Below, piece by piece: positions 1 through 64,000 of a DNA stretch of 64,000 bases. The first letter of the stretch is position 1; each line of letters opens with the position of its first letter. The stretch comes from Corythucha ciliata (Eukaryota > Arthropoda > Insecta > Hemiptera > Tingidae). The notes below the pieces were generated by a model. It worked only from the letters and a program-made list of their open reading frames with translations. It was not told where the DNA came from and searched no databases. The stretch covers positions 57,513,952-57,577,951 of the forward strand of contig CM075941.1 in assembly GCA_038030265.1 (NCBI GenBank). The letters are read 5' to 3'. Made by a program: the position numbers and the translations under genes.

Positions 1-1130
1 TGTATAACAGAACTCAAGTTAGCTTTTATTTTATCTGCTCGTAGCATTCTCAAAATCTAATTCCAACTCCTTTAAAGCTTGAATTCAAAGAAATACTTGC
101 CTATATAGCTCTGTCTTTATTGCACACACCAGTGCACCGGTGCTACGTATTTTTTCCAACGCCTTCATAATTCAATATCGAGGTATTGGGAAGAAACAAA
201 AACATAAAGTTCTATTAACAATAAAAAAGAAGATTCCACGCTCTAGGATTCAATTCCTCCAAGATGACTTTCAATTTTTCTCCTGGTAAACATCGGTTCA
301 ATTCCTTTTTCCATTTCCTGGCTTAGTTCTTCGTGGATTACAGCTTGTTTCCTCCAAGGAAACACGAAGTTCGGGAGGATCAATTGCTCTCAATAATATA
401 TTTTCAATATTATTAATGTTATTACCAGGGTAACATGATAAGCAATAAGAAAAAGAACGTCTTCAACAGTGGCGGTGGCTAATTTGCAACACTAGCGAGT
501 CTTTCTTCCTGACCCTTCCCCGGCACCCAAAAGTAATATAATTTTGGTCATTTATTATTATGTTTTAATGACCGTTAGATAAGCACCTTTTCCCAAGCAT
601 TAGCTTCGCTTGAAGGAAATGAGCTCAAACAAGAAGGAAGATTATAGTCTTATAAAAGACCCTGTAGGAAAAGGAGACGGAAGAACTGCCGGAACACGGG
701 AGTTGATGAATAGCAATGGTGTAAGTGGTGGTAGGAGGGTCACGAAAAGGTGAGACAAAAAAAATCGTTAAAATGCCGACTCACGTTTTGTTGACAGCCG
801 TGGCCGAAAGCCAGAAAATATTAAAATTGTACTTCCAATAAGCGTATAATTTATATGGGTGTGAGCTCTGTACCAAACTGATCCGATATTTGTTGGCCGT
901 CCAGTTATTGACGGTTCTCCGAACCGGTAATTTAGAGAGACATTTTTCAATAGCGAAAGCTCAGTTTTAACAAAAGAAACGGGCTTCACGATCGAACGGT
1001 CCCTTATTATTTGGTTCGCGTTTGAGGCCTACGAAGCAAAATTAGAGGTGGCGTACAGACCAGTGCCGTTTAATAGATTGACAGACAAGCGCTATCATGG
1101 GGAAACCTCCCCATACTAAGCCCCTAAAGT
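1..1130. other. A+T-rich non-coding stretch
   Basis: I see no coding region, RNA gene or recognisable transposon here. The longest open frames are short, lack any family resemblance, and fall in A+T-rich sequence. Confidence 0.5.
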
Positions 1131-1265
1131 TTTAGGCGGTAATAATAGGCAGGAAACTTGTAATTTCGCGGAAATAAAGTTCAGAAACTACCAATTTTGC
1201 GTAAATAAATATCCAAAACTTGAAATTTTACGAATATTCAGCCAGAATCCAGGAAACTTCAAGTT
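1131..1265. repeat. Degenerate GAAACTTG / AATTTTGCG repeats
   Basis: The words GAAACTTG, CAATTTTGCG and AAACTTCAAG recur every 25-35 bp with much divergence. The same vocabulary appears at 7500-7640 in the opposite orientation and at 62,580-62,880. It looks like an old short-period repeat, distinct from the family that follows. Confidence 0.45.
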
Positions 1266-1309
1266 TTCTTATTAAACAATATGATTTTAGGTGGACAAAT
1301 GTTTACCAC

Positions 1310-1960
1310 AAGGCTAAAAGGTGGGCGGAAACGCTAAATCACGGCAAATATTGAGAAAAAAACACTAGTTCACGCTTGTAATTATAGGAAAGTGCGGTCT
1401 ACCTGCTTCAATTAGTGCACAGTTGCTGATTTCAATCGATTATCTCGACTCGATGGCCTAGTCCAGGGTTGTGAAAAAGTGCTAATTCGCGGTAAACATT
1501 TAGAAAAAGTGCAAATTCTTTATCAGAGAAAAAACGCGAATTAATGATTAAAGTTGAGATAAAACGCTAACTCTAACTCGCACTAAAATTGAATTAAAGC
1601 CGATGAACCTGAGGAGAGGCGCTCATACGTGACTCAAATAATAACGAAAAGTGGCTGATTGGTACCATGGTGGTTGAAATAGTGAAAAATCGATCTTTCG
1701 CGCACTTGAAAATGACAAGAACTCCTTGAGGTAATATCTTGGCTAAATAATTCAAGAAAAGTTCTAATTTCCGGCTATGATTGAGATAAAGAGCTTGCTG
1801 GCTGCTAAAATGGAGAAAAATTGCTGATTAATGACTGAAGTTTAGAGAAATCGCGAATTTTCTCTTACGAATCAGCAAAAAAATTGGAAAAGGTATCACG
1901 AATTAGTGTTTTTCCTAGAATTTATAGTGTCAAGTGAGCACGATTTATAAATTTTAGTTG
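1310..1960 (+). repeat. Degenerate ~30-bp repeats, AATTGAGAAAA / CGCTAATTCACGGCTAA family
   Basis: The words CGCTAATT, CACGGC, GCTAAAAT and TTGAGAAAAA recur roughly every 28-32 bp, too diverged for a clean tandem array. The same vocabulary makes up 7740-7930, 21,100-22,332, 27,527-27,777, 34,320-36,440, 36,957-37,560, 41,780-42,900 and 62,259-62,560, in both orientations. Confidence 0.7.
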
Positions 1961-2982
1961 AATTAGCGCTTTGGAACTAAAAGATCCCCATTTATTTAAT
2001 CTTCAAGCTTTTTTGAGGGGCCCTCTGTGCTCGGCGGTCTGGGGCCATCCACCCTCCTCCCCTTTACAGCTGCCATTGTGTGCTACTGGACTTGACTAGA
2101 TCCCAACTGGGTCTATACAAAACATAATTTATTCAATGCGTCTCCGCTCCCGAGTTGAATATTTATCTAGTCAGACTTAATTCACCGTGTTTGACAGATC
2201 TTGCAAGCCCGACCAAACGCAAAACTTTACCATGTTTTGCTATGCTGTATGATACCGAACAATTGAACTGAATTTGAGCGAAATAGAGAAAGAGGAAGTG
2301 TTCTTCTGTTTCATTCTGACCGGAAGTGAAGGCCAGTGTGGCTCCACTGATTCCCAATCGTTTGTGATATAAATTCAAGCAAATTGATTCTATTCAAACA
2401 CGCTGCAATATACACGCTAGGAGTGCGCATGGATTCACTATACCCCCTCCTCCCTCTGAGAAATATTATTCAGCGTTCCTTTGAGCAGGCACGTCTATTA
2501 TTTTCGGTAGACCGCAGTTTCGCGATCGATGCAATACCGTTCAATCACGTGATGGATCCAGTGTTTGTATTTATTTCATTCTGAAGAGGAAAGAAATAAA
2601 GAGAAAAAAAAAGTTATTTCAGCTAGGTCATTCCACGGGCCCGTGCAATTTTTCCTTTGCAAAGCCCACCATCGGTTTTTCTTGCAATATCGATATAGAA
2701 ATTCAATTTATGAAGTTTGGGGGGGGGGCTTTGCTAATAGGTATATGTATAATAGTACTGATGGCTTGCTAGAATAAAGCATCTTGAACAGGAAGGGGGC
2801 GTTTAGAGAACCTGGGGGCTCATAATTATCCATTGTTTTAATTTCAAATTTATAAAAATTGTACTACATAAAATTTATGCTTGTCGTTTCATGAGTGGAT
2901 CAATTTTTGAGCCCTGTGGCAAAAAAAAAAAATCAATTTACATTGCACATAAGGGCCTCATTTGTACCAATGGTTTCGTACC
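1961..2982. other. Non-coding stretch, no gene seen
   Basis: No supported gene. It holds a G-run near 2720 and A+T-rich sequence. The short plus-strand frames at 2384-2777 show no domain, signal peptide or splice-site arrangement that I can defend. Confidence 0.4.
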
Positions 2983-3564
2983 TTAGTTCGCTAGTTCGTA
3001 CACAGCTCTTTTTTGTTTGCTCAGACTGACTATGTGTTGACAGCATCGTGTCGGGGTTGATGGTATCCTCTCCACGTCGGTCAGCCCATCGAAATTCTCC
3101 AAAGCGACACAGCACATGTTGTTGGTAACATGATGCCTCGCTTTACAAAGAGTCATAGCATGGTCTCCAGGCAAGACTGTAGAAAGTTGAAGCACTCCGT
3201 CAATACGCCAAGTTCGTGAAAATAAGACATTGCAACTCGAAGGATATGCATTTGTTGGCCACTCGCCATCGTCGTCACTAAAAGTGAAATTTGGAAATTT
3301 CTCACTCACAGCCCAAATGGAGGCTTCCGTCCTTTGTGAAACAAGCGAGCAAGCCCGAGCCCAACCAATGCTATAACCAATCATGGTGTTCAGAGTGTCT
3401 GGAAGAGTTGGCATTTCCTGATGAATAGAGAACAAATCATCCTGGGGAATGGTGGCCCAGGACGCCTGGGAAAACGCGAATCCGAAGGTTAAACAAAGTG
3501 CGAAAAATTCAGCTAACATGTTCATCCTATGACACCCAATGAGTGACTTGATCGCGGTAAACAT
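2983..3564 (-). CDS. Putative secreted Cys-rich protein, unrecognised
   Basis: An open frame of 193 codons on the minus strand. The first Met is followed 13 residues later by a second Met that starts a strong signal-peptide-like stretch: LAEFFALCLTFGFAFSQASWA, with a likely cleavage site after the small residues. I therefore prefer the internal start, giving about 180 residues. The predicted mature part carries seven cysteines, including two CC pairs (NMCC and TRCC), and one N-glycosylation sequon (NFTF). I recognise no family. It lies outside any transposon I can see, and no AATAAA is obvious just downstream. It could be one exon of a larger gene or a chance frame; the signal peptide and paired cysteines favour a real secreted protein. 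Confidence 0.45.
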   Translation of the reverse strand: MFTAIKSLIGCHRMNMLAEFFALCLTFGFAFSQASWATIPQDDLFSIHQEMPTLPDTLNTMIGYSIGWARACSLVSQRTEASIWAVSEKFPNFTFSDDDGEWPTNAYPSSCNVLFSRTWRIDGVLQLSTVLPGDHAMTLCKARHHVTNNMCCVALENFDGLTDVERIPSTPTRCCQHIVSLSKQKRAVYELAN

Positions 3565-4486
3565 TTACCTTCTATCCCCCCTCCACGGTCGATTCTCCTT
3601 CTCGTCATTCCTAAAAGCCTTACATGGAAAAATGCTACGTTAAAGAAGATATCGATAACGTAAGCAACGATTATTTTTTTTCCAAAGATTTTTTACGGCA
3701 TCAGGAAGCAAAACTCACAGGAGGGACGCACTATTTTATTAAAGTTTATTTTAAACATCGAGCTGAGTCAAAAGTTTGTGATTTGGTCGCTTTATTTATA
3801 CAAGCGTGTCCCTAGGGCCTTTGTCCTTCCCGAGAAAAAAAAAGAAAAAAAAAACAAAAACTGCAACTTGAGAGTGAAATGAAGAAAAAAACGGTTTTAT
3901 TATTACAATTTGCATTCCGATTAAGACGGAATTTATTGACAAGTTATGAGAATCACTTCGTGACTACATATTTTTATACCCTGCCCGTAAAAAAGTCATT
4001 GCAAACAGTGCGCTAACACCATAAGTTTCAAAGGTTAATTTATTCCAAGACCCTCAAAAACGCTGGTTTTTCGGCATTCGCAACTAAGTGGAAAACTGAT
4101 GAAAGAAGGGATCAGAGGCCCCGAAAGTCGCGCGATAAAACCGACCAAATCTCAATGGTTATGCGAAAGGCTCATTCACGGCTAATTAAAAGTGTCACCG
4201 GGGCGGTCTCTATAGGTCATCAACGGCGTTAGCCTGCAAACCTGCAGCCGATTTTGGGGCGCAGCAATGACAGGACGGGGATGGGCAGCTGCTCAGCATT
4301 CTTCAACTATTGCCGTCATTGTTTATGACAATTGCAAAATGTTGCACACTCAAAATCTGACAAAATCGGGACACAATTTTCAAAGTCAAAAATCTTCCGG
4401 GAAAAAAGTAAAAAATCTGGACACTCGACTTCAGGTGTCGTCATAGAGAACATTCGCAACGACGTGCTCGAGCTCGAACAATTATA
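3565..4486. other. Non-coding stretch, no gene seen
   Basis: A+T-rich sequence with A-runs near 3835-3860. I see no coding or RNA feature. Confidence 0.4.
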
Positions 4487-4861
4487 ACCACAAAAAAAAG
4501 TTCTAACCATAAAAACCTGTAACCAAAAACGCATTAACCACAAAAATCGCTTACTGCAAGGAACACTCCACCACAGATAGAAATTTACCACAAAAATACG
4601 CTGATCAAAAAATACTTTAACTACAAAATTCTTTATAACCACAAAATATGCTTCAACCACAAAATGCTCTAACCACAAAATTCTCTAACAACAACATTCT
4701 TGAACCACAAAAACTTGAACACAAAGAGACCAAACGACGCCAGTTGTAACCCCAAAAATACCCTAACCACAAAAAGCTTGAACCACAGAAAGCAGCAAGC
4801 CTAAAATGCACAAATAACAAAACGCTCAGACCACAAAAAGCTCCAACAACCGAAAGTTAGA
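4487..4861. repeat. Degenerate AACCACAAAA short-period repeat
   Basis: The decamer AACCACAAAA and near variants recur about every 15-22 bp, separated by variable words such as ATTCTCT, GCTTG and AGCTC. The array abuts the broken end of the Ty3 integrase at 4862. The same motif in reverse complement (TTTTGTGGTT with GAGCT spacers) occurs at 33,885-33,990. Confidence 0.75.
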
Positions 4862-5778
4862 TTGTCTATTAGAACGAGTAAATGTGAGTTTCTTGTTCGA
4901 CTTTTGTCGAACGGTCCGAGGAAATCGAGATGGATCACTTCAAATGGTCTAGTGCCTGGGGTAATGGGATTAATCGGTCCGGGTTTTTTCCCTCCAGGAA
5001 TTTTCATCAAGGTACACGTGAAACAACTCCTAATGTGAAATTTTACGTACCGTCTCATCTTCGGGAAGTAGTAATTTTCACTCAACATTTTCACAGTTCG
5101 GTCTACTCCGAAGTGTCCGCTTAAATCATGAAAACGCACTACCATGCTTTTTCTATGTGTCTTGGGAACCACAAACTGCCTTCGTGATTTCACCTGTCGA
5201 CAAAGCAGTGCATTATGCATTACATAGTTTGGGGGTATTCGAATGTTTTCGTCGTCTTCTTTTTCGTTGGTTCCTCCTAGTGCTTTTATTATGCGACGTA
5301 ATTCTGGGTCACTGTACTGAATCGCGGCTATGCAGTCAATTTCCTCTAATTCGCTCCCCCTGTCAGAACAAACGTAAATTACTTCTACTCTTTTATCTAA
5401 AATCTCATCCATTGTATCCATGGCTTGTTCAGTTGGTCCTCGACTGAGAGCATCGACGTGACACATCTTAACACCCGATCTGTGTCTGATTTCAACGTCG
5501 TACTGAGAGATTAGTTCACTCCACCTTGCGACCTGAGAGTTTTTGGTGCGATTAGCGGCTAAATAAGTCAAGGCCTGACAATCTGTTACAACAAGGACTT
5601 TAAGGTTTAAGATCAGCGGGCGTAAACGATCTAAACACCAAATTACTGCCATGAGTTCTAATTTACAAGAAGAATACTTACTTTCGGCGTTCGTCGTCTT
5701 CTTGCTCATTACTGAACGGGATGAAGTAACTCGTCGTCTCCTTTTTGTAAGAGAATTCCGGTTAATCCTGAAGCGCAC
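4862..5778 (-). pseudogene. Ty3/Gypsy RNase H end and truncated integrase
   Basis: A minus frame of 325 codons, of which roughly the first 305 look transposon-derived. Early residues carry the C-terminal half of RNase H (ELMAVIWCLDRLRP, TDCQALTYL, VDALSRG). Next comes a complete integrase H2C2 zinc finger (HDLSGHFGVDRTVKML through RSCFTCTLMK), then the first catalytic aspartate of the core (HLDFLGPFDKS). The core breaks off soon after LVLIDNLT, and the remaining codons are the neighbouring repeat. The second Asp and the Glu of the D,D-E triad are absent, so there can be no integrase activity. Confidence 0.85.
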
Positions 5779-5825
5779 GCATCAGTGTGTAATTCTGTGT
5801 AAGCCACAGGATTGAAAATTGTCGG

Positions 5826-7346
5826 TTAATTAGAAGGAATTGGAAGAGGAATTGGAAGGGATTGGAATTGGAAGGTCGGAAAATTGTCGGTCGACAGTAG
5901 GCGAGTCTTCAAATCTTCAAAAGCTATTTTCTGAGATTCTCCCCAGATGAATTCGGATGTTTTGCCCGTCAAATCTGTTAAAGGTTTCGCTATGGTGGAA
6001 AACCTGTGAATAAAACGTCTGAAATAACCGACTAATCCTAGAAAACGGCGAATGTCTCGGGAATTTCGAGGTGTGGGGAAGCTTTCGATTGCCGGAATTT
6101 TTGATTTACCTGGGGTAATTCCATTTTCAGATATTATATACCCTAAATAGTCGACTTGTTTAACTCCTATACGGCACTTCGTTGGGTTCAACGTGATTTG
6201 TCCGTATTGAAGTCGTTCAAACACGAGTCTAAGGCGATATAAAAGATCCTGCCAGTCTTTCGCTGGGAGTAGAATGTTGTCCATGAAACATTGCACCATT
6301 TCCTTTCGCAATGGCCCCATTACAGCGTTCATCATTCGAGTAAAATAGAATGGGGAGTTCATAAGCCCGAAAACCATTCTTGTGTATTGACCGCTATCGT
6401 CTGGAGTGACGAATGTTGTCTTTTCTTGAGCGTCCACTGTTAATGGTACCTGGAAGAAGCCATGGGCTAAGTCGAGTGAAGCGTATACCTTGCTGCCAGC
6501 AAGGGCACTGAGCTGATCTTCGATGTTAGGTAGCGGGTACGGTTGTCTAACTGTCTGTTTGTTGAGAGCTGTAAAATCTACCACCATCCTCGGCTTCCCG
6601 TTTTTTTTTCTCACGATCAAGACTGGACTCGCGTAGGGTGAACTCGTCTCTGTAACAATACCGTGTTGTTTTAGTTCTGCGACTATTTCTCTCAATTCTC
6701 GTCTCTCTTTAGGTGAAGCTCTGTATGGTTTTTTATACACCGGGACACTCCCCGGTTTTTCAACAATATCCATCTGCAACTTGTTTGTACATCCTAGCTG
6801 CGAAATGTTGAAAGCAAACCTATCTTTGTACTCGCCCAGCAAATATTCAAAATCTTTCCGAACTTCATTTGGAACGTCATCATCAATAACTGCCTTCAGC
6901 TGTTCAAATTCTTCTTCAGATTCTTCCTTTATTCCGCTTTCATCGACAGAAGTTTCCAAAACGGTTAGAGTTTCCGACTTCTCAGGACAAGAAATTTGTT
7001 GCTCAGCTTCGTCGTCGCTACAGACGTCTAGGTGTCTGAAAGGCGCGCCAGTTTCATTAAAGAAAGTTAATGTACCTCCTACCTGAAGAAAAGCTGTGCC
7101 GGGAGTCTCCATCCAGCTCCTACCGACAATAACAGGCTTCGGAAGAGCAGCGTCTGGAAGTATTAGTACTTTAACTTTTCTATTTACTCCATCGATTTCG
7201 ACAGGGACCGACAAAGACCCCAAGGATTGAGTGACCGGCTCGATCATGCTTCCAACACCGAAACTGGGGACAGCGCATGTATCTCTCTCCAATCCAAGTT
7301 GTTCTGCGACAGCCTCTCTAATAAGGCATTCACTACTTCCATCCAA
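5826..7346 (-). pseudogene. Ty3/Gypsy protease remnant and reverse transcriptase
   Basis: A 506-codon minus frame. The first ~110 residues resemble a retroviral-type aspartic protease, but the active site reads DGSSE where D-S/T-G is expected. The RT follows, with recognisable steps: SPYASPVLIVRKKNGKPRMV, then DLAHGFFQVPL, then FGLMNSPFYFTRMMN. The catalytic YxDD box reads FMDN, so the second aspartate is lost and this RT should be inactive. The thumb/connection region ends in low-complexity residues encoded by a GGAATT-type microsatellite that breaks the frame before RNase H. Known for the family: RT copies the element's RNA into DNA in a capsid. Inferred: this copy is dead. Confidence 0.85.
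5828..5878. repeat. Short GGAATTGGAA microsatellite inside Ty3 pol
   Basis: Repeats of AATTGGAAG/GGAATTGGAA occupy the point where the RT frame ends. They separate it from the RNase H frame, so expansion of this tract is the likely cause of the frame break. Confidence 0.6.
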
Positions 7347-7444
7347 TCTTTGTTCGTTGCAGCTACTTCTTTAAGACGTTGTTCCAATGGGGGTTGCTGT
7401 TGCAATGTTGCTGTTGCTGCTGATGTTGCTGCCAACTTGGCGTG

Positions 7445-7935
7445 GTGAATAGCTATGACATTGTAACATTTTGAATTGAGTATATTTGTGTGTGAAAAGT
7501 TTGAGCGAAATTAGAAGTTTCCTGGTTGAATACATGGGAAGTTGCAAGTTTTCGGTCTTTACTTACGCAAAATCGCAATGTCCTGGTCTTTATTTTCCAG
7601 AAATTTGAGTTTCTAGGCTAATTATTTGCGAAATTGCTAGTTTGTGGCCTCCTCACGCGAATGACCAAATATAGTGACCTATAGAGGCCCTTGAGCGCTG
7701 TTGTTTTCTGCGCGCATGCTTGCGGGCTAGTCTACGCCTGAAATTGAGAAAAAAAACGTCCCTTAGGCGGCTAAAATTGAGAAGACACGCTAATTTTCTG
7801 TTTTTGGGGGTAATTACGTGGCTAAAAGTTTTAAAAATGCTGATAATCTTGGCTAAAATTGTGAAAAAGCGCTCATTCGTGACTGAAATCAAGAAAATGC
7901 GCCAATTCGTCCCCCTTTTGGTACACAATTTCGAA
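7445..7935. repeat. Degenerate short-period repeats
   Basis: Two vocabularies are present. At 7500-7640 the words AAATTGCTAG, GAAGTTTCC and AAATTTGAG recur. At 7740-7930 the AATTGAGAAAA / GCTAATT / GTGGCTAAAA family recurs every ~30 bp in plus orientation. Confidence 0.55.
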
Positions 7936-10900
7936 GTTTCCCAATTCGCAGCTCGTAATCAAACAGTTTCGCGACTACTAATCCAAAAACTTTTATATAC
8001 GGGAAGGTTACCTCCTGGGGTAATATGTTTTTTAGAAACGTTTTCCATATTGCCAAAATAATGTGGGGAAAAACCTGGCCATCCGAAGATGCAATCGGGG
8101 TTCCTAGAAGTACAGCCGCCTCTAACATGAGGAACAGACGCTGACCAGATCGTCGCCCAATGTGGGAACAGACACGTCTGGGATTTACAGTTGTCTGAGC
8201 CATTAGCTTCATCCCAACTCAGCATCAGCCATCCAGTTGTGGACTACTGAGCCCCCCCCCCCACCACAACAAGGTGGACCGACGGGGGGGGGGATTAAAG
8301 CTTTTTCTCAATTTCAGCAGGCAAAAGCACTTTAGTTCGATCGAATAACAGCATGGTCCTTATTTTTGCAACCACGAAATTACCGTTTTTTCTCAATTTT
8401 AGCCTACAAGACTAGCAGATGCCCCTAAAGCCTGCAGACGCCTTTCCTTGGTAGGCCTCGTGGAATTTATAGGCGTAAGAACGCGATGTCCGACCTGGGC
8501 AAGGCGCTTAGAGAGCGCAAATATGATTGATTGCTTAAAATACCGACGTATATTTTCTCCACCCCTGGTACTACCCAATTTTTTCAGGCGAAAAAAATCA
8601 CTTAATTTAATTAAAACTTGAAAAATTATGCATATTATCAATTCAAGAAACTTATCTTTAGATTGCTTTCGTCTTGCATAATTGAAACCGAGCCCGGCCC
8701 GGGCTTTCAGCTATAAGGTATACCCCAAACTCCACTTTAGTTTCTACAATTTTAACTTTTCACTCTTTTCCTATTTACTGTACAATAATTCTTGATGAAA
8801 CTTTTTCGAGGTATATCATTTTCACTTTTTGTCTTCGAAATTAAGTGCTCTATAGTTGAGCTGAATCACTTACCTTCGTAGTCCATTTTAGGGGATGAAA
8901 AGTTTTTAAGAGATTTACATTTCTATCGAGAGAACCGTTTAAATAATTACAATAAAATGAGAGTGCCAATGGTCATCTTTCGGATGTTTTCAACTGTTTA
9001 GACGTCGACTATGTACTATTCTGTGTGATTGTATTTTATTTCAACTTCTTTATTGTTAGTTTACTGACAGAAATCGTCAGAAATAAATAGTTTAGCTAAA
9101 GGTTGTAAGCTTGTAGAACGGATGAGTCTTGAATCCGTTCAGCGAGTATTTATCTTTCAAAAGTATTTCTTCTCCCTTCGAAATCTTTGTGCTCAGAATT
9201 GGTGCTCGTGAGTCGAAAATATAGTTTTTCGCTCTTCTCGCCAAATAAATACTTACACCCCCCTCACTCTCACAATCCAACACACAGGGCGTTCGCCATG
9301 CTTATAAAGCCACTAGAAAGAAAATAGATTGCGGTCATCTTCTTAGCTGAAGGACAGTCTCCCATCAATAACAACTTTCCTATCACGGGAAAATGGATTT
9401 CTCCCTCTTTCAAGGATAAATGCTTTCCACTTCTTACTTATTTTCACAGGGAGTGCTTAATATCGGGCCTCTTTTTTTTTCTTCTTCTTTTTTATATCAC
9501 GCTGTCAAGGGCAAATAAAGAACTACAGCTAATTTGACGGCTGTTTTATTAATTAAAGTGTTTCTTATAGCTCGAAATTAAACATTGATAATCCTCACGA
9601 GAAGTTTTTGGTAAACCTTCTTCAATCTGGCGAAAATTAATGCGAATGAAACTTTCTAAAAACCCATTTTCAAGTTTTAAAACTCGGATTTCCAGAATGA
9701 ATTTAGAGCTTAGAGAGTCTAATTTGAGAGACCCTGAATTCGTACTGGACGAGTCGAGGCGTATAAAAGGACGAACGAAAACAATTGTTCGTATTAATTA
9801 GTTTTAAGAAAACAAAGGAGCCACCGGTAATTTGATTTCACTGATTAGAAATAACACGCATTTACAAATATATTATATGGAAACTAGCCGCTATTGGATG
9901 AGCCAATTAAAAACTTTTAAATTTCCCCTTCCCCCATCAATCACGTTTATTTATACATTTCACAGCTTGTGGGGATTCATTTCACGTGAATAATGTGTGT
10001 AGGTGGGGGGGGGGGTCATTTGAACGGAAATATCTCACTGTTCGGGTACATTAAAACCGTGTATAATTGAGCTTGAATCGACAAACCAGTCAATCGCTTG
10101 TTTGAAGGAAGCGTTAAGCGAAGCGGAGTCGTTGACTGCCATAAATCTCTAGAAAGTTTAAGACCCTCCTCCTCCTCCCCCCCACCACCTTTCTTTTACA
10201 TTCATAACTGGAAATTTTATATCTTAATACGTTTCTGTTTTCTTTCCATTACAGTAAATATCGACTGGATTGATAAATCCTCTTACGACGATACCCCGAT
10301 CCCACCGTGGATTTATTGCTTCAATTTTACTTTTTTGCCGCCCCCCCCCCCACATAGCTAAGAAAAAGATTATACGGAGTTTTCAGAAAAATAAATTATT
10401 GACTGGCTGTGTGTTTCAGCCGTTAAAAATGAAATATATTATGAACACAGCCCTGGCAATATAAAAAGAAAAAAAAAAAAAAACTGAAAAGAAAGCTAAT
10501 TGAATCACGTATAATACAAGAGAAGTTGAGATGACTAGTTGAAATAAATTTAGAGGGTTGAATAGAAATAGGGCGTTTAGTCGACGGAAGCGGGGAGGAG
10601 GGGGGTGAAGCTTTCCCCCTAACAAGCTGGCTTTCCACCTGAAGAAAAGGTGAAGACTAAAACATCGGACATATTGTTATGGTAAGGGTCGGGTGAAGTG
10701 AAGTTGCGGACAAAGAACTTCTACCTTCCCCCCGAGAGACTTGGCCCGAGTCCAAATTTCATTCCTGTGACTAAAGTAGTCACGCACATTTTGTGCCAAA
10801 CTCTGTTGAAGGGAGTCTGGTATGATGCGGGAAGAAGAAGGGGACAGCATATTTATTGTCTCTCTCCTATTCAGGTTCGTTATGGAAAAAAAAAAAATGA

Positions 10901-10962
10901 AAGCATAGTGTAAGGGTAGGAAGGTATTGAACACCAAATGAGGTGGCTTTCGAGGCACTAAG
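7936..10962. other. Long non-coding stretch, no gene seen
   Basis: No supported gene over 3 kb. It contains a C-run near 8246, a G-run near 8285, a G-run near 10,005 and a C-run near 10,338. A short AATTTTAGCC repeat tract lies at 8370-8405. Open frames are short and compositionally biased. Confidence 0.45.
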
Positions 10963-11070
10963 GGCGTCTTCACACTAGGAGAAAAAAAAACGCCGATGCG
11001 CGAGTCGTCGTCTTTTTTCTCTGGAGAGAGACGACTCTCGCGTACGCGCCCAATGTGGAAGGACCCATAG
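10963..11070. repeat. Fold-back (MITE-like) palindrome
   Basis: An imperfect palindrome of about 105 bp. The outer arms read AGGGCGTCTTCACACTAGG and, inverted, CCAATGTGGAAGGACCC. The inner arms are GCGCGAGTCGTCGTCT against AGACGACTCTCGCG. The centre is T-rich and no frame is carried. A similar design with TTCACA outer arms lies at 15,668-15,848. Confidence 0.6.
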
Positions 11071-11184
11071 AGTTATTTATGTGTTTTTTGCTGCAACAGC
11101 AGGCGCGGATCCAGCGTCGGCTTAAGGAGGGGCGGGGTCATATATTATGACTCCATCCGGCCCCCGCACTCACTAATACCATAT

Positions 11185-11260
11185 GTCACACAGTTGCTAG
11201 ACTGTTGTAGACTCAGTCAGTAGACTGCTGCTGTTGTAGACTGTTGCTAGAGTTCTCAAT
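11185..11260. repeat. Short TAGACTG(C)TGTTG repeats
   Basis: TAGACTGTTG/TAGACTGCTG words occur four or five times in about 70 bp. It is a small local microsatellite-like array. Confidence 0.5.
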
Positions 11261-11394
11261 CTCTTATAACTGAATAACATCGGAAAATTGAGGAAACCCA
11301 AAGGCCGGAAAAGTGGGAAAAACCGCCAACATTGAACAACTATACCTAAGTATAACGTATGATTGAGGGGGGGGATCTCTTATGTCCCACAGCT

Positions 11395-11565
11395 AGCACT
11401 ATGCGATTTTAACCCTCAAAATTGGGTTTTTTAGTAAGAGAAATCCGGGAAATTACTTTTTTATTGAGTGAAACCAACTAAAAAATGGTTCTTAGTGCGA
11501 AAAATCGGCGCAATCGGTCACTGAAATAGGCCACCCCGCGAAATTGGTTTACTGGCAAACCAATT
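11395..11565 (+). repeat. Degenerate AACCCTCAAAATTGG..TTTTT repeats
   Basis: Units of about 30-35 bp pair an AAACC/AATCC word and AAATTGG with a following T-run. The same family occurs at 48,920-49,260 and 50,995-51,295. Together these are a repeat family separate from the GCTAATTCGCGGC family. Confidence 0.45.
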
Positions 11566-11579
11566 TCCTGAAATTAGCT

Positions 11580-11798
11580 GTTCATCAAATTGACAGTCTC
11601 CTCGTAAAATTTGCATTTTCCTGATAAAATATACCTACAATTGACTCATAAAATTGAAAATTTCCTTTTAAAATTGTCATGAAAGAGACAATTTGCATGT
11701 AAAATTGATTATTTCCACTCAAAATTGACAATTTCATCCTAAAATATACAATTTACTCAGAAAAATTGATATTTCTTCAAAAAATTGACGATTTCATG
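11580..11798 (+). repeat. AAAATTGACAATTTCC repeats, copy 1
   Basis: AAAATTGACAATTTCCTCAT-like units recur every 18-24 bp. The whole block, with its following tRNA-like module and about 120 further bases, reappears closely at 20,169-20,563. It is therefore part of a larger dispersed repeat rather than an independent array. Confidence 0.7.
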
Positions 11799-11799
11799 A

Positions 11800-11838
11800 C
11801 CTGGCGCGAAACTAGGAGGTCGTGGGTTCGAGTCCCAC
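11800..11838 (+). other. tRNA-like 3' half (anticodon arm plus T arm) in a dispersed repeat
   Basis: An anticodon-arm-like stem CCTGG/CTAGG closes a 7-nt loop CGCGAAA. An AGGTC variable region follows, then a perfect T arm: GTGGG, loop TTCGAGT, CCCAC. The B box GGTTCGAGTCC is intact. Loop position 33 is G instead of U, and I find no D arm or acceptor stem upstream, so this is not a functional tRNA gene. It looks like the tRNA-derived part of a SINE-like repeat. A second copy lies at 20,405-20,443. Confidence 0.6.
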
Positions 11839-11990
11839 ACATAGCAATTTTTTCTCGGAACTCAAAACAACTAAAGAATAGTATATGCATTTAGTTTGAA
11901 GATTAATTTATTTAATTTCAGCCTCCCTACTCCCTCGAATTGACAGTTGTGACTGCGGTGGTGTGGTGAGGAGGAGAGTAATCCCCTAAT

Positions 11991-12025
11991 CAGGGCTGGG
12001 CAGTAATTGAATTACATGTAATTGA
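11991..12025 (+). repeat. hAT-like end motif CAGGGCTGGGCAGTAATTG, truncated by LINE
   Basis: The sequence CAGGGCTGGGCAGTAATTG plus GTAATT words matches the style of hAT transposon termini. It is identical at its start to 20,564 and to the reverse complement at 36,956. Here it is cut after about 35 bp by the T-run that is the poly(A) end of the minus-strand LINE. Confidence 0.5.
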
Positions 12026-12281
12026 TTTTTTTTTTTTTTTTTTTTGTGGCCTAGACATAAAGCCATTAGCCATTGTATTAGTTTTTATTACTTTTATATT
12101 TCTATTTTATACTTTTTTATATTCTATTAGATTATTAATATTATATTTTTAATTTTATACTTTAGCGTTGTTTTATCTTTCAAATATTTAAGTTAGCATT
12201 TACTATGAATTGGATATATCCCTGTATGTTATGTCAATGTGGGAAAGAACGATTTTATAGTTGAAGGGGGTTGTTAATTTC

Positions 12282-13038
12282 TTATACATATAGGGATTTA
12301 AAGAACGGATTTCGAGCACTTGTGTATTTCTGACATGACATTATTTTATGTTCTAAATCATCGTTTGAGCCGCACATGTCACATAGAGGGGTATTTGCCT
12401 GGGCAATTCGGTGTAGATATGCATTACAAAGTCCATGATTTGAACGCAGTCTGTTTATTATTCTAGTTTGTTTTCGGGTTAAGTTAGAATTATTGAACCA
12501 TGATCTGGGGGGGATTAGTGGGTTTAATGCTTTGTAAAACAATCCCTTGGGTTGATCGTTACATGCTGCTTGCCATTCAAGTTTTATATTGTTGTTAATA
12601 ATTATTTTGTTTAATATCTGTGTATGGTATCTTATAATAGAGCCAGTTATTGGAGTTGCTACCTATTTTTGCCAACCGATCAACCTCTTCGTTACCTGGA
12701 ATATTGGCATGAGCTTTGATCCAGATTATATTAACATTTTTATATTGATTGTTTATGATGTGGTTCAATAACTTTATGATTTCCACAAGTAAGTATGTGC
12801 AATTGCTGTTGTTATGAAAATGGGCGATACCTTGCACTACACTCTTGCTATCTGTTATGATTGATTACGACAGATCAGTGGATTCTTTGATATAACGGAG
12901 AGCTTCGATTATCGCAATGCATTCTGCCGAAAAAATTGAAAACAGAGGGTTTAATTTGAAGTATTTTTTAACATTATGTGTTTTGTCGTATATGGCAGCA
13001 CCAACGTTGTTGTCTGTTTTGGATCCATCGGTATATAT
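12282..13038 (-). pseudogene. LINE RNase H and C-terminal zinc-knuckle-like tail
   Basis: Downstream of a stop at 13,039, the same coding sense resumes in pieces. The RNase H acidic residues can be followed: TDGSKTDNN, SAECIAIIEALRY, then ITDSKSVVQG, then IKAHANIPGNEEVDRLAK. An internal TAA near 12,870 and a shift near 12,590 break it. The tail at 12,282-12,542 has CDMCGSNDDLEHKIMSC, a C-x2-C...H...C arrangement usual at the C-terminus of such LINE proteins. Confidence 0.8.
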
Positions 13039-14787
13039 TTAATTGGGATTTGTTGCTCTTTGAATTTGTTTTTCGAGTGCGTAGCGCATTTCCTGCAAGG
13101 GTTCTCTTTTTTCCCCCGTCGAATAGACTATGGAGGTTTGGGTGGGGATTAGGTATGACTGACTTTGGAAAATAGGAAGTTTGTCTGAACTGGCAATGAG
13201 AGATTGGTAGGTAGAGTTTTCGGTGAAACATTCGACTAGTAGGGGGGTAGGTTTGAATCTCCAATATGAGTATGTCAGTACGGTAGAAGTTAATTGGCAG
13301 ATTTTACTAGAAATCTGGGGCGATATTGCCATTGCTTTAAGTGTGAACCTGCGTGTGAGCATCTTTCGTCGAAGTTCTAGGGGAGGTTCTTGTGCTTCGG
13401 CCAGGATAACGTTTGTAGGGGTGCTTTTGAGGTAACCCATACACAATCTTAAACATTTATATTGTAGCCTGTCCAGTGACTGGAGTATTGTCTTACTCGC
13501 TCTGCTATGGAAAATGCAGCCGAAGTCTATAATAGCTCTTACGGTCCATCGATAAAAAGTTAGGCATGTTGATGGCTCCGTTCCCCAATTATTGAAACAG
13601 ATAAGTTTTAAGGCGTTAATGTATTTTTCGGAGGTGTTGATTAAATTGGTTATGTGTGTTGTCCATTTCATTTTTGTGTCTAGATATAGTCCTAGGAATC
13701 GGACACAATTTTTAACAGGGAAACTTTTACCTCCCAATGTTACTTCTTCTCCGAGAGGAATGGACCTTTTTCTCGTAAAGGGGCACACAATAGACTTGTT
13801 CGTAGTTAGGGTCATACCATTGCTCGCAGTCCAAGCTAGTATTTCATGCATAGCATGGTCTAGGATGTCTATACATGTTAACATGTTTTTATGTGTTGTG
13901 TATAGACATATGTCATCGGCATATTGGATTATATTGATCTGGGGATTGGATAGCACCATGAGATCTGCCGTGTATATTGCATAAGGAAGTGTACTAAGAA
14001 TGTCTCCCTGTGGAATTCCCGTACAAGACCTCCTTGGCCCGATGACGTCATTGTTTATTTTAAGAAGTATGATTCTATCTTCGAATAGTTTAATGATGTT
14101 TTTTATGAACTGGGGCGGTAAACCCATGGATGATAATTTGACATATAATAAATTCAGATTCACGTTGTCGTATGCTCCGGCAACGTCGAGGAAGGCAGCA
14201 ACTACTGATCTGTTGGAGGTTAGGGCAAGATCTATGTCAGAGATTAATAGAGTGTGGCAGTCTTGGATTGTCTTTCCTTTCCTAAACCCGAATTGAATGG
14301 ATGGAAGGAGTCCGTTACTTTCGATAAACCACTCTAACCTGTATTTAATCATTCTTTCGAAGGTTTTCAGGATGTATGAAGATAGTGATATGGGCCTGTA
14401 AGAATTCGAATCGTTAGGTGGTTTATGGGGTTTTAAAATGGGAATAACTAAATACTTTTTCCAGTCATCAGGGAAGTTTCCTGTCGCCCAAGCTTTATTG
14501 TATAAATTTAATAATATCGTTTTCGCATTTCCGGGAAGGTGGAAGATCATGGGATAGTGAATGTTGTCTATGCCTGGAGCAGTATTTCTGTTTGATTTTA
14601 AGGCGATGTCCAGTTCTTTCTTCGTGAACGGATGTAGAATTGGGTGATTTTCGGCGTAGGTGGTTTGTATGTCAAAGTTGTGTTCAGGAACGAAAGGGGG
14701 ACAAATTTTGTTGTAAAAATCTTCCGTCCAATCTGTGCATGGAAGAGGAGGGGGTTTATTTTCAGTTTTTCTATCGGGAAAGAACAC
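13039..14787 (-). pseudogene. LINE reverse transcriptase
   Basis: An uninterrupted 582-codon minus frame covering the whole RT. The blocks are recognisable: NSYRPISLSSYILKTFERM, FGFRKGKTIQDCHTL, VAAFLDVAGAYDNVN, GIPQGDILSTLPYAIY, then the catalytic box QYADDICLYTT and VRFLGLYLD. Both catalytic aspartates are kept. It ends in a TAA just before the RNase H motif NYIYTDGS, where full-length relatives read through, so the stop looks like a nonsense mutation. Family role: target-primed reverse transcription at the nicked chromosome. This frame alone cannot mobilise without endonuclease. Confidence 0.9.
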
Positions 14788-14849
14788 GGCAGGTTACGAT
14801 CGAGTTGGCATTGCATTCTTATCTATTCCTGGTTGCTCCGTTCATGTAA

Positions 14850-16325
14850 GTTCTACATTGGAAGCTTGCTGCAAATCGGTTTTTTTCAATAATTCAGTCT
14901 TCATGGCATTGTAGGCATCAAAATTACGTAAAATGGAACTTAAGTGACTACGCTGGGGGATTATCGAAGGATTATCTCCGCTATCTACAAAGAAAGGAAA
15001 ATAAATCGGTGCCGGTCCTTGCTCGTTGTGAGTATCCAATCGCTCAACATTTGTCATCAATAAAAATCGGGCAACTTATTTCAATCATAGTGTCCTTTTT
15101 AGTACAAAGATTCATTAGTGGAAATTCTTTTTTTTTTTTTTTTTATTTGTCAACAAAATAACAAACACGATTATAGGTATAATTACGGTAATTATGACTT
15201 GACACTCGCCCAACTAAGGCATCGCCCGTGTAGTTGGGCGGAATTCAGTTCAGATAAGACTTAAATTATTAAACATGACCAAAATTAAAAAACTCGAACT
15301 CGAAAATTCGACAGACGCCCGACATTTCCCGGCGATGTCGAGCTTGGATAATGTAAATTACCTCGTTGACGTTGTGAGTGCATTCACACAAGAGGAATTT
15401 CGCGATTTGAAATCACTTGAACCGCAACACGTCGACAGAAGTGGCTTAGTACTTCGGGAGTTCGGAATGCCGGAGACAAGGGCTTTGTGATGACAAGAGT
15501 GAGTTTTCCGTTGTTATTCAAGAAAAAAGGCCAGTTCACAATTTATTGTCGGTACGGGAACGTAAATGCGAATGGGTGACAGTAGTCGGACCAGACCAAT
15601 CGTTTCAGTTCAAACCCTTTCACGTTGCCATCCCTTCAATTTTGAAGTGGCTTAACTTTTAACTAGCGCGTTAGGCTCGTTTCACATATACGAGGTTTCT
15701 CGCGGCGCGGTTTTTTGCCTGCCGCGTATTGACCACGTACACCTTTACACACGTGCGGTACATATTACATGGTTCGATGAGAAAGCGGCATTCACGCGGA
15801 TTACACGCGGGGGCCTCGTGAAACCGCGTTTGTGTGAAAAGAGCGTTGGGAAATGCTTAACGTAGAATGTCCACGTGCTCCTTTTATAGTGCTGAAGAAG
15901 ATTACCTCACCCTGATGCTTGGAAAAGAATCTGAAGAAGGATACACGGTCCTTTCCAGCCCTCGAGTAGCACCCAACAAACGCGTAGTTCATCGGCATTT
16001 CGTTCTTTTTGGATCGGTCGAATAAACGCCATTTGTGTATTATAGAATAAAAAGATCACGTTTTGATGATTCTCTAGTCAAAATTCATTTTCCAAGTAAC
16101 ATAGGAACAAGACTTCTAGGAACCAGAGTGATGTGGGGAATACACATTCTGTTCTGCCTCAGTGACTGAAACCCGGAAGAAACTATCACCGTCTGAGGAT
16201 CAATTTCTTACAATAGACCTAAATTTCAGCTCATAAAACATAAAACAACTTTTGGAACGTTAAAATTAAGTAAATATTAATAAATCACTCAATACTGTAA
16301 TAAATTTGGGGTAACCAGGAAAGGT
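14850..16325. other. Insertion of about 1.5 kb inside the LINE, unrecognised
   Basis: The LINE linker stops at about 16,325 and the RT side resumes at about 14,850, so the intervening DNA is an insertion or rearrangement. It holds a T-run near 15,130, a small inverted repeat CGCCCAACTA...TAGTTGGGCG at 15,207-15,241, and a fold-back at 15,668-15,848. Two short frames are present (14,842-15,060 minus, 15,275-15,490 plus) without recognisable domains. I found no clear target-site duplication. Confidence 0.4.
15668..15848. repeat. Fold-back (MITE-like) element
   Basis: The outer arms GGCTCGTTTCACA and, inverted, TGTGAAAAGAGCG flank a GC-rich centre. The inner arms CGAGGTTTCTCGCGG and CCTCGTGAAACCGCG are partly complementary. 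It has the same general design as 10,963-11,070. Confidence 0.55.
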
Positions 16326-16329
16326 AATA

Positions 16330-17341
16330 TAACCCAACTCTTATCTCGTGTCCGTTCCCGATTCTTTAATTTTTTAAAGGCGTTCCACATTTCTCGTATA
16401 TTGGTGTTTCTATTAATATTTTCGCAGTAACGCTTCCAGGTGTTGGCTTTAGATTGTCTTATAGTTTTTTTGGCTATGGCTGAAGTTCTTTGGTATGAAA
16501 TGTAGTTACTGTAGTTGGGGGTGTTTTTATATAAGTTGTAGGCTGTTTTTCGATTAAGTATTGCAGTTTTACAGTCTTCATTCCACCATTGTTTACGGTA
16601 TTTGTAGTTTATGATTTGTTGTATTTTGGAATCGATTGGTCACCTGCCTTATTAAATGTTGTTTACTAGAGTTGTATAATCACTGGAATGTTCGCTTGTC
16701 AATTGTATGTTAGTGTAGGCCTCCATTAAGGAGGTGTATTCGTTCCAATTAGCTTTACTCAAATTCCATTTACGTCCTGTATAGTTATGAGAAATAAGCC
16801 CATCGTGAATGCCCGTAGCATGATATTCAAAAAGTATTGGGATGTGGTCTGATCCTAAGGGATCCTCCGTTATTCTCCATTCGAATTTCAGGCTCAATTC
16901 AGGTGGAATAAACGTAAGGTCTATAGCAGAGGTATGGATTTGTCCTGATTTGTTTATCAATGTAGGAGAGCCGTCGTTCAATAATATGAGGTTATTATTA
17001 TCTATTGCGTCCAATAAGGCATTTCCTTTATTATTCGTAAGGGAACACCCGAATATTCTATGATGACTGTTAAAGTCGCCAGCAATAATGCAAGGCCTTG
17101 GAACGCTGTCAAAAAGTCTTTCCCAGTTTCTAGAAGTAATATTGTTTTCAGGATTGTTGTACACTGATAGTATGGACATTTTTTGATTATTAAAGAGAAT
17201 CGTTACGCCTACCACCATGACATTATCTAGTTGGATTGGAGTGAAAGTATTATATGGAATGTGGTTTTCAATGAGAATGGCAACCCCTGCCATGCCGTCA
17301 TCTCTATCTTGTCTAATATTATTGTATCCACGAAAGTTCAC
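16330..17341 (-). pseudogene. LINE endonuclease (partial) and linker
   Basis: The 229-codon frame at 16,652-17,341 is the C-terminal two thirds of an AP-like endonuclease. It shows IIAGDFNSHHRIFG, SAIDLTFIPPE and DPLGSDHIPILFEY, which include the catalytic Asp/Asn of GDFN and the SDH motif. The N-terminal strand carrying the first Asn and the metal-binding Glu is missing. Further along, at 16,330-16,640, the linker typical of these proteins reads WWNEDCKTAI and NTWKRYCENI in a second frame. Expected role: nicks the target DNA. Confidence 0.8.
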
Positions 17342-17364
17342 ATATTATTCTATTCAGAAATCAA

Positions 17365-17462
17365 TAACCTCCTTGTAACCTCTTAGGTACATCATAAAGT
17401 GTAAAAGAATAAGTTTCTTCTTGAGGTGACGTCACAGTAGTGGAGGTACCTAGTCCGTCACA
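17365..17462 (-). repeat. 3' LTR of the gag-less Ty3 element
   Basis: The shared 63 bp at 17,400-17,462 starts TGTAAAAGAATAAG and ends GTCCGTCACA on the plus strand. It includes the palindrome TGACGTCA, a CRE-like site, at 17,427-17,434. The extension to 17,365 is proposed only from the ATCAA flank. Confidence 0.65.
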
Positions 17463-17475
17463 TCCCCCTTTCTTT
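17463..17475 (-). other. Polypurine tract next to the 3' LTR
   Basis: On the minus strand AAAGAAAGGGGGA directly precedes TGTGACGG, the start of the LTR. This is the expected primer site for plus-strand DNA synthesis, and it fixes the orientation and LTR boundary. Confidence 0.75.
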
Positions 17476-17487
17476 GAAAGCGCACTG

Positions 17488-17985
17488 TCAGTTGAATTGT
17501 AGACATTGAGGAGGCTTCACCAGGCGTCCACTGGCAGTGCAGACAGTCGATGTCTGGATCAGGGCAGGAGGTGCGGTGCTGGTACGAGGACTGATTTTGA
17601 TCGGAGACCCACAGGATTTCTGTGTCTCTGACGTCACTCTGGGAGGCGAAGTCATGACTGATTTGTGGCTAGTCTGTGATTCAGGCTGCGGTGCTACAAA
17701 TTCCTTGTCATTAGGCTGTCGATCTAGTCGAGGCTGTAGGAACCAGGAATTTCGTCGGTACTTTGCACCATCGGCTGTCTGGATTACATACGAGTTAGTG
17801 TCACTTAACTTTTGGATTACTTCCACAGGCACCCAATGTCTCGGTGATTTTCTCCACAAGATGTGATCTCCGTTGGCAAAGAGCATTGGCGCGGATTTTC
17901 CTCTGTCTGCGGCGGTTTTCTCCCTCTCATGCATCTTTTTTTAGTGTTAGCCGTACCTCTTCTGGCTTGATCAAATGTGGGTTAA
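17488..17985 (-). pseudogene. Ty3 integrase C-terminal domain
   Basis: The minus frame at 17,488-17,934 carries the basic, SH3-like C-terminal region: DHILWRKSPRHWVPVEVI, then SYVIQTADGAKYRRNSWFL, then a Pro/Ser/Thr-rich tail ending about 25 bp before the polypurine tract. Upstream, the LTLKK segment is in another frame across a run of seven A, so there is a one-base shift near 17,940. Confidence 0.75.
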
Positions 17986-18056
17986 GAGTAGACTGCAACA
18001 ATGGGAGAAGAGTTTTCGTTCTTCTACCCATGAGACGTTGCGCTGGTGAGCCGATG

Positions 18057-19133
18057 TTACCTACCCCTTGGCGTATTACGCTGATTTAGCAGAGCTAGAA
18101 ATGGATCAGAGTTGTCGGTAAGGCATTTTTTAAAAAGTAATTTGGCTTCTTGGACATAGCGCTCCGCTAACCCATTTGAACGTGCAAACTCTGGACTTGA
18201 TATTCTGTGTCGAATCTCCCAGGACTTGAGGAAGTTCTTGAACTCACTGCTGGAATATTGGGGACCACCGTCGGAGTTCACTTGGTCCGGGATTCCGAAG
18301 GTTGCAAACCAACACTTCAGGTTCTTGATAACCGCTGAGCTAGTGGTAGATGTTAATTCAACAAAGTCGTAAAATCCAGAGTAGCTGTCTGCTATGATGA
18401 GAAAGTCGCGGTGATTGAGGTTGAAAAGGTCTGTGGCTACTATTTGCCAGGGCCTTTCTGGAATTTCACCTGTGGTAATCTGCTCCATTGGCTTATTTTT
18501 TTGGAGTTTTTGGCAGGTTGGGCAACTTTCCACATAAGATCTGATGTGTTGTGCCATTTTTGGCCAAAATAAATTTTCTCTAGCCAATTTGGTGCAGCCT
18601 TCTATTCCTCTATGACTGCGGTGAATTTCCTTCAGTAGAATTTCCACCATTGTTTGAGGAATGACAATTTGTTCTCCTTTCACGATCAAATTGTTGTAAA
18701 GTCCCAGTTCTTTTCGAAAACTAAAATAAATTTGAACCTGTTCAGGGAGGAGTTTTTTGTCATCCGGCCATCCGTTTAAAATAAAATTTTTAACTTCCTT
18801 CAGCGTCGGATCCTGCACAGTTGCTTCCTCAAGTTGTTCCAAACGCGATTTTGAGAATGGAATGGCAACATGAATAGTTATTTCCGGTGGTTGGTCAAAT
18901 TCAGGCAAATTTTTTATGTCCCTACTGAGTGGGTCAGCGATAAAAAGCTCTTTTCCTTTTTTATAGACCACTGTTGGGTTGTACGGCATTATCTCAAATA
19001 AAATTCGTTGGAGTCGAGCTGGAGCCTTGTGCAGTGGTTTTTTGAAAATATTCTCGAGCGGTTTGTGATCGCTCTCCACTACCAGGTGCGTGTTTCCCCA
19101 GACATGGGAATTGTATTTCTTGCAAGCAACCAA
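18057..19133 (-). pseudogene. Ty3 RNase H end and integrase core
   Basis: A 358-codon minus frame. It begins within RNase H (LVVESDHKPLENIFKKPL, ELFIADPLSRD). The integrase zinc finger follows (HRSHRGIEGCTKLA through ESCPTCQKLQ), then a complete D,D-E core: IVATDLFNLN, VNSDGGPQYSS, and GLAERYVQEAK. All three acidic residues are retained. The frame ends near NTPRGR, and relatives continue in the frame found at 17,985-18,060, so a frameshift lies at about 18,060. The sequence resembles the integrases often annotated as K02A2.6-like in invertebrate genomes. Confidence 0.85.
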
Positions 19134-19169
19134 AATTGCTAAAGCCTCTTTTTCTATCTGGCTGTAGTT

Positions 19170-20090
19170 TCATTCTGATTTGGTGAGTGCCTTTGAGCTG
19201 TAGGCTATGGGTTGACCATTCTGAATTAAACAGGCGCCAACAGAATGTTCACTCGCATCTACGGAGAGAGTGACGGGCTCATTGGGGTTGTAGTGGCGAA
19301 GGACTGGAGCTTTCTTGATTTTTGACAACAGTAAATCAAATGCTGACTGCTGTTCGGGACCCCAGTACCACTCTATCTCTTTATGTAGCAGCTGGCTTAG
19401 AGGCTGAGTCAAATCTGAGAGATTTTGTATGAATTTTGACAGGTATGTAACCATGCCCAAAAATCTTTGAAGTTCATTGACATTCTCAGGTATTTTGAAT
19501 TTTTCCAAACTTGCTACTTTTTCAGGGTCTGCCTCTATTCCTTTTTCAGAAATGACGTGTCCGAGGAAAACCACCTTCGGTGTATTGAAAATACATTTCT
19601 CTGGATTCAGCTTCAGTCCGGCTTTTTTCAGGGTGTTTAGGACATCTTGAGTGATAATTTCCAGTTCTTCTTTGTTTCTTGCATGACAAAGAATATCATC
19701 CATTGCAACTTCCACGCCTTTTTTCCCTCCGAGCAGGGTCGACTTCCACGCCTGGAACACTTCAGGGGCCGAGCTTAAGCCAAACGGGAGTCTGAGAGTG
19801 CGAAATCTTCCCCATGGCGTCGAGAATGTCAAGTAATTTGACGTTCGGCGGGATACTTTTATTTGATAAAATCCTCGAGCGCAGTCTAGTTTGGAATATA
19901 TTTTGGAACCATGAAGATTTGCTGCGACTTCGTCGATTGTCTGCAAGGGGTATTGGCGGCGCTTTATGTTTTTGTTAACGTCTGTAAGGTCTATGCAAAT
20001 TCGAGGTTTTTTATTTTTCCACACGACAACCATGGGAGAAACGGCTGGAGCAGGTTCATTCATAGGCTCTATGATTTTATTTTCGACCAT
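19170..20090 (-). pseudogene. Ty3 reverse transcriptase and RNase H start
   Basis: A 306-codon minus frame starting inside the RT domain (VENKIIEPMNEPAPAVSPMV) and continuing through KLDCARGFYQIKV, RLPFGLSSAPEVF and the catalytic VAMDDILCHA, where both aspartates are kept. RNase H begins with VTLSVDASEHSVGACLI. A TGA at 19,168-19,170 interrupts the line that continues NYSQIEKEALAILVACK in the same frame, so it is a single nonsense change. Only about 15 bp separate the RT from the 5' LTR, showing that gag and protease were deleted. Confidence 0.85.
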
Positions 20091-20105
20091 TCTGACCTAG
20101 TTAAG

Positions 20106-20168
20106 TGTAAAAGAATAAGTTTCTTCTTGAGGTGACGTCACAGTAGTGGAGATACCTAGTCCGTCACA
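20106..20168 (-). repeat. 5' LTR (63 bp visible) of the gag-less Ty3 element
   Basis: Nearly identical to 17,400-17,462. Its inner edge sits at the deletion junction with RT, so it may be incomplete. The outer edge adjoins ATCAAATTG, which belongs to the repeat seen also at 11,586. Confidence 0.7.
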
Positions 20169-20403
20169 ATCAAATTGTCAGTCTCCTCGTGAAATTGGCA
20201 TTTTCCTGATAAAATATACCTACAATTTACTCATAAAATTGAAAATTTCCTTTTAAAATTGTCATGAAAGAGACAATTTGCATGTAAAATTGATTATTTC
20301 CACTTAAAATTGACAATTTCATCATAAAATATACAATTTACTCAGAAAAATTTATATTTCCTCATAAAATAGAAAAGTGTCTCATAAAATTGACGATTTC
20401 ATG
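20169..20403 (+). repeat. AAAATTGACAATTTCC repeats, copy 2
   Basis: Closely matches 11,586-11,798 base by base over most of its length, with a few substitutions and one additional unit near 20,365. Confidence 0.75.
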
Positions 20404-20404
20404 A

Positions 20405-20443
20405 CCTGGCGCGAAACTAGGAGGTCGTGGGTTTGAGTCCCAC
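20405..20443 (+). other. tRNA-like 3' half, second copy
   Basis: The same anticodon-arm and T-arm arrangement as at 11,800-11,838, with one change in the T loop (TTTGAGT), which weakens the B box. No complete cloverleaf is present. Confidence 0.55.
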
Positions 20444-20563
20444 ACATAGCAATTGTTTCTCGGAACTTATTCTTCGGAATTTATTTATTTTCAGCCTCCC
20501 CACTCCCTCGAATTTACAGTTGTGACTGCGGTGGTGTGGTGAGGAGGAGAGTAATCCCCTAAT

Positions 20564-22332
20564 CAGGGCTGGGCAGTAATTGAATTACGTAATTCAATTA
20601 CAATTAGTAATTGGTAATTTGTAATTGAGAACAACACGTCATTGTAATTGATAATTTGTAATTAAAAGTACTTTTTCGAAGTAATTTGTAATTAACAATT
20701 ACCAATTACATTTCCATCTTCAGAGCCAATATTACTTCGAAAACTCTGCGGGTACTATTTCGCGCCTTACTTGGAGCTTTTGGAGGAGTTTTTGCATGAA
20801 ATTCTCTGAAAAAAAAAAGAGTTGCAAAGCAATTATGACACGAGCGATATCCTCGAGCTTAGGGTTGCCAATTTGAAATTTGAGAAAAACGGTACAAAAG
20901 TTTCATCGAAGCCCCAAACCAGTGGCGTAATTAGGAATTTGTCTTGGGGGGGGGGGGAAGGATCAGATTGAAATCTCGTAAGGTCGAAAAGGAGGCGGGT
21001 AATTTCACATTTTAGTCATCATTCCACCCAGCCAGCACACTCTTGAATCTGGACATCTTGCTGGCCTCATCATAGCCTCAATCTCTCAGCTAGGGGCGAT
21101 TTTTGGACTCTATACTCGCAAATTAGCGCTTTTTTGGCCGACGGTATCGTTCTTCTCAATTTGAGCCGCAGATTAACGGTTTTGCCCCACCCACTCCCAT
21201 AGCCATGAATTTGCTCATTTTCTCAACTTTAGCATCAAAGTATCGTTGTTATCCCGTGAGCGATGTTTCTTAATTATCCACGAGTTTTTGCGTTTTCCTC
21301 AATTTTAGCAGCATATATTACCGATTTTTAAATTTGTTTTACCAGGGAATTAGCACTTTTCTCAGTTTCAGCTGGAAATAAAGGTTTTTCTTTAGTGTTT
21401 TCCTCAATATTAGCCGCAAAATAGGGGAACTTTTCACGAATTACGATGTTTTTGTTTCACCATACGGAATGAATGAGCGATTTTCCTCAGTTTACTCGGG
21501 AATTAGCGGTTTCTTCACCTATTGCCACAAATTGTTTTTTTTTTTTTTTTTTAATTTCAGCCTGAAAAGCTGCCTTCAGAATCCGCAAATTGGCGTACAT
21601 TCAGTTTTTGGTGCAAATAAGAATTTTTCTCAATTTCAACCGCGAATTAGCGTTTTTTTTTAAAATTGTAGCGGCGACGTGTCGTGGCGTTTCAAACCTG
21701 TGAATTAGCGAATTTTCTCAATTTCAGTCAAAAATTGGCGTCTGGCGCAATTCCAGCGGTAAATTGGTGATTTTTTCCATTCTTAACCGCGAATTAGCAA
21801 TTTTCTCAATTTTTAGGCTTAAAATTAACCTTTCTCTTAATTTTGAGCAATTTTATAAAACTTATGTAGATGTAGATTGTTGCTTCTTTTCAGTTCTAGC
21901 CGCGAATTAGCGTAATTTTTAACATTGTACTATAGCCATGCATGAATTTGCCATTTTTCTGATTTTAGCCACAAAAATGCCTTTTTTCAAACCAAAAAAT
22001 GTACATCTGTCCATCATTTTCTGTCAAAAAATCATCATTTTTAAATTATAAATTTCACGACACTTAATTCGTGAATTATTGATGTTTCTCAATTTTAAGC
22101 GAATTTTCGCTTTTACTGAATTTTAGCAGCGTGGTAGCATCTCCATGCAACCCGTGCATTATCTACTGAATTTTGTCAATTTTTGCCATGAATCGGCGTA
22201 TGACTCAATTTAAGCTGTAAATTAACGATTTTTCCCATTTTTAACTGAGAATTAGCACTTTTCCCCCAATTTGAACTGAAAATTAACGTTTTTCTTAATA
22301 TTAGCTGCGCTAATTGGTGATTTTTTCAATTC
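20564..22332 (+). repeat. Long dispersed repeat, copy A left part (hAT-like end)
   Basis: It starts with CAGGGCTGGGCAGTAATTG, followed by a GTAATT/AATTAC-rich subterminal zone. After unique-looking sequence and a G-run near 20,946, it becomes the degenerate GCTAATT / TTTTCTCAATTTTAGCC family. The reverse complement of the whole stretch appears at 34,690-36,956. It is interrupted at 22,332 by the Ty3 insertion and resumes at 27,527. No transposase is encoded in either copy. Confidence 0.8.
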
Positions 22333-22926
22333 GGCAACAAGTATAAGATGTATTTGAATAAGCTCTTATATTCGGGATCTTTCGCCGAAAGCTCGCTGTA
22401 CAACCCCCAAATCTACGTCTCCAACATTGTCTCGAGGGTACAGCAGGCTAATCTGGAGATTCCAGAACACGAACTCGTTCAAGTGATCGCCACACACTTC
22501 GATGGACCCATAAAACAAACAGAGATCACGAAAATTGGAACGTTCCTTGAATACTTGGAACGCGTCATGTCTCAAAAAGGAAAAAAGAATCCAGACCAAG
22601 TCGTGGAAAACAGTTTCGCTACAAGCCAAGCTGCGTCAAGATTTTCCGCAGATGTACCCCAATTTCGAAAAACCTATTCGCCCCAATCGCGGAACAAATC
22701 CCATGCTGTACAACAAAGCCAGTGGCGGCCTCAACCACGTGACAGTAATCGGCGCCAAAGTACAAACTCCTTCGATCGACAAAGAAACAGCTTCCAGCGG
22801 TCTCCTCAAATCGCGGAGATTACGACAGAAACGCAACCCGAATCTACGAATAATCGACGCTATAACGATCGCTCGCCGTCCCCTAATGTTTCAAAAAACT
22901 ACTTGCCGAGGGAAGAGCACCACTAA
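22333..22926 (+). CDS. Truncated Gag (C-terminal capsid and basic region)
   Basis: The frame is open from the left junction; the first Met is at 22,348, giving 192 residues. The first ~75 residues (NIVSRVQQANLEIPEHELVQ, GTFLEYLERVM) look like the C-terminal part of a Ty3 capsid domain. The rest is basic and rich in Arg, Ser, Gln and Pro, as expected for a nucleic-acid-binding tail, but it has no CCHC knuckle. The N-terminal half of Gag is missing. The frame overlaps the pol frame by about 40 bp, and the slippery site lies inside that overlap. The Met at 22,348 is probably internal in the original protein. Confidence 0.75.
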   Translation, partial: GNKYKMYLNKLLYSGSFAESSLYNPQIYVSNIVSRVQQANLEIPEHELVQVIATHFDGPIKQTEITKIGTFLEYLERVMSQKGKKNPDQVVENSFATSQAASRFSADVPQFRKTYSPQSRNKSHAVQQSQWRPQPRDSNRRQSTNSFDRQRNSFQRSPQIAEITTETQPESTNNRRYNDRSPSPNVSKNYLPREEHH

Positions 22927-25900
22927 CTGAGAAAGTAGAGGCCACTTCAACTCTCCCCTCATTAATCACCCGCCTCTCAAACAAACGACACGGCTTACAC
23001 ACGATATTCATTCCTCGTGACTTCGGTAAAATATTCCTGGAGCGGTCCTCCCTTGCAACCTCTGAAAATGTAGAGACATGTGCGTTCATTTTAGGTCGCA
23101 AAGCAGATGCTGACTCATTCCACGTGACGTCACTATTTTTTCCTCCTCAAAAGGGAACTTCTAATACATGTGAGGCCCTGGATGAAAGTAGACTTGCTCG
23201 TTACCTTGAACATTCTGGTCTTTCGGTACTTGGATGGGTTCACACGCACCCTACCCAGGAGTGTTTTCTTTCTAGCATTGACCTGCACACGACGTTCGTC
23301 ATTCAATCACTCCTCCCAGAAGCTATTGCAGTCGTGTATTCACCAAAATATGGTCAAGGAGCCGTCTACACATTAACTAGCGACGGACTGTCCGACGTTC
23401 GGGCTTGCCCCCTGTCGGGATTCCACCAGCACGAAACACAAAAACCCCTGTTCAAAGTCGCTCGTCATGCCATTTTTCACCCTGACCTAAAACTTGAGGT
23501 AGTTGACCAAAGGACTACCGGAACAAAGACCGTATCTCCTATACAATATCCCGCTACCAACGCGTGCCTGGCCCACATTTTCGAAGATGGTGACGTTTCA
23601 ATTGACGACGCCGACCTTGTCGATAGGGACCAACAACCCACTCCCCAGTGCCCGTTACTCTCTTGTGCAATAAACGGAATCAAAGCCTTTGCTCTAGTTG
23701 ACTCAGGTTCTCAAGTGACAGCCATAAGCCAGGATTTTTTCGACGTCAACTTGAAAGGAAAAAGAAATTACGAAATCTTGCCGGTACGGGGAGCCACTGT
23801 GAAGACGGCAATTTCAAAGAAGTCCTACCACATAAGATTTCAAATTTTCGCTTCCGTAGTCATCAAAAATGTAGAAACGAAATGTTCATTCTTGGTTATT
23901 CCGCGCCTCAGCCAGGATGTGATTTTCGGCGTCGACAGGCTTCAGGAGTGGGACTGCCTAATAAATTTCAAGGACCGGAGAGTAACTATAAACGTTGAAT
24001 CTCAACCTATACAACTCGACTTCCTTCCCGGAACGGAAAATTCGGAAAATATAGTTGTCTCAACCACTTCACTCAAGTTACGGGACGATGGAGACATCCG
24101 CGACGCCCCTTTTGAGGCAATAGTTGATCAAGCCGTGAATAGCGCACCACCCACCTCGACCGCCGTCTTACGTGAGTTCAAGAATCTACTGTTCCGATAC
24201 AAAGACATTTTTAGTCCGTCCCCCGGCCTAATACGAGGGTACCAGCATAAGATTGTCCTTAACGATCAGACTCCCTTTGCAGCTTTTCAGTATCCCATCA
24301 TGGCTGCCGACGAGCATGAGATCACCAAAGAGATAAGGAAACTACTAGACAACGACATAATTCAACCCTCCCGCAGCCCTTACCTTAACCCCCTGCTCAT
24401 TGTTAAGAAAAAAGATGGCTCTTTAAGACCCCTAATTGATGCTCGCAAGTTGAACTCACGAATCCTTCCCGAAAGAGACGTCCCACTCTCATTTGATAAC
24501 ATAGTAAAGGACGCTGCAAATGTCACCCACATTTCTACGGTTGATCTCAACTCGTCGTTTCACCAAGTGTACCTGCACCCGGACAGCCGACAATACACAG
24601 CGTTCCGGTTCAATGGCCTCGTTTACGAGTACAAGAGGGTCCCATTCGGCTTGAAGACATCAACCGCTGCGCTTGAAAAAGCCCTGCGCCCACTAATCCC
24701 ACCTTCGGTGACACGTAACGTCAAATCGTACGTAGACGACATCGTTATATACTCGCGTTCAGCGAACGAACATTTGACCCACATCACAACGGTTTTCGAA
24801 ATGTGTCGGCGAAACGGAATTACACTCAACTTGAGAAAATGTAACTTTTTCCGAGACCAGCTTCCCGTATTGGGATTCTTATTAACTACCAGAGGAATTC
24901 TGAAAGACCCCTCCAAAGTCCAGGCAATCAGAGAATTTCCAAGACCAGTAAACGTCAAATCCCTCCAATCCTTTCTGGGCCTCACTAACTTTTATGCACG
25001 CTTCGTCCCGAATCTATCAGCCATTGCTGCGCCACTCTACAAATTAACGCGAAAAAAACAACCTTGGGAGTGGACGCCAGAAACCAAGGCATCCTTCCAA
25101 ATGATAAAAGACATCATGGCTCGCAACGTGGAACTCGCCTATCCGGACTACGACCGTCCATTTTACATGGAGACTGATGCAAGCGGCTACGCGACGGCGG
25201 GTATGCTCTACCAGCTTGATGATCACGATAACAAGAGACCTCTGGCTTTTACGAGTAGCAGCCTTACGGCCACCCAAATGAATTACACCGTCACAGAGAA
25301 GGAAATCTTGGCGATCGTCAACTGTTGCAAAAAGTTCTTTTCATATGTAGGTGGCCACCACACGATCGTTCGTACTGATCATCAAGCGATAACATTCATG
25401 TCCATGGTAATGTACCCCTCACCACGCCTCAATAGGTGGTTCCTTTACCTCCAAAACCTGAATCTCACGTTCGAATACATTAAGGGTTCATCGAACGAAA
25501 TCGCTGACGTGCTGAGCCGATACCCTCCCATTTCGTTTAATACGGAAACGCAAAATCGTGAGTTGAAAATTATGGCCGCTGAGACAACAACGAACACTTA
25601 TTTCCAAACCTCACTGCTTAAAAAACTCCCTGCCGCTCAAAGTCGTGACGAAACGTTGCAACGCTTTCGTGAGAAGCGACCAGAAATCTTTAACGAACAT
25701 CGAGGTGTTGTATACCAGAAGTGTCAGGACCGGGATGTTATTTATCTGCCGGATGAACTTTGTCATCACGTCATTCTTTTTGCCCACACTGAACTCCTCC
25801 ATTCAGGAGTGCAGAAATGTCATCACTTCCTGCGGCAAACGTTCGTCACAAAAAAATTCAAAAGTAAAATAAAAAGAGTTATCCGGGCCTGCCGTACGTG

Positions 25901-26783
25901 CCAACTAAGTAAATTTGGAAACCTGAATCTCCAACATTATTCTGGGGCCATCCTGCCAAAGAGCAAGCTCGACCTACTCTCCATTGACCACTTTGGGCCA
26001 TTGCCAACTGCCCGATTTGGCATGCGTTTCGTACTTACTATCATCGATTCACTTACGCGATTCGTTCGACTCGTACCCGTCAAAACCACATCATCTCGGG
26101 AAACTATCAGTAAATTGCGGACTTATTTTAAACTTCATGGAAAACCCAATCGTATCCTGACCGACCACGGGTCATGTTTCACTTCCCGTACGTGGAAAAA
26201 ATTCGTCGAAGAGGACGTCTTGGATCATGTCCTGGTACCATTGAAACGGCCGAATGCCAACATGGCTGAAAGAGTCCACCGGGACCTAGTTACGTACTTG
26301 CGTGTGACAGTGGCCGCTAAACAATCCAAGTGGTGCGAGATGTTGAATCGGATCGAATTCACAATGAATACGACCTACCACTCAGCCATAAGGTGCACGC
26401 CCCACGAAGCGTGGTACGGGTCTCCGCCTAAGCAGCCTTGGTCAAAACTTATGGCCTGTGACGACACCAACGTTAAACTTTCTCGAGAGGAATTGGACCG
26501 TTACCTAGTGGAACTGCAACGCGAAAAAACAGAAGCTCTCAAAACCACCAACGAGCGAAAACGTGTGCACAGTTATAGGATTGGTGAGCAGGTCTTGGTA
26601 CGATACCACCCCAATAGCTCAAAACTGCACAAGCGAAGCGCGAAATTGATGCCCATCTTTCAAGGACCTCGCAAAATTACAAAAAGAATAGGCAAGAGCA
26701 CGTACGTAATTTCACTACCAAACTCGTCCCGTCACTCCATTTATCACACGTCCTCCATAAAACCGTATTTTTCACCAAATTAA
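22887..26783 (+). CDS. Pol polyprotein: AMSH-like JAMM deubiquitinase, protease, RT, RNase H, integrase
   Basis: Open for about 1,298 codons after the stop at 22,884; expression presumably by -1 frameshift from gag. Residues ~34-210 form an AMSH/STAMBP-type MPN+ domain: FIPRDFGKIFLERS, the catalytic Glu in VETCAFILGRK (23,073), then GWVHTHPTQECFLSSIDLH with H-x-H-x7-S-x2-D intact (23,241-23,282). The second AMSH zinc ligands follow (His in DLHT, then C-x5-H-x-H in ACPLSGFHQHE). AMSH enzymes cleave Lys63-linked ubiquitin. Protease follows (ALVDSGSQVTA), then RT with SYVDDIVIYS, RNase H (METDASGYA, TDHQAITFM), the integrase zinc finger (HSGVQKCHHFL, CRTCQLSK), and the D,D-E core (SIDHFGPLP, ILTDHGSCF, MAERVHRDL). 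The end, FQGPRKITKRIG through IYHTSSIKPYF, is GPY/F-like. All active-site residues look intact. Confidence 0.9.
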   Translation, partial: CFKKLLAEGRAPLTEKVEATSTLPSLITRLSNKRHGLHTIFIPRDFGKIFLERSSLATSENVETCAFILGRKADADSFHVTSLFFPPQKGTSNTCEALDESRLARYLEHSGLSVLGWVHTHPTQECFLSSIDLHTTFVIQSLLPEAIAVVYSPKYGQGAVYTLTSDGLSDVRACPLSGFHQHETQKPLFKVARHAIFHPDLKLEVVDQRTTGTKTVSPIQYPATNACLAHIFEDGDVSIDDADLVDRDQQPTPQCPLLSCAINGIKAFALVDSGSQVTAISQDFFDVNLKGKRNYEILPVRGATVKTAISKKSYHIRFQIFASVVIKNVETKCSFLVIPRLSQDVIFGVDRLQEWDCLINFKDRRVTINVESQPIQLDFLPGTENSENIVVSTTSLKLRDDGDIRDAPFEAIVDQAVNSAPPTSTAVLREFKNLLFRYKDIFSPSPGLIRGYQHKIVLNDQTPFAAFQYPIMAADEHEITKEIRKLLDNDIIQPSRSPYLNPLLIVKKKDGSLRPLIDARKLNSRILPERDVPLSFDNIVKDAANVTHISTVDLNSSFHQVYLHPDSRQYTAFRFNGLVYEYKRVPFGLKTSTAALEKALRPLIPPSVTRNVKSYVDDIVIYSRSANEHLTHITTVFEMCRRNGITLNLRKCNFFRDQLPVLGFLLTTRGILKDPSKVQAIREFPRPVNVKSLQSFLGLTNFYARFVPNLSAIAAPLYKLTRKKQPWEWTPETKASFQMIKDIMARNVELAYPDYDRPFYMETDASGYATAGMLYQLDDHDNKRPLAFTSSSLTATQMNYTVTEKEILAIVNCCKKFFSYVGGHHTIVRTDHQAITFMSMVMYPSPRLNRWFLYLQNLNLTFEYIKGSSNEIADVLSRYPPISFNTETQNRELKIMAAETTTNTYFQTSLLKKLPAAQSRDETLQRFREKRPEIFNEHRGVVYQKCQDRDVIYLPDELCHHVILFAHTELLHSGVQKCHHFLRQTFVTKKFKSKIKRVIRACRTCQLSKFGNLNLQHYSGAILPKSKLDLLSIDHFGPLPTARFGMRFVLTIIDSLTRFVRLVPVKTTSSRETISKLRTYFKLHGKPNRILTDHGSCFTSRTWKKFVEEDVLDHVLVPLKRPNANMAERVHRDLVTYLRVTVAAKQSKWCEMLNRIEFTMNTTYHSAIRCTPHEAWYGSPPKQPWSKLMACDDTNVKLSREELDRYLVELQREKTEALKTTNERKRVHSYRIGEQVLVRYHPNSSKLHKRSAKLMPIFQGPRKITKRIGKSTYVISLPNSSRHSIYHTSSIKPYFSPN
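22893..22899 (+). promoter_or_regulatory. Candidate -1 ribosomal frameshift site A AAA AAC
   Basis: In the gag frame the codons read TCA AAA AAC, so the heptamer A AAA AAC is correctly phased (X XXY YYZ). Gag occupies the frame of 22,348 and pol the frame of 22,887, a -1 relation, and the pol frame has no stop after 22,886. The gag stop lies 27 bp downstream. I did not find an obvious strong stem just 3', so the stimulator is unproven. Confidence 0.7.
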
Positions 26784-26835
26784 AAAAAAAAAGCTATTTA
26801 TGTGTTTTTTTTTTTTTTGTTATTTTTTTTAATTA

Positions 26836-26846
26836 AGGGGAAGGGT
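26836..26846 (+). other. Polypurine tract of the AMSH-bearing element
   Basis: AAGGGGAAGGG lies about 55 bp after the pol stop, following A- and T-runs, and just before the proposed LTR start. This position is as expected for plus-strand priming. Confidence 0.6.
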
Positions 26847-26849
26847 AAT

Positions 26850-27526
26850 TGTGATCAACCAAATCCTATTTGGATAATAATAATATATTAAAAATTATAT
26901 AAAGAGTAACCGTAGTAACGTTAATATTACAAAACTAATAATATAACAGAACCGGGTCCGATGACGTGTGCAAAACGACAAATATTGGTAGATAGTAGGT
27001 TTGCTGAAGGGACATGTCGAGACAGGTTGTGTAGAGCCGTAGATTAGAGCCGTAGCGACTTCGAGCTTGTCGAGAGACGGTGACATAAAGCATAAAAAAG
27101 TCGTAAGGTAAATAATTTAGACACCAATTTGTAACGGTATAACACCGTCTTTTGTATAATACCTAATAAGATATGTCCCGTAGACTTTTTTTGTCCCCTC
27201 TTCCTCTGTTGCTCGCCTGCCACGTCGTCGACGGACGCATCCTGGTCGACTGCTTTTCTTCCGTCCCGTCGCCAGCAACCGGAGGCCTGTAGAGCGAACC
27301 ACGACCGTATAAATAGTACGTACGACTTAGAGATTAGCCCACCGGTGGTTTAGACGTAAGACTCCCCCTCGTACAATATTGTGACCCATCAAATACATTA
27401 ATTCATAACAAGAAACATTCAGAATCGTTATCCTTGCCTGATTCACCGCGTAGAAACGGGCGTCCCGCGGCAACTCCACTTGAGACGGGGTCACTTGCCG
27501 CCGGTGGAAAATGAGAAAAGACCTCA
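26850..27526 (+). repeat. Probable 3' LTR of the AMSH-bearing element
   Basis: About 677 bp from TGTGATCAACC to GACCTCA, bounded by the polypurine tract on the left and by resumption of the host repeat on the right. It holds a TATA box, TATAAATA, at 27,308-27,315, which would place the U3/R boundary near 27,340. There is no 5' copy in the window, so the LTR identity rests on position, TG...CA ends and the TATA box. Confidence 0.6.
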
Positions 27527-27777
27527 GCCGCGAATTAGTGGTTTTGTTCATTTTGTATCCGCGAATTAACGTTTTTCCATAACTCTATATCTGCAAATTG
27601 CAAATTAACGATTTTTCCCAATTTCAGTGTGAAATAGCGTTTTGTGCTAATTTTGCGTCCATTCAGCATCCTATTCCCTTTTTCATACTCAAATGGGCGA
27701 TTTTACGCCATTTCAGTTGTAAATTTGCCATTTTTGGCCAATTTTAACCTGAAAGCGTCTTTTATTTGTCAATATTC
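27527..27777 (+). repeat. Dispersed repeat copy A, right part
   Basis: Continues the repeat after the Ty3 insertion. It matches the reverse complement of 34,440-34,690 closely, including the non-periodic words CATCCTATTCCCTTTTTCATA and GCGTCTTTTATTTGTCAATATT. Homology stops after 27,777, which may be one end of the repeat or a rearrangement point. Confidence 0.75.
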
Positions 27778-27960
27778 GTATCACAATTTTTTTTTTCTCA
27801 ACTTGCTTCCTCAATAGCCCGCTATTTTCGAAATTTTCATGTATTGGCCACTAAAATTTCACTTCAGAGTCCACAAAATCGCATTGTTCGACTCAAGAAC
27901 GAGAGCTTTTTCACAATTTTAGGATAAAATGAGCGCTGTTTCACAATTTTAGCCGACAGC
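27778..27960 (+). repeat. Further degenerate AATTTTAGCC-type repeats
   Basis: TTTTTCACAATTTTAG and related words continue, more weakly periodic, without a match in copy B. Confidence 0.4.
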
Positions 27961-28055
27961 TTGACCCAAAAACAGCACATTAGCGCCTCTTCTCTTTTTG
28001 GTAAGTCTGAGTCTTGGCGATGCCGTGGTTCTCTCTTGAGGCAAAACAGTCCAAG

Positions 28056-28112
28056 AACTGACAGGACAGAGCGTGCCAGAAGCTGCGGGTTGCATCCCAC
28101 AACTGGTCAGTT
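28056..28112. repeat. 57-bp dispersed hairpin module, copy 1
   Basis: It opens AACTGAC and closes GTCAGTT, giving terminal complementarity. The inside holds AGAGCGTGCCAGAAGC and a T-arm-like CGGGTTGCATCCCAC. A copy with only about two differences lies at 48,726-48,782. It may be tRNA-like, but the cloverleaf cannot be completed. Confidence 0.5.
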
Positions 28113-28784
28113 TTTCTATGAAACTACAACAGTTGGACTATGAAACTGCTGATTTTTGTCCCGAGAAACATTTCCACGCTAAGAATCTGTCAATCCGACA
28201 CTCCGCCGGTCTGTTAGTCCCGATAAAAGCGTATATTATGTAAAAATAGGTCTTTCCCAGGCAAATTGAATGCGATGTTTGGGAGAAAGTTTCCCCGAGA
28301 ACCCTAAAAATGGCCCCTACCCTAAGCCCTGGATGATTTCCGATTGAGGCGAGTAGCCCGATACTCGCATTTTTTTTATAGTTGAGGGGGGGGGGGAGCA
28401 TCTACTATGACCACCGCTCCGGGCATCAAAATGTCACGCTACGCCCCTGCCTATACTAGCCTTATACGAATGTTCAAAAATTGTTGCAAATGACGGGGGA
28501 AAAAGAGCCAAAACTGACGTTTTTATACAGTTTTTGTCTCCCATTGATTTGGATAATAGGATGTGCCAGGTGCTCAGAGAAGAGTTCTCCAAAAGGAAGG
28601 AAGAGGAAAGGACAGGAAAAAAAGAAAGTTTTTGACGAAAAATGGTTTGGTTTAGAGCGTTTTTTAGCGTTCTAAATGGATTTGGAGATTGTCATTTATT
28701 GGAACATCGTCCTATATACCAACCTCGAGAGCAATTGGGGCTCACTCAAAACGGAAGTTTCAAAATTGACGGGAAAAAATGGGG

Positions 28785-28922
28785 GGGGGGGGAATCGTCG
28801 ATTTTGACAAGTTTTGGTACTGAGAATAGCAGGAGTCAAGAGCGTATAGCGAGGGGAATAATGTCAAGTTGGGGGCTGGTGACCGAGCTCCCAGCACATT
28901 ATATTCTCCTGGTACAGAATGG
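28785..28922 (+). repeat. Dispersed repeat shared with 43,190-43,330, copy 1
   Basis: Shared words in order: AATCGTCGATTTT, TTGGTAC, GAGTCAAGA, TATAGCGAGGGG, AATGTCAA, then GAGCTCCCAGCACATTATAT. Homology probably extends leftwards to 28,490 more weakly. Confidence 0.6.
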
Positions 28923-29654
28923 AGGTGGAAATACTGAGGAGAAGGCAAAGAGGTCTTCAAAGCGAGGTGAAACTATTATTCCTTTGCAGTTCGGCCCTAC
29001 CAATACCCTAAAATGGCGGTGCGTTGACCTGCGGTTTTTAGTTTCTCCAATCAAAAAGATATAACTCTCTTCGCCTAACGCCCTCATACGTCTGTGTCTC
29101 ACGTTACGTTCATTGTACTTTTTGTCTTCAAAATATCGCAATCAATGAAACAAGATTTCTTATCCCCATCATAAACGCTATGATGGGAGGGGGACGGAAC
29201 TGGAGTCTCTCATTTCCAATATTGATTCCCTCTTGAGAGATATTTTTATTCTGGCGTGTCTCCATTTGCGTCAATCGCAGCTCCTTTTCAGGTGAAAATT
29301 ATTCAAAGATGAACAGAAAATGGCATTGTGTGTTCATATTTCAATGATAAAGTTCCATGATATACGTGGGGGGGGGGGGGCGTCAAAGTTTTCCCAACTG
29401 AAGTTTTTTATGAAATGCCTTTCGATTCTATATAAACGCCATTATAGTTATCAAAGGGAACAAACTTACTTATCAGGGTCACCATGCTGAAACTTTGATG
29501 AATTAGTATCCATCTATCTATCACTCTTTTTTTATTTTTCAAGGCAGTGAGCATGAAAAAAAAAAAATGCCGTAATGGAGTCTGATAAATTGTCTCATGA
29601 GTGAGATGCTGAGAAGGAGAGGTTAAGAGTTGCAAAACGATATTTTTTCTTTCA

Positions 29655-29697
29655 GCTCTCTCTCTCTCACTCTTTCTCTCTCCTTCCAGCGCTGTCT
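29655..29697. repeat. (TC)n-rich microsatellite
   Basis: A run of TCTCTC with interruptions. On the minus strand it creates a spurious Arg/Glu-rich frame. Confidence 0.8.
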
Positions 29698-30217
29698 CAG
29701 TTCCAGTTTTTCTTATTTCGTCGTTATCAACAGAGTGAATTGATGGTGGAATCACAGTTCATAGTTCTATAATGCGCTTCCCTTTTTTCATAAGAATTGA
29801 AAAGCTTGGTGTTAACGTGATGGAAGTGGTTAAGATTGAAGAGACCCTCATGAGCGGCATTCCACTTATTTTTCTATCATAACCTAACGTTTGAAAACCC
29901 GTTTTTTTTTTTTCCTTCCGATTAAAGTCTCCTACGCGTAAAAATGTCCCTTCGTGCTGCCTTATTCAAATCTCAAGATTGAACATCATCCCACTCAGCA
30001 AATTCACTCTTCAAAATCTCCTTTGGATTAACTCTTTTTGTTTTGTTTTGTTTGTGTTTTTTGTTTTTGTTTTGTTTTTTTGTAAACTTTACTATTCTAT
30101 AGAATTTTACAGTTTTGTTAAAGAAGAATACGGTTGGCACAGCCTAATTCACACGGTAACTTGCTCCAAGGTACAACCCATTAGTTGCTCTTAACCAGAT
30201 ATATAATAGGTATTGTT

Positions 30218-30252
<35 letters not shown>
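30218..30252. repeat. (GTT)n microsatellite
   Basis: About eleven GTT triplets in a row, ending in a T-run. Confidence 0.9.
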
Positions 30253-30253
<1 letters not shown>

Positions 30254-30884
30254 TTTATTTTTATCATTTATAATACTTGATAATAAGGCTATGTATAAAG
30301 TTTTGCTACTCTCACACCCTTGTGTCCAGTTAAGTTGTCTTGTGTCAGGCGAGGATCCAGAGTTTGCTCAAGGAGAGGGCCATGACCCCCATATCCTGAG
30401 CCCCGCAGTTTTGGACGCGATGAACCCGAAAAATCTGCGCGTTCAACCTTGCTCCCGTCCTTATTTTTTGACCTCTTTGGCACGTTTTCTATAGTGGCAA
30501 GTGCCCAAGGGTCATATAAACCACGTCCGGTTCAAATATAGAAACACTTTGAAAACATAAACGTGTTCAGCCTAAAAACCGTCCCTGAGAGATTTCTGGC
30601 AAAAACGACCAAAAATGTATTTTGACGAGCGGTTGAAATGGTTTGCCACAGTACACGGCAAAGGTTCAACCTTAGCAGTCGAGAGAGTTGAGCCCTCTCC
30701 TTCACTTCAGTTGGTATGGTGAAGACGGTGCTGTTCGGAGGGGGAGGGAGGGGGGATCGAATGGTTCGCCGACTGAGTCAATTAATCTTTTAAGGGTGCG
30801 AATAGCCTCTTATTTGGCAATTTTTTTCGGCGCAGCAAGTCACAACAGGATGCGTCATTTTAAACATGGCGCAAATGCAGCATT

Positions 30885-31770
30885 GATGACTTTCGGGCGC
30901 AAACAGCCAGTTTTACCATTTGTGCGGTGCAAATAGTTCGTCATTCCATTTTTAGGTTGCGAATGGTCATATTGGCCATTTCCAAAGTGCAAATTGTTTC
31001 GTCATTTATGCGTGCAACAAGTGAATATTAACCAGTGCGATATTTTCAAGGCAAGAATCGTCAGTTTTGCCCTTTTTATTTACATCAGGCTTTGCATGTT
31101 CAGCCATTTTCCACGCACGAATGGTCAGTTTTGCCTGTATTTGCGGCTGGAATCATCTATTTATGCATTTTAGGGCGCAAATTCTGAGCTAGTAAAGTCA
31201 GTTTCGTTATTTTTAGAGCGTGAATCCAGTCGATTTAGTCATTTTCAAGGCGCAAATCGTCATTTTTGCCATTTATCAGGCCATAAAAGTAGTCACGTCA
31301 AGCCAAAAGCAAAGAATGGTCAGTTTGGAAATTCGTTGCTCGCGAATGGTCGATTTCGCACTTTTCAGGGCTGGAATCATCTGTTTAGGCATTTTCTGTG
31401 TGCGAATAATAAGTTTAGCTGTTTTTGCATGCGAATAGCGGTCCGTCAAGCCAGAGACGCGAATGATCAGTAGAGGCAATTTTTGTCGCGCGAATTGCCA
31501 GTTTTGCCATTTTTGGCGCGCAAATAGTTTGGGGGGCGAAAAAATTGTTGATTTAGCCATTGCGTCAACTTAGCCATTTTTAGGGCGCTTCAAGTCCGTT
31601 TGGCTATTTTTTTAGAGCGGGAATTTCCGGTTTGGCAATTTTTACTGCGCGAATATAGTGTGTTCAGCCATTTGCTAGGCGCTAATCGTCAGTTTAACCA
31701 CTTTGGGGTGCGATTGCAGTCAGCTTTGCTGTTTTTATGGTGGGAATAGCCATAGTATGGCTATTCTAAA
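30885..31770 (+). repeat. Degenerate ~30-bp repeats, GTCAGTTTTGCCATTTTTAGGGCGC family
   Basis: About 25-30 imperfect units. Each combines a GCGAAT/GCAAAT word, GTCAGTTT or GTCATTT, then TGCCATTTTT and AGGGCGC or AAGGCGC. Period is near 30 bp but varies. The vocabulary is unlike the GCTAATTCGCGGC family. This is the only clear array of this family in the window. Confidence 0.8.
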
Positions 31771-33429
31771 GCAGTCGATGGCTTTCAAGCCATTTCTAGA
31801 AGAGCGAAACACACAATTTTCCAAGCCCCTCCTATACTAGCAAGTCTGGTCGGCGGCTGAATCTTTCTATTTTGGTGTTTCTCTACACAGGGAAACCGAA
31901 AATTCAGACACAATTTTCGTTTTGTCACGGTCCGCTCGTACTAGTGACCCTGGAGTCAATAGAATCGGCTGATACCAAAGACAATGACGTGAAATATTCA
32001 TTTCTGGACCGTTTAAGGCACAGTATTTTTCTGTTAAAAACGCTTCGGGAGGGCTAATAAATCTCGTCTGCCTCAGAACAGATTCTTTCACCCTAAATTT
32101 TGAGAGAATGTGACAATGCCTCGTTAGATTTTGTTCGAAGGCGTCCTAGATACCTCGCCGATTACGTCGCGTGAGGGAATTAAAAGAAAAAAATAAGTGT
32201 GGGAGAATTTTAATATCCTTTAGGGTGCGTTTATCAATGCACTTATTCTTCGGAAAAAAAAAAACAGGATAATTCTGGTTGCCATGGGCCCTTTTGCAAA
32301 CATTAATGTAAAGTTATTCGACGGATTCTTATTCCATGAGATATCCAGTTAGAGATACTATAGATACAGGTAAAAGCAATGTTTGATAAGACCGACGCCA
32401 TTTCTGTTCTGGATAAGAAAACCGCTAAAAAGAAGTATATTTTAAAAATTTGTTTTTCTGTGTTTCACAAATTCTTTTAGTCAGCGTGTAGTATAGAAAA
32501 GAAACGTACATTACCGGCACGAGGAATATTGTTGTTCCAAACTTTTCATGCGCTAGGTGAGTGTTATTGTAAGAAATAACTTTATTTTATAGAATTCAAG
32601 GGTTGCAGTTCAGCTACTTTGATGTTTAATTCGAATCATGTTTCATGTTAAACTTTGAAGGGCTTTCGACGCTCCAACAACTTACTCGTAATGCATTCGT
32701 ATTCGATAGTAAATAATGTTTCTTTCGACCCTACATCAAACCATCATTGATTACAAATTTTCGGGCACATCCATAACGGCGTAGCCAGACCTTGTTCCAG
32801 GAGTGGGGCTTCTCAGGAGCCAGATGTCAGATGCATCATAGCATGGTACGTGTGTAACGTACATTACAATGTTGCAACATAATCCTGCCTATTGCTTTCA
32901 GAGAATAGTTCCAGCGTGAGGGCTAGGATACCCGAGGATCTATGTTCGGAGAGGGCCCAACTGGTTGTGTAATAGACTGGTTGTGTGTAGGTTCACAGAT
33001 TAATGGTTGGTTGGTGGTCAGTTGTCTCACTGGATTCGCTTTTAAGTGTAGGGGAGGGCAACATCCCCCTCTGGCTATGCCTGTGTATCGTTCTACAACT
33101 AACAGTCATACGAACTGTTTTTTCTTATACCTACTCCATCCGAATGATTCGGAACATTTATATGCCTGTTAACTTGAACTTTGAACCCACCCTACCCCAT
33201 CGCGTTCAAAGTCACCCAGTCAGTGGCTATCCGGACAAATGGGTGGGCCGTGAATTTACTCTAAAAATTCCGCGCTTCATTTGCAGAGATCCTGCCCCTG
33301 ACAAATTGGGGACCCACCATAGAGATAATATAACTTATATGCAGGGGCGGACTGGGATGTCGAGGAGCAGGAGGGGGGCCTTGATTAAGGGGACGCCGGT
33401 TGCATGAGCTTCAGTTTGCGACTGATAAC
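31771..33429. other. Non-coding stretch, no gene seen
   Basis: I see no coding or RNA feature. At 32,774 and 33,429 the words GGCGTAGCCAGAC and GTGGCGTAGAGTTTGG occur. They resemble a motif that accompanies G-runs at other places in the window. Confidence 0.4.
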
Positions 33430-33560
33430 GCAGTGGCGTAGAGTTTGGGGGGTATAGGTTGGGGAACAAATTACCAATTACTTTTCACTTCCACGAATAA
33501 TTACAAATTACAATTACTGTAATTTAATTACTTTTTCAATTACCAATACCCAAGAGCTGG
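33430..33560. repeat. AATTAC/GTAATT-rich transposon-end-like segment
   Basis: It begins with GTGGCGTAGAG and a G-run, then has many ATTACCAATTAC and CAATTACTGTAATT words, like the subterminal zones at 20,590-20,720 and 36,820-36,940. It is a possible remnant of the same hAT-like family. Confidence 0.4.
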
Positions 33561-33884
33561 ATTTGTGGAACACGCAAGCGTCTTGCTCTTGTTCACTGTC
33601 ATTTTTTCAGTGCGTCCAGCCAACAATCGAACGTCAGAACAGATCTTTGAGATAGGAAGCAGGAACAGCATAGCCCCAAGATGCCAAGCGCGTCGAAGGA
33701 GTAGGGTAGCGAAATGTCCGGGGTCAAAGCTAACTTGGCTAATTTTGCCCCACAACCCGGCCTGCGAACTGTCACGGGGAATCCCGGATAGTCATAGTCC
33801 CGGATTCTTTACGTGTTTCTTTGAAATAGTGCATGAGATACCTAACTCTCAAAGAGCTTTGCAATGGCAGCTTCATGTGGTTCG

Positions 33885-33990
33885 ATATTTTTGTGCTTTG
33901 AGAATTTTGTGGTTAGAGCTATTTTGATTGGAGTTTCTTGTGGTTCGAGCTTTTTGTGGTGTCAGCTTTCTGTGGCTCGAGCTTTTTGTG
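33885..33990. repeat. AACCACAAAA repeat, reverse orientation
   Basis: TTTTGTGGTT and TTGTGGTTCGAGCTTTT recur every 18-25 bp. It is the reverse complement of the repeat at 4487-4861. Confidence 0.65.
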
Positions 33991-34319
33991 TTTGGGGCAG
34001 GGGTGTAGGTACGGGGGATAGATCCCCCCCCCCACCCAGAGCCACAAGTATACGAACGAAGGAGCACTAGTACCATAACGAAGAGCCCCATAAAATCTTC
34101 ATGAGCGTTTCACGTTGAAGTTAGATTTAGCAGATTTTCTGAACTTGAAGCAGCCTGAAAAGGTCCGAGTACGTCCAGCTTTATCCTTGGACTTCAGACC
34201 CAACGCAGTAGTGTACCCAGGTACGGGGGGGGGGGATTCACCCCGGACCCTCTATCAGACAAAAATCGGTAATATTCGTGGCTATAGCTGCTACAAAGCG
34301 CTGATTCGTGGTCTCGCGA

Positions 34320-36956
34320 TGCAACTTCCAGACTAAAATTAAGAAAAAAATCGCTGATTCGCGGTACATGGAGGCCATTCTACGAATAAATTGTGGAAAT
34401 CCACGCAAAAGTGTTATATTTGGGCAAGCCAATATTGACAAATAAAAGACGCTTTCAGGTTAAAATTGGACAAAAATGGCAAATTCACAACTGAAATGGC
34501 GTAAAATCGCCCATTCGCGTATGAAAAAGGGAATAGGATGGCCGCAAAATTAGCACAAAACGCTATTTCACAGCTGAAATTGGGAAAAATCGCTAATTGG
34601 CAATTTGCAGATATAAATTTATGAAAAAACGTTAATTCACGGATACAAAATGAAGAAAATCACTAATTCGCTGCAAAATTTGAAAAAGTCACCAATTAGC
34701 GCAGCTAAAATTAAGAAAAACTTTAATTTTCAGTTCAAATTGTGGAAAAGTGTTAATTCTCAGTTGAAAATGGAAAAAATTGCTAATTTTCAGCTTAAAT
34801 TGAGTCAAACGCCAATTCTTGGCAAAAATTGACAAAACTCGGTAGGTAATGCACGGGTTGGGGACGCTACCACGCTGCTAAAATTTAGAAAAAGCGAAAA
34901 TTCGCAGCTAAAATTGTGAAACATCACTAATTCTCTTCTTCTAATTAAGTGTCTTGAAATTTATAATTTAAAATTATGATTTTTTGACAGAAATGGATGG
35001 GTAGATGTAAATTTTTTGGTTTGAAAAAAAATTTACATTTGTAATTTAAATTCGCACCTTCTGAAGGCATTTTTGTGGCTAAAATTCAGAAAAATGGCAT
35101 TTTTATATGGCTATAGTACAATGTTAAAAAATACGCTAATTCACAGCTAGAACTGAAAAGAAGCAATAATCTATACCTATAAAAGTTATACAGGGTGTTA
35201 CGGGAAAATGGGGCATAGTTGAAATGGGTGATTCTACATCACACGTGGGTCCAAAACGACTATATGGACCATGGTCCGAATATTAACCGTTTCCGAGAAA
35301 AAGTTTTCTGATTGTCAATGCATTAGGCGTTTTTTTTCGAAACTCGGTCGGTATCTTAGCAACCATTGATCCTGGGGAAATTTCAAGGACACCGCTGGAA
35401 AGAGCACAAAATTTTTCTTCAAGATAATTGTAAAGTTGAGGTGGTTCGTGAAATTTGGACACCCTTAACGCTCGGCTGAATAGCCGCTTCCTTGAATTTC
35501 TCTATTCTTACTTGTCATTCAGCCAGCTGCCATTTTACTGACAGCTCTCGGACGAAGATGTTAAACGTTAAAAAATACGCTAATTCACGGGTAGAAGTGA
35601 AAAGAAGCAATAATCTATACCTATAAAAGTTATATATTTTTGCTAATGCGGTGGTAAAACGTGAAAACCGCTAATTTGCGGGTAATATTTAGAAAATGAA
35701 AAAATCAGCCTGGTAAAAATAAGAAAAAGGTTAATTTTAAGCCTAAAAATTGAGAAAATTACTAATTTGCGGCTAAAAATGGAAAAAATCGCCAATTTAC
35801 AGCTGGAATTGCGTCAAACGCAAATTTGTGACTGAAATTGAGAAAATTCGCTAATTCACAGGTTTGAAACGCTACGACGCGCCGCCGCTACAATTAAAAA
35901 AAAAACGCTGATTCGCGGTTGAAATTGAGAAAAATTCTTATTTGCACCAAAAACTGAATACACGCCAATTTGCGGATTCTGAAGGCAAGTTTTCAGGCTG
36001 AAATTGAAAAAAGATGCCAATTTGTGGCAATAGGTGAAGAAACCGCTAATTCGCGAGTAAACAGAAAAATTGCTCATGCATTGCGTATGGTGGACCGTGA
36101 AAAGTCCCCCTATTTTGCGGATAATATTGAGGAAAACACTTAAGAAAAACGTAAATTTCCAGCTGAAACTGAGAAAAGTGCTAATCCCCTGGTAAAAAAA
36201 TTCAAAAATCGGTAATATGCTGCTAAAAATTGAGGAAAACGCCAAAACTCATGGATAATTAAGAAACATCGATCACGGGATAAAAACGATACTTTGCTGC
36301 TAAAGTTGAGAAAATGCGCAAATCCATGGCCATGGGAGGGGGTGGGGCAAAACCGCTAATCTGCGGCTGAAATTGAGAAGAACGATACACTCGGCCAAAA
36401 TTGAGAAAATCGCTAATTTGCGGGTAGAGTCCAAAAATCGCCCTTAACTGAGAGATTGAGGCTATGATGAGGCCAGCAACTCCGGCAAGATGTCCAGAGA
36501 GTGTTCTGGCTGGGTGGAATGATGACTAAAATATGAAATTACCCCTCCTCTCACCCTTACGAGATTTCAATCTGACCCCCCCCCCCCAGGACAAATTCCT
36601 ACCTACGCCACTGGTTTGGGGTTTGAAACTTTTGTACTGTTTTTCTCAAATTTCAAATTGGCAACCCTAAGCTCGAGGATATCGCTCGTGTCATAATTGC
36701 TTTGAAACACTTATTTTTCAGAGAATTTCATGCAAAAACTCCTCCAAAAGCTCCAAGTAAGGCGCGAAATAGTACCCGCTGAGTTTTCGAAGTAATATTG
36801 GCTCTGAAGATGGAAATGTAAAAAATTGGTAATTGTTACTTCGAAAAAGTGCTTTTAATTACAAATTACCAATTACAATGGCGTGTTGTTATCAACTACA
36901 AATTACCAATTACTAATTGTAATTGAATTACGTAATTCAATTACTGCCCAGCCCTG
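34320..36956 (-). repeat. Long dispersed repeat, copy B (uninterrupted by Ty3)
   Basis: Reverse complement of copy A. The end CAGCCCTG at 36,956 corresponds to 20,564, and 34,440-34,690 corresponds to 27,527-27,777. The body is the degenerate AATTGAGAAAA / CGCTAATTCGCGGCTAA family. It retains the pre-insertion site of the Ty3 element at about 34,680-34,700 and has its own 376-bp insertion at 35,191-35,566. Confidence 0.8.
35123..35634. repeat. 376-bp insertion flanked by 68-bp direct repeats
   Basis: 35,123-35,190 and 35,567-35,634 are direct copies (about 5 mismatches in 68). They flank 376 bp that start CAGGGTGTTACGGGAAAATG and are absent from copy A near 21,840-21,920. No open frame of note lies inside. 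The start resembles the CAGGGTGT words often seen at arthropod repeat ends. Confidence 0.65.
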
Positions 36957-37560
36957 GCCACGAATTAGTGATTTTCCTATATTTTACCAGCGAATTGTCG
37001 ATTTTTCTTAATTTTAGCAGCGTAGTAGCGTTTCTAACCCGTGAATTAGCAAATTTTCTCAATTTTGGCCACGAATTGGCGTTTTTTCGCAATTTTAGCT
37101 GCAAATCGGTTTATTTTTTCAATTTTTAGCCGCAAATTAGCTTTTTTTTTACATTTTAGCACCGCGCCATGTTTCGTTACTTTTAGCTTTAGATCAGCGC
37201 TTCTTCTCAGTTCAAGCCGCGAATCAGAGGTGTTTTTTAGCATTTTTAGTCATGAATATGCCGTTTTTCTCAATTAGCCACTTTGGCTTCAGAAGGCACG
37301 AAGTCGAGAATTTAAGTTATAAATTTTACCACAATTTTGTCCGTGAATTGGTGATTTTCCTTAAGTTTAGCCGAAAACTGGCACTTTTTCTCAATTATAG
37401 CAGCGCAGTAGCGCTTCTAGCCCGTGAATTCGCGAATTTTCTCAATTTTAGCCACGAATTGGCGTTTTCCGCAATTTTAGCCGCATATTAGCCATTTTTT
37501 CCATTTTATGTATTTAAGTTAGGAATTTTACCACAATTTTGTCCGCGAATTGATAAGCAC
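36957..37560 (+). repeat. Degenerate TTTTCTCAATTTTAGCC repeats
   Basis: The same ~30-bp vocabulary but in plus orientation, directly abutting the hAT-like end of copy B. Orientation therefore flips at 36,956/36,957. Confidence 0.7.
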
Positions 37561-39160
37561 AGATATTCGTTTTTAATCTATTATTTATGATAATCTGACG
37601 ATGGTCTGAGAGGGGCGCCACGCCCAAGGGGCGAGGGGGTGGTTTGGACACCCACTGTCCAAGGGGCCAGTCTGCCACTGCATATATTGTATAATATTAT
37701 CTCTATGGGGCCCACCAATCTGTCAGAACTATAATCGGAAAAATTGGTGGCCACTGATTGGTCCGAATAGGCCAGCCGTTCGCTCCTCTCAAGGCGGGGT
37801 TTCCGAGTCATTTCTCCTGAGCTTATAGGCACGTCATTTGGAACAGGGTTTTCTCTGAGCGTTCGTTATTGTACACCCTGTAGATTATGATTTTATTAGT
37901 TTATTCTAATTCGAATTATTTTCCATACCGGGTGATTCTGGACAAGATGACCGAACTGTTAATGATTTTTTTCGGAAATAGGTACACTGTTATTAGAGAG
38001 TGTCGACCGACCCGGGAAATTCGGGAAACCCGGGAAAAGTCCGGGAATTCTCAATGGTCGGGAAATATCCGGGAATCGCCTCTTGCTTGATTTGAAAATG
38101 AATGAGAATGGAACGATCACCATCCCGATCAATGTAAGTATAGGAACTATCATTTAATTTTACAGAACAGACCCATTGAAAACCAATCAAGGCTAAGATT
38201 GTGTGTAGGCTGAAGTTGTAGTGCGGAACTTAACGTCATCAAACCTGCAAACAATTATTAAACGATGACACTTCGATAGATTGTTCTATAGAACTGTAAG
38301 ATAATGTTAAGACCAGTTACCCTTCTGTTACCATATGCAATCACAGCCCACCGCCCCCACCGGTGGTGGATCTAGGCCTGTAGGCGGGTACATCAGACCT
38401 GAACGCCGGGGCGAATTCCAAGCTGTTTGCGGGGGCAATTCGCTCCATTCCAGTTTGTAGGGTCCGCATTACTATTTCAGTATGAATAATTCAATACAGT
38501 TGCAGACTTGCGATGAGTAGGCTGGCCGGGTATGGCCAATGGAAAGGGCGTGGACGGTAGATAAGTATCAAGTGGCGGAACTGCCTCCGTACCGTAAAGA
38601 ACTCCACTGGGCCACTAATCGTAAGTATAAATTAACGCCTCCGCCTAAATTAGTCAAGTTAGGGAAAATATGTGAAAATAACTTACTTCGCAAAGGCGTG
38701 AATATTTCGTGGGCTTCCAGCCGCCTCCTCGCCGGCAGTTGGCTTGCCACTTTTTTCTTCTCTCCGCCTCCGTGGGAAAAATAAAAAATCGGTGGCCCCA
38801 AAGAGTGCTGTTGGTATAGTTAAATGCTGCACACCCGACCATTTTTATAAGTATTCGCTGAATGAACGTTCAATAAGAAAGAAATGAGAAACACCGAAAT
38901 CCAATTTCAAAAAACACCAAAGATAGTAGTCTGATACGTTATCCAGAACAAAAATGGTGGAGCCCGGGAAAAGCTTTATCAAACATCGCCTCTACTCGTC
39001 TTTATAGTATCCTTAATCCAGTAATTGATAAGCCCACCCGTAGTCAAGTCATGTGTTGATTTATTCCATTCCACTTTTGTATTCGAAAAATATAATGGCA
39101 AGTATAAAAATCACTCGAACCACGCGTGGGTTCGAATACCATCTTCGTCGCCAATTTGTT
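37561..39160. other. Non-coding stretch, no gene seen
   Basis: Apart from the CGGGAAA tract, I see no feature. Confidence 0.4.
38010..38080. repeat. CGGGAAA short repeat tract
   Basis: Six or seven CGGGAAA/CCGGGAA words with irregular spacing over 70 bp. Confidence 0.6.
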
Positions 39161-39164
39161 GTGG

Positions 39165-40016
39165 CTCCAGATAGCGGCGACCAGAGTATTGCTTTGATTT
39201 GCCATGCGGTTGTTCATATTTTTGTACTTCTCTTTTATAATCGTTTCGACCATCGGGATGTCAAGGTCATGATGTAGCGTACTGTTGCGCACATACCATT
39301 ATTACCACATACCAAGACCTGGATCTTGTTGATATGCGTTTTTGCTGCTGATCCTCATATTTCACAGGCGTACAGCCATGTCGGACGAATTAGCGTTAAG
39401 TACAGTAAAATTTTTTGCGCTAGAGGAAAGTGAGGAGCGGTTGTCTAGCGTGGACGTCCCGTGTAAGTTTTGAGTCGAGGTAGATCCCCAGGTACCTAAT
39501 ACTTGATTCTAGAGGAATTTCTGCTCCACCGAGAGTTACGCCGTCCGTGAGTGTTTTCTGACGAAGGGTGAAGAAGATAGCTTCATCAGTCCGATATCCT
39601 ATCCAGGTAAATTTGTGCTTTACTTCTCACTGTGGTGCTTTTTTCTCCCTGTGTCAATATTGCCTTGTCATCCGCAAAATCAGCCGTGAGGATTTCATCA
39701 TTATGGACATAAATGAGATATAAGAAAGACCCCATATGCTTCCCAGCGGGACTCCCGCACGAACGCTCTTCGATGTTGACAGGGCAGTATCGCATTTTAC
39801 ACTGTACGTCCGATTTAGTAGGTAAGATTGGAGTAAACGGTAATGTGTGTCAGGTAAATGTTGTTTGACCTTGGCCCAGAGACCATCATGAAGAACTCTG
39901 CTGCTCGATGAGTGTTGTATGTTCTGGTCAAATCTCTGGATTAGGCGAGAATTGTTCTTGCAGTATTTCACTAAAAATGTTCGCTTTTTCTTGTGGAGTC
40001 GAGAACCAACAACCAC
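39165..40016 (-). pseudogene. Jockey-type LINE reverse transcriptase fragment
   Basis: Read on the minus strand: HDGLWAKVKQHLPDTHYRLL, then LNRTYSVKCDTALS, then VRAGVPLGSIWG. In a second frame the catalytic box is FADDKAILT, and further on SSIRYLGIYLDSKLT. The final piece, HHDLDIPMVETIIKEKY with RMANQSNTL, is the usual C-terminal segment of Jockey RTs. At least three frame changes and a stop make it dead. The N-terminal RT blocks and endonuclease are absent, as is RNase H. It is a different LINE lineage from those at 12-17, 44-48 and 52-56 kb. Confidence 0.8.
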
Positions 40017-40589
40017 CTTGTTTTAAGGGGGGCATGCTCAAGTTTTCTTTGGCGAGCAGTTTGGTTTTTCTCCAAAGTTATTAGAGAGAACACTGATTTG
40101 TGCTGTTAACTCTCCTACCAAGAATTATCTACCGCTGCCACCCTAAATATAAGTTTATGTTTGAAGTGAACTTCCCTTTTTATAGATTGTTGATGAGTGT
40201 AGCGGGTAATGAGGGGGGGGGGAGTTTCACTAAATAAATCCCTACTAAAAAATTGTGTTTCTCCCTTACAGTGTAATGAGGGAGTTTTGCTCTCTCGTTA
40301 CAAAACATAAAAACATGAATTTGAGATGAGTTTCAGGGTTTAATAATGATAATGAATAAAGTAAGAGTTTAAACCCCCATCTTATACACTTATTAATCAT
40401 CAGAACTTAATAAAGCAATAAGGTGCGTGTTTAATGACACAGAAACTTCTCAAACCACTCGCGGAATTTGTCCGGGGTATTAAGGAAATCGTGCGGGTTT
40501 ACAAGTGTGCCAAGGGGAGACAATACTTCATTTGAACAGGATCAATTATACACGAAACCTTTTGTTTCCCAAAGTTGTTGCAGTAGCCT

Positions 40590-40622
40590 GAGAGAGAGAG
40601 AGAGAGAGAGAGAGAGTGAGAG
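40590..40622. repeat. (AG)n microsatellite
   Basis: About twelve AG dinucleotides plus interrupted continuation. Confidence 0.85.
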
Positions 40623-41416
40623 AGTGGGTATGAATTCCTTCGCCGGGGATGTGAGTAATCACTTGGTTGCGTCATAATTAATTAAAATTAAGCTCGCCTT
40701 CTGGTAAATATACTAACGAGTTTTGCCGGTGGTGAATGTTGGAGGTCGTTCATCGGTGGTGTTGGAGGGGGCGTTAAGAACAACGAGAGCGACGAAATAT
40801 TTAAATTTAACTGTAATTAAATCGTCTGAACCATTTTCTCGCTAAATTAAAGGTAAAATCTTAAAATCTTCCCATCTTCTTATTTTTCTTTCATCTCGTT
40901 ACTCGACGAAATTTAATTACTCTCTTAAGCGCTTCAAACACTCTTTGAACTCACCCAGGGTCTAAAAAAAAAAAAACAAGAAAAAACATGCTCAGCGGGG
41001 TAATTTGTGTTTTATGTTAACTTGAGTCACTTCAAAAATCTGCGTCAGTTCATTTTCAGGCGTGCGTATTTCAAAGACTAAAAACTTGGATCGAAAGGAT
41101 AGAGGGCGGGCGTCCATACCTGCGAGGGTTCAAGACAACAAACAACTTTTCAATTTGTAGTTATAACGTCTCTATTTATAAACGTTCGATACTTTGTATT
41201 ATACTTGGCAGATTGGCGCAACGAGAAAAGTCACCGCTGTTAATCCTGCGAGAAAGAGGAATGTTGTTTTGTTCCCCCGGGGAAAGAGTCCTCAGTATAG
41301 CTTGATCAATGGTATCGATGCTTGTAAGCGAGAGAGACAGAGCGAGGGGTTGGAAAACAGTATAACAGGATCCCCCATAATCCGGATCGGAACTTTGTTC
41401 AGCGCTGATTTTTTGT

Positions 41417-41460
41417 TCTCTCTCTCTCTCTCACTCTCTCTTTCTCTCACACTCTCTTTC
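41417..41460. repeat. (TC)n microsatellite
   Basis: TCTCTC tract with three interruptions. Confidence 0.85.
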
Positions 41461-41779
41461 ACTCCCCCATAAAGATAATGTAAAAATTATGCACGGACCA
41501 TTTCGGAAGATTTAAAGTAGGGTGACAGCTCTAGTTATGGAATGCACGTGAGAGTCGTGGCCTGGAAATAAATAATTCATAAGTCGGTTGTTTAAACGCG
41601 TGAGAGGGTAAAGCGAGCATGAGAAATAGCGAGGGGGAGGGGTATAAAAACAAGTATCTTGGAGCCTTTCTTTAATTAATAATTTACGGGTTCTCATTTC
41701 GGGTGGCGATCTTTTGCTGAAAAAAAAAAAAAAAAAAAAAAAAATGAAGGAAAAACGTGAACTCGTGATATATCTGAAG

Positions 41780-42900
41780 GCGTCTCCACCGATAAAATTG
41801 AGAAAACACGCTAAACCCAAGTTTCTGTAGGTCCTTAGGCGGCTGAAATTCAATGGGCTGTTTAGGGGGGGGGGACCAGTACACGTCCAAGAGCTTAAGA
41901 ATCAAAACACGAAATGGCTAAAAATTGAGAAACCGATCATTTGTGGCTACGAACTTGAGTAAAATCGCTAATTCACGATTTCGCCACGAAAATTACAGTC
42001 CGAAAATAGCGTACACGCGATAATTTTGTGGCTCACGGAGGACCATTCACGATTAAAACGTATAAAAATTGGTACTGTGCTGTTCTATGGGGCTAGCCAC
42101 AGGCTAAAACCGCTGTATCAATTCGAAGCTGAAATTGTGGCTTTCATTTCACGCTAAAATGTATGAAAAGTGCTTGGAGAAAAAACACTAGTTCACGGCA
42201 TTTGAAAGCAAACTCACGGCTAAAATTAACAAAACCGCTCGTCCCCGCAGTCCTCGGGTGATCGAAATTGAGAAATCATACAAACTGCGGCTGATCTTTG
42301 AGCAAGTCCATGGACAAAAGTTCATAGAAAAAGCGCTAATTTATGGTTAAAATTGGGAAAACTACTAATTCAAAGGATTTTTATGCAACTTCAGGGCCAA
42401 ATTTTAGAAGAATCACTAATTCATGGTTCACTGATTACCGTAAACGGCTGAAATTGGGGGAAAGTGCTAATGACCTGTTCTTGCATAGCAAACTCGCTTC
42501 TAAATTATCATAAAACCATTAAAATTGGTCAAAAGCACTCATGTGTGGCAAGAAATTGGGGAAAACGTCAATTCCTGGGTGTTTTGAATGCTAAACTTGA
42601 GGCAAAACGCTAATTTCCAGTTTTTGTTTCGTCCTCAGGTGGCTTACACTGAACAACCGCTGGGCTTATCGTTTGGGCGAGTGCATGGCTTCATGGTTGG
42701 AAAAGCACTAAATTTGCAGCGCTTAATTCAGGGCTGAAATATCGGAAACGCATCGACATCAACACCGAGGTTTTCAACGCCGTCCTTTGGATAGGTTCAC
42801 GTCTGAAATTCAGAAATGATCTCATTTACTGAAAAAAAATCTAAATACAGCGTAATTTCTCAACTTTTGGATTCGAAAAATCACTCATTTGGGCCTAAAA
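41780..42900 (-). repeat. Degenerate AATTGAGAAAA / GCTAATTC repeats
   Basis: The ~30-bp family again (AAATTGAGAAA, CGCTAATTC, CACGGCTAAA), more diverged than in copy B and not alignable to it as a block. A G-run at 41,866 lies inside. Confidence 0.6.
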
Positions 42901-44344
42901 TGCCCAAAGGCTCTGATACAATGCCACTCTGCCGGCTCTGAGAAAAAGCTCGCGCCCACTAACGAATAAAAGTTGTGAAAAACCTGTTCCAACTGTGCAC
43001 TTTACACATATGTACTGTACGTGGGCGTTTCGGTCGGTACGCGGTTTGTTGAACGCACACCGCCCAAACGATGCCAAATGCGTAGTGTCACAGCTCGCTC
43101 GCTACGTCTAATAGCGAAATGGCCATTTCACCATTATTCTCCCGATACGAAAGTTAAAATATTGTCAAAAATTACAGAAAAAAAAGGGGAAAATCGTCGA
43201 TTTTTAACAAATGTTGGTACGTAGGTACCGAATCGTTAGGAGAATTGAATGAGTCAAGATTTTATAGCGAGGGGAGCAATGTCAAAGTGGGAGGCGAGCT
43301 CCCAGCACATTATATTCTACTGAAACAATAGACCAAAAATTGCCCCCCAAACCACTCTAAAAAAAGGGACAAAATAGTATTTTTTGAACAGTTTTGGTCC
43401 ACTGATTAGGAGAATAGGACGTGCTAGAAGCTCGACTAAGTCTAGAAATGCGAATGACAAGTTTCCTTCATATATCTATGTAATGCCCTAGCGGCTAGTT
43501 TCTTGGTGTAACTTTATTGAGTTGACAGTTGAGGACCAATAATGAGATCTAGCTGTTTACAAACACACCTTTGGGTGCTTTGAAAACGACTGGCGAGAGT
43601 AAAAAGCCATTCCCCACGAATCAATACGTTACGAAACCGACTTGATCCGTGTGAATGGCTACAAACCTTTCACGGGGTTCGTTTCTCCTATCGGGCGCGT
43701 CCCCCCGGGGTTTGCGGATGGGGGACCCCCCACCATTCGGCCGACCTGCTCCCTGATACGGTGCGATGGTGGGTTGGGTCGGAATAAGGCGCACAGTGTG
43801 CGGTAGGAGGGTCCGTTATTGGACACACCCATTGGACATGGGGGCTGAATACGACCCCGTGGACAAACAACGGGTTAGGGGCAGTCCTGAGTCTGGAACA
43901 GAAGGGGGTGGCGTCTCCTACCTCCTCAAGCTATCCCCCTCCCCCCAAAGACAAAGTGTTTGGTCCGCACCTAAGGTCTGCATGGCACAGGGGGCAAAGT
44001 GTGCTTTGAACGGACCCCCAGGGCACCGGCCGATTCCCTGGTATAATAGGCTTACCGCAGGCCTCGGCAATCCGGCGGTGGACTTATATTACTCTGGCTT
44101 CTGGCAGGACCTTGATGGGCACACTCAGATGTTTATAAGAAGAACACGGAGGGGGCTCAGAGAACCTTCCGTGAACGCCGCAGTCACCGGCTGCTCCGTC
44201 CATGGATACCACCGAGGTCAAACACGACATTGATTGGACCAGGGACGTACCTGTAGAGGGCAGTTCTAAGGAGCGTCCCCGCCGAGGGGAGTTTTCAAAA
44301 AACATACCCTCGGCGGGCCATTCTAAAGAACACACCCCGGTGCA
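42901..44344. other. Non-coding stretch; GC-rich part from 43,690
   Basis: 43,190-43,420 matches 28,490-28,922. From about 43,690 the composition turns abruptly GC-rich and a 155-codon plus frame (43,766-44,233) appears without recognisable domains. The GC content matches the LINE that follows, so this could be its 5' region joined to its 3' end by deletion. That is inference only. Confidence 0.4.
43190..43330 (+). repeat. Dispersed repeat shared with 28,785-28,922, copy 2
   Basis: Ends with GCTCCCAGCACATTATATTC, shared with copy 1. The internal order of words is preserved, with about 20% divergence by eye. Confidence 0.6.
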
Positions 44345-44657
44345 GGGGCTTATCTTCTTCGAGTGCAACGCACTCGGCGCGCGCTAGCTCGTCATCCTTG
44401 TCACTCTCGTGCCCAAGAGTCCAGTTAGCGATTATCTCTTATCGCTTCTAAGAACCGACGACCTCTAACCTTATTAAGAGGAGAGAGCAATCTTCGCGGG
44501 ATCAGCATTTTCGGGCTTCACACGCATGATAACGTTCCGGCCAGCGAGACACTAGCTGAGGACCTCCTCAACCTCATACGGTGACAGGGACTCTAGACTA
44601 GATCAACCGATGCAAGAGCGGCACAATAATCCACTTAGGACTCCGTGCCTGGGGCCT

Positions 44658-44659
<2 letters not shown>
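44345..44659 (+). pseudogene. 3' end of a plus-strand LINE, sister to the minus-strand copy
   Basis: The plus strand reads FFECNALGAR, then (after about 110 bp of extra or diverged DNA) SETLAEDLLNLIR followed by a stop. These match VFECEALAGRR and GETLAEDLLNLVRGKGILD at the end of the minus-strand LINE at 44.8 kb. The 3' UTR also matches: GGCACAATAATCCAC and GACTCCGTGCC occur on this strand here and on the minus strand at 44,720-44,790. The copy is severely 5'-truncated and joined tail to tail with its sister. Confidence 0.7.

Positions 44660-44702
<43 letters not shown>
44660..44702 (-). repeat. 43-nt T-run (poly(A) tail of the minus-strand LINE)
   Basis: An uninterrupted run of T ends the minus-strand LINE. 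Its unusual length suggests a recent insertion or an assembly-sensitive tract. Confidence 0.8.
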
Positions 44703-44703
<1 letters not shown>

Positions 44704-44799
44704 CTTCTTTTTTTTTGAAACAACACCCACGGGTAGGAGGGTTGCCCCCCCGGCACGGAATCCTAGGTGGATTATTGTGCCCCCCCTGGGTCTGTGGAT

Positions 44800-46524
44800 C
44801 TAGTCCAGGATCCCCTTCCCTCTGACGAGGTTTAGGAGGTCCTCGGCTAGAGTTTCGCCGGTTGGAGCACCCTCGAGTTGGTCGGCCCCGAAGATGCTAA
44901 GCCGGCGGCCCGCGAGCGCCTCACATTCGAACACGATGTGATGGGCGGTCTCGTCTTCTTCCCCACACAGTCTGCACACCGGGGACTCTGTGATTACCCC
45001 GATGCGGTGTAGATGATAACGGAGCTGGCAGAATCCTGTGATAAGGCCTACCACCGTTCTAAGGTCTCTCCGGCTAAGTCGGAGCAGTTTGCTCGTAAGC
45101 CTCCTGCACGGTCCTTCGACCATGCGCTTGCTCTGCTGATGTCCCTCCAGTCTCTGCCAGCGAATAGCCGCCTGGGCATTAACCCACTTAGCTATCGCCA
45201 TCCTGAAGGTCGATGGCGGGACGCCGAGTGCCGGCTCCGGGCCAGTGAAGTCTCCATTCGAGCCCTCCCTGGCCAAGGAGTCCGCCTGCTCGTTCCCGTA
45301 GATACCCTTGTGTCCCGGTACCCATTCAAGGCTTACCTTGTTATCCTGGGCCAGCAGACTAAGGCTTTGGCGGCAGTCCCATACAAGCCCGGAGCTCACT
45401 ATCGGAGCCGTTAGTGCCTTAATGGCAGCCTGGCTATCCGTGAGGATACGTATATGGGCATTTTGCACGTCCCTACGTATATTCTCAGCAGCACAGGCCT
45501 TGATTGCGTAGACTTCGGCTTGGAATACCGAGGTGTATACCACCAGAGGTGTAGACAGCCTCCATTCGGGTTCCACCCCGTACACCCCCGCACCAGTCCC
45601 GTTATTCGTTTTAGAGCCGTCTGTAAACCACAATCGCTCCTTGTGATTTCTTTTCACTGCCTGCCCCTCACCGTACCCAAGGCGGACGGAGAAGGGACAG
45701 CGTTCACCGAGGGTTTTGGGCATGATGTCCGGCATCATGCCCAGCACTGGGTCTCGAACCGTGTCCAGGATCCCAGTGTGGGCCCTCCTAGAATTAAGGC
45801 CCCCACCCCTCCATAAACCACCCCATTTATGCCTTAGGGCCGACATTGCCGCCGCCCCCTTGATGAAGATGTCTACGGGAGGGAGTCCCGTCAGTATCTC
45901 CATCGTTGCAGTAGGAGTGGAGTGCATAGCCGCAGTGACCATTAGGCACGCCAGTCTCTGAACACTAGTGAGGGTATTTCTGGCCCCCACTTGTTCCGCT
46001 TTGTGCCACCAGACCACTGAGCAGTATGTCAGTGCGGGTCTGACTATCGCCGTATATAGCCATAAGACCATTTGCGGCCTCAGTCCCCACGTTTTGCCGC
46101 AGGCACTTTTCGTCCTCATAAGCAGCATTTTGCCCCTGTCGGCAACCCTGCCCAGGTGCTTGCTCCAGGTGAGCGTGGAGTCCAGGGTTACCCCCAGATA
46201 CTTCACTTCCCTCCGAAGAGATAGCCTCGTATCGTAGAACAGGGGTTCTTTAAAGTCCCCCAAATTCCTCTTTCTAGTGAAGGCCACTAGGTTGGTCTTG
46301 TCAGGGTTTACATTCAGCCCTTCCTTCCCACACCAGTCCTTCACTATATTCAATGCTGACTGAGTCAAGTCCGACACCACCCCGACATGTCGCCCTCTAA
46401 TGACGACGACAATGTCGTCCGCGTATCCCTGGACATAAAACCCATTATCAGCCAGCCGCACCAATAAGGAATTGGCCACCATGCCCCACATTCGGGGTGA
46501 CAAACCCCCCCCCCCTGTGGGCAT
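44800..46524 (-). pseudogene. LINE RT (catalytic half), RNase H and C-terminal tail
   Basis: A 574-codon open frame starting in the GLSPRMWGM block of the RT. The catalytic box YADDIVVVI is intact, followed by VKYLGVTLDSTLTWSKHLG. The RNase H acidic residues are all present: FTDGSKTNN, FQAEVYAIKAC, ILTDSQAAIKAL, and WVPGHKGIYGNEQADSLA. The end has CRLCGEEDETAHHIVFEC, the C-x2-C-x7-H-x4-C tail. Downstream of the frame break this half is undamaged. RNase H would remove RNA from the hybrid during insertion. Confidence 0.9.
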
Positions 46525-47356
46525 CCCTTCTTTACAGCCACCTCAGGGATTCCCCAAGGAGCGTGGCGGTAACTGTTCTGCTTTCAAGCAGCACCCTCAA
46601 CCACCTACTAATGGTGTCGCAGATGCCATGCCGTCCTGCAGCTTCAATAACCGAGGATATAGAGGTATTGTCAAAGGCACCCTCTATGTCCAGGAAGATT
46701 CCCACCGCTAGTTCCTTGTGCTCTAGAGTATCCTCCAGCCTAGTAACCAGCTGGTGTAGTGCCGTTTCGCAGGACTTTCCCTGCTGGTAGGCAAATTGAC
46801 CTGGGTGTAGTGGCCTCGAAGGGAGGCAGCTTTCCCAGATATGCCTATCCACCAGTTTTTCCAACGTCTTCAAAACGAAAGACGTTAGACATATGGGTCG
46901 GTACGCCTTAGCCAGTGCATATGACGGACGCCCCGGCTTAGGAATAAACACAACCCGTGCTTTCCGCCACACCTCAGGGATTCTGCCCATTGCCAGGCAA
47001 GCCCTGAAGATGCAGCACAGTCGTCTGGCAACCTCTGGCCCCCCCTCCTGCAGGTGTTTGGGGATTATGCCGTCCGGTCCAGGAGCTTTGAAGGGAGAAA
47101 ACGAGCCAATGGCCCATTGTACCCTTCCCAATGTGACCACCTCCCTAGCCACATGCCAGTCCACCCTTGTCGCCCTCCTTCGCGAGGGCTCCACGGGTGA
47201 AATGGACGATACAACCCCCACGGCCCCCGGAAAGTGCACCCCCATCAGGGTCGTCAACGTTTCCGACGCCGTCGAAGTGTAACTACCGTCCACTTTCATC
47301 AGTGTGCCAACGGGATTCAGCGGGTCCTTGGAGAGAAGGCGCTGAAGGCGAGCCAC
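46525..47356 (-). pseudogene. LINE RT N-terminal half
   Basis: A 274-codon minus frame: SPFKAPGPDGIIPKHLQ, AYRPICLTSFVLKTLEKLVD, FAYQQGKSCETALHQLVTRL, and VGIFLDIEGAFDNTS. It leaves frame within GESLRWL, whereas relatives continue with a GCPQGG motif. That motif is encoded in another frame across an expanded G-run (C-run at 46,505-46,515 on the plus strand). At least one or two indels therefore separate the halves. Confidence 0.85.
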
Positions 47357-47785
47357 CGAGGAGGCATTTTCAGCCTCCTCACAGAATCCCCTCCAGGACG
47401 CCCTCTTCGAACTCCTCAGCCCCCCCCCCCCCCCCGATACTCCGCCAGCTTGGCCCTATAGGCCTCCCACTGCCCGTCGCGGACTGCCCGATTAAATAGC
47501 CTCCGCGATGCTTTTCTCAACCCCTCGAGCTGCTCATTCCACCAGGGAACCTTTCTGGTCGATGAGCGCGAGCTCAGGGGAGTATTTGCATGATACGAGG
47601 TTACCAGCACCTCCTGCAACTCCTGTGCTGTCCCCTCAATATCGTCACCATCTCGTTGGTCCAGCTCACCCCCAAAACTAAGCCTACCATTCACTTCCTC
47701 TGCGAAACCACCCCAGTCCGTCTTACGAGGGTTGTAGTATGTCTGCCTGGGGCCTGTGCCATGCCCCTGCTCTTTGATAGTGGGC
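47357..47785 (-). pseudogene. LINE pre-RT linker
   Basis: Minus frame with YYNPRKTDWGGFAEEVNGRL, then VPWWNEQLEGLRKASRRLF, the segment normally between endonuclease and RT. A C-run at 47,420-47,433 shifts the frame on its RT side. Nothing endonuclease-like lies upstream. Confidence 0.75.
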
Positions 47786-47790
47786 GTTAA

Positions 47791-48471
47791 AAAAACACAC
47801 ACAAAAAAAAAACCAACAACGCCGTCCAATTATATTGTAGATAGCGCCATCAGCGAGCTTTAGGAAATGTGAAATTTCGAAGATCACTAGTAGCCAAGGC
47901 TTTATTCGAAATTGGACAGTGGTGGTGGTTTTTCAGTTTATTGATGGCGAAGAACAAATTTATACACTTGCCAGCCGTTTTCAAGCATTCCAAAGGTATG
48001 TTTACCAACAGCTAGCTCTGCTGTGAGCCCCTGTCCCACGGAAAATTTCTGGCGATCTCAGAAGTGTCATCTCCTAGACAATAAAAAACGTCCTGCGAAG
48101 GTGCCAGGCTCGATCAATTAATGATCCGGATTTTTCATACGGAGGGCTCCCGGACTATTAACCGAAAAATTGGTTAAATTAACTAGACTTTGTTCAATTT
48201 TATTGGCCGATTCTGCCGTTTTCTTTTTTTCTCTAACTAGACTGTTCTGTTCGCATATTTTTGTCATAAACATCCGCTGAAAACAAAAATTGAAGTAGAA
48301 AAACGAATCGTCCTACGTACACAGCTAGCAAGGAAGTAGTGGAGAAGTACTTGAAAAACGTTCGAATGTTCCTGTGCGAGAAGCCAGTATGAAATCGAGA
48401 AGTGGGAGGTTTGCCAGTGTACGAGTAATTTCCCCCCCCCCCCGGCCAATGACTCGTACGCACTCTATTCA
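47791..48471. other. Non-coding stretch, no gene seen
   Basis: A-rich at the LINE junction and with a C-run near 48,431. No feature supported. Confidence 0.4.
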
Positions 48472-48722
48472 CCTTTGCTAGCTCACTAGCAAGGCGAGTA
48501 ACTGGGACACGTGTTCAGACGTTTTCGAAGTCGCCACTCTACTGTACTCTCATGCTCTACTCGAAAGTGTGAACTAGGCTTTCACCCTTGCTAGTTCACT
48601 CGCCAGGCGAGTAACTAGAACATTTATGTTTGGACGTGCCGAATAGAAGTCGCAACTCTACTGGCAACCACCCGTCCCCACCCTGTACTCGCATGCTCTA
48701 CTCGACCGTGTGAACTGGGCTT
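48472..48722 (+). repeat. Two tandem ~125-bp units
   Basis: Each unit runs TTGCTAG(C/T)TCACT...GGCGAGTAACT...GTTTGGACG/GTTCAGACG...CTCATGCTCTACTCGA...GTGTGAACT(A/G)GGCTT. The first half contains the small palindrome GCTAGCTCACTAGC. The GTGTGAACT edge words resemble those of the fold-back elements at 10.96 and 15.67 kb. Confidence 0.6.
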
Positions 48723-48725
48723 AAG

Positions 48726-48782
48726 AACTGACTGGACAGAGCGTGCCAGAAGCTGTGGGTTGCATCCCACAACTGGTCAGTT
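48726..48782. repeat. 57-bp dispersed hairpin module, copy 2
   Basis: Nearly identical to 28,056-28,112. Here the inner stem is perfect: GTGGG, loop TTGCAT, CCCAC. Confidence 0.55.
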
Positions 48783-48919
48783 TTCCACGCAAACACGCTC
48801 CGTCCCTTGGCGTGTGGAACGCTGGAAGAATTTGACAGAGCCAACCTCACAGAATTGAGGTCTTTTTGAGGAAAGGAGGAATGGTCAGGAGGAGGTCAGA
48901 AAGGAGGGAAAATTGGTTT

Positions 48920-49260
48920 TATGGAGAGCCGAATCCATAAAATTGTTGTTTTTTTTGGTTTTTTCAGCCAAATAACCCGCAAAATTGTTATTTTGAGTAT
49001 GCCGAGTTCCGCGAATTCTGTTGTTTGAAGATACTAACCCTCAAGATTGGTTTTTTGAACGACAAACGCCCTTGATATTGGTTTATTAAAGCGCAAAACC
49101 TGTGAAGTTGGTTCTACTCAGAGTCAATCCTCGAAATGAGGGGTTTCAAGAGTTAAACCCGTGAAAGTGGTTTTTGGAAAAGCCGGTCCCTCAAAGTTTG
49201 TGTTTTTCGTGTAAGCCAAGCTCAACATGACTTTTTTTCTACAGAGCCAAACCCTCAGGA
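48920..49260 (+). repeat. Degenerate AACCCTCAAAATTGGTTTTTT repeats
   Basis: About ten units of 30-37 bp: a GCCAAACCC or AAACCC word, then CAAAATTG or CAAGATTG, then GGTTTTTTGA. It runs directly into the BEL/Pao fragment. Confidence 0.65.
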
Positions 49261-49280
49261 TTGTTTTTTTCAACGATTAA

Positions 49281-49688
49281 ACCCCACGAAATCGGTCTTT
49301 CATCACTTCGACAGCGGTTCTGGCCAATAAACGGCAGAAAAATTAACGAAAAAAGTAGTCGGCCATTGTCTTCAGTGTTTCCGAGCAAAGCCAAAAATTG
49401 CCAGTCAACTAATGGGATCATTGCCCAGTTTTCAGGACTGAAGCAGCACGGCCATTTTATCACTATTGTGGACCGTTTTTCTCTTAAAGTTTCAAGATTA
49501 AGAAAAAGTCAACCGCTTAAAATGTTCGTAGCACTTTTTATTTGCACAGTCACTAAAGCTATTCATTTAGAACTCGTGGAAGATTTGAGTACGGATTTTT
49601 TTCTCGCGGCCTTTCGATGGTTTTGTTCTCGTCGAGGAAAACCACGCTCAATTCACTCCGACAATGGTTCAAATTTTTTTTTGAGCTA
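49281..49688 (+). pseudogene. BEL/Pao integrase fragment
   Basis: The plus frame at 49,261-49,689 reads RQRFWPINGRKI, KAKNCQSTNGIIAQ, LKVSRLRKSQPLKMFVALF, TKAIHLELVEDLSTDFFLAA and RGKPRSIHSDNGSNF. These are the zinc-finger-proximal and catalytic-core blocks of BEL/Pao integrases, including the second catalytic Asp (HSDNGSNF). The normal first-Asp block (GVDYAGPF type) is altered here to TIVDRFSLKVSR. The frame stops just after GSNF, so the catalytic Glu and the rest are missing. No LTRs or RT are nearby. Confidence 0.8.
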
Positions 49689-49689
49689 A

Positions 49690-50120
49690 CTCCGAGCTCA
49701 AAAAAACTTGGTTAACTCTTTCAAACAGAAAATCATCAGTCGCGAGTTTCCTAAGCATTAGCTCGAGAGAAAAACGTTTTTATATTTTTTAAATGTTTTT
49801 AATTTTTATTATTAGTGCCCTAACCGCTTTTTCATTTGGTATACACTTATATCAAACGTTAAGACCTTTTTTGACGATCAATAAAAGGCGTTGGGACCAT
49901 TAAATTTTGGAGTGGGACAAAATTATATTATTTTCATGCGGCATGCGATAAGTATCTTAACAACAGTACCTATTTCCACAAAAAATAATAATGAAATTGA
50001 AATAGGCGGCTAGCAATCTCATTTGAGTCAGTCCATTGTGATTATTCGAACAGTCACGCTCACGCTAATTGACTAGTTACCTCAATATTCTATTTTGGGC
50101 GCCCTCCCTTTATATTTATC
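49690..50120. other. Upstream region of the small secreted-peptide gene
   Basis: A+T-rich and unique-looking. A TTTATATTTAT stretch sits immediately before the ATG at 50,121, too close to be a TATA box unless the 5' UTR is very short. No other feature seen. Confidence 0.35.
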
Positions 50121-50662
50121 ATGAAGTTCGTCGTTCGTATGACGTTCCTCTTTCTTGTCATCATGAACAATTCATTTGGTAAGTTGAACAATGAGCACAC
50201 ACCGATAACCCAACCAGGCAATGAGTTATAGCAATACCAATCAAATCTGATTACATCGAATAATTGTATTGTAATTATTCGGACGCTATTAATGACGTTG
50301 AATCGTCGTGCAGGATAATAAGGTTTGCTATTGATTTCAAACTAATCTCTGAGTGCATATTGAGGTTAATTCAATTCTATCCACCTTTGCTATTATCCAG
50401 CGCATCGATATAATGTGAAAACAACTTGTTTTTAACTGAATAGAAAACCCTTGAAAATCGAAGATATACAAAATATTTAATAATGATTATTAAAGTTTTG
50501 AATATCATAAAAAAAGGAAAACAATAAAAATTGTTCTCATGTTTCTTTGAAGTGAGCGGACGAGTGCGACGGCTCGAGGAGCTATCCATACACTTGCAGC
50601 CGCTTGGAATTGCTGAGGAGGCAGATAATATAATGGATGTCAGGGGCCTCATTGTTGAATAA
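50121..50662 (+). CDS. Two-exon gene for a small secreted, probably processed peptide
   Basis: Exon 1 (50,121-50,178) starts with MKFVVRMTFLFLVIMNNSF, a compact signal peptide, and ends in phase 1 at a consensus donor G|GTAAGT. Exon 2 (50,553-50,662) follows a pyrimidine-rich acceptor ending TTTGAAG and restores the frame as V-S-G-R-V-R-R-L-E-E. Total is 55 residues. RVRR, right after the leader, fits a furin-type cleavage site and would release a 29-residue acidic, Leu-rich peptide ending DVRGLIVE. The stop overlaps an AATAAA (50,658-50,663). There are no cysteines and no family I recognise. It could be a neuropeptide, an antimicrobial peptide or a salivary-type secreted peptide; function is not inferable. 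Confidence 0.6.
50179..50184 (+). other. 5' splice donor GTAAGT of the secreted-peptide gene
   Basis: A perfect donor directly after the signal-peptide exon, in phase 1. Both downstream acceptors (50,551-50,552 and 50,719-50,720) open in the complementary phase. Confidence 0.65.
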
Positions 50663-50720
50663 AATCGTTTGATATTTTGTTCATTTCAATTTGATTGGCG
50701 TACTTTTTTTTTTAATACAG

Positions 50721-50869
50721 AAAAATTTGAATTAAATCCTCATTTTTACGGGCTTTTCAGAGTTGAGGCACATCCATGGTTTCAAAAGGACGGTGACGAA
50801 TTTCTTAGATTTATTTCATCATTCTTCGGAAAAATCAATTTTGCCAGTGTTCCTCCCGGCGGGTAATCA
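50721..50869 (+). CDS. Alternative or additional terminal exon of the secreted-peptide gene
   Basis: A strong acceptor (T-run then AATACAG) at 50,720 opens a frame of 49 codons: KFELNPHFYGLFRVEAHPWF, then DEFLRFISSFFGKIN, ending VPPGG and a stop. The first two bases complete a phase-1 codon, so exon 1 can splice directly here, giving the same signal peptide with a different mature chain. Exon 2 has no donor in phase 1, so the two exons look mutually exclusive. I see no AATAAA close behind. It could instead belong to another gene or be a chance frame. Confidence 0.45.
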
Positions 50870-50994
50870 CAGGCCTGTGAATTGTCAAATTCTAGTATTC
50901 AAGGAGCCTGCAGCCAGTCCTTGATCATAGGGTGGTAGGGTAGCTAATCATCGGGAAGCTGGCGTCCCCCCCCCCGCCGTACCACAGCACGGGT

Positions 50995-51295
50995 GATATT
51001 GGGTTTTCAAGTGAAAAATAAGTGCAAAATGGGTTTTCAGACAACGAAAACCGCAAAATTAACGTATTTTAGTGAGCCAGAATCGAGAAAATGGTTTTTT
51101 AGTGAAGGAAACCAACACAAATTGGTTTTTGAGTTAGGTAACTGGGCAACATTTGCTTTTAAGGTAGAAAATCCGCTAGTAAAACCCACGATTTTTTTTT
51201 TTTTTTTTTCATTAGTGAGAACCATACAAAAAATTTTTTTAAGCCAGAAAAATCGACAAAAGGATTTCTAATAAGCCACACCTGCGAAATTGGCG
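50995..51295 (+). repeat. Degenerate AAATTGGTTTTT repeats
   Basis: Same family as 48,920-49,260: GAAAACC or GAAACC words, AAAATGG or AAATTGG, then TTTTTAGTGA. About eight units. Confidence 0.55.
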
Positions 51296-51329
51296 TTTCG
51301 AGGGTAAGACTGGCGTTCAGCGGAGAATG

Positions 51330-51940
51330 CTTCGAATTCCGTGGAGATCCTGAGCTTCTTTATTGACTCTTCACTCAACTGGAAGTTGCACGTATCATGT
51401 TGAGCAAGAAGCTGTTCAAATCATTGTTTGTCCTCCAACGTTTGAAATATGGTGTGGATCTTGACACGCTCGGCGTACTTCGCCTTTTTTCACAGTCATA
51501 TTTTTAATGGCACCATTTTGTGGTGGGGGGGGGGACTCAATAGATGCCAAGAAGCTTTTCGTGTTGCAGAAGCGTGCCCTTAGAATTATCTGTGGCCTTA
51601 TTGCGCACTCTGAATCCTGTAGAGAGGTTTTCCGCGAAACGAGAATCATATGACTGTTCCATCAGGCATATTTATTTATCAGAGTTTGTTGTACGCTAGA
51701 CGTACGTTTTCTTCTACCTTTGGCAACCAACGCGATCACTTCACAAGGGGAAGAGACAAGCTGATTCCTCTTGGCCGATTCAGATTGACCTCAACGACGA
51801 TCAGCTCATGTTTATCACTCAGGACGTATAATTCGTTGTCGGCAGATGTGCGTCCACCTGTGCGACGGTTCTTTTTCAAGGACAAATCAGGACAGCTATT
51901 CTTGATTCGGCCCCTTACTCCGTGGAGGAATTCGTGAACG
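51330..51940 (+). pseudogene. LINE reverse transcriptase C-terminal fragment
   Basis: Plus-strand pieces in several frames follow the order of a CR1/Jockey-like RT thumb: FIDSSLNWKLHV, then SKKLFKSLFVLQRLKYGVD, FAFFHSHIFNGT, a DAKKLFVLQKRALRIICGL block, then SIFIYQSLLYARR (variant) and TRGRDKLIPLGRFRLT. The last block forms the 95-codon frame 51,650-51,937, ending SLSADVRPPVRRFFF. At least three frameshifts separate the parts, and a G-run at 51,525 marks one. No catalytic box remains. Confidence 0.7.
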
Positions 51941-52037
51941 TTAATTAATATTTACATTGATTGAATGACACCATACGACGTTGTAATGCCTTATTGGTGG
52001 CTATACAATGAAACATTATTAATTGTTATTATTATTA

Positions 52038-52205
52038 GGTTCACGCAAGCCGACAAATAGCCGGAATCGTTTGCTTCGTGACATATTGTCTCATCATCGT
52101 TTAATAACGTTTGTTTAGCCGAAATTACCGTTTGTTTACTACTTCAAATTCGACTTTATTCAAAAAACCGTCTGTGACAGGGTAAGTTCAAGCAACCCGA
52201 CACCT
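52038..52205 (+). repeat. ~150-bp repeat unit, left copy (inverted relative to 56.3-56.7 kb)
   Basis: GTTCACGCAA, then ATAGCCGGAATCGTTTG, TTGTCTCAT, CGTTTGTTTAGC, TTATTCAAAAAAC and GTCTGTG, ending with the next unit's start GTTCAAGCAACCCGACAC. The reverse complement of the same order of words occurs at 56,330-56,720. Confidence 0.65.
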
Positions 52206-52400
52206 CTTGGGATCTGCACGAATAGTGGGCAATGTACAAGGTTATCAAGAAAATGCTTCTCGCTTGCTATTTTATACATCTCAACGAACAAAAGAAACGC
52301 TTAAAAAAAAAACCCCTTTGATGACCCTTGAACCACTGATTTAGGCCGTGAATCAGGTTGCGTTTTTTGTTTGTTTTTTTTTCCCCTACGCAGCGAGCGG

Positions 52401-53292
52401 TCACGGCTGTTGAGCCATTAAGAGACCTCTGGCAGCCCAATATAGCATAGATATTCTCGACCACTTGGTGTCGTCATTGGAAAAAGATTGTCGTACATCC
52501 GCAAGCTGCGGACAGTCAAAAAGGTGGGTCGAAGTCATTGGCTCTGCACTGCTGCAGAGGGAGCAGGCTGGGTCATCTAACATCCGGAGTCTGTGGAGGT
52601 GTGCATTCAGGTAATCGTGTGATGGTTCTGAATGCCGCAACGGATTCATGGCGGGAGAGGTCGCCAGGGACACGATTACTTGGTTTGAGGAGAGCAGCCC
52701 ACTGCTTTCCCTCAGCCAAACGTTGGTGGGCTCGCCGGGCTTTGTCATTTACACCTGATTTAATAAGCGACTTTGCTGTAACAAAACTGACTGGCGCATC
52801 TGGCATGGCCATCTGGGAGCCCTCCTTGGCTAGTGCGTCAGTACACTCGTTTCCCCAGATGCCGACGTGAGAGGGGATCCACTGAAGAGCCACAATAGCT
52901 CCCCTCGTCAGCAGCTGCTCCAGCAGGCGCCTTCCCCTCAAAACATCCCAGGAGTCAGTCTGGCTATTGGTACAGAGGCTGACTATAGCTGCTTGGGAGT
53001 CGCACAAAATGACTGCTCGGGAAAAATCAATTCCCAGAAGCATATCAAGTGCTAGTACTACTACGGCACGTATTTCTCCGTCAAAATTGCTTGCAACTAC
53101 ACCAACTGGAGCTGCAATGGTTCTTATTGCCGAGTACACTCCCGCACCACCATTCCGCCTTCCTCCAGTTGCTGAACTATCAGTAAACACTCGCAACCAT
53201 TCATCTTCGGGGAAGCGGGTGTGCATGGTCTCCAAGGCAAGGGATTTTAACTCGGTAGCGGGGGTGCTCTGTTTGGATACAGGCGAGGTCAA
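52401..53292 (-). pseudogene. LINE RNase H and C-terminal tail
   Basis: Minus frame 52,573-53,292: VFTDSSATGGRRNGGAGVYS, FDGEIRAVVVLALDML, AVILCDSQAAIVSL, and LQWIPSHVGIWGNECTDALA. All RNase H acidic residues and the late His are present. The frame at 52,401-52,748 carries the remaining part, with ACSLCSSAEPMTSTHLFDC as the C-x2-C...H...C tail. A frameshift lies between 52,573 and 52,748. Confidence 0.85.
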
Positions 53293-53304
53293 CGTTAGAA
53301 AGTA

Positions 53305-54943
53305 TTAGGCAGTGCAGCGAGGAACCCGATCCCAAGCCGACGGGAAGGGTTCTGGGTTGAAAAGTAGGCCGGCAAGGCCATACTCTTCTCGTAGGGACTC
53401 AACCTTAGAAAGGTACGTCGATAAAGAGAGAGAGAGCAAACGTTCTGCTGCAGGAGTGTAGGACTGCCAAAACCCAACGTTGTTCCTCTTTAGTCGCTCA
53501 TCTAGTGCCAGGGCAGCTGACTCCCGCCTCAACTTTTGCGGCTCAATTTCTGTTTGCAACTCCATTGCAGGAATTGGGGTTGACACGGCTCCACCAGTGA
53601 TAATCCTTAATGCATGGTTCTGAGCAACATCAATCTTCCGAACTTCTGAATCAGAGGCGGTAACCAGAAGCTCATTTCCATACTCCATTGCGGGTCTCAT
53701 GTAAGACTTGTAGGCCATTGCCAGCACATCCTGCCTAGCTCCCCACTGTGTGCCAGTAAGCCGCTTGAGGAGGCCCAATCTCTTGATTCCCTTCGAAGCG
53801 CTATTTTCAGCATGGGTGTTCCATGACAGCCGTGAATCCAACTTTATCCCGAGGTAGGTGGCACAGTTGGTCTGCCTCAAAACGTCAGCGAGACAGAATG
53901 GGCCTTGGTTGATAGTGTAAAGAGCTGGAATTCAGTCTTGCGTGTGTTTACCTCCATCTCGTTGTGAGTTGCCCAGTCCGAAAGGTGTCCTAACGCAATA
54001 TTCAGGGCAGACTCCAGCGCTGGAATGGAACTTGACGTTGCCCACACAACCAGGCCATCAGCATAGAGAAGCGCGTTCACTCCTGGCACAGAGGAAACTG
54101 CAGAGATCACATCATTGATCATAATGTTAAAAAGCACTGGGCTTAGGACAGCACCCTGAGGAACACCGTTTCGGGTGAACCTCGAGCCAGAAAAGACCTG
54201 AGTGTAGCAAATAGCCGACCACTTAGTCCCATACTGAAAAGTTTTTGTACCAGCTTCTCCCGATAAACACGATCAAAGGCGGTTTTGAAATCGACAAATA
54301 CAGCGAGGGTGCTCTTCTTATGATGGAAACCATCCTTATTTTCCTGGGTTAACCGTAGGACTTGCTCCATGGTGTCCCTATGCTTCCTGAAGTCTGCCTG
54401 TTGGTCGGATAGAAGGTTGTAACGTTCAAGGTACTGCTGCAGCCGCCCCAGAACCAGCCTCTCGAAGACCTTTGAGAAGACGCTTGTGAGAGCTATGGGG
54501 CGTTAGCTTGCCACATGCACAGTGTCTGCAGGTTTCCCTTTTTTGAGGATGGGCACTATCTCAGCCTTTCTCAACCTGTCCGGGAAATGCTCTCTCCACA
54601 CCAAATTTAGGAAGGCCAATACTGTTGCCCTGGCACCCAAACCGAGCTTGATCAGAAACTCTGGCAGCAGCTCATCGGGACCAGCACTCTTACCCTTCTT
54701 AGTACGTTGCAGTGCTGACTCCAGCTCACTCATAGAGAAGTCCCCATTGAAGAGCTCATGGTCCCTCTCCTGAAGGCATGTTGGGAATGCTGCAGTCCTT
54801 GGGGCGTTGGCCTTTTTCTTCGGGCGAAAATTGCTCACCGCTGCGTAATGTTTGTAGAAGAAATGGGCGATATCTTTATCAAAAGTGAGTGTAGCTGTGC
54901 CTTTTTTGACGGTGTTTTTCCGAGCTGGGGCGTCATTGTTCAA
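53305..54943 (-). pseudogene. LINE reverse transcriptase with mutated catalytic box
   Basis: Four minus frames in order. 54,503-54,943 has KGKSAGPDELLPEFLIKLG and LRKAEIVPILKKGKP. 54,143-54,370 has LAVFVDFKTAFDRVYREKL. 53,877-54,137 has MLFNIMINDVISAVS and LLYADGLVVWA. 53,305-53,880 has ATYLGIKLDSRLSWNTHAE and the long C-terminal thumb region. The catalytic YADD reads YADG, so the second aspartate is lost even apart from the frameshifts near 53,878, 54,140 and 54,370-54,500. Confidence 0.85.
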
Positions 54944-56148
54944 TTAGATTTGAAACGATGTGCTCTGATGCCGTCCCTGCGAAAGTCCAGCTGTTGCAGA
55001 AAATTTCTTAATGCTGTCGTTTTGGTTGCAACAATTTCCTTCTTTAGAAGGGCTACTTTTTGCTTCAGGACGATCTGATCAGCTAGGGATCCTGATGTTC
55101 GGAAGGTCTCAGCTGCTGTATCGCGATCAATCTTCATGGCTTCCAGGTTTTCATTCCAGAAAGGTACATAATCTTGGACCTGGCCGCGTGGCACACTCTG
55201 CAGGGCTGCCTGTAAGATGGCCTTTGTGATTCCCTCAAGAGACTCCTAAATTTTGTTAGTCACTAGGTGGACTGTGACGAGCTGGTCCGAAGCAGATGCA
55301 AACTTGGTCCAATCTGCCTTTTTGAGGTTCCACCTGGGCCTCTTTTTCTCCTTCAGAGCATATGGGCCGAGTGACTCGCTAATCAGCAAAATGCTGTGGC
55401 CAAATGCACCTGGTGGCGGGATAAGAGCAGTGGAAGGGCTTGAGGCAATTGAAGAATGGGCCAACACTGCATCTGGTTTTGATGTTGCACCGGTGTATGC
55501 CAAGAATGTGGGCTTCCCATCTGGCGTCCCAACATACTCAACCAAGTTTTCATCAATGAAATCTTCCCAGGTTTTCCCTATTGGCTCTGTGCGCCCATAG
55601 TCCCATCTAGTTGAAGGAGCGTTTATGTCCCCGCAAAGGATGCAGCGCCGATCCCAAGTGTCCTCAAGCCAAGTCAGATCAGGGTTATTGCGGGGAGGGT
55701 TATTCACAAAAAAGAGGAGCCGATGGGTCCGCCCCTACCACACTTTAAGCTCCACCGCCTCCAGTTTGTCAGGGTCGCCCATCTCCTTCCATACGGAAAA
55801 CTCCACAGTCAGGGTTGCCTTAGCAGCCAGCAGAATGCCTGACGAGCATTGGCGGCTTCTTGGCAGGGCAAATGTTTGGTAGCCGTGATGCTGAAATTTT
55901 GTGATGCTGTCCGAAGCCGCTCCTGCCTCCACTACTGCAAAAACATCAACGTCCTTTTCTTTTACGTGCAGTTGGAGCTCGGAGAACTTGGCCTCAGTCA
56001 GCACGCCAGCGTTCCAGAACAGAGTCCTCAGCGTGGCCTCGGGTCGCGATCGGGGTAGACGGGTTTGGTGGCCTTGAGAAAGACCGTTGAAATTGTTTGC
56101 TTGATTTCCCTGGCGGGAGTCGTTGCAGGGCCGACAGTTTCGGCTCAT
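54944..56148 (-). pseudogene. LINE endonuclease and linker
   Basis: Minus frame 55,735-56,148 begins the endonuclease with RTLFWNAGVLTEAKFSEL and FAVVEAGAASDSI, where the first Asn and the Glu are recognisable. The frame 55,246-55,707 continues with CILCGDINAPSTRWDYG. The usual SDH motif appears as GHSILLISES, a loss of the conserved Asp. The frame 54,940-55,194 is the linker (VPFWNENLEAMKIDRD). A shift at about 55,710-55,735 and a stop at 55,246 break it. Confidence 0.8.
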
Positions 56149-56284
56149 GATGTCGCTATAACGTATTGGGCTGGCGTGCGGCGACAGTGCATACGTTCAG
56201 TATCCTCTCTACAGGCTGTGCAATTGCAGAGTGCAATGAGGACGTCCAGGGGCACGACGAGGACGAGTATGTATCACCCCCAAC

Positions 56285-56720
56285 AATCAGGTTGCGTGAA
56301 CTTAGCCTCACACAAAATGTTCATGTCAATCAAATTGCTTCGAGTGGCCGAGCTAAACAGGTGATTTTAGTCATGTGTCAGACGTGCGTGGACATGACTG
56401 ACGTGTTCGTACTGAGCAGACGAGTTGTTCAGTAAGCAAAACAAAAAAAAAGTATAATGGTTAAACAACGTGAACAAACGAAGATGAGACAAAAAGTTCC
56501 GTGAAACAAACGATTCCGGCTATGTGTCAGGTTGCGTGAGCTTAGCCCGACAAGAAGAGTTTTTTGAAAAAAAAAAAAAAAATCATGCATGAAATGATAA
56601 TCAAACGACAATTTTAGCTAAACAAACGTAAACATAGGGGATCAAGATAGAATAAGCCAAGAAACAAACGATTAGCCCGACACAGACTGTTTGTTGAATA
56701 AAATCGTATATGAAATGGTA
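56285..56720 (-). repeat. ~150-bp repeat units, right copies
   Basis: Two or more minus-oriented units. The boundary word CAGGTTGCGTGA(G/A)CTTAG occurs at 56,289 and 56,529, and a further AGCCCGACACAGACTGTTTG at 56,672. Each unit carries AAACAAACG words and CGATTCCGGC or its variant. The left partner is at 52,038. Confidence 0.6.
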
Positions 56721-56739
56721 AACAAACATGGACATGCAC

Positions 56740-57056
56740 ATGCTGTGGAGAGACACCTATACAAGATGAGGGCGGTCAGTAGCCCTATGTGTGGAAATGC
56801 GGATCTGAAGAGGGGACGATGAAACACATGGTGTGTGAATGCGATGGGTACGCAAGGATGAGATTTGAAGGACGAGATAGGGTTCGGGTCCTGGAGCTTC
56901 TCGAGCGGATAGAGAGATTTGAGGAGCCGTCCTAGGCATTCCAAATCTGCAGCCCCACGGGGTATGATGCATGAGCCTACTGATGGCTTTTGTGCCGGCG
57001 GGCTTGGCTGGGCTGGGTCCGCGCCCACGAAAAACAAAAAAAACAAACAAAACAGG
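56740..57056 (+). pseudogene. 3' tail of a plus-strand LINE
   Basis: The plus frame reads CGSEEGTMKHMVCECDGYAR, then MRFEGRDRVRVLELLERIER, ending FEEPS and a stop. This is the C-terminal zinc-knuckle tail (C...H...C) of a LINE protein with its 3' UTR and an AAACAAACAAAAC-type tail at 57,030-57,056. Everything upstream of the tail is missing. Confidence 0.65.
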
Positions 57057-59270
57057 CATACCCCCAAAATGGTTTATTATTGAGGATACCTTCAGAAGTT
57101 AGCCGTTGGTGCATTCAGGTCTTCTGGTACCTCATCCACGTCTCACGAACAAATCTGGACGTTGCAACTCCTAAAAAAGTCAATTCCCCAACACTAATTA
57201 AGCTTTATGAAAGTTCGCCCCTTCAATTTATCTCTTTTATAGGCGCTAGTCAGACTAGTGAAAAGTTCGAAATAATTGAAAATAGCATCTCGCGCTGGAT
57301 GGAGACATAAAAAACTATAAAATGCACGTCCCCTTTTAAAATCAATACCTCGCAATGAAAGATGTGAAGGAGAATTTAAAAAAAAAAAAAAAACTTCTAA
57401 ATGCTCGTTGGTATTTCCTTCCTTTTCCAACGAAAACACTACTGAAGCCTTGCAAAAAATCTTGCGTTACCAGGACAACGAGCCCCTTAACCATGGAAAA
57501 CATGTTCTTTAACCATTATTTTGAGAATAACAAAGGATTAGTATAGCTTAGGCTATTGAAAAATAAAATCATCGGCCAATTATTTATAAGACATAAAGAG
57601 GATTTAAAGAGAAAAATCGTTTGGAATGACGCTGTTTGTCGCTGTTGTGTGTGTTGTTTGTTAGCTGGGGGTGTGCTTGTCTCCAACTCGTATACATAAT
57701 AGCACCTACGACCTTCTGTCGCAAGCATCCAAAATACCTCCGCGTCGATTCACGTATAAATTACTGTCAATCGTATAACTGACACACAAACCTACTGCGG
57801 AAGGAAAATAAATGGTAACAAGTTTGATAGAATGCCTGGTGTGTGTGTGTGTCGAGGCGCCGAAATGAAGACGTCAGAATTTTCTCCCTCTCTATCTCTC
57901 TCGCTTTATATCTCGCTCTTCATTCCTTTCCCCACAAACGCCTCACACAGCTCCAGCAGTGTTGGTGGGGAGGGGGAGGGGGGAGTGTCACCCTCTTTCC
58001 CATGGCCACGGAAGTAGTTCAGCAAACTGATTATTCCCGTCAAGGCAGTGAAAGTTTCGCAATATCTTTATAAAGTTATTAAGAAGTTTCTGGGAGCTTC
58101 TTGAACATTTCATTTGTTACAATAAGGGGATTGGGTTCTAAATGAATCGTTGCCGAGACCGTTGGGTGTAATTATTTTGTTGTACGAGTGATGGAGCCAG
58201 AAGGGGTTCTAAACTGTCTTGAATTATTTTAATTTTTCGTCTTCTCTTTCTTGAATTTTTTTTTTTTTTTTGCAAAAAAAAAGGTAAACAGTAGAAACAT
58301 GCTAAAATAAACTTTCAAATGTAGAATCTTCGTTGGATTCGAATTAACATTTCTGACGACTCCGAGGAGCGAGTAGGAATCGGCTACGAAATTGACATGG
58401 AAAATATACGTTAAAGAGAAACTCGAAACTTCTCCGTGTTTCTACCGTTCTCCGAATACTAAGTATCTCCCTCTCTTTCTAGTGTCGGGAATTTGATTTG
58501 TCTCTTCAAGAAAACGTGAAGAAAGTCTCGTATTTGATTTGAAAATGACTGACGAAGGGTTTTCTTTTGGAAAACTTAGGTGGCGTGCCCCATAATTGGA
58601 TTTGTTTATAGGAGTTGAAATAAAGTCGTGGAGGGCAGAGATTGGGAGGGGAGGGTAGTTGCCAGGAAATGTATATACACTGTTTTTGTTGTTTTGTTGA
58701 AGGTGAGGGCTACATGGCAAGTTTTCAGTGTGAGGAAAACTTTCCAGTTGAAATTAAATGAATAAGTCTTCCCAAATAAACGATGCAGAGAGAAAGAGCG
58801 TGGTGTTTCTTCTTCGTGCATGGAGTAAACGACTCCGGTTAATGATGGAGAATGTACGTGCCCTCGTTGTACTTTTGCACTTTCAAAAAGGAATCTTGTC
58901 ATGAGTTTGTTTGAAAGTCAGCTAATATTCTGCATACATATACAATAACGTGAAACGAGTGTTAAACTTCCCATTAGAAGGGATATTTAAGGCTCAGTGG
59001 CACAATAAACAGTCATTTATGAGTCATGGTCTGGAATCGTGAATTTCGCCCGAGAAGCGAAATTGTTGTCCAGCACAGAAAAAATGGCAATTTTTCGTGT
59101 AGATACTGTCAATTTTTGCCTGAAAAGTGGCAAAGGTACTTGAAAAATAATAATGATATTGACCCTTCCCGCTTTATTTAAGCATTTTAAAGGGAAAATC
59201 AGGCAATTCATGATTTCTCTCTCCACACAACTTACAAACCACAACTTGCTGATTATAATGTAGTGACCAT
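57057..59270. other. Non-coding stretch, no gene seen
   Basis: It contains a short GT tract near 57,840, a TC-rich tract at 57,880-57,915, and A/T runs near 57,378 and 58,258. A short degenerate AATTGAGAAAA repeat appears at 59,278, just before the Ty3 element. No supported gene. Confidence 0.45.
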
Positions 59271-59325
59271 TTTATGGCTGAAATTGAGAAAATCGCCTAT
59301 GTGCTGTTCTTGTGGTAAATACGTA

Positions 59326-59750
59326 TGTACCGCCGAATGGATCTGGGTTCAGGGAGTCGACAAAGGGTAACAAAAAGGTACTTTTACCCCGTGATGTACA
59401 TTATTTATTATTTATTGTCTGACTCACCTTTCCCCAGGCCCAACGGCTTGCGGTAGCGTGTACACGAACTGGCGCAAGGGCTGGTCGCGAGGCTTCGGTC
59501 CCCCCTGCACGGATGCGCTTCCCTGACTCTGGCAGTCAACTCGACTCCGTCCCCCTGACTATAGAATCCCCCGGGTTTTATACTAAAACCCCGAGGACAT
59601 GTTTGTAAAACCCTAAGTGTGGTGGATAACTAGCAGTTTCCTCAAGGAAGCTGCTTGTTCACTCACTGAGCGGTGAATAATTCCCCGGATCGAGCTCCTC
59701 TTCTCTATAACATAAGCGCACCACTTAACGCCCTTTTCTAGGGCGTTACA
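59326..59750 (-). repeat. 3' LTR of the CGTA-flanked Ty3 element
   Basis: 425 bp, plus-strand ends TGTACC...GTTACA. On its inner side the minus strand has GGAGGCGGGGGTGA immediately before TGTAACGCCC, a good polypurine tract. Near that end is a hairpin: TAACGCCC (59,726-59,733) against GGGCGTTA (59,741-59,748). Confidence 0.8.
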
Positions 59751-60289
59751 TCACCCCCGCCTCCACGGCGCTGCGTCCCGCCAGCGCAAAAACAGCCTGC
59801 TCCGCCTTGTGTGCCTGGCTTGGCACCTCTCCTCTGGCTGGAACCCTCACCCGCCACTCGCGACGTTCTCTGGTGGGGTCCACATTCAGGCATGCACAAA
59901 GGGCAAGGTCCAGCTTCTCGACGGCCTAGACAAGGGGACGGCCTCACAAAAGGTGCTTCTCCACCAACCTACGAAAGGGGAGGGGTGTCAACACTCGCCA
60001 GGACGAGCAAGGAGGCCGATTCCCTCCTTGAAGGGAACGGCCTCGACGCCGCCACAACCCCTGGACATCCTGCCATGTCCCACAACAACCCCGAAATTCC
60101 TACTCCAACCTGGCTAGTCCGCGGTAATTTATCCAAGGGACACGATGACGGCCCACCAAAGGCACCCCCACCGGCTCCTCCGAAGCGACCGCACTCCCAG
60201 GAGCTGAAGCCCCCGAATGCCCTGCCGAACCCCCGGCCACTATCACCGAAGCGTCTCCTACTCCAACCGACCCTTACTCTCGTCCAAAA

Positions 60290-61417
60290 ACGATCCGTCG
60301 GTCTCTCCCAAGAAAAGGCTTCAGCTGATTCACATGCACCACTCTATCCTTTCGACCAATCCGAAATACCACAGTGAGCCTAGCATAATGACCCACACCA
60401 CCCGTTAAGGTCCACGCCACGGCCACGCCAATTTCTTCGCATACCCCTTCTTCACAGCCGGCGAGTGCAACATCACCAACTGGCCCTTGTGAAAACCTTT
60501 GGGCTTAGTGCTCACCTGGCCCTCTGGTTGTTCACCCACGCCAGGGCCTGTACCATCCGTAGCCGGTCCCGAAGAAGCTTCACGTACACATCTAGGGACT
60601 CTCCCTCAGGCCCCAACGCCAAATCCCCGTCCAAAGGCATAACCATCCGCTTCCCGAAACACAACTCAAACGGCGAAAACCCGGTGCTCCCGTTATTCCG
60701 CGAGTTAACGGCCATGGCCGAGAAAGGCACAAATTTGTCCCAGTAAGACTGTTGGGCTTTCACATAATGACTCACCATGGTGGCGAGTGTTCGATGGACC
60801 CGCTCCAGCCGACCATTCGACTGTGGATGGTATGGCGTCGTATGAACTTTCCCAATTTTCAAGAGTTCACACAAGTTTCGAAAGACCTCCGACATGAACG
60901 AAGCTCTTTGGTCCGTAAGAATTTGGACCGGCAGGTCATATGAAATTACAAAACCGTTCAGGAAACCCTCAGCAATGGTCTCAGCCTGCTGGTCAGGAAT
61001 TTGAACGAACACCACCAGCCTCGAGAATTGGTCCATGAGGGACAAAACAAAGCGATTGCCGCGTGCTGTTACCACAGAAGGGCCAAGCACGTCCAGTGAA
61101 ACTTGCTCAAAGGTCGTGGCGAGTTCTTTAAATTCCCCCAGGGGCGCAAACCCCCTCCCATAGTCCTTCTTCTGCGCACACGACACGCAGGACTTCACGT
61201 AATCCACCACCTCCAGACGCAAATTGGGCCACCAGTACTTCACCTTGAGTCTCTGCCACGTCTTCTTTTCCCCCGAATGCCCCGCGAAGGGCACGTCATG
61301 AGCTAAGTAGAGGGCCAAAGACCGTGGTAAAACCACCCAAAGGGCGTCATTCACCCGTCTACACAAAACCCCCGCCTTACTCCTCTCGAAAAGTCTCTTC
61401 TTTTCCCCACACCGCAC
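60290..61417 (-). pseudogene. Ty3 integrase
   Basis: A 301-codon minus frame (60,512-61,417) holds the zinc finger (HDVPFAGHSGEKKTWQRL through SCVSCAQKK) and the full D,D-E core: QVSLDVLGPSVV, QILTDQRASFMS, and GRLERVHRTLATM. The catalytic residues are intact. Relatives continue with a basic C-terminal domain. Here LVMLHSPAVKKGYAKKLA and RIGRKDRVVHVNQLKPFLGR can be read between 60,290 and 60,510, but only with frame changes. Role: inserts the cDNA. Confidence 0.85.
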
Positions 61418-61752
61418 ACTCGCTGTCCTCCGCCTGCCGCGTCGCCACTAGGTCTCTTGTTAAGGGCGACTGGCTCGTCAGTCACCACCATCACCTTTCG
61501 ACTCAACGCGTCAGCCACCTTGTTCGTCTTGCCGGGAGTGTATTCTAATTTGTAATCGTATTCCTCCAACACCATGGCCCACCGCATCAGTCGCGAGTTT
61601 GTGTCCTTGTGCCTCACCAACCAGCGAAGCGCTGAGTGATCGGAACGAATCATAAAATGGCGACCAAAGAAATAGCACCGAAAAAACTTGACGCTGAACT
61701 CGACGGCCAGCAACTCCAACTCCGTCGCGGTGTAACGCGTCTCAAGGGCCAT
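61351..61752 (-). pseudogene. Ty3 RNase H (C-terminal part)
   Basis: A 133-codon minus frame: RYTATELELLAVEFSVKFFR, MIRSDHSALRWLV, LEYTPGKTNKVADALSR. These are the second half of the Ty3 RNase H. Its stop falls in a different frame from integrase, showing a shift near 61,400. Confidence 0.8.
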
Positions 61753-62080
61753 TCAATTGCCGTGACGCATACCCTGTGGGGTGCTCCCCATCATCAAATG
61801 CCTCGGAAGGCACAACCTCCAGCCCCTTGAGCGACGCGCCAGTCGTTAAAACGAACTCTCTCCCTGACACGCCTCCGACCACGCATAGGGACAATTTTTC
61901 TTCGTAAGGCCCGTGAGCGGCGCTGATATTGCCGCGAAATTGTCCACAAAACGCCTGTAAAACCAGCACAGCCCCACAAAAGACCGCACTTCCGTCAAGG
62001 TACTCGAGGTGGAAAACCACGAATCGCCCCCAAATGTGTCTGTTGGGGGTGAATCCCCTCTGCACTGACCTTGTGCCTGT
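61742..62080 (-). pseudogene. Ty3 RT end and RNase H start, frameshifted
   Basis: In one minus frame (61,846-62,166) the RT connection reads TEVRSFVGLCWFYRRFVDNF and ISAPLTGLTKKN. In another (61,742-62,230) the RNase H start reads FVLTTGASLKGLEVV, with Asp to Thr at the usual TDAS position. Neither frame covers the whole region. The RT catalytic box is deleted. Confidence 0.75.
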
Positions 62081-62082
62081 GT

Positions 62083-62254
62083 GTGGATAACAAGCAGTTT
62101 CCTCAAGGATTTGTTGACGCAATCGGGCCATTCTCCCCCGCTCGTCCCTGAGGTCACCGGATTCACTCACCGAGCGGTGAATAATTCCCCGGATCGAGCT
62201 CCTCTTCTCTATAATACACTCGCACCACATAACGCCCTTTTACAGGGCGTTACA
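62083..62254 (-). repeat. Partial 5' LTR of the CGTA-flanked Ty3 element
   Basis: Matches the last ~130 bp of the 3' LTR (GTGGATAAC...GGGCGTTACA). A segment after TTTCCTCAAGGA differs: 52 bp here replace about 9 bp there. The remainder of the LTR is missing. Confidence 0.75.
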
Positions 62255-62258
62255 CGTA

Positions 62259-62880
62259 GCTAAATTTTGAAAAAGAATCGCGAATTCACGCCCAACAATG
62301 ATGAAAAACACTGATTTTTATGGCAAAAATTTAGAACACGCTCGCCTAATCCGTGGCTGAAAATTGATAAAAAAGCGCTTGATCGCGACAAACAAAAAAG
62401 GTAGAATGTACCTAATTCTTTAGGCGCAAGTCCAAAACAAGGCGCAAGTCGAGAAACGCATTAATTTGCAGCTAAAATTGAGGATGAGCGCTATTTTGTG
62501 ATTGGACTTAAGAGAAAGTGGTAATTTTGGGCTGATATTGAAGATATGTACACGTGATATTGAAGATATGTCTTCATTCTAGCAAAAATGCAAGTTTCGT
62601 GCCTTAATTATTTCGGAAAAATTGCCAGTTTCAGTGCTCTGTATTATATTATTAGTGAAATTACAAGCTTGAAATTGTTTTTTGTGGGCTCAGTACCCGG
62701 GCTAGCCTATAGTCTACGACATACAGCGTCGTATACGTTGATGAGGTTCATATGCGCCGTATAACCACAACTAAATTGCAAATATTTGCAAAATAGTTCA
62801 GGTACCTGAGAACTGAGTAAAGTTTCAGGTCCCAATGTAAGCAAAATTGCAAGTTTCAGGGCCAATGTTTTTCAGCGGTC
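62259..62880. repeat. Degenerate short-period repeats
   Basis: At 62,259-62,560 the GCTAAATTTTGAAAAAG / CGCTAATT family continues the sequence to the left of the Ty3 element. At 62,580-62,880 the AAAATTGCAAGTTTC family takes over, as at 1131-1265 and 7500-7640. Confidence 0.5.
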
Positions 62881-63299
62881 GCGGGCCCTGCGGGCTAGCC
62901 GGCCTCGACTGCGCCCATACCCTGATTGAAACATTTTATAGAGATAAATACGTGGGTACTTGTGAGTTTGCAAATGCGGGTGTTAATTCAAGAAAACAGC
63001 AGAAGCAAGAAGTTTTGGGGCCTTTTTCGTCACGGCAGATTCAGCAGAACAATTTTGAAGAGTTGACGCCGGACGCGGTTCGTCAGTCTTCCGGAGAATT
63101 CGTCCATTCGGTTCCGGCCAAAAACGGACCTTAGGATGGGCGTCAGCGGCACTTGATTAGAACTCTCTCTATCTGCTCTCTTTATGTACCTATACTTTAA
63201 AAAGGCTCTACCCTGGAAAGGGGCCAGAATGAGCAATATAATCGATCACAACTAGTGGCGTGGAGTTATTGGGGCGGGGGGGGGGGCGAGTGGGTCACG
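62881..63299. other. Possible 5' region of the Ty3 element that follows
   Basis: Unique-looking sequence with a plus frame 62,847-63,134 of unknown meaning and a G-run at 63,278. It may hold the 5' LTR/leader of the following element, but I cannot define LTR ends. Confidence 0.3.
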
Positions 63300-63517
63300 C
63301 CAAAATTCGAGGAACTCTTTTCAATGGTGCGTCAACTGACTACCGAAGTCGCCGCTTTCTGTGGTCCCGAAGCTCTTCTCGTACTCGGTCCAACTCCTCG
63401 GGGACCCATCGACACAGACACGTACGTTTTGCTTTTACCATAGAAAATTTAAGGCACGAGCCAAAAATTCCTCAAAACCGTGTGATTGGGAGGAGAGGCC
63501 CAGTCGGTCGTCAAACT
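63300..63517 (+). pseudogene. Degraded Ty3 Gag C-terminal part
   Basis: KFEELFSMVRQLTTEVAA lies in one frame, a Ser/Arg-rich segment (SRSSSRTRSNSS) in a second, and CFYHRKFKARAKNSSKPCDW in a third. Together they follow the order found in Gag proteins of arthropod Ty3 elements with a Y/W-H-x-x-F...C basic motif instead of a standard CCHC knuckle. Small indels explain the frame changes. The last frame meets a TAG at 63,517. Confidence 0.55.
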
Positions 63518-64000
63518 AGAAGGAGCGACGGCGGCGCGGCGGGTGCCGTCGCTGACAACGCTAACCACCGCTTGTTTGTCAGCGAATACACTACCGGGCA
63601 AACATTTTTGGTTGATACTGGCGCCACCGTATCGGTGTTCCCCGTTCGCAAACGTTCTTCTCGGACTCAACTAGCCAAGTACTCGCTCTACGCAGCAAAT
63701 GGCAGCAAAATCGATACGTATGGTGAACGAAAACTTACGCTTGATCTTGGATTACGACGACCCTACTCTTGGACGTTCATTTTAGCCGATGTTACAAAAC
63801 CGATTATCGGCGCTGATCTCCTTTATCACTGTGGTCTATTCGTCGATCTCCGCGAGAGAAGACTCATCGATCGGGAAACTGGCCTTAGCCAAAAAGGCCA
63901 TCTGGTGACCTCCACTGTTGAGTCGATTCAGGTTACCCCAGATTCTCTCAGGTGCGCAGATCTTCTCACGAAGTTCCCTCTTGTCACCCGACCGTCGCCT
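63518..64000 (+). CDS. Ty3 protease region, runs off the window
   Basis: An open plus frame from at least 63,518 to the window end. It reads NANHRLFVSEYTTG, then the aspartic protease active site FLVDTGATVSVFP with the canonical D-T-G at 63,614-63,622. The flap and hydrophobic-hydrophobic-G helix follow (IIGADLLYHCGLFVDL). Protease cleaves the Gag-Pol polyprotein. The start is not defined, because the upstream gag is in another frame (+1 relation) and damaged. RT should follow beyond 64,000. Confidence 0.8.

What the first reader, a model, noticed from the sequence alone, without database searches (positions are those of the whole stretch)
22887..23515. AMSH/STAMBP-like JAMM deubiquitinase domain fused to the front of a Ty3/Gypsy pol
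Seen: one open frame contains an MPN+ domain with Glu in VETCA, H-x-H-x7-S-x2-D in GWVHTHPTQECFLSSID, and AMSH-specific second-zinc ligands (His in DLHT, C-x5-H-x-H). It continues without a stop into protease, RT, RNase H and integrase. Established: AMSH-family JAMM enzymes hydrolyse Lys63-linked ubiquitin on endosomes. Inference: the element captured a host AMSH catalytic domain and uses it as a Gag-Pol-borne deubiquitinase. It could protect Gag from ubiquitin-dependent turnover or ESCRT sorting, or counter host restriction. I know of no described Ty3 family with this architecture, but I cannot search.
Basis: partly seen in the sequence, partly recalled or inferred. Interest (0 to 1): 0.92.

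Follow-up and report, generated by a model that had tools for sequence, protein, structure and literature searches.

The report
Retrotransposons carrying an AMSH-type deubiquitinase
A group of recently active Ty3/Gypsy retrotransposons in one eukaryotic genome carries, at the front of its replication polyprotein, what looks like an intact copy of a cell's ubiquitin-removing enzyme AMSH, and proteins that look like a second, unrelated class of retrotransposons carry one too.

Summary
It is not a one-off chimera. The window's own genome (401 Mb, unnamed) holds a Ty3 clade marked by the domain: 25 of 28 near-full RTs at least 52% identical to the window's have it (one more has a remnant), and 0 of 28 at 43-51%. 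Eight of eight elements tested have perfect 4-bp target duplications and LTRs at least 99.3% identical. The JAMM lies just behind an in-phase A_AAA_AAC -1 frameshift site in 13 of 14 loci tested, so it should be made as Gag-JAMM-Pol. Catalytic and zinc residues are kept in 20 of 21 readable copies, from lineages whose JAMMs are 31-64% identical.
Eight proteins from other assemblies, read as Penelope-like elements, carry an N-terminal AMSH JAMM conserved about as well as their RT.
Enzyme activity, substrate and role are untested. I propose it removes Lys63-linked ubiquitin from the element's own particle or RNP.

The parts
22330..27526 (+). 5'-truncated copy of a Ty3/Gypsy element (family A), inserted in a repeat whose uninterrupted copy lies inverted at 34431-35029
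   Evidence: blastn of the window on itself: 21982-22329 and 27530-27776 match one inverted stretch with 8 bases between; junctions read; two further copies, L009 and L010, 98.4-99.5% identical over the aligned stretches
22333..22926 (+). C-terminal piece of gag (ORF listed from ATG 22348); no Pfam match
   Evidence: longer version in L010 (334 aa) and related 570-aa gag in L011; no CCHC pattern in four related gags
22893..22899 (+). -1 frameshift (slippery) heptamer A_AAA_AAC in gag phase, starting 6 bases into the pol frame
   Evidence: only slippery heptamer in the overlap; same heptamer and phase in 13 of 14 distinct loci, 5 of 5 families tested
22908..22960 (+). possible stimulatory stem 8 nt behind the heptamer (weak)
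   Evidence: RNA fold -17.7 kcal/mol, z -1.0, 33 of 200 shuffles as good: not significant
22887..26783 (+). pol ORF, 1298 aa, JAMM-PR-RT-RNaseH-IN
22986..23522 (+). AMSH-type MPN+/JAMM domain, residues 34-212
23073..23075 (+). E63, general base (VETCA)
23241..23282 (+). H119-x-H121-x7-S129-x2-D132, catalytic zinc motif
23286..23288 (+). H134, second-zinc ligand
23406..23432 (+). C174, F179, H180, H182: Ins-2 second-zinc ligands and the Phe at the place of Sst2 F403
   Evidence: F403 named in PDB titles, numbering matched by me
23634..23999 (+). aspartyl protease (DSGS), residues about 250-371
24402..24878 (+). reverse transcriptase (Pfam RVT_1, residues 506-664)
25071..25457 (+). RNase H, residues 729-857
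25749..26225 (+). integrase zinc finger and core, residues 955-1113
26583..26768 (+). SH3_Tf2-1-like C-terminal domain, residues 1233-1294
26850..27526 (+). 3' LTR, 677 bp, TG...CA
   Evidence: 98.4-98.5% identical to the 3' stretches of L009 and L010; its last 269 bp recur at the 5' side of L010, where my stretch begins

Best explanation
A Ty3/Gypsy lineage acquired the catalytic domain of an AMSH-family (STAMBP/AMSH-LP) Lys63-type JAMM deubiquitinase once or nearly once near the base of a clade, and placed it between the gag/pol frameshift site and the protease. It has kept it under purifying selection since. SHOWN (sequence and model): domain identity, predicted fold, conserved catalytic and second-zinc ligands, retention over many families, recent transposition of JAMM-carrying copies, and the conserved in-phase -1 slippery site. 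INFERRED: -1 frameshifting makes Gag-JAMM-PR-RT-RH-IN, which Gag packs into the particle; the JAMM is an active Lys63-preferring deubiquitinase; it acts in cis on ubiquitinated element proteins (Gag, RT/IN, RNP), so that the host cannot hand the particle or RNP to ubiquitin-dependent selective autophagy or turnover. A similar domain at the N terminus of eight proteins read as Penelope-like elements, not known to have a Gag particle, points to the shared RNP/RT stage, not budding, as the place of action.
Against: No activity, expression or frameshifting was measured. One of 21 readable copies, L015, has the zinc ligand D132 changed to G although its LTRs are identical, so the domain may be dispensable for a single round, or complemented, or the change is new. 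Family C has His at the Phe contacting position. Catalytic residues are not kept significantly better than other host-conserved residues (9 of 9 against 26 of 32, p 0.31). L035 and L036 (53 and 52% RT identity) have PR but no detectable JAMM within 2.5 kb: loss, or an origin slightly inside the clade. The 52% line was drawn after seeing the data. L005's JAMM falls among host AMSHs in the tree. Copies within a family differ too little for dN/dS, synonymous sites between families are saturated, and pairs of decayed or near copies give high ratios (L024-L026 0.70-0.81, L011-L028 1.11). The integrase differs about as much as the JAMM in pairs with family C. The autophagy step has no direct evidence in this element.
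Confidence: 0.5

Rival explanations
1. The JAMM acts on host ubiquitin signalling, not on the element's own proteins: it is a counter-defence enzyme that strips Lys63 chains from innate-immune or DNA-damage signalling complexes near the particle or integration site.
For: Lys63 chains serve proteasome-independent signalling (PMC9313428, passages); a related DNA-repair idea was put forward for OTU/Ulp1 domains of Ginger transposons (PMC2836005, passages); in Ty3 it travels with integrase, in the PLE-type proteins with RT and endonuclease-like motifs.
Against: A domain made only by -1 frameshift at sub-Gag amounts and packed in cis (both inferred) is poorly placed for cell-wide action; no separate JAMM product is evident, since it has no stop before PR, though PR could release it.
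Confidence: 0.2
2. The JAMM is a structural or regulatory part of Gag-Pol (for example a spacer, or a ubiquitin- or RNA-binding module) whose catalysis no longer matters.
For: L015 with D132G and identical LTRs; family C F179H; no excess of catalytic over other conserved residues.
Against: The nine catalytic and zinc-ligand positions are kept in 20 of 21 readable Ty3 copies and at all positions present in 8 of 8 PLE-type relatives, although JAMM identity between the nine lineages is only 31-64%.
Confidence: 0.12
3. It steers ESCRT/endosomal sorting or budding of particles, as cellular AMSH does at endosomes.
For: AMSH family identity; cellular AMSH works with STAM and ESCRT (PMC9313428, passages).
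Against: No USP8_dimer/MIT domain in the pol or gag frames tested, while two of three host AMSHs scanned show it; no env frame between pol and the 3' LTR in six elements of families B and C; the same domain in PLE-type proteins, elements not known to have a capsid.
Confidence: 0.1
4. One-off chimera or assembly artefact at 22.9-23.7 kb, without function.
For: No other Ty3 with JAMM was returned from the protein collection: the single hit was a PLE-type protein; the 120 listed pol relatives carry no precomputed PF01398.
Against: Three copies with the same JAMM, plus further families on other contigs with the same order.
Confidence: 0.01

Closest known systems
AMSH / AMSH-LP (STAMBP, STAMBPL1) and S. 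pombe Sst2 catalytic domains
   Same: Whole catalytic domain including Ins-1, Ins-2, general base, catalytic zinc site and second zinc site; 36-40% identity; model rmsd 1.0-1.5 A
   Different: No USP8_dimer/MIT N-terminal domain found; encoded inside a retrotransposon pol behind a frameshift site
PLE-type proteins with an N-terminal AMSH JAMM (P0003-P0010, source 'ena', found here)
   Same: AMSH JAMM at the front of a reverse-transcriptase protein, ligands kept at all positions present, conserved about as well as RT
   Different: Different retroelement class (YxDD RT with C-terminal GIY-YIG-like motif; class read from motifs, not from a family model); JAMMs form their own branch 100/99; common origin with the Ty3 JAMMs unresolved
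NeSL and Utopia non-LTR retrotransposons with an N-terminal Ulp1-like protease (PMC4640811, passages)
   Same: Ubiquitin-like-modifier protease placed at the N terminus of a retrotransposon polyprotein
   Different: Cysteine protease of the Ulp1 class, non-LTR element; here a zinc metalloprotease in an LTR element
Ginger1, Mutator and Helitron transposons with OTU or Ulp1 domains (PMC2836005, passages)
   Same: Mobile elements that carry a deubiquitinase/deSUMOylase domain; those authors suggest that the ubiquitin pathway may take part in transposition
   Different: DNA transposons, cysteine proteases
Bdelloid LTR retrotransposons with DEDDy exonuclease or GDSL esterase ORF3 (PMC5408684, passages)
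   Same: Enzyme ORFs carried by highly diverse retroelement types, some held to be exchanged between them
   Different: Separate ORF3, other enzymes; the terms JAB, MPN, AMSH and ubiquitin do not occur in that main text
dUTPase in the pro frame of betaretroviruses (recalled, not looked up)
   Same: Captured host enzyme between the frameshift site and the protease
   Different: Nucleotide enzyme, vertebrate retrovirus

Membership tests
AMSH subfamily of MPN+/JAMM deubiquitinases | E-xn-HxH-x7-S-x2-D motif | tested here: met
AMSH subfamily of MPN+/JAMM deubiquitinases | Second zinc site: His after the DL of the motif, and C-x5-H-x-H in Ins-2 | tested here: met
   H134, C174, H180, H182; ligand roles recalled, non-catalytic Ins-2 zinc stated in PMC9313428
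AMSH subfamily of MPN+/JAMM deubiquitinases | Closer in sequence and predicted fold to AMSH/AMSH-LP/Sst2 than to other MPN proteins | tested here: met
   against Rpn11, CSN5 and Prp8, Rpn11 and Prp8; BRCC36 is not among the rows shown there
AMSH subfamily of MPN+/JAMM deubiquitinases | N-terminal USP8_dimer/MIT domain of the full-length cellular enzyme | tested here: not met
   No PF08969 in pol of families A-D or in the gag frames of families A and B tested; found in P0011 and P0012 but not in P0014. So it is an AMSH catalytic domain, not a full AMSH
AMSH subfamily of MPN+/JAMM deubiquitinases | STAM-binding motif | tested here: inconclusive
   Recalled pattern absent, but also absent from all ten host rows used as controls
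AMSH subfamily of MPN+/JAMM deubiquitinases | Lys63-specific isopeptidase activity | not testable with these tools
   bench assay needed
Ty3/Gypsy LTR retrotransposon | PR-RT-RNase H-IN order | tested here: met
Ty3/Gypsy LTR retrotransposon | LTRs with short target-site duplication | tested here: met
   8 of 8 elements of families B and C tested have perfect 4-bp TSDs; the window copy itself has only the 3' LTR
Ty3/Gypsy LTR retrotransposon | gag upstream, joined to pol by frameshift | tested here: met
   -1 frame and in-phase A_AAA_AAC in 13 of 14 distinct loci tested; frameshifting itself not measured
Retrotransposons with Ulp1/OTU cysteine protease (NeSL, Utopia, Ginger types) | Ulp1 (PF02902) or OTU (PF02338) domain | tested here: not met
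   No such match or 92
Penelope-like elements (for P0003-P0010) | Telomerase-like RT and GIY-YIG endonuclease in one ORF | tested here: inconclusive
   YxDD motif in 7 of 8, strict GIY-YIG-like pattern in 4 of 8; no Pfam match for these parts in P0003 and P0006, no NCBIfam match in P0003, no PDB match for these parts of the five-row profile; AF2 model too poor, pLDDT 43.6

The most novel reading that the evidence does not exclude
Carrying an AMSH-type Lys63 deubiquitinase is a recurrent strategy of retrotransposons: it arose at least twice, in a particle-forming Ty3 clade and in Penelope-like elements, because Lys63-ubiquitin marking of retrotransposon RNPs is a general host restriction that these elements erase in cis.
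Probability: 0.4. Interest if true: 0.93.

Novelty: new variant of a known kind. Interest (0 to 1): 0.83.

Why it matters
Transposons with Ulp1 or OTU cysteine proteases are known, but the papers listed by my eight searches on the point (open-licence PMC only; long hit lists were shown in part) gave none on a JAMM metalloprotease in a retrotransposon. A Lys63-type deubiquitinase built into Gag-Pol and kept through the radiation of an active Ty3 clade would make a long-standing question testable: whether and how ubiquitin restricts retrotransposons. The presence of the same domain in what looks like a second retroelement class gives a comparison that separates particle-specific from RNP-level roles.

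Tried and rejected
Common origin of the Ty3 and PLE-type JAMMs. A first count of shared residues looked striking (window 12, hosts 2-6). A fairer control that allows for divergence removed it: 10 of 20 for the window against 68 of 152 for hosts pooled, p 0.42. Trees leave it open: first tree Ty3+PLE 66/65, 48/28 without long rows; the larger tree puts the PLE JAMMs (100/99) with hosts and 8 of 9 Ty3 JAMMs apart (93/99), AU p 0.354 for Ty3+PLE, 0.203 for all nine Ty3, 0.167 for Ty3 with animal AMSH, 0.344 for all three. So neither shared nor independent capture is shown.

Rows dropped: L028 was removed as a near copy of L011 and L027 cut to 110 residues in the tree; only one row per family was used. 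L012 and L010 were left out of the TSD count because my stretch cut a 5' LTR; L023 was added. The frameshift site was looked for in 14 distinct loci with both a gag and a pol frame to hand (L002, L003 and L021-L028 were not tested); L019, without overlap, is the one miss. L006 and L007 are the same places as L020 and L021 and are counted once. In one search, 70 of the 135 RT matches were typed in (those at 43% identity or more), and itself scored 135 of 6090 first candidates; the script stopped with an error after printing these counts. The identity bins were set after seeing the list. The 21 readable copies include near-identical ones, so they are fewer independent lineages.

Frameshift stem: fold not better than shuffles. 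Any slippery heptamer in phase would be expected 0.11 times in the overlap, the exact one 0.006 times. Retention of catalytic residues against other host-conserved residues: no excess. Viral contigs: three scans gave no relative. Structure of the PLE-type protein: unusable. Rfam: no match in the window. Host AMSH gene: not found; L001 reads as CSN5 and L004/L008 as Rpn11 by motif; L041, L042 and L045 gave no AMSH match, L044 a decayed JAMM, L043 an intact solo one. PLE with JAMM in the own genome: asked, not answered, not repeated. Papers: passages only for PMC5408684, PMC9313428, PMC12910113, PMC2836005, PMC4640811, PMC4982230, PMC3846280, PMC11167929; PMC8557442 is not held.
Full report

The copy in the window. 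It is truncated at its 5' end inside gag: the uninterrupted copy of the surrounding repeat, inverted at 34431-35029, shows the insert as about 22330-27526. The 3' LTR is 26850-27526. The gag piece ends at 22926, and the overlap with pol holds one slippery heptamer, A_AAA_AAC at 22893, in the phase that takes ribosomes from gag into the JAMM frame by -1. At the heptamer's density in the window it would be expected about 0.006 times in those positions; any in-phase slippery heptamer about 0.11 times.

Is it one chimera? No. The genome search was answered at the sixth attempt: the window lies in a 400.9-Mb genome with 39 JAB matches, among them three frames of 1298 aa, five of 1348 and three of 1289. 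Twenty stretches of 9 kb were read, with eight shorter ones. They hold JAMM-PR-RT-RNaseH-IN in the same order in families A (window, L009, L010), B (L011-L015, L019 broken, L022 and L028 partial), C (L016-L018; L023 deleted inside) and D (L020, L021 partial), JAMM before PR or RT in further lineages (L002, L003, L005, L027) and decayed copies (L025, L026; L024 JAMM only); Pfam confirms the order for B, C and D, with the D frame broken before integrase (integrase next to it). JAMM identity among nine lineages is 31-64%.

Recent movement. Eight elements of families B and C had both LTRs located and were tested; all eight have a perfect 4-bp target duplication, and their LTRs are at least 99.3% identical, gap columns not counted (951/951, 952/953, 1029/1032, 1036/1038, 1038/1039, 1049/1049, 980/981, and 431/434 for one with a shortened 3' LTR). 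In six of them the space between pol and the 3' LTR is 178-655 nt with no frame over 70 aa, so no env there.

One clade. The RT of the window was searched in the own genome. Of 28 near-full RTs with 52-100% identity, 21 have a Pfam JAB match upstream on the same strand; of 28 with 43-51%, none. The bins were set after seeing the list. The seven negatives of the first group were read over about 2.5 kb: four have a JAMM by tblastn (L029, L030, L033, L034), one has a C-terminal remnant (L031), two have protease but no JAMM (L035, L036, the least similar RTs of the group). Five of the second group were read as controls: protease in all five, JAMM in none. The simplest reading is one acquisition near the base of the clade.

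Frameshift. The heptamer A_AAA_AAC, in gag phase with pol in the -1 frame, is present in 13 of 14 distinct loci tested, in five of five families tested; the miss, L019, has no gag/pol overlap. The JAMM begins roughly 30-50 residues behind it.

Selection. Between families A-D the JAMM (35-44%) is as conserved as, or more than, the protease (30-38%), while the stretch 381-430 drops to 7-25%. pN is 0.38-0.46 for JAMM, 0.42-0.47 for PR, 0.59-0.73 for 381-430 and 0.26-0.32 for RT; synonymous sites are saturated (0.77-0.84 in JAMM), and two codon-shuffled JAMM pairs give pN/pS 0.94-0.95 against 0.48-0.58. The nine catalytic and zinc positions are kept in 20 of 21 copies in which all can be read; three more copies (L024, L026, L027) are broken behind the first motif. 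The exception is L015, D132G. A test of whether catalytic residues are kept better than other host-conserved residues gave no excess (9 of 9 against 26 of 32, p 0.31).

A second element class. Searching the domain in 5.8 billion proteins gave one hit of suitable length, P0003. Searching with P0003's domain gave P0003-P0010 and ten proteins read as cellular AMSH type. P0003-P0010 carry an AMSH JAMM at the N terminus (partial in P0009 and P0010) and, behind it, an RT with a YxDD motif (7 of 8) and a GIY-YIG-like motif (4 of 8 by a strict pattern). I read them as Penelope-like elements; this rests on motifs and on canonical PLE architecture (RT plus GIY-YIG in one ORF, PMC11167929, passages), since no family model or structure that I ran matched those parts. 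Their JAMMs are about as conserved as their RTs (for example 72/66, 63/67, 56/58, 54/57% to P0003) while the linker is at 8-25% (domain limits set by me).

Where did it come from? Unresolved. In the larger tree the PLE-type JAMMs form one branch (100/99) and eight of nine Ty3 JAMMs lie together (93/99), L005 apart; AU tests reject none of the four groupings tried. An apparent excess of residues shared by Ty3 and PLE vanished under a fair control. The host's AMSH gene was not found. The nearest Ty3 pols in the protein collection are about 35% identical, none of the 120 listed (of 911) carries a precomputed PF01398, and many of their frames begin at the protease, so a domain in another frame upstream would not be seen.

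Most likely mechanism. Shown by sequence and model: the domain, its ligands, its place behind a conserved frameshift site, its retention and the recency of the elements. Inferred: Gag-JAMM-Pol is packed in the particle; the domain cleaves Lys63-linked chains, because Ins-2 with its zinc, the part said to set Lys63 specificity in AMSH-LP (PMC9313428, passages), is kept, although family C has His for the Phe. It would then remove ubiquitin from the element's own particle or RNP. Selective autophagy is my first candidate for the pathway so avoided: L1 and Alu retrotransposition is restrained by autophagy receptors and Ty1 particles are taken up through Atg19 (PMC4982230, passages). That elements without a known capsid seem to carry the same domain argues for an RNP-level role and against budding.

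Known or new? Transposons with Ulp1 or OTU cysteine proteases are known. A JAMM metalloprotease in an LTR retrotransposon, or in a PLE, did not appear among the papers listed by eight searches of open-licence papers (listings, long ones in part). I therefore rate it a new variant of a known kind, with high interest.

Noticed in passing
L043 (own genome C7:55789500-55790500), about 307-849: An AMSH-type JAMM with the ligands kept in a frame of 231 aa and no RT match near it in the list: a solo or possibly domesticated copy; among the seven queries tried family B is nearest (49%).
   Followed up: partly
L015, pol residue aligned to D132: Zinc ligand Asp changed to Gly in an element whose two LTRs are identical over 951 bp.
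   Followed up: partly
L016, L017, L018, L023 (family C): His instead of Phe at the Ins-2 position that corresponds to Sst2 F403; could change chain preference.
   Followed up: no
L023 (own genome C7:6615000-6624000): Family C copy deleted inside but with both LTRs and a 4-bp target duplication.
   Followed up: partly
L005 (own genome C7:26809409): JAMM of a clade member that falls among host AMSHs on a long branch; a replaced or second captured domain is possible.
   Followed up: partly
window 18057-20090 (-), 4801-7346 (-), 60512-62016 (-): Other Ty3 pol remnants, 20-32% identical to this pol; no second JAMM found in the window.
   Followed up: no
window 13039-14787 (-), 44800-47356 (-), 52573-53880 (-): Large frames that look like non-LTR retrotransposon RT or RNase H; read by eye only.
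   Followed up: no
window 20564-22329 and 34680-36956: Long inverted repeat (87-89% identical in its two longest pieces) in which the Ty3 copy is inserted.
   Followed up: partly
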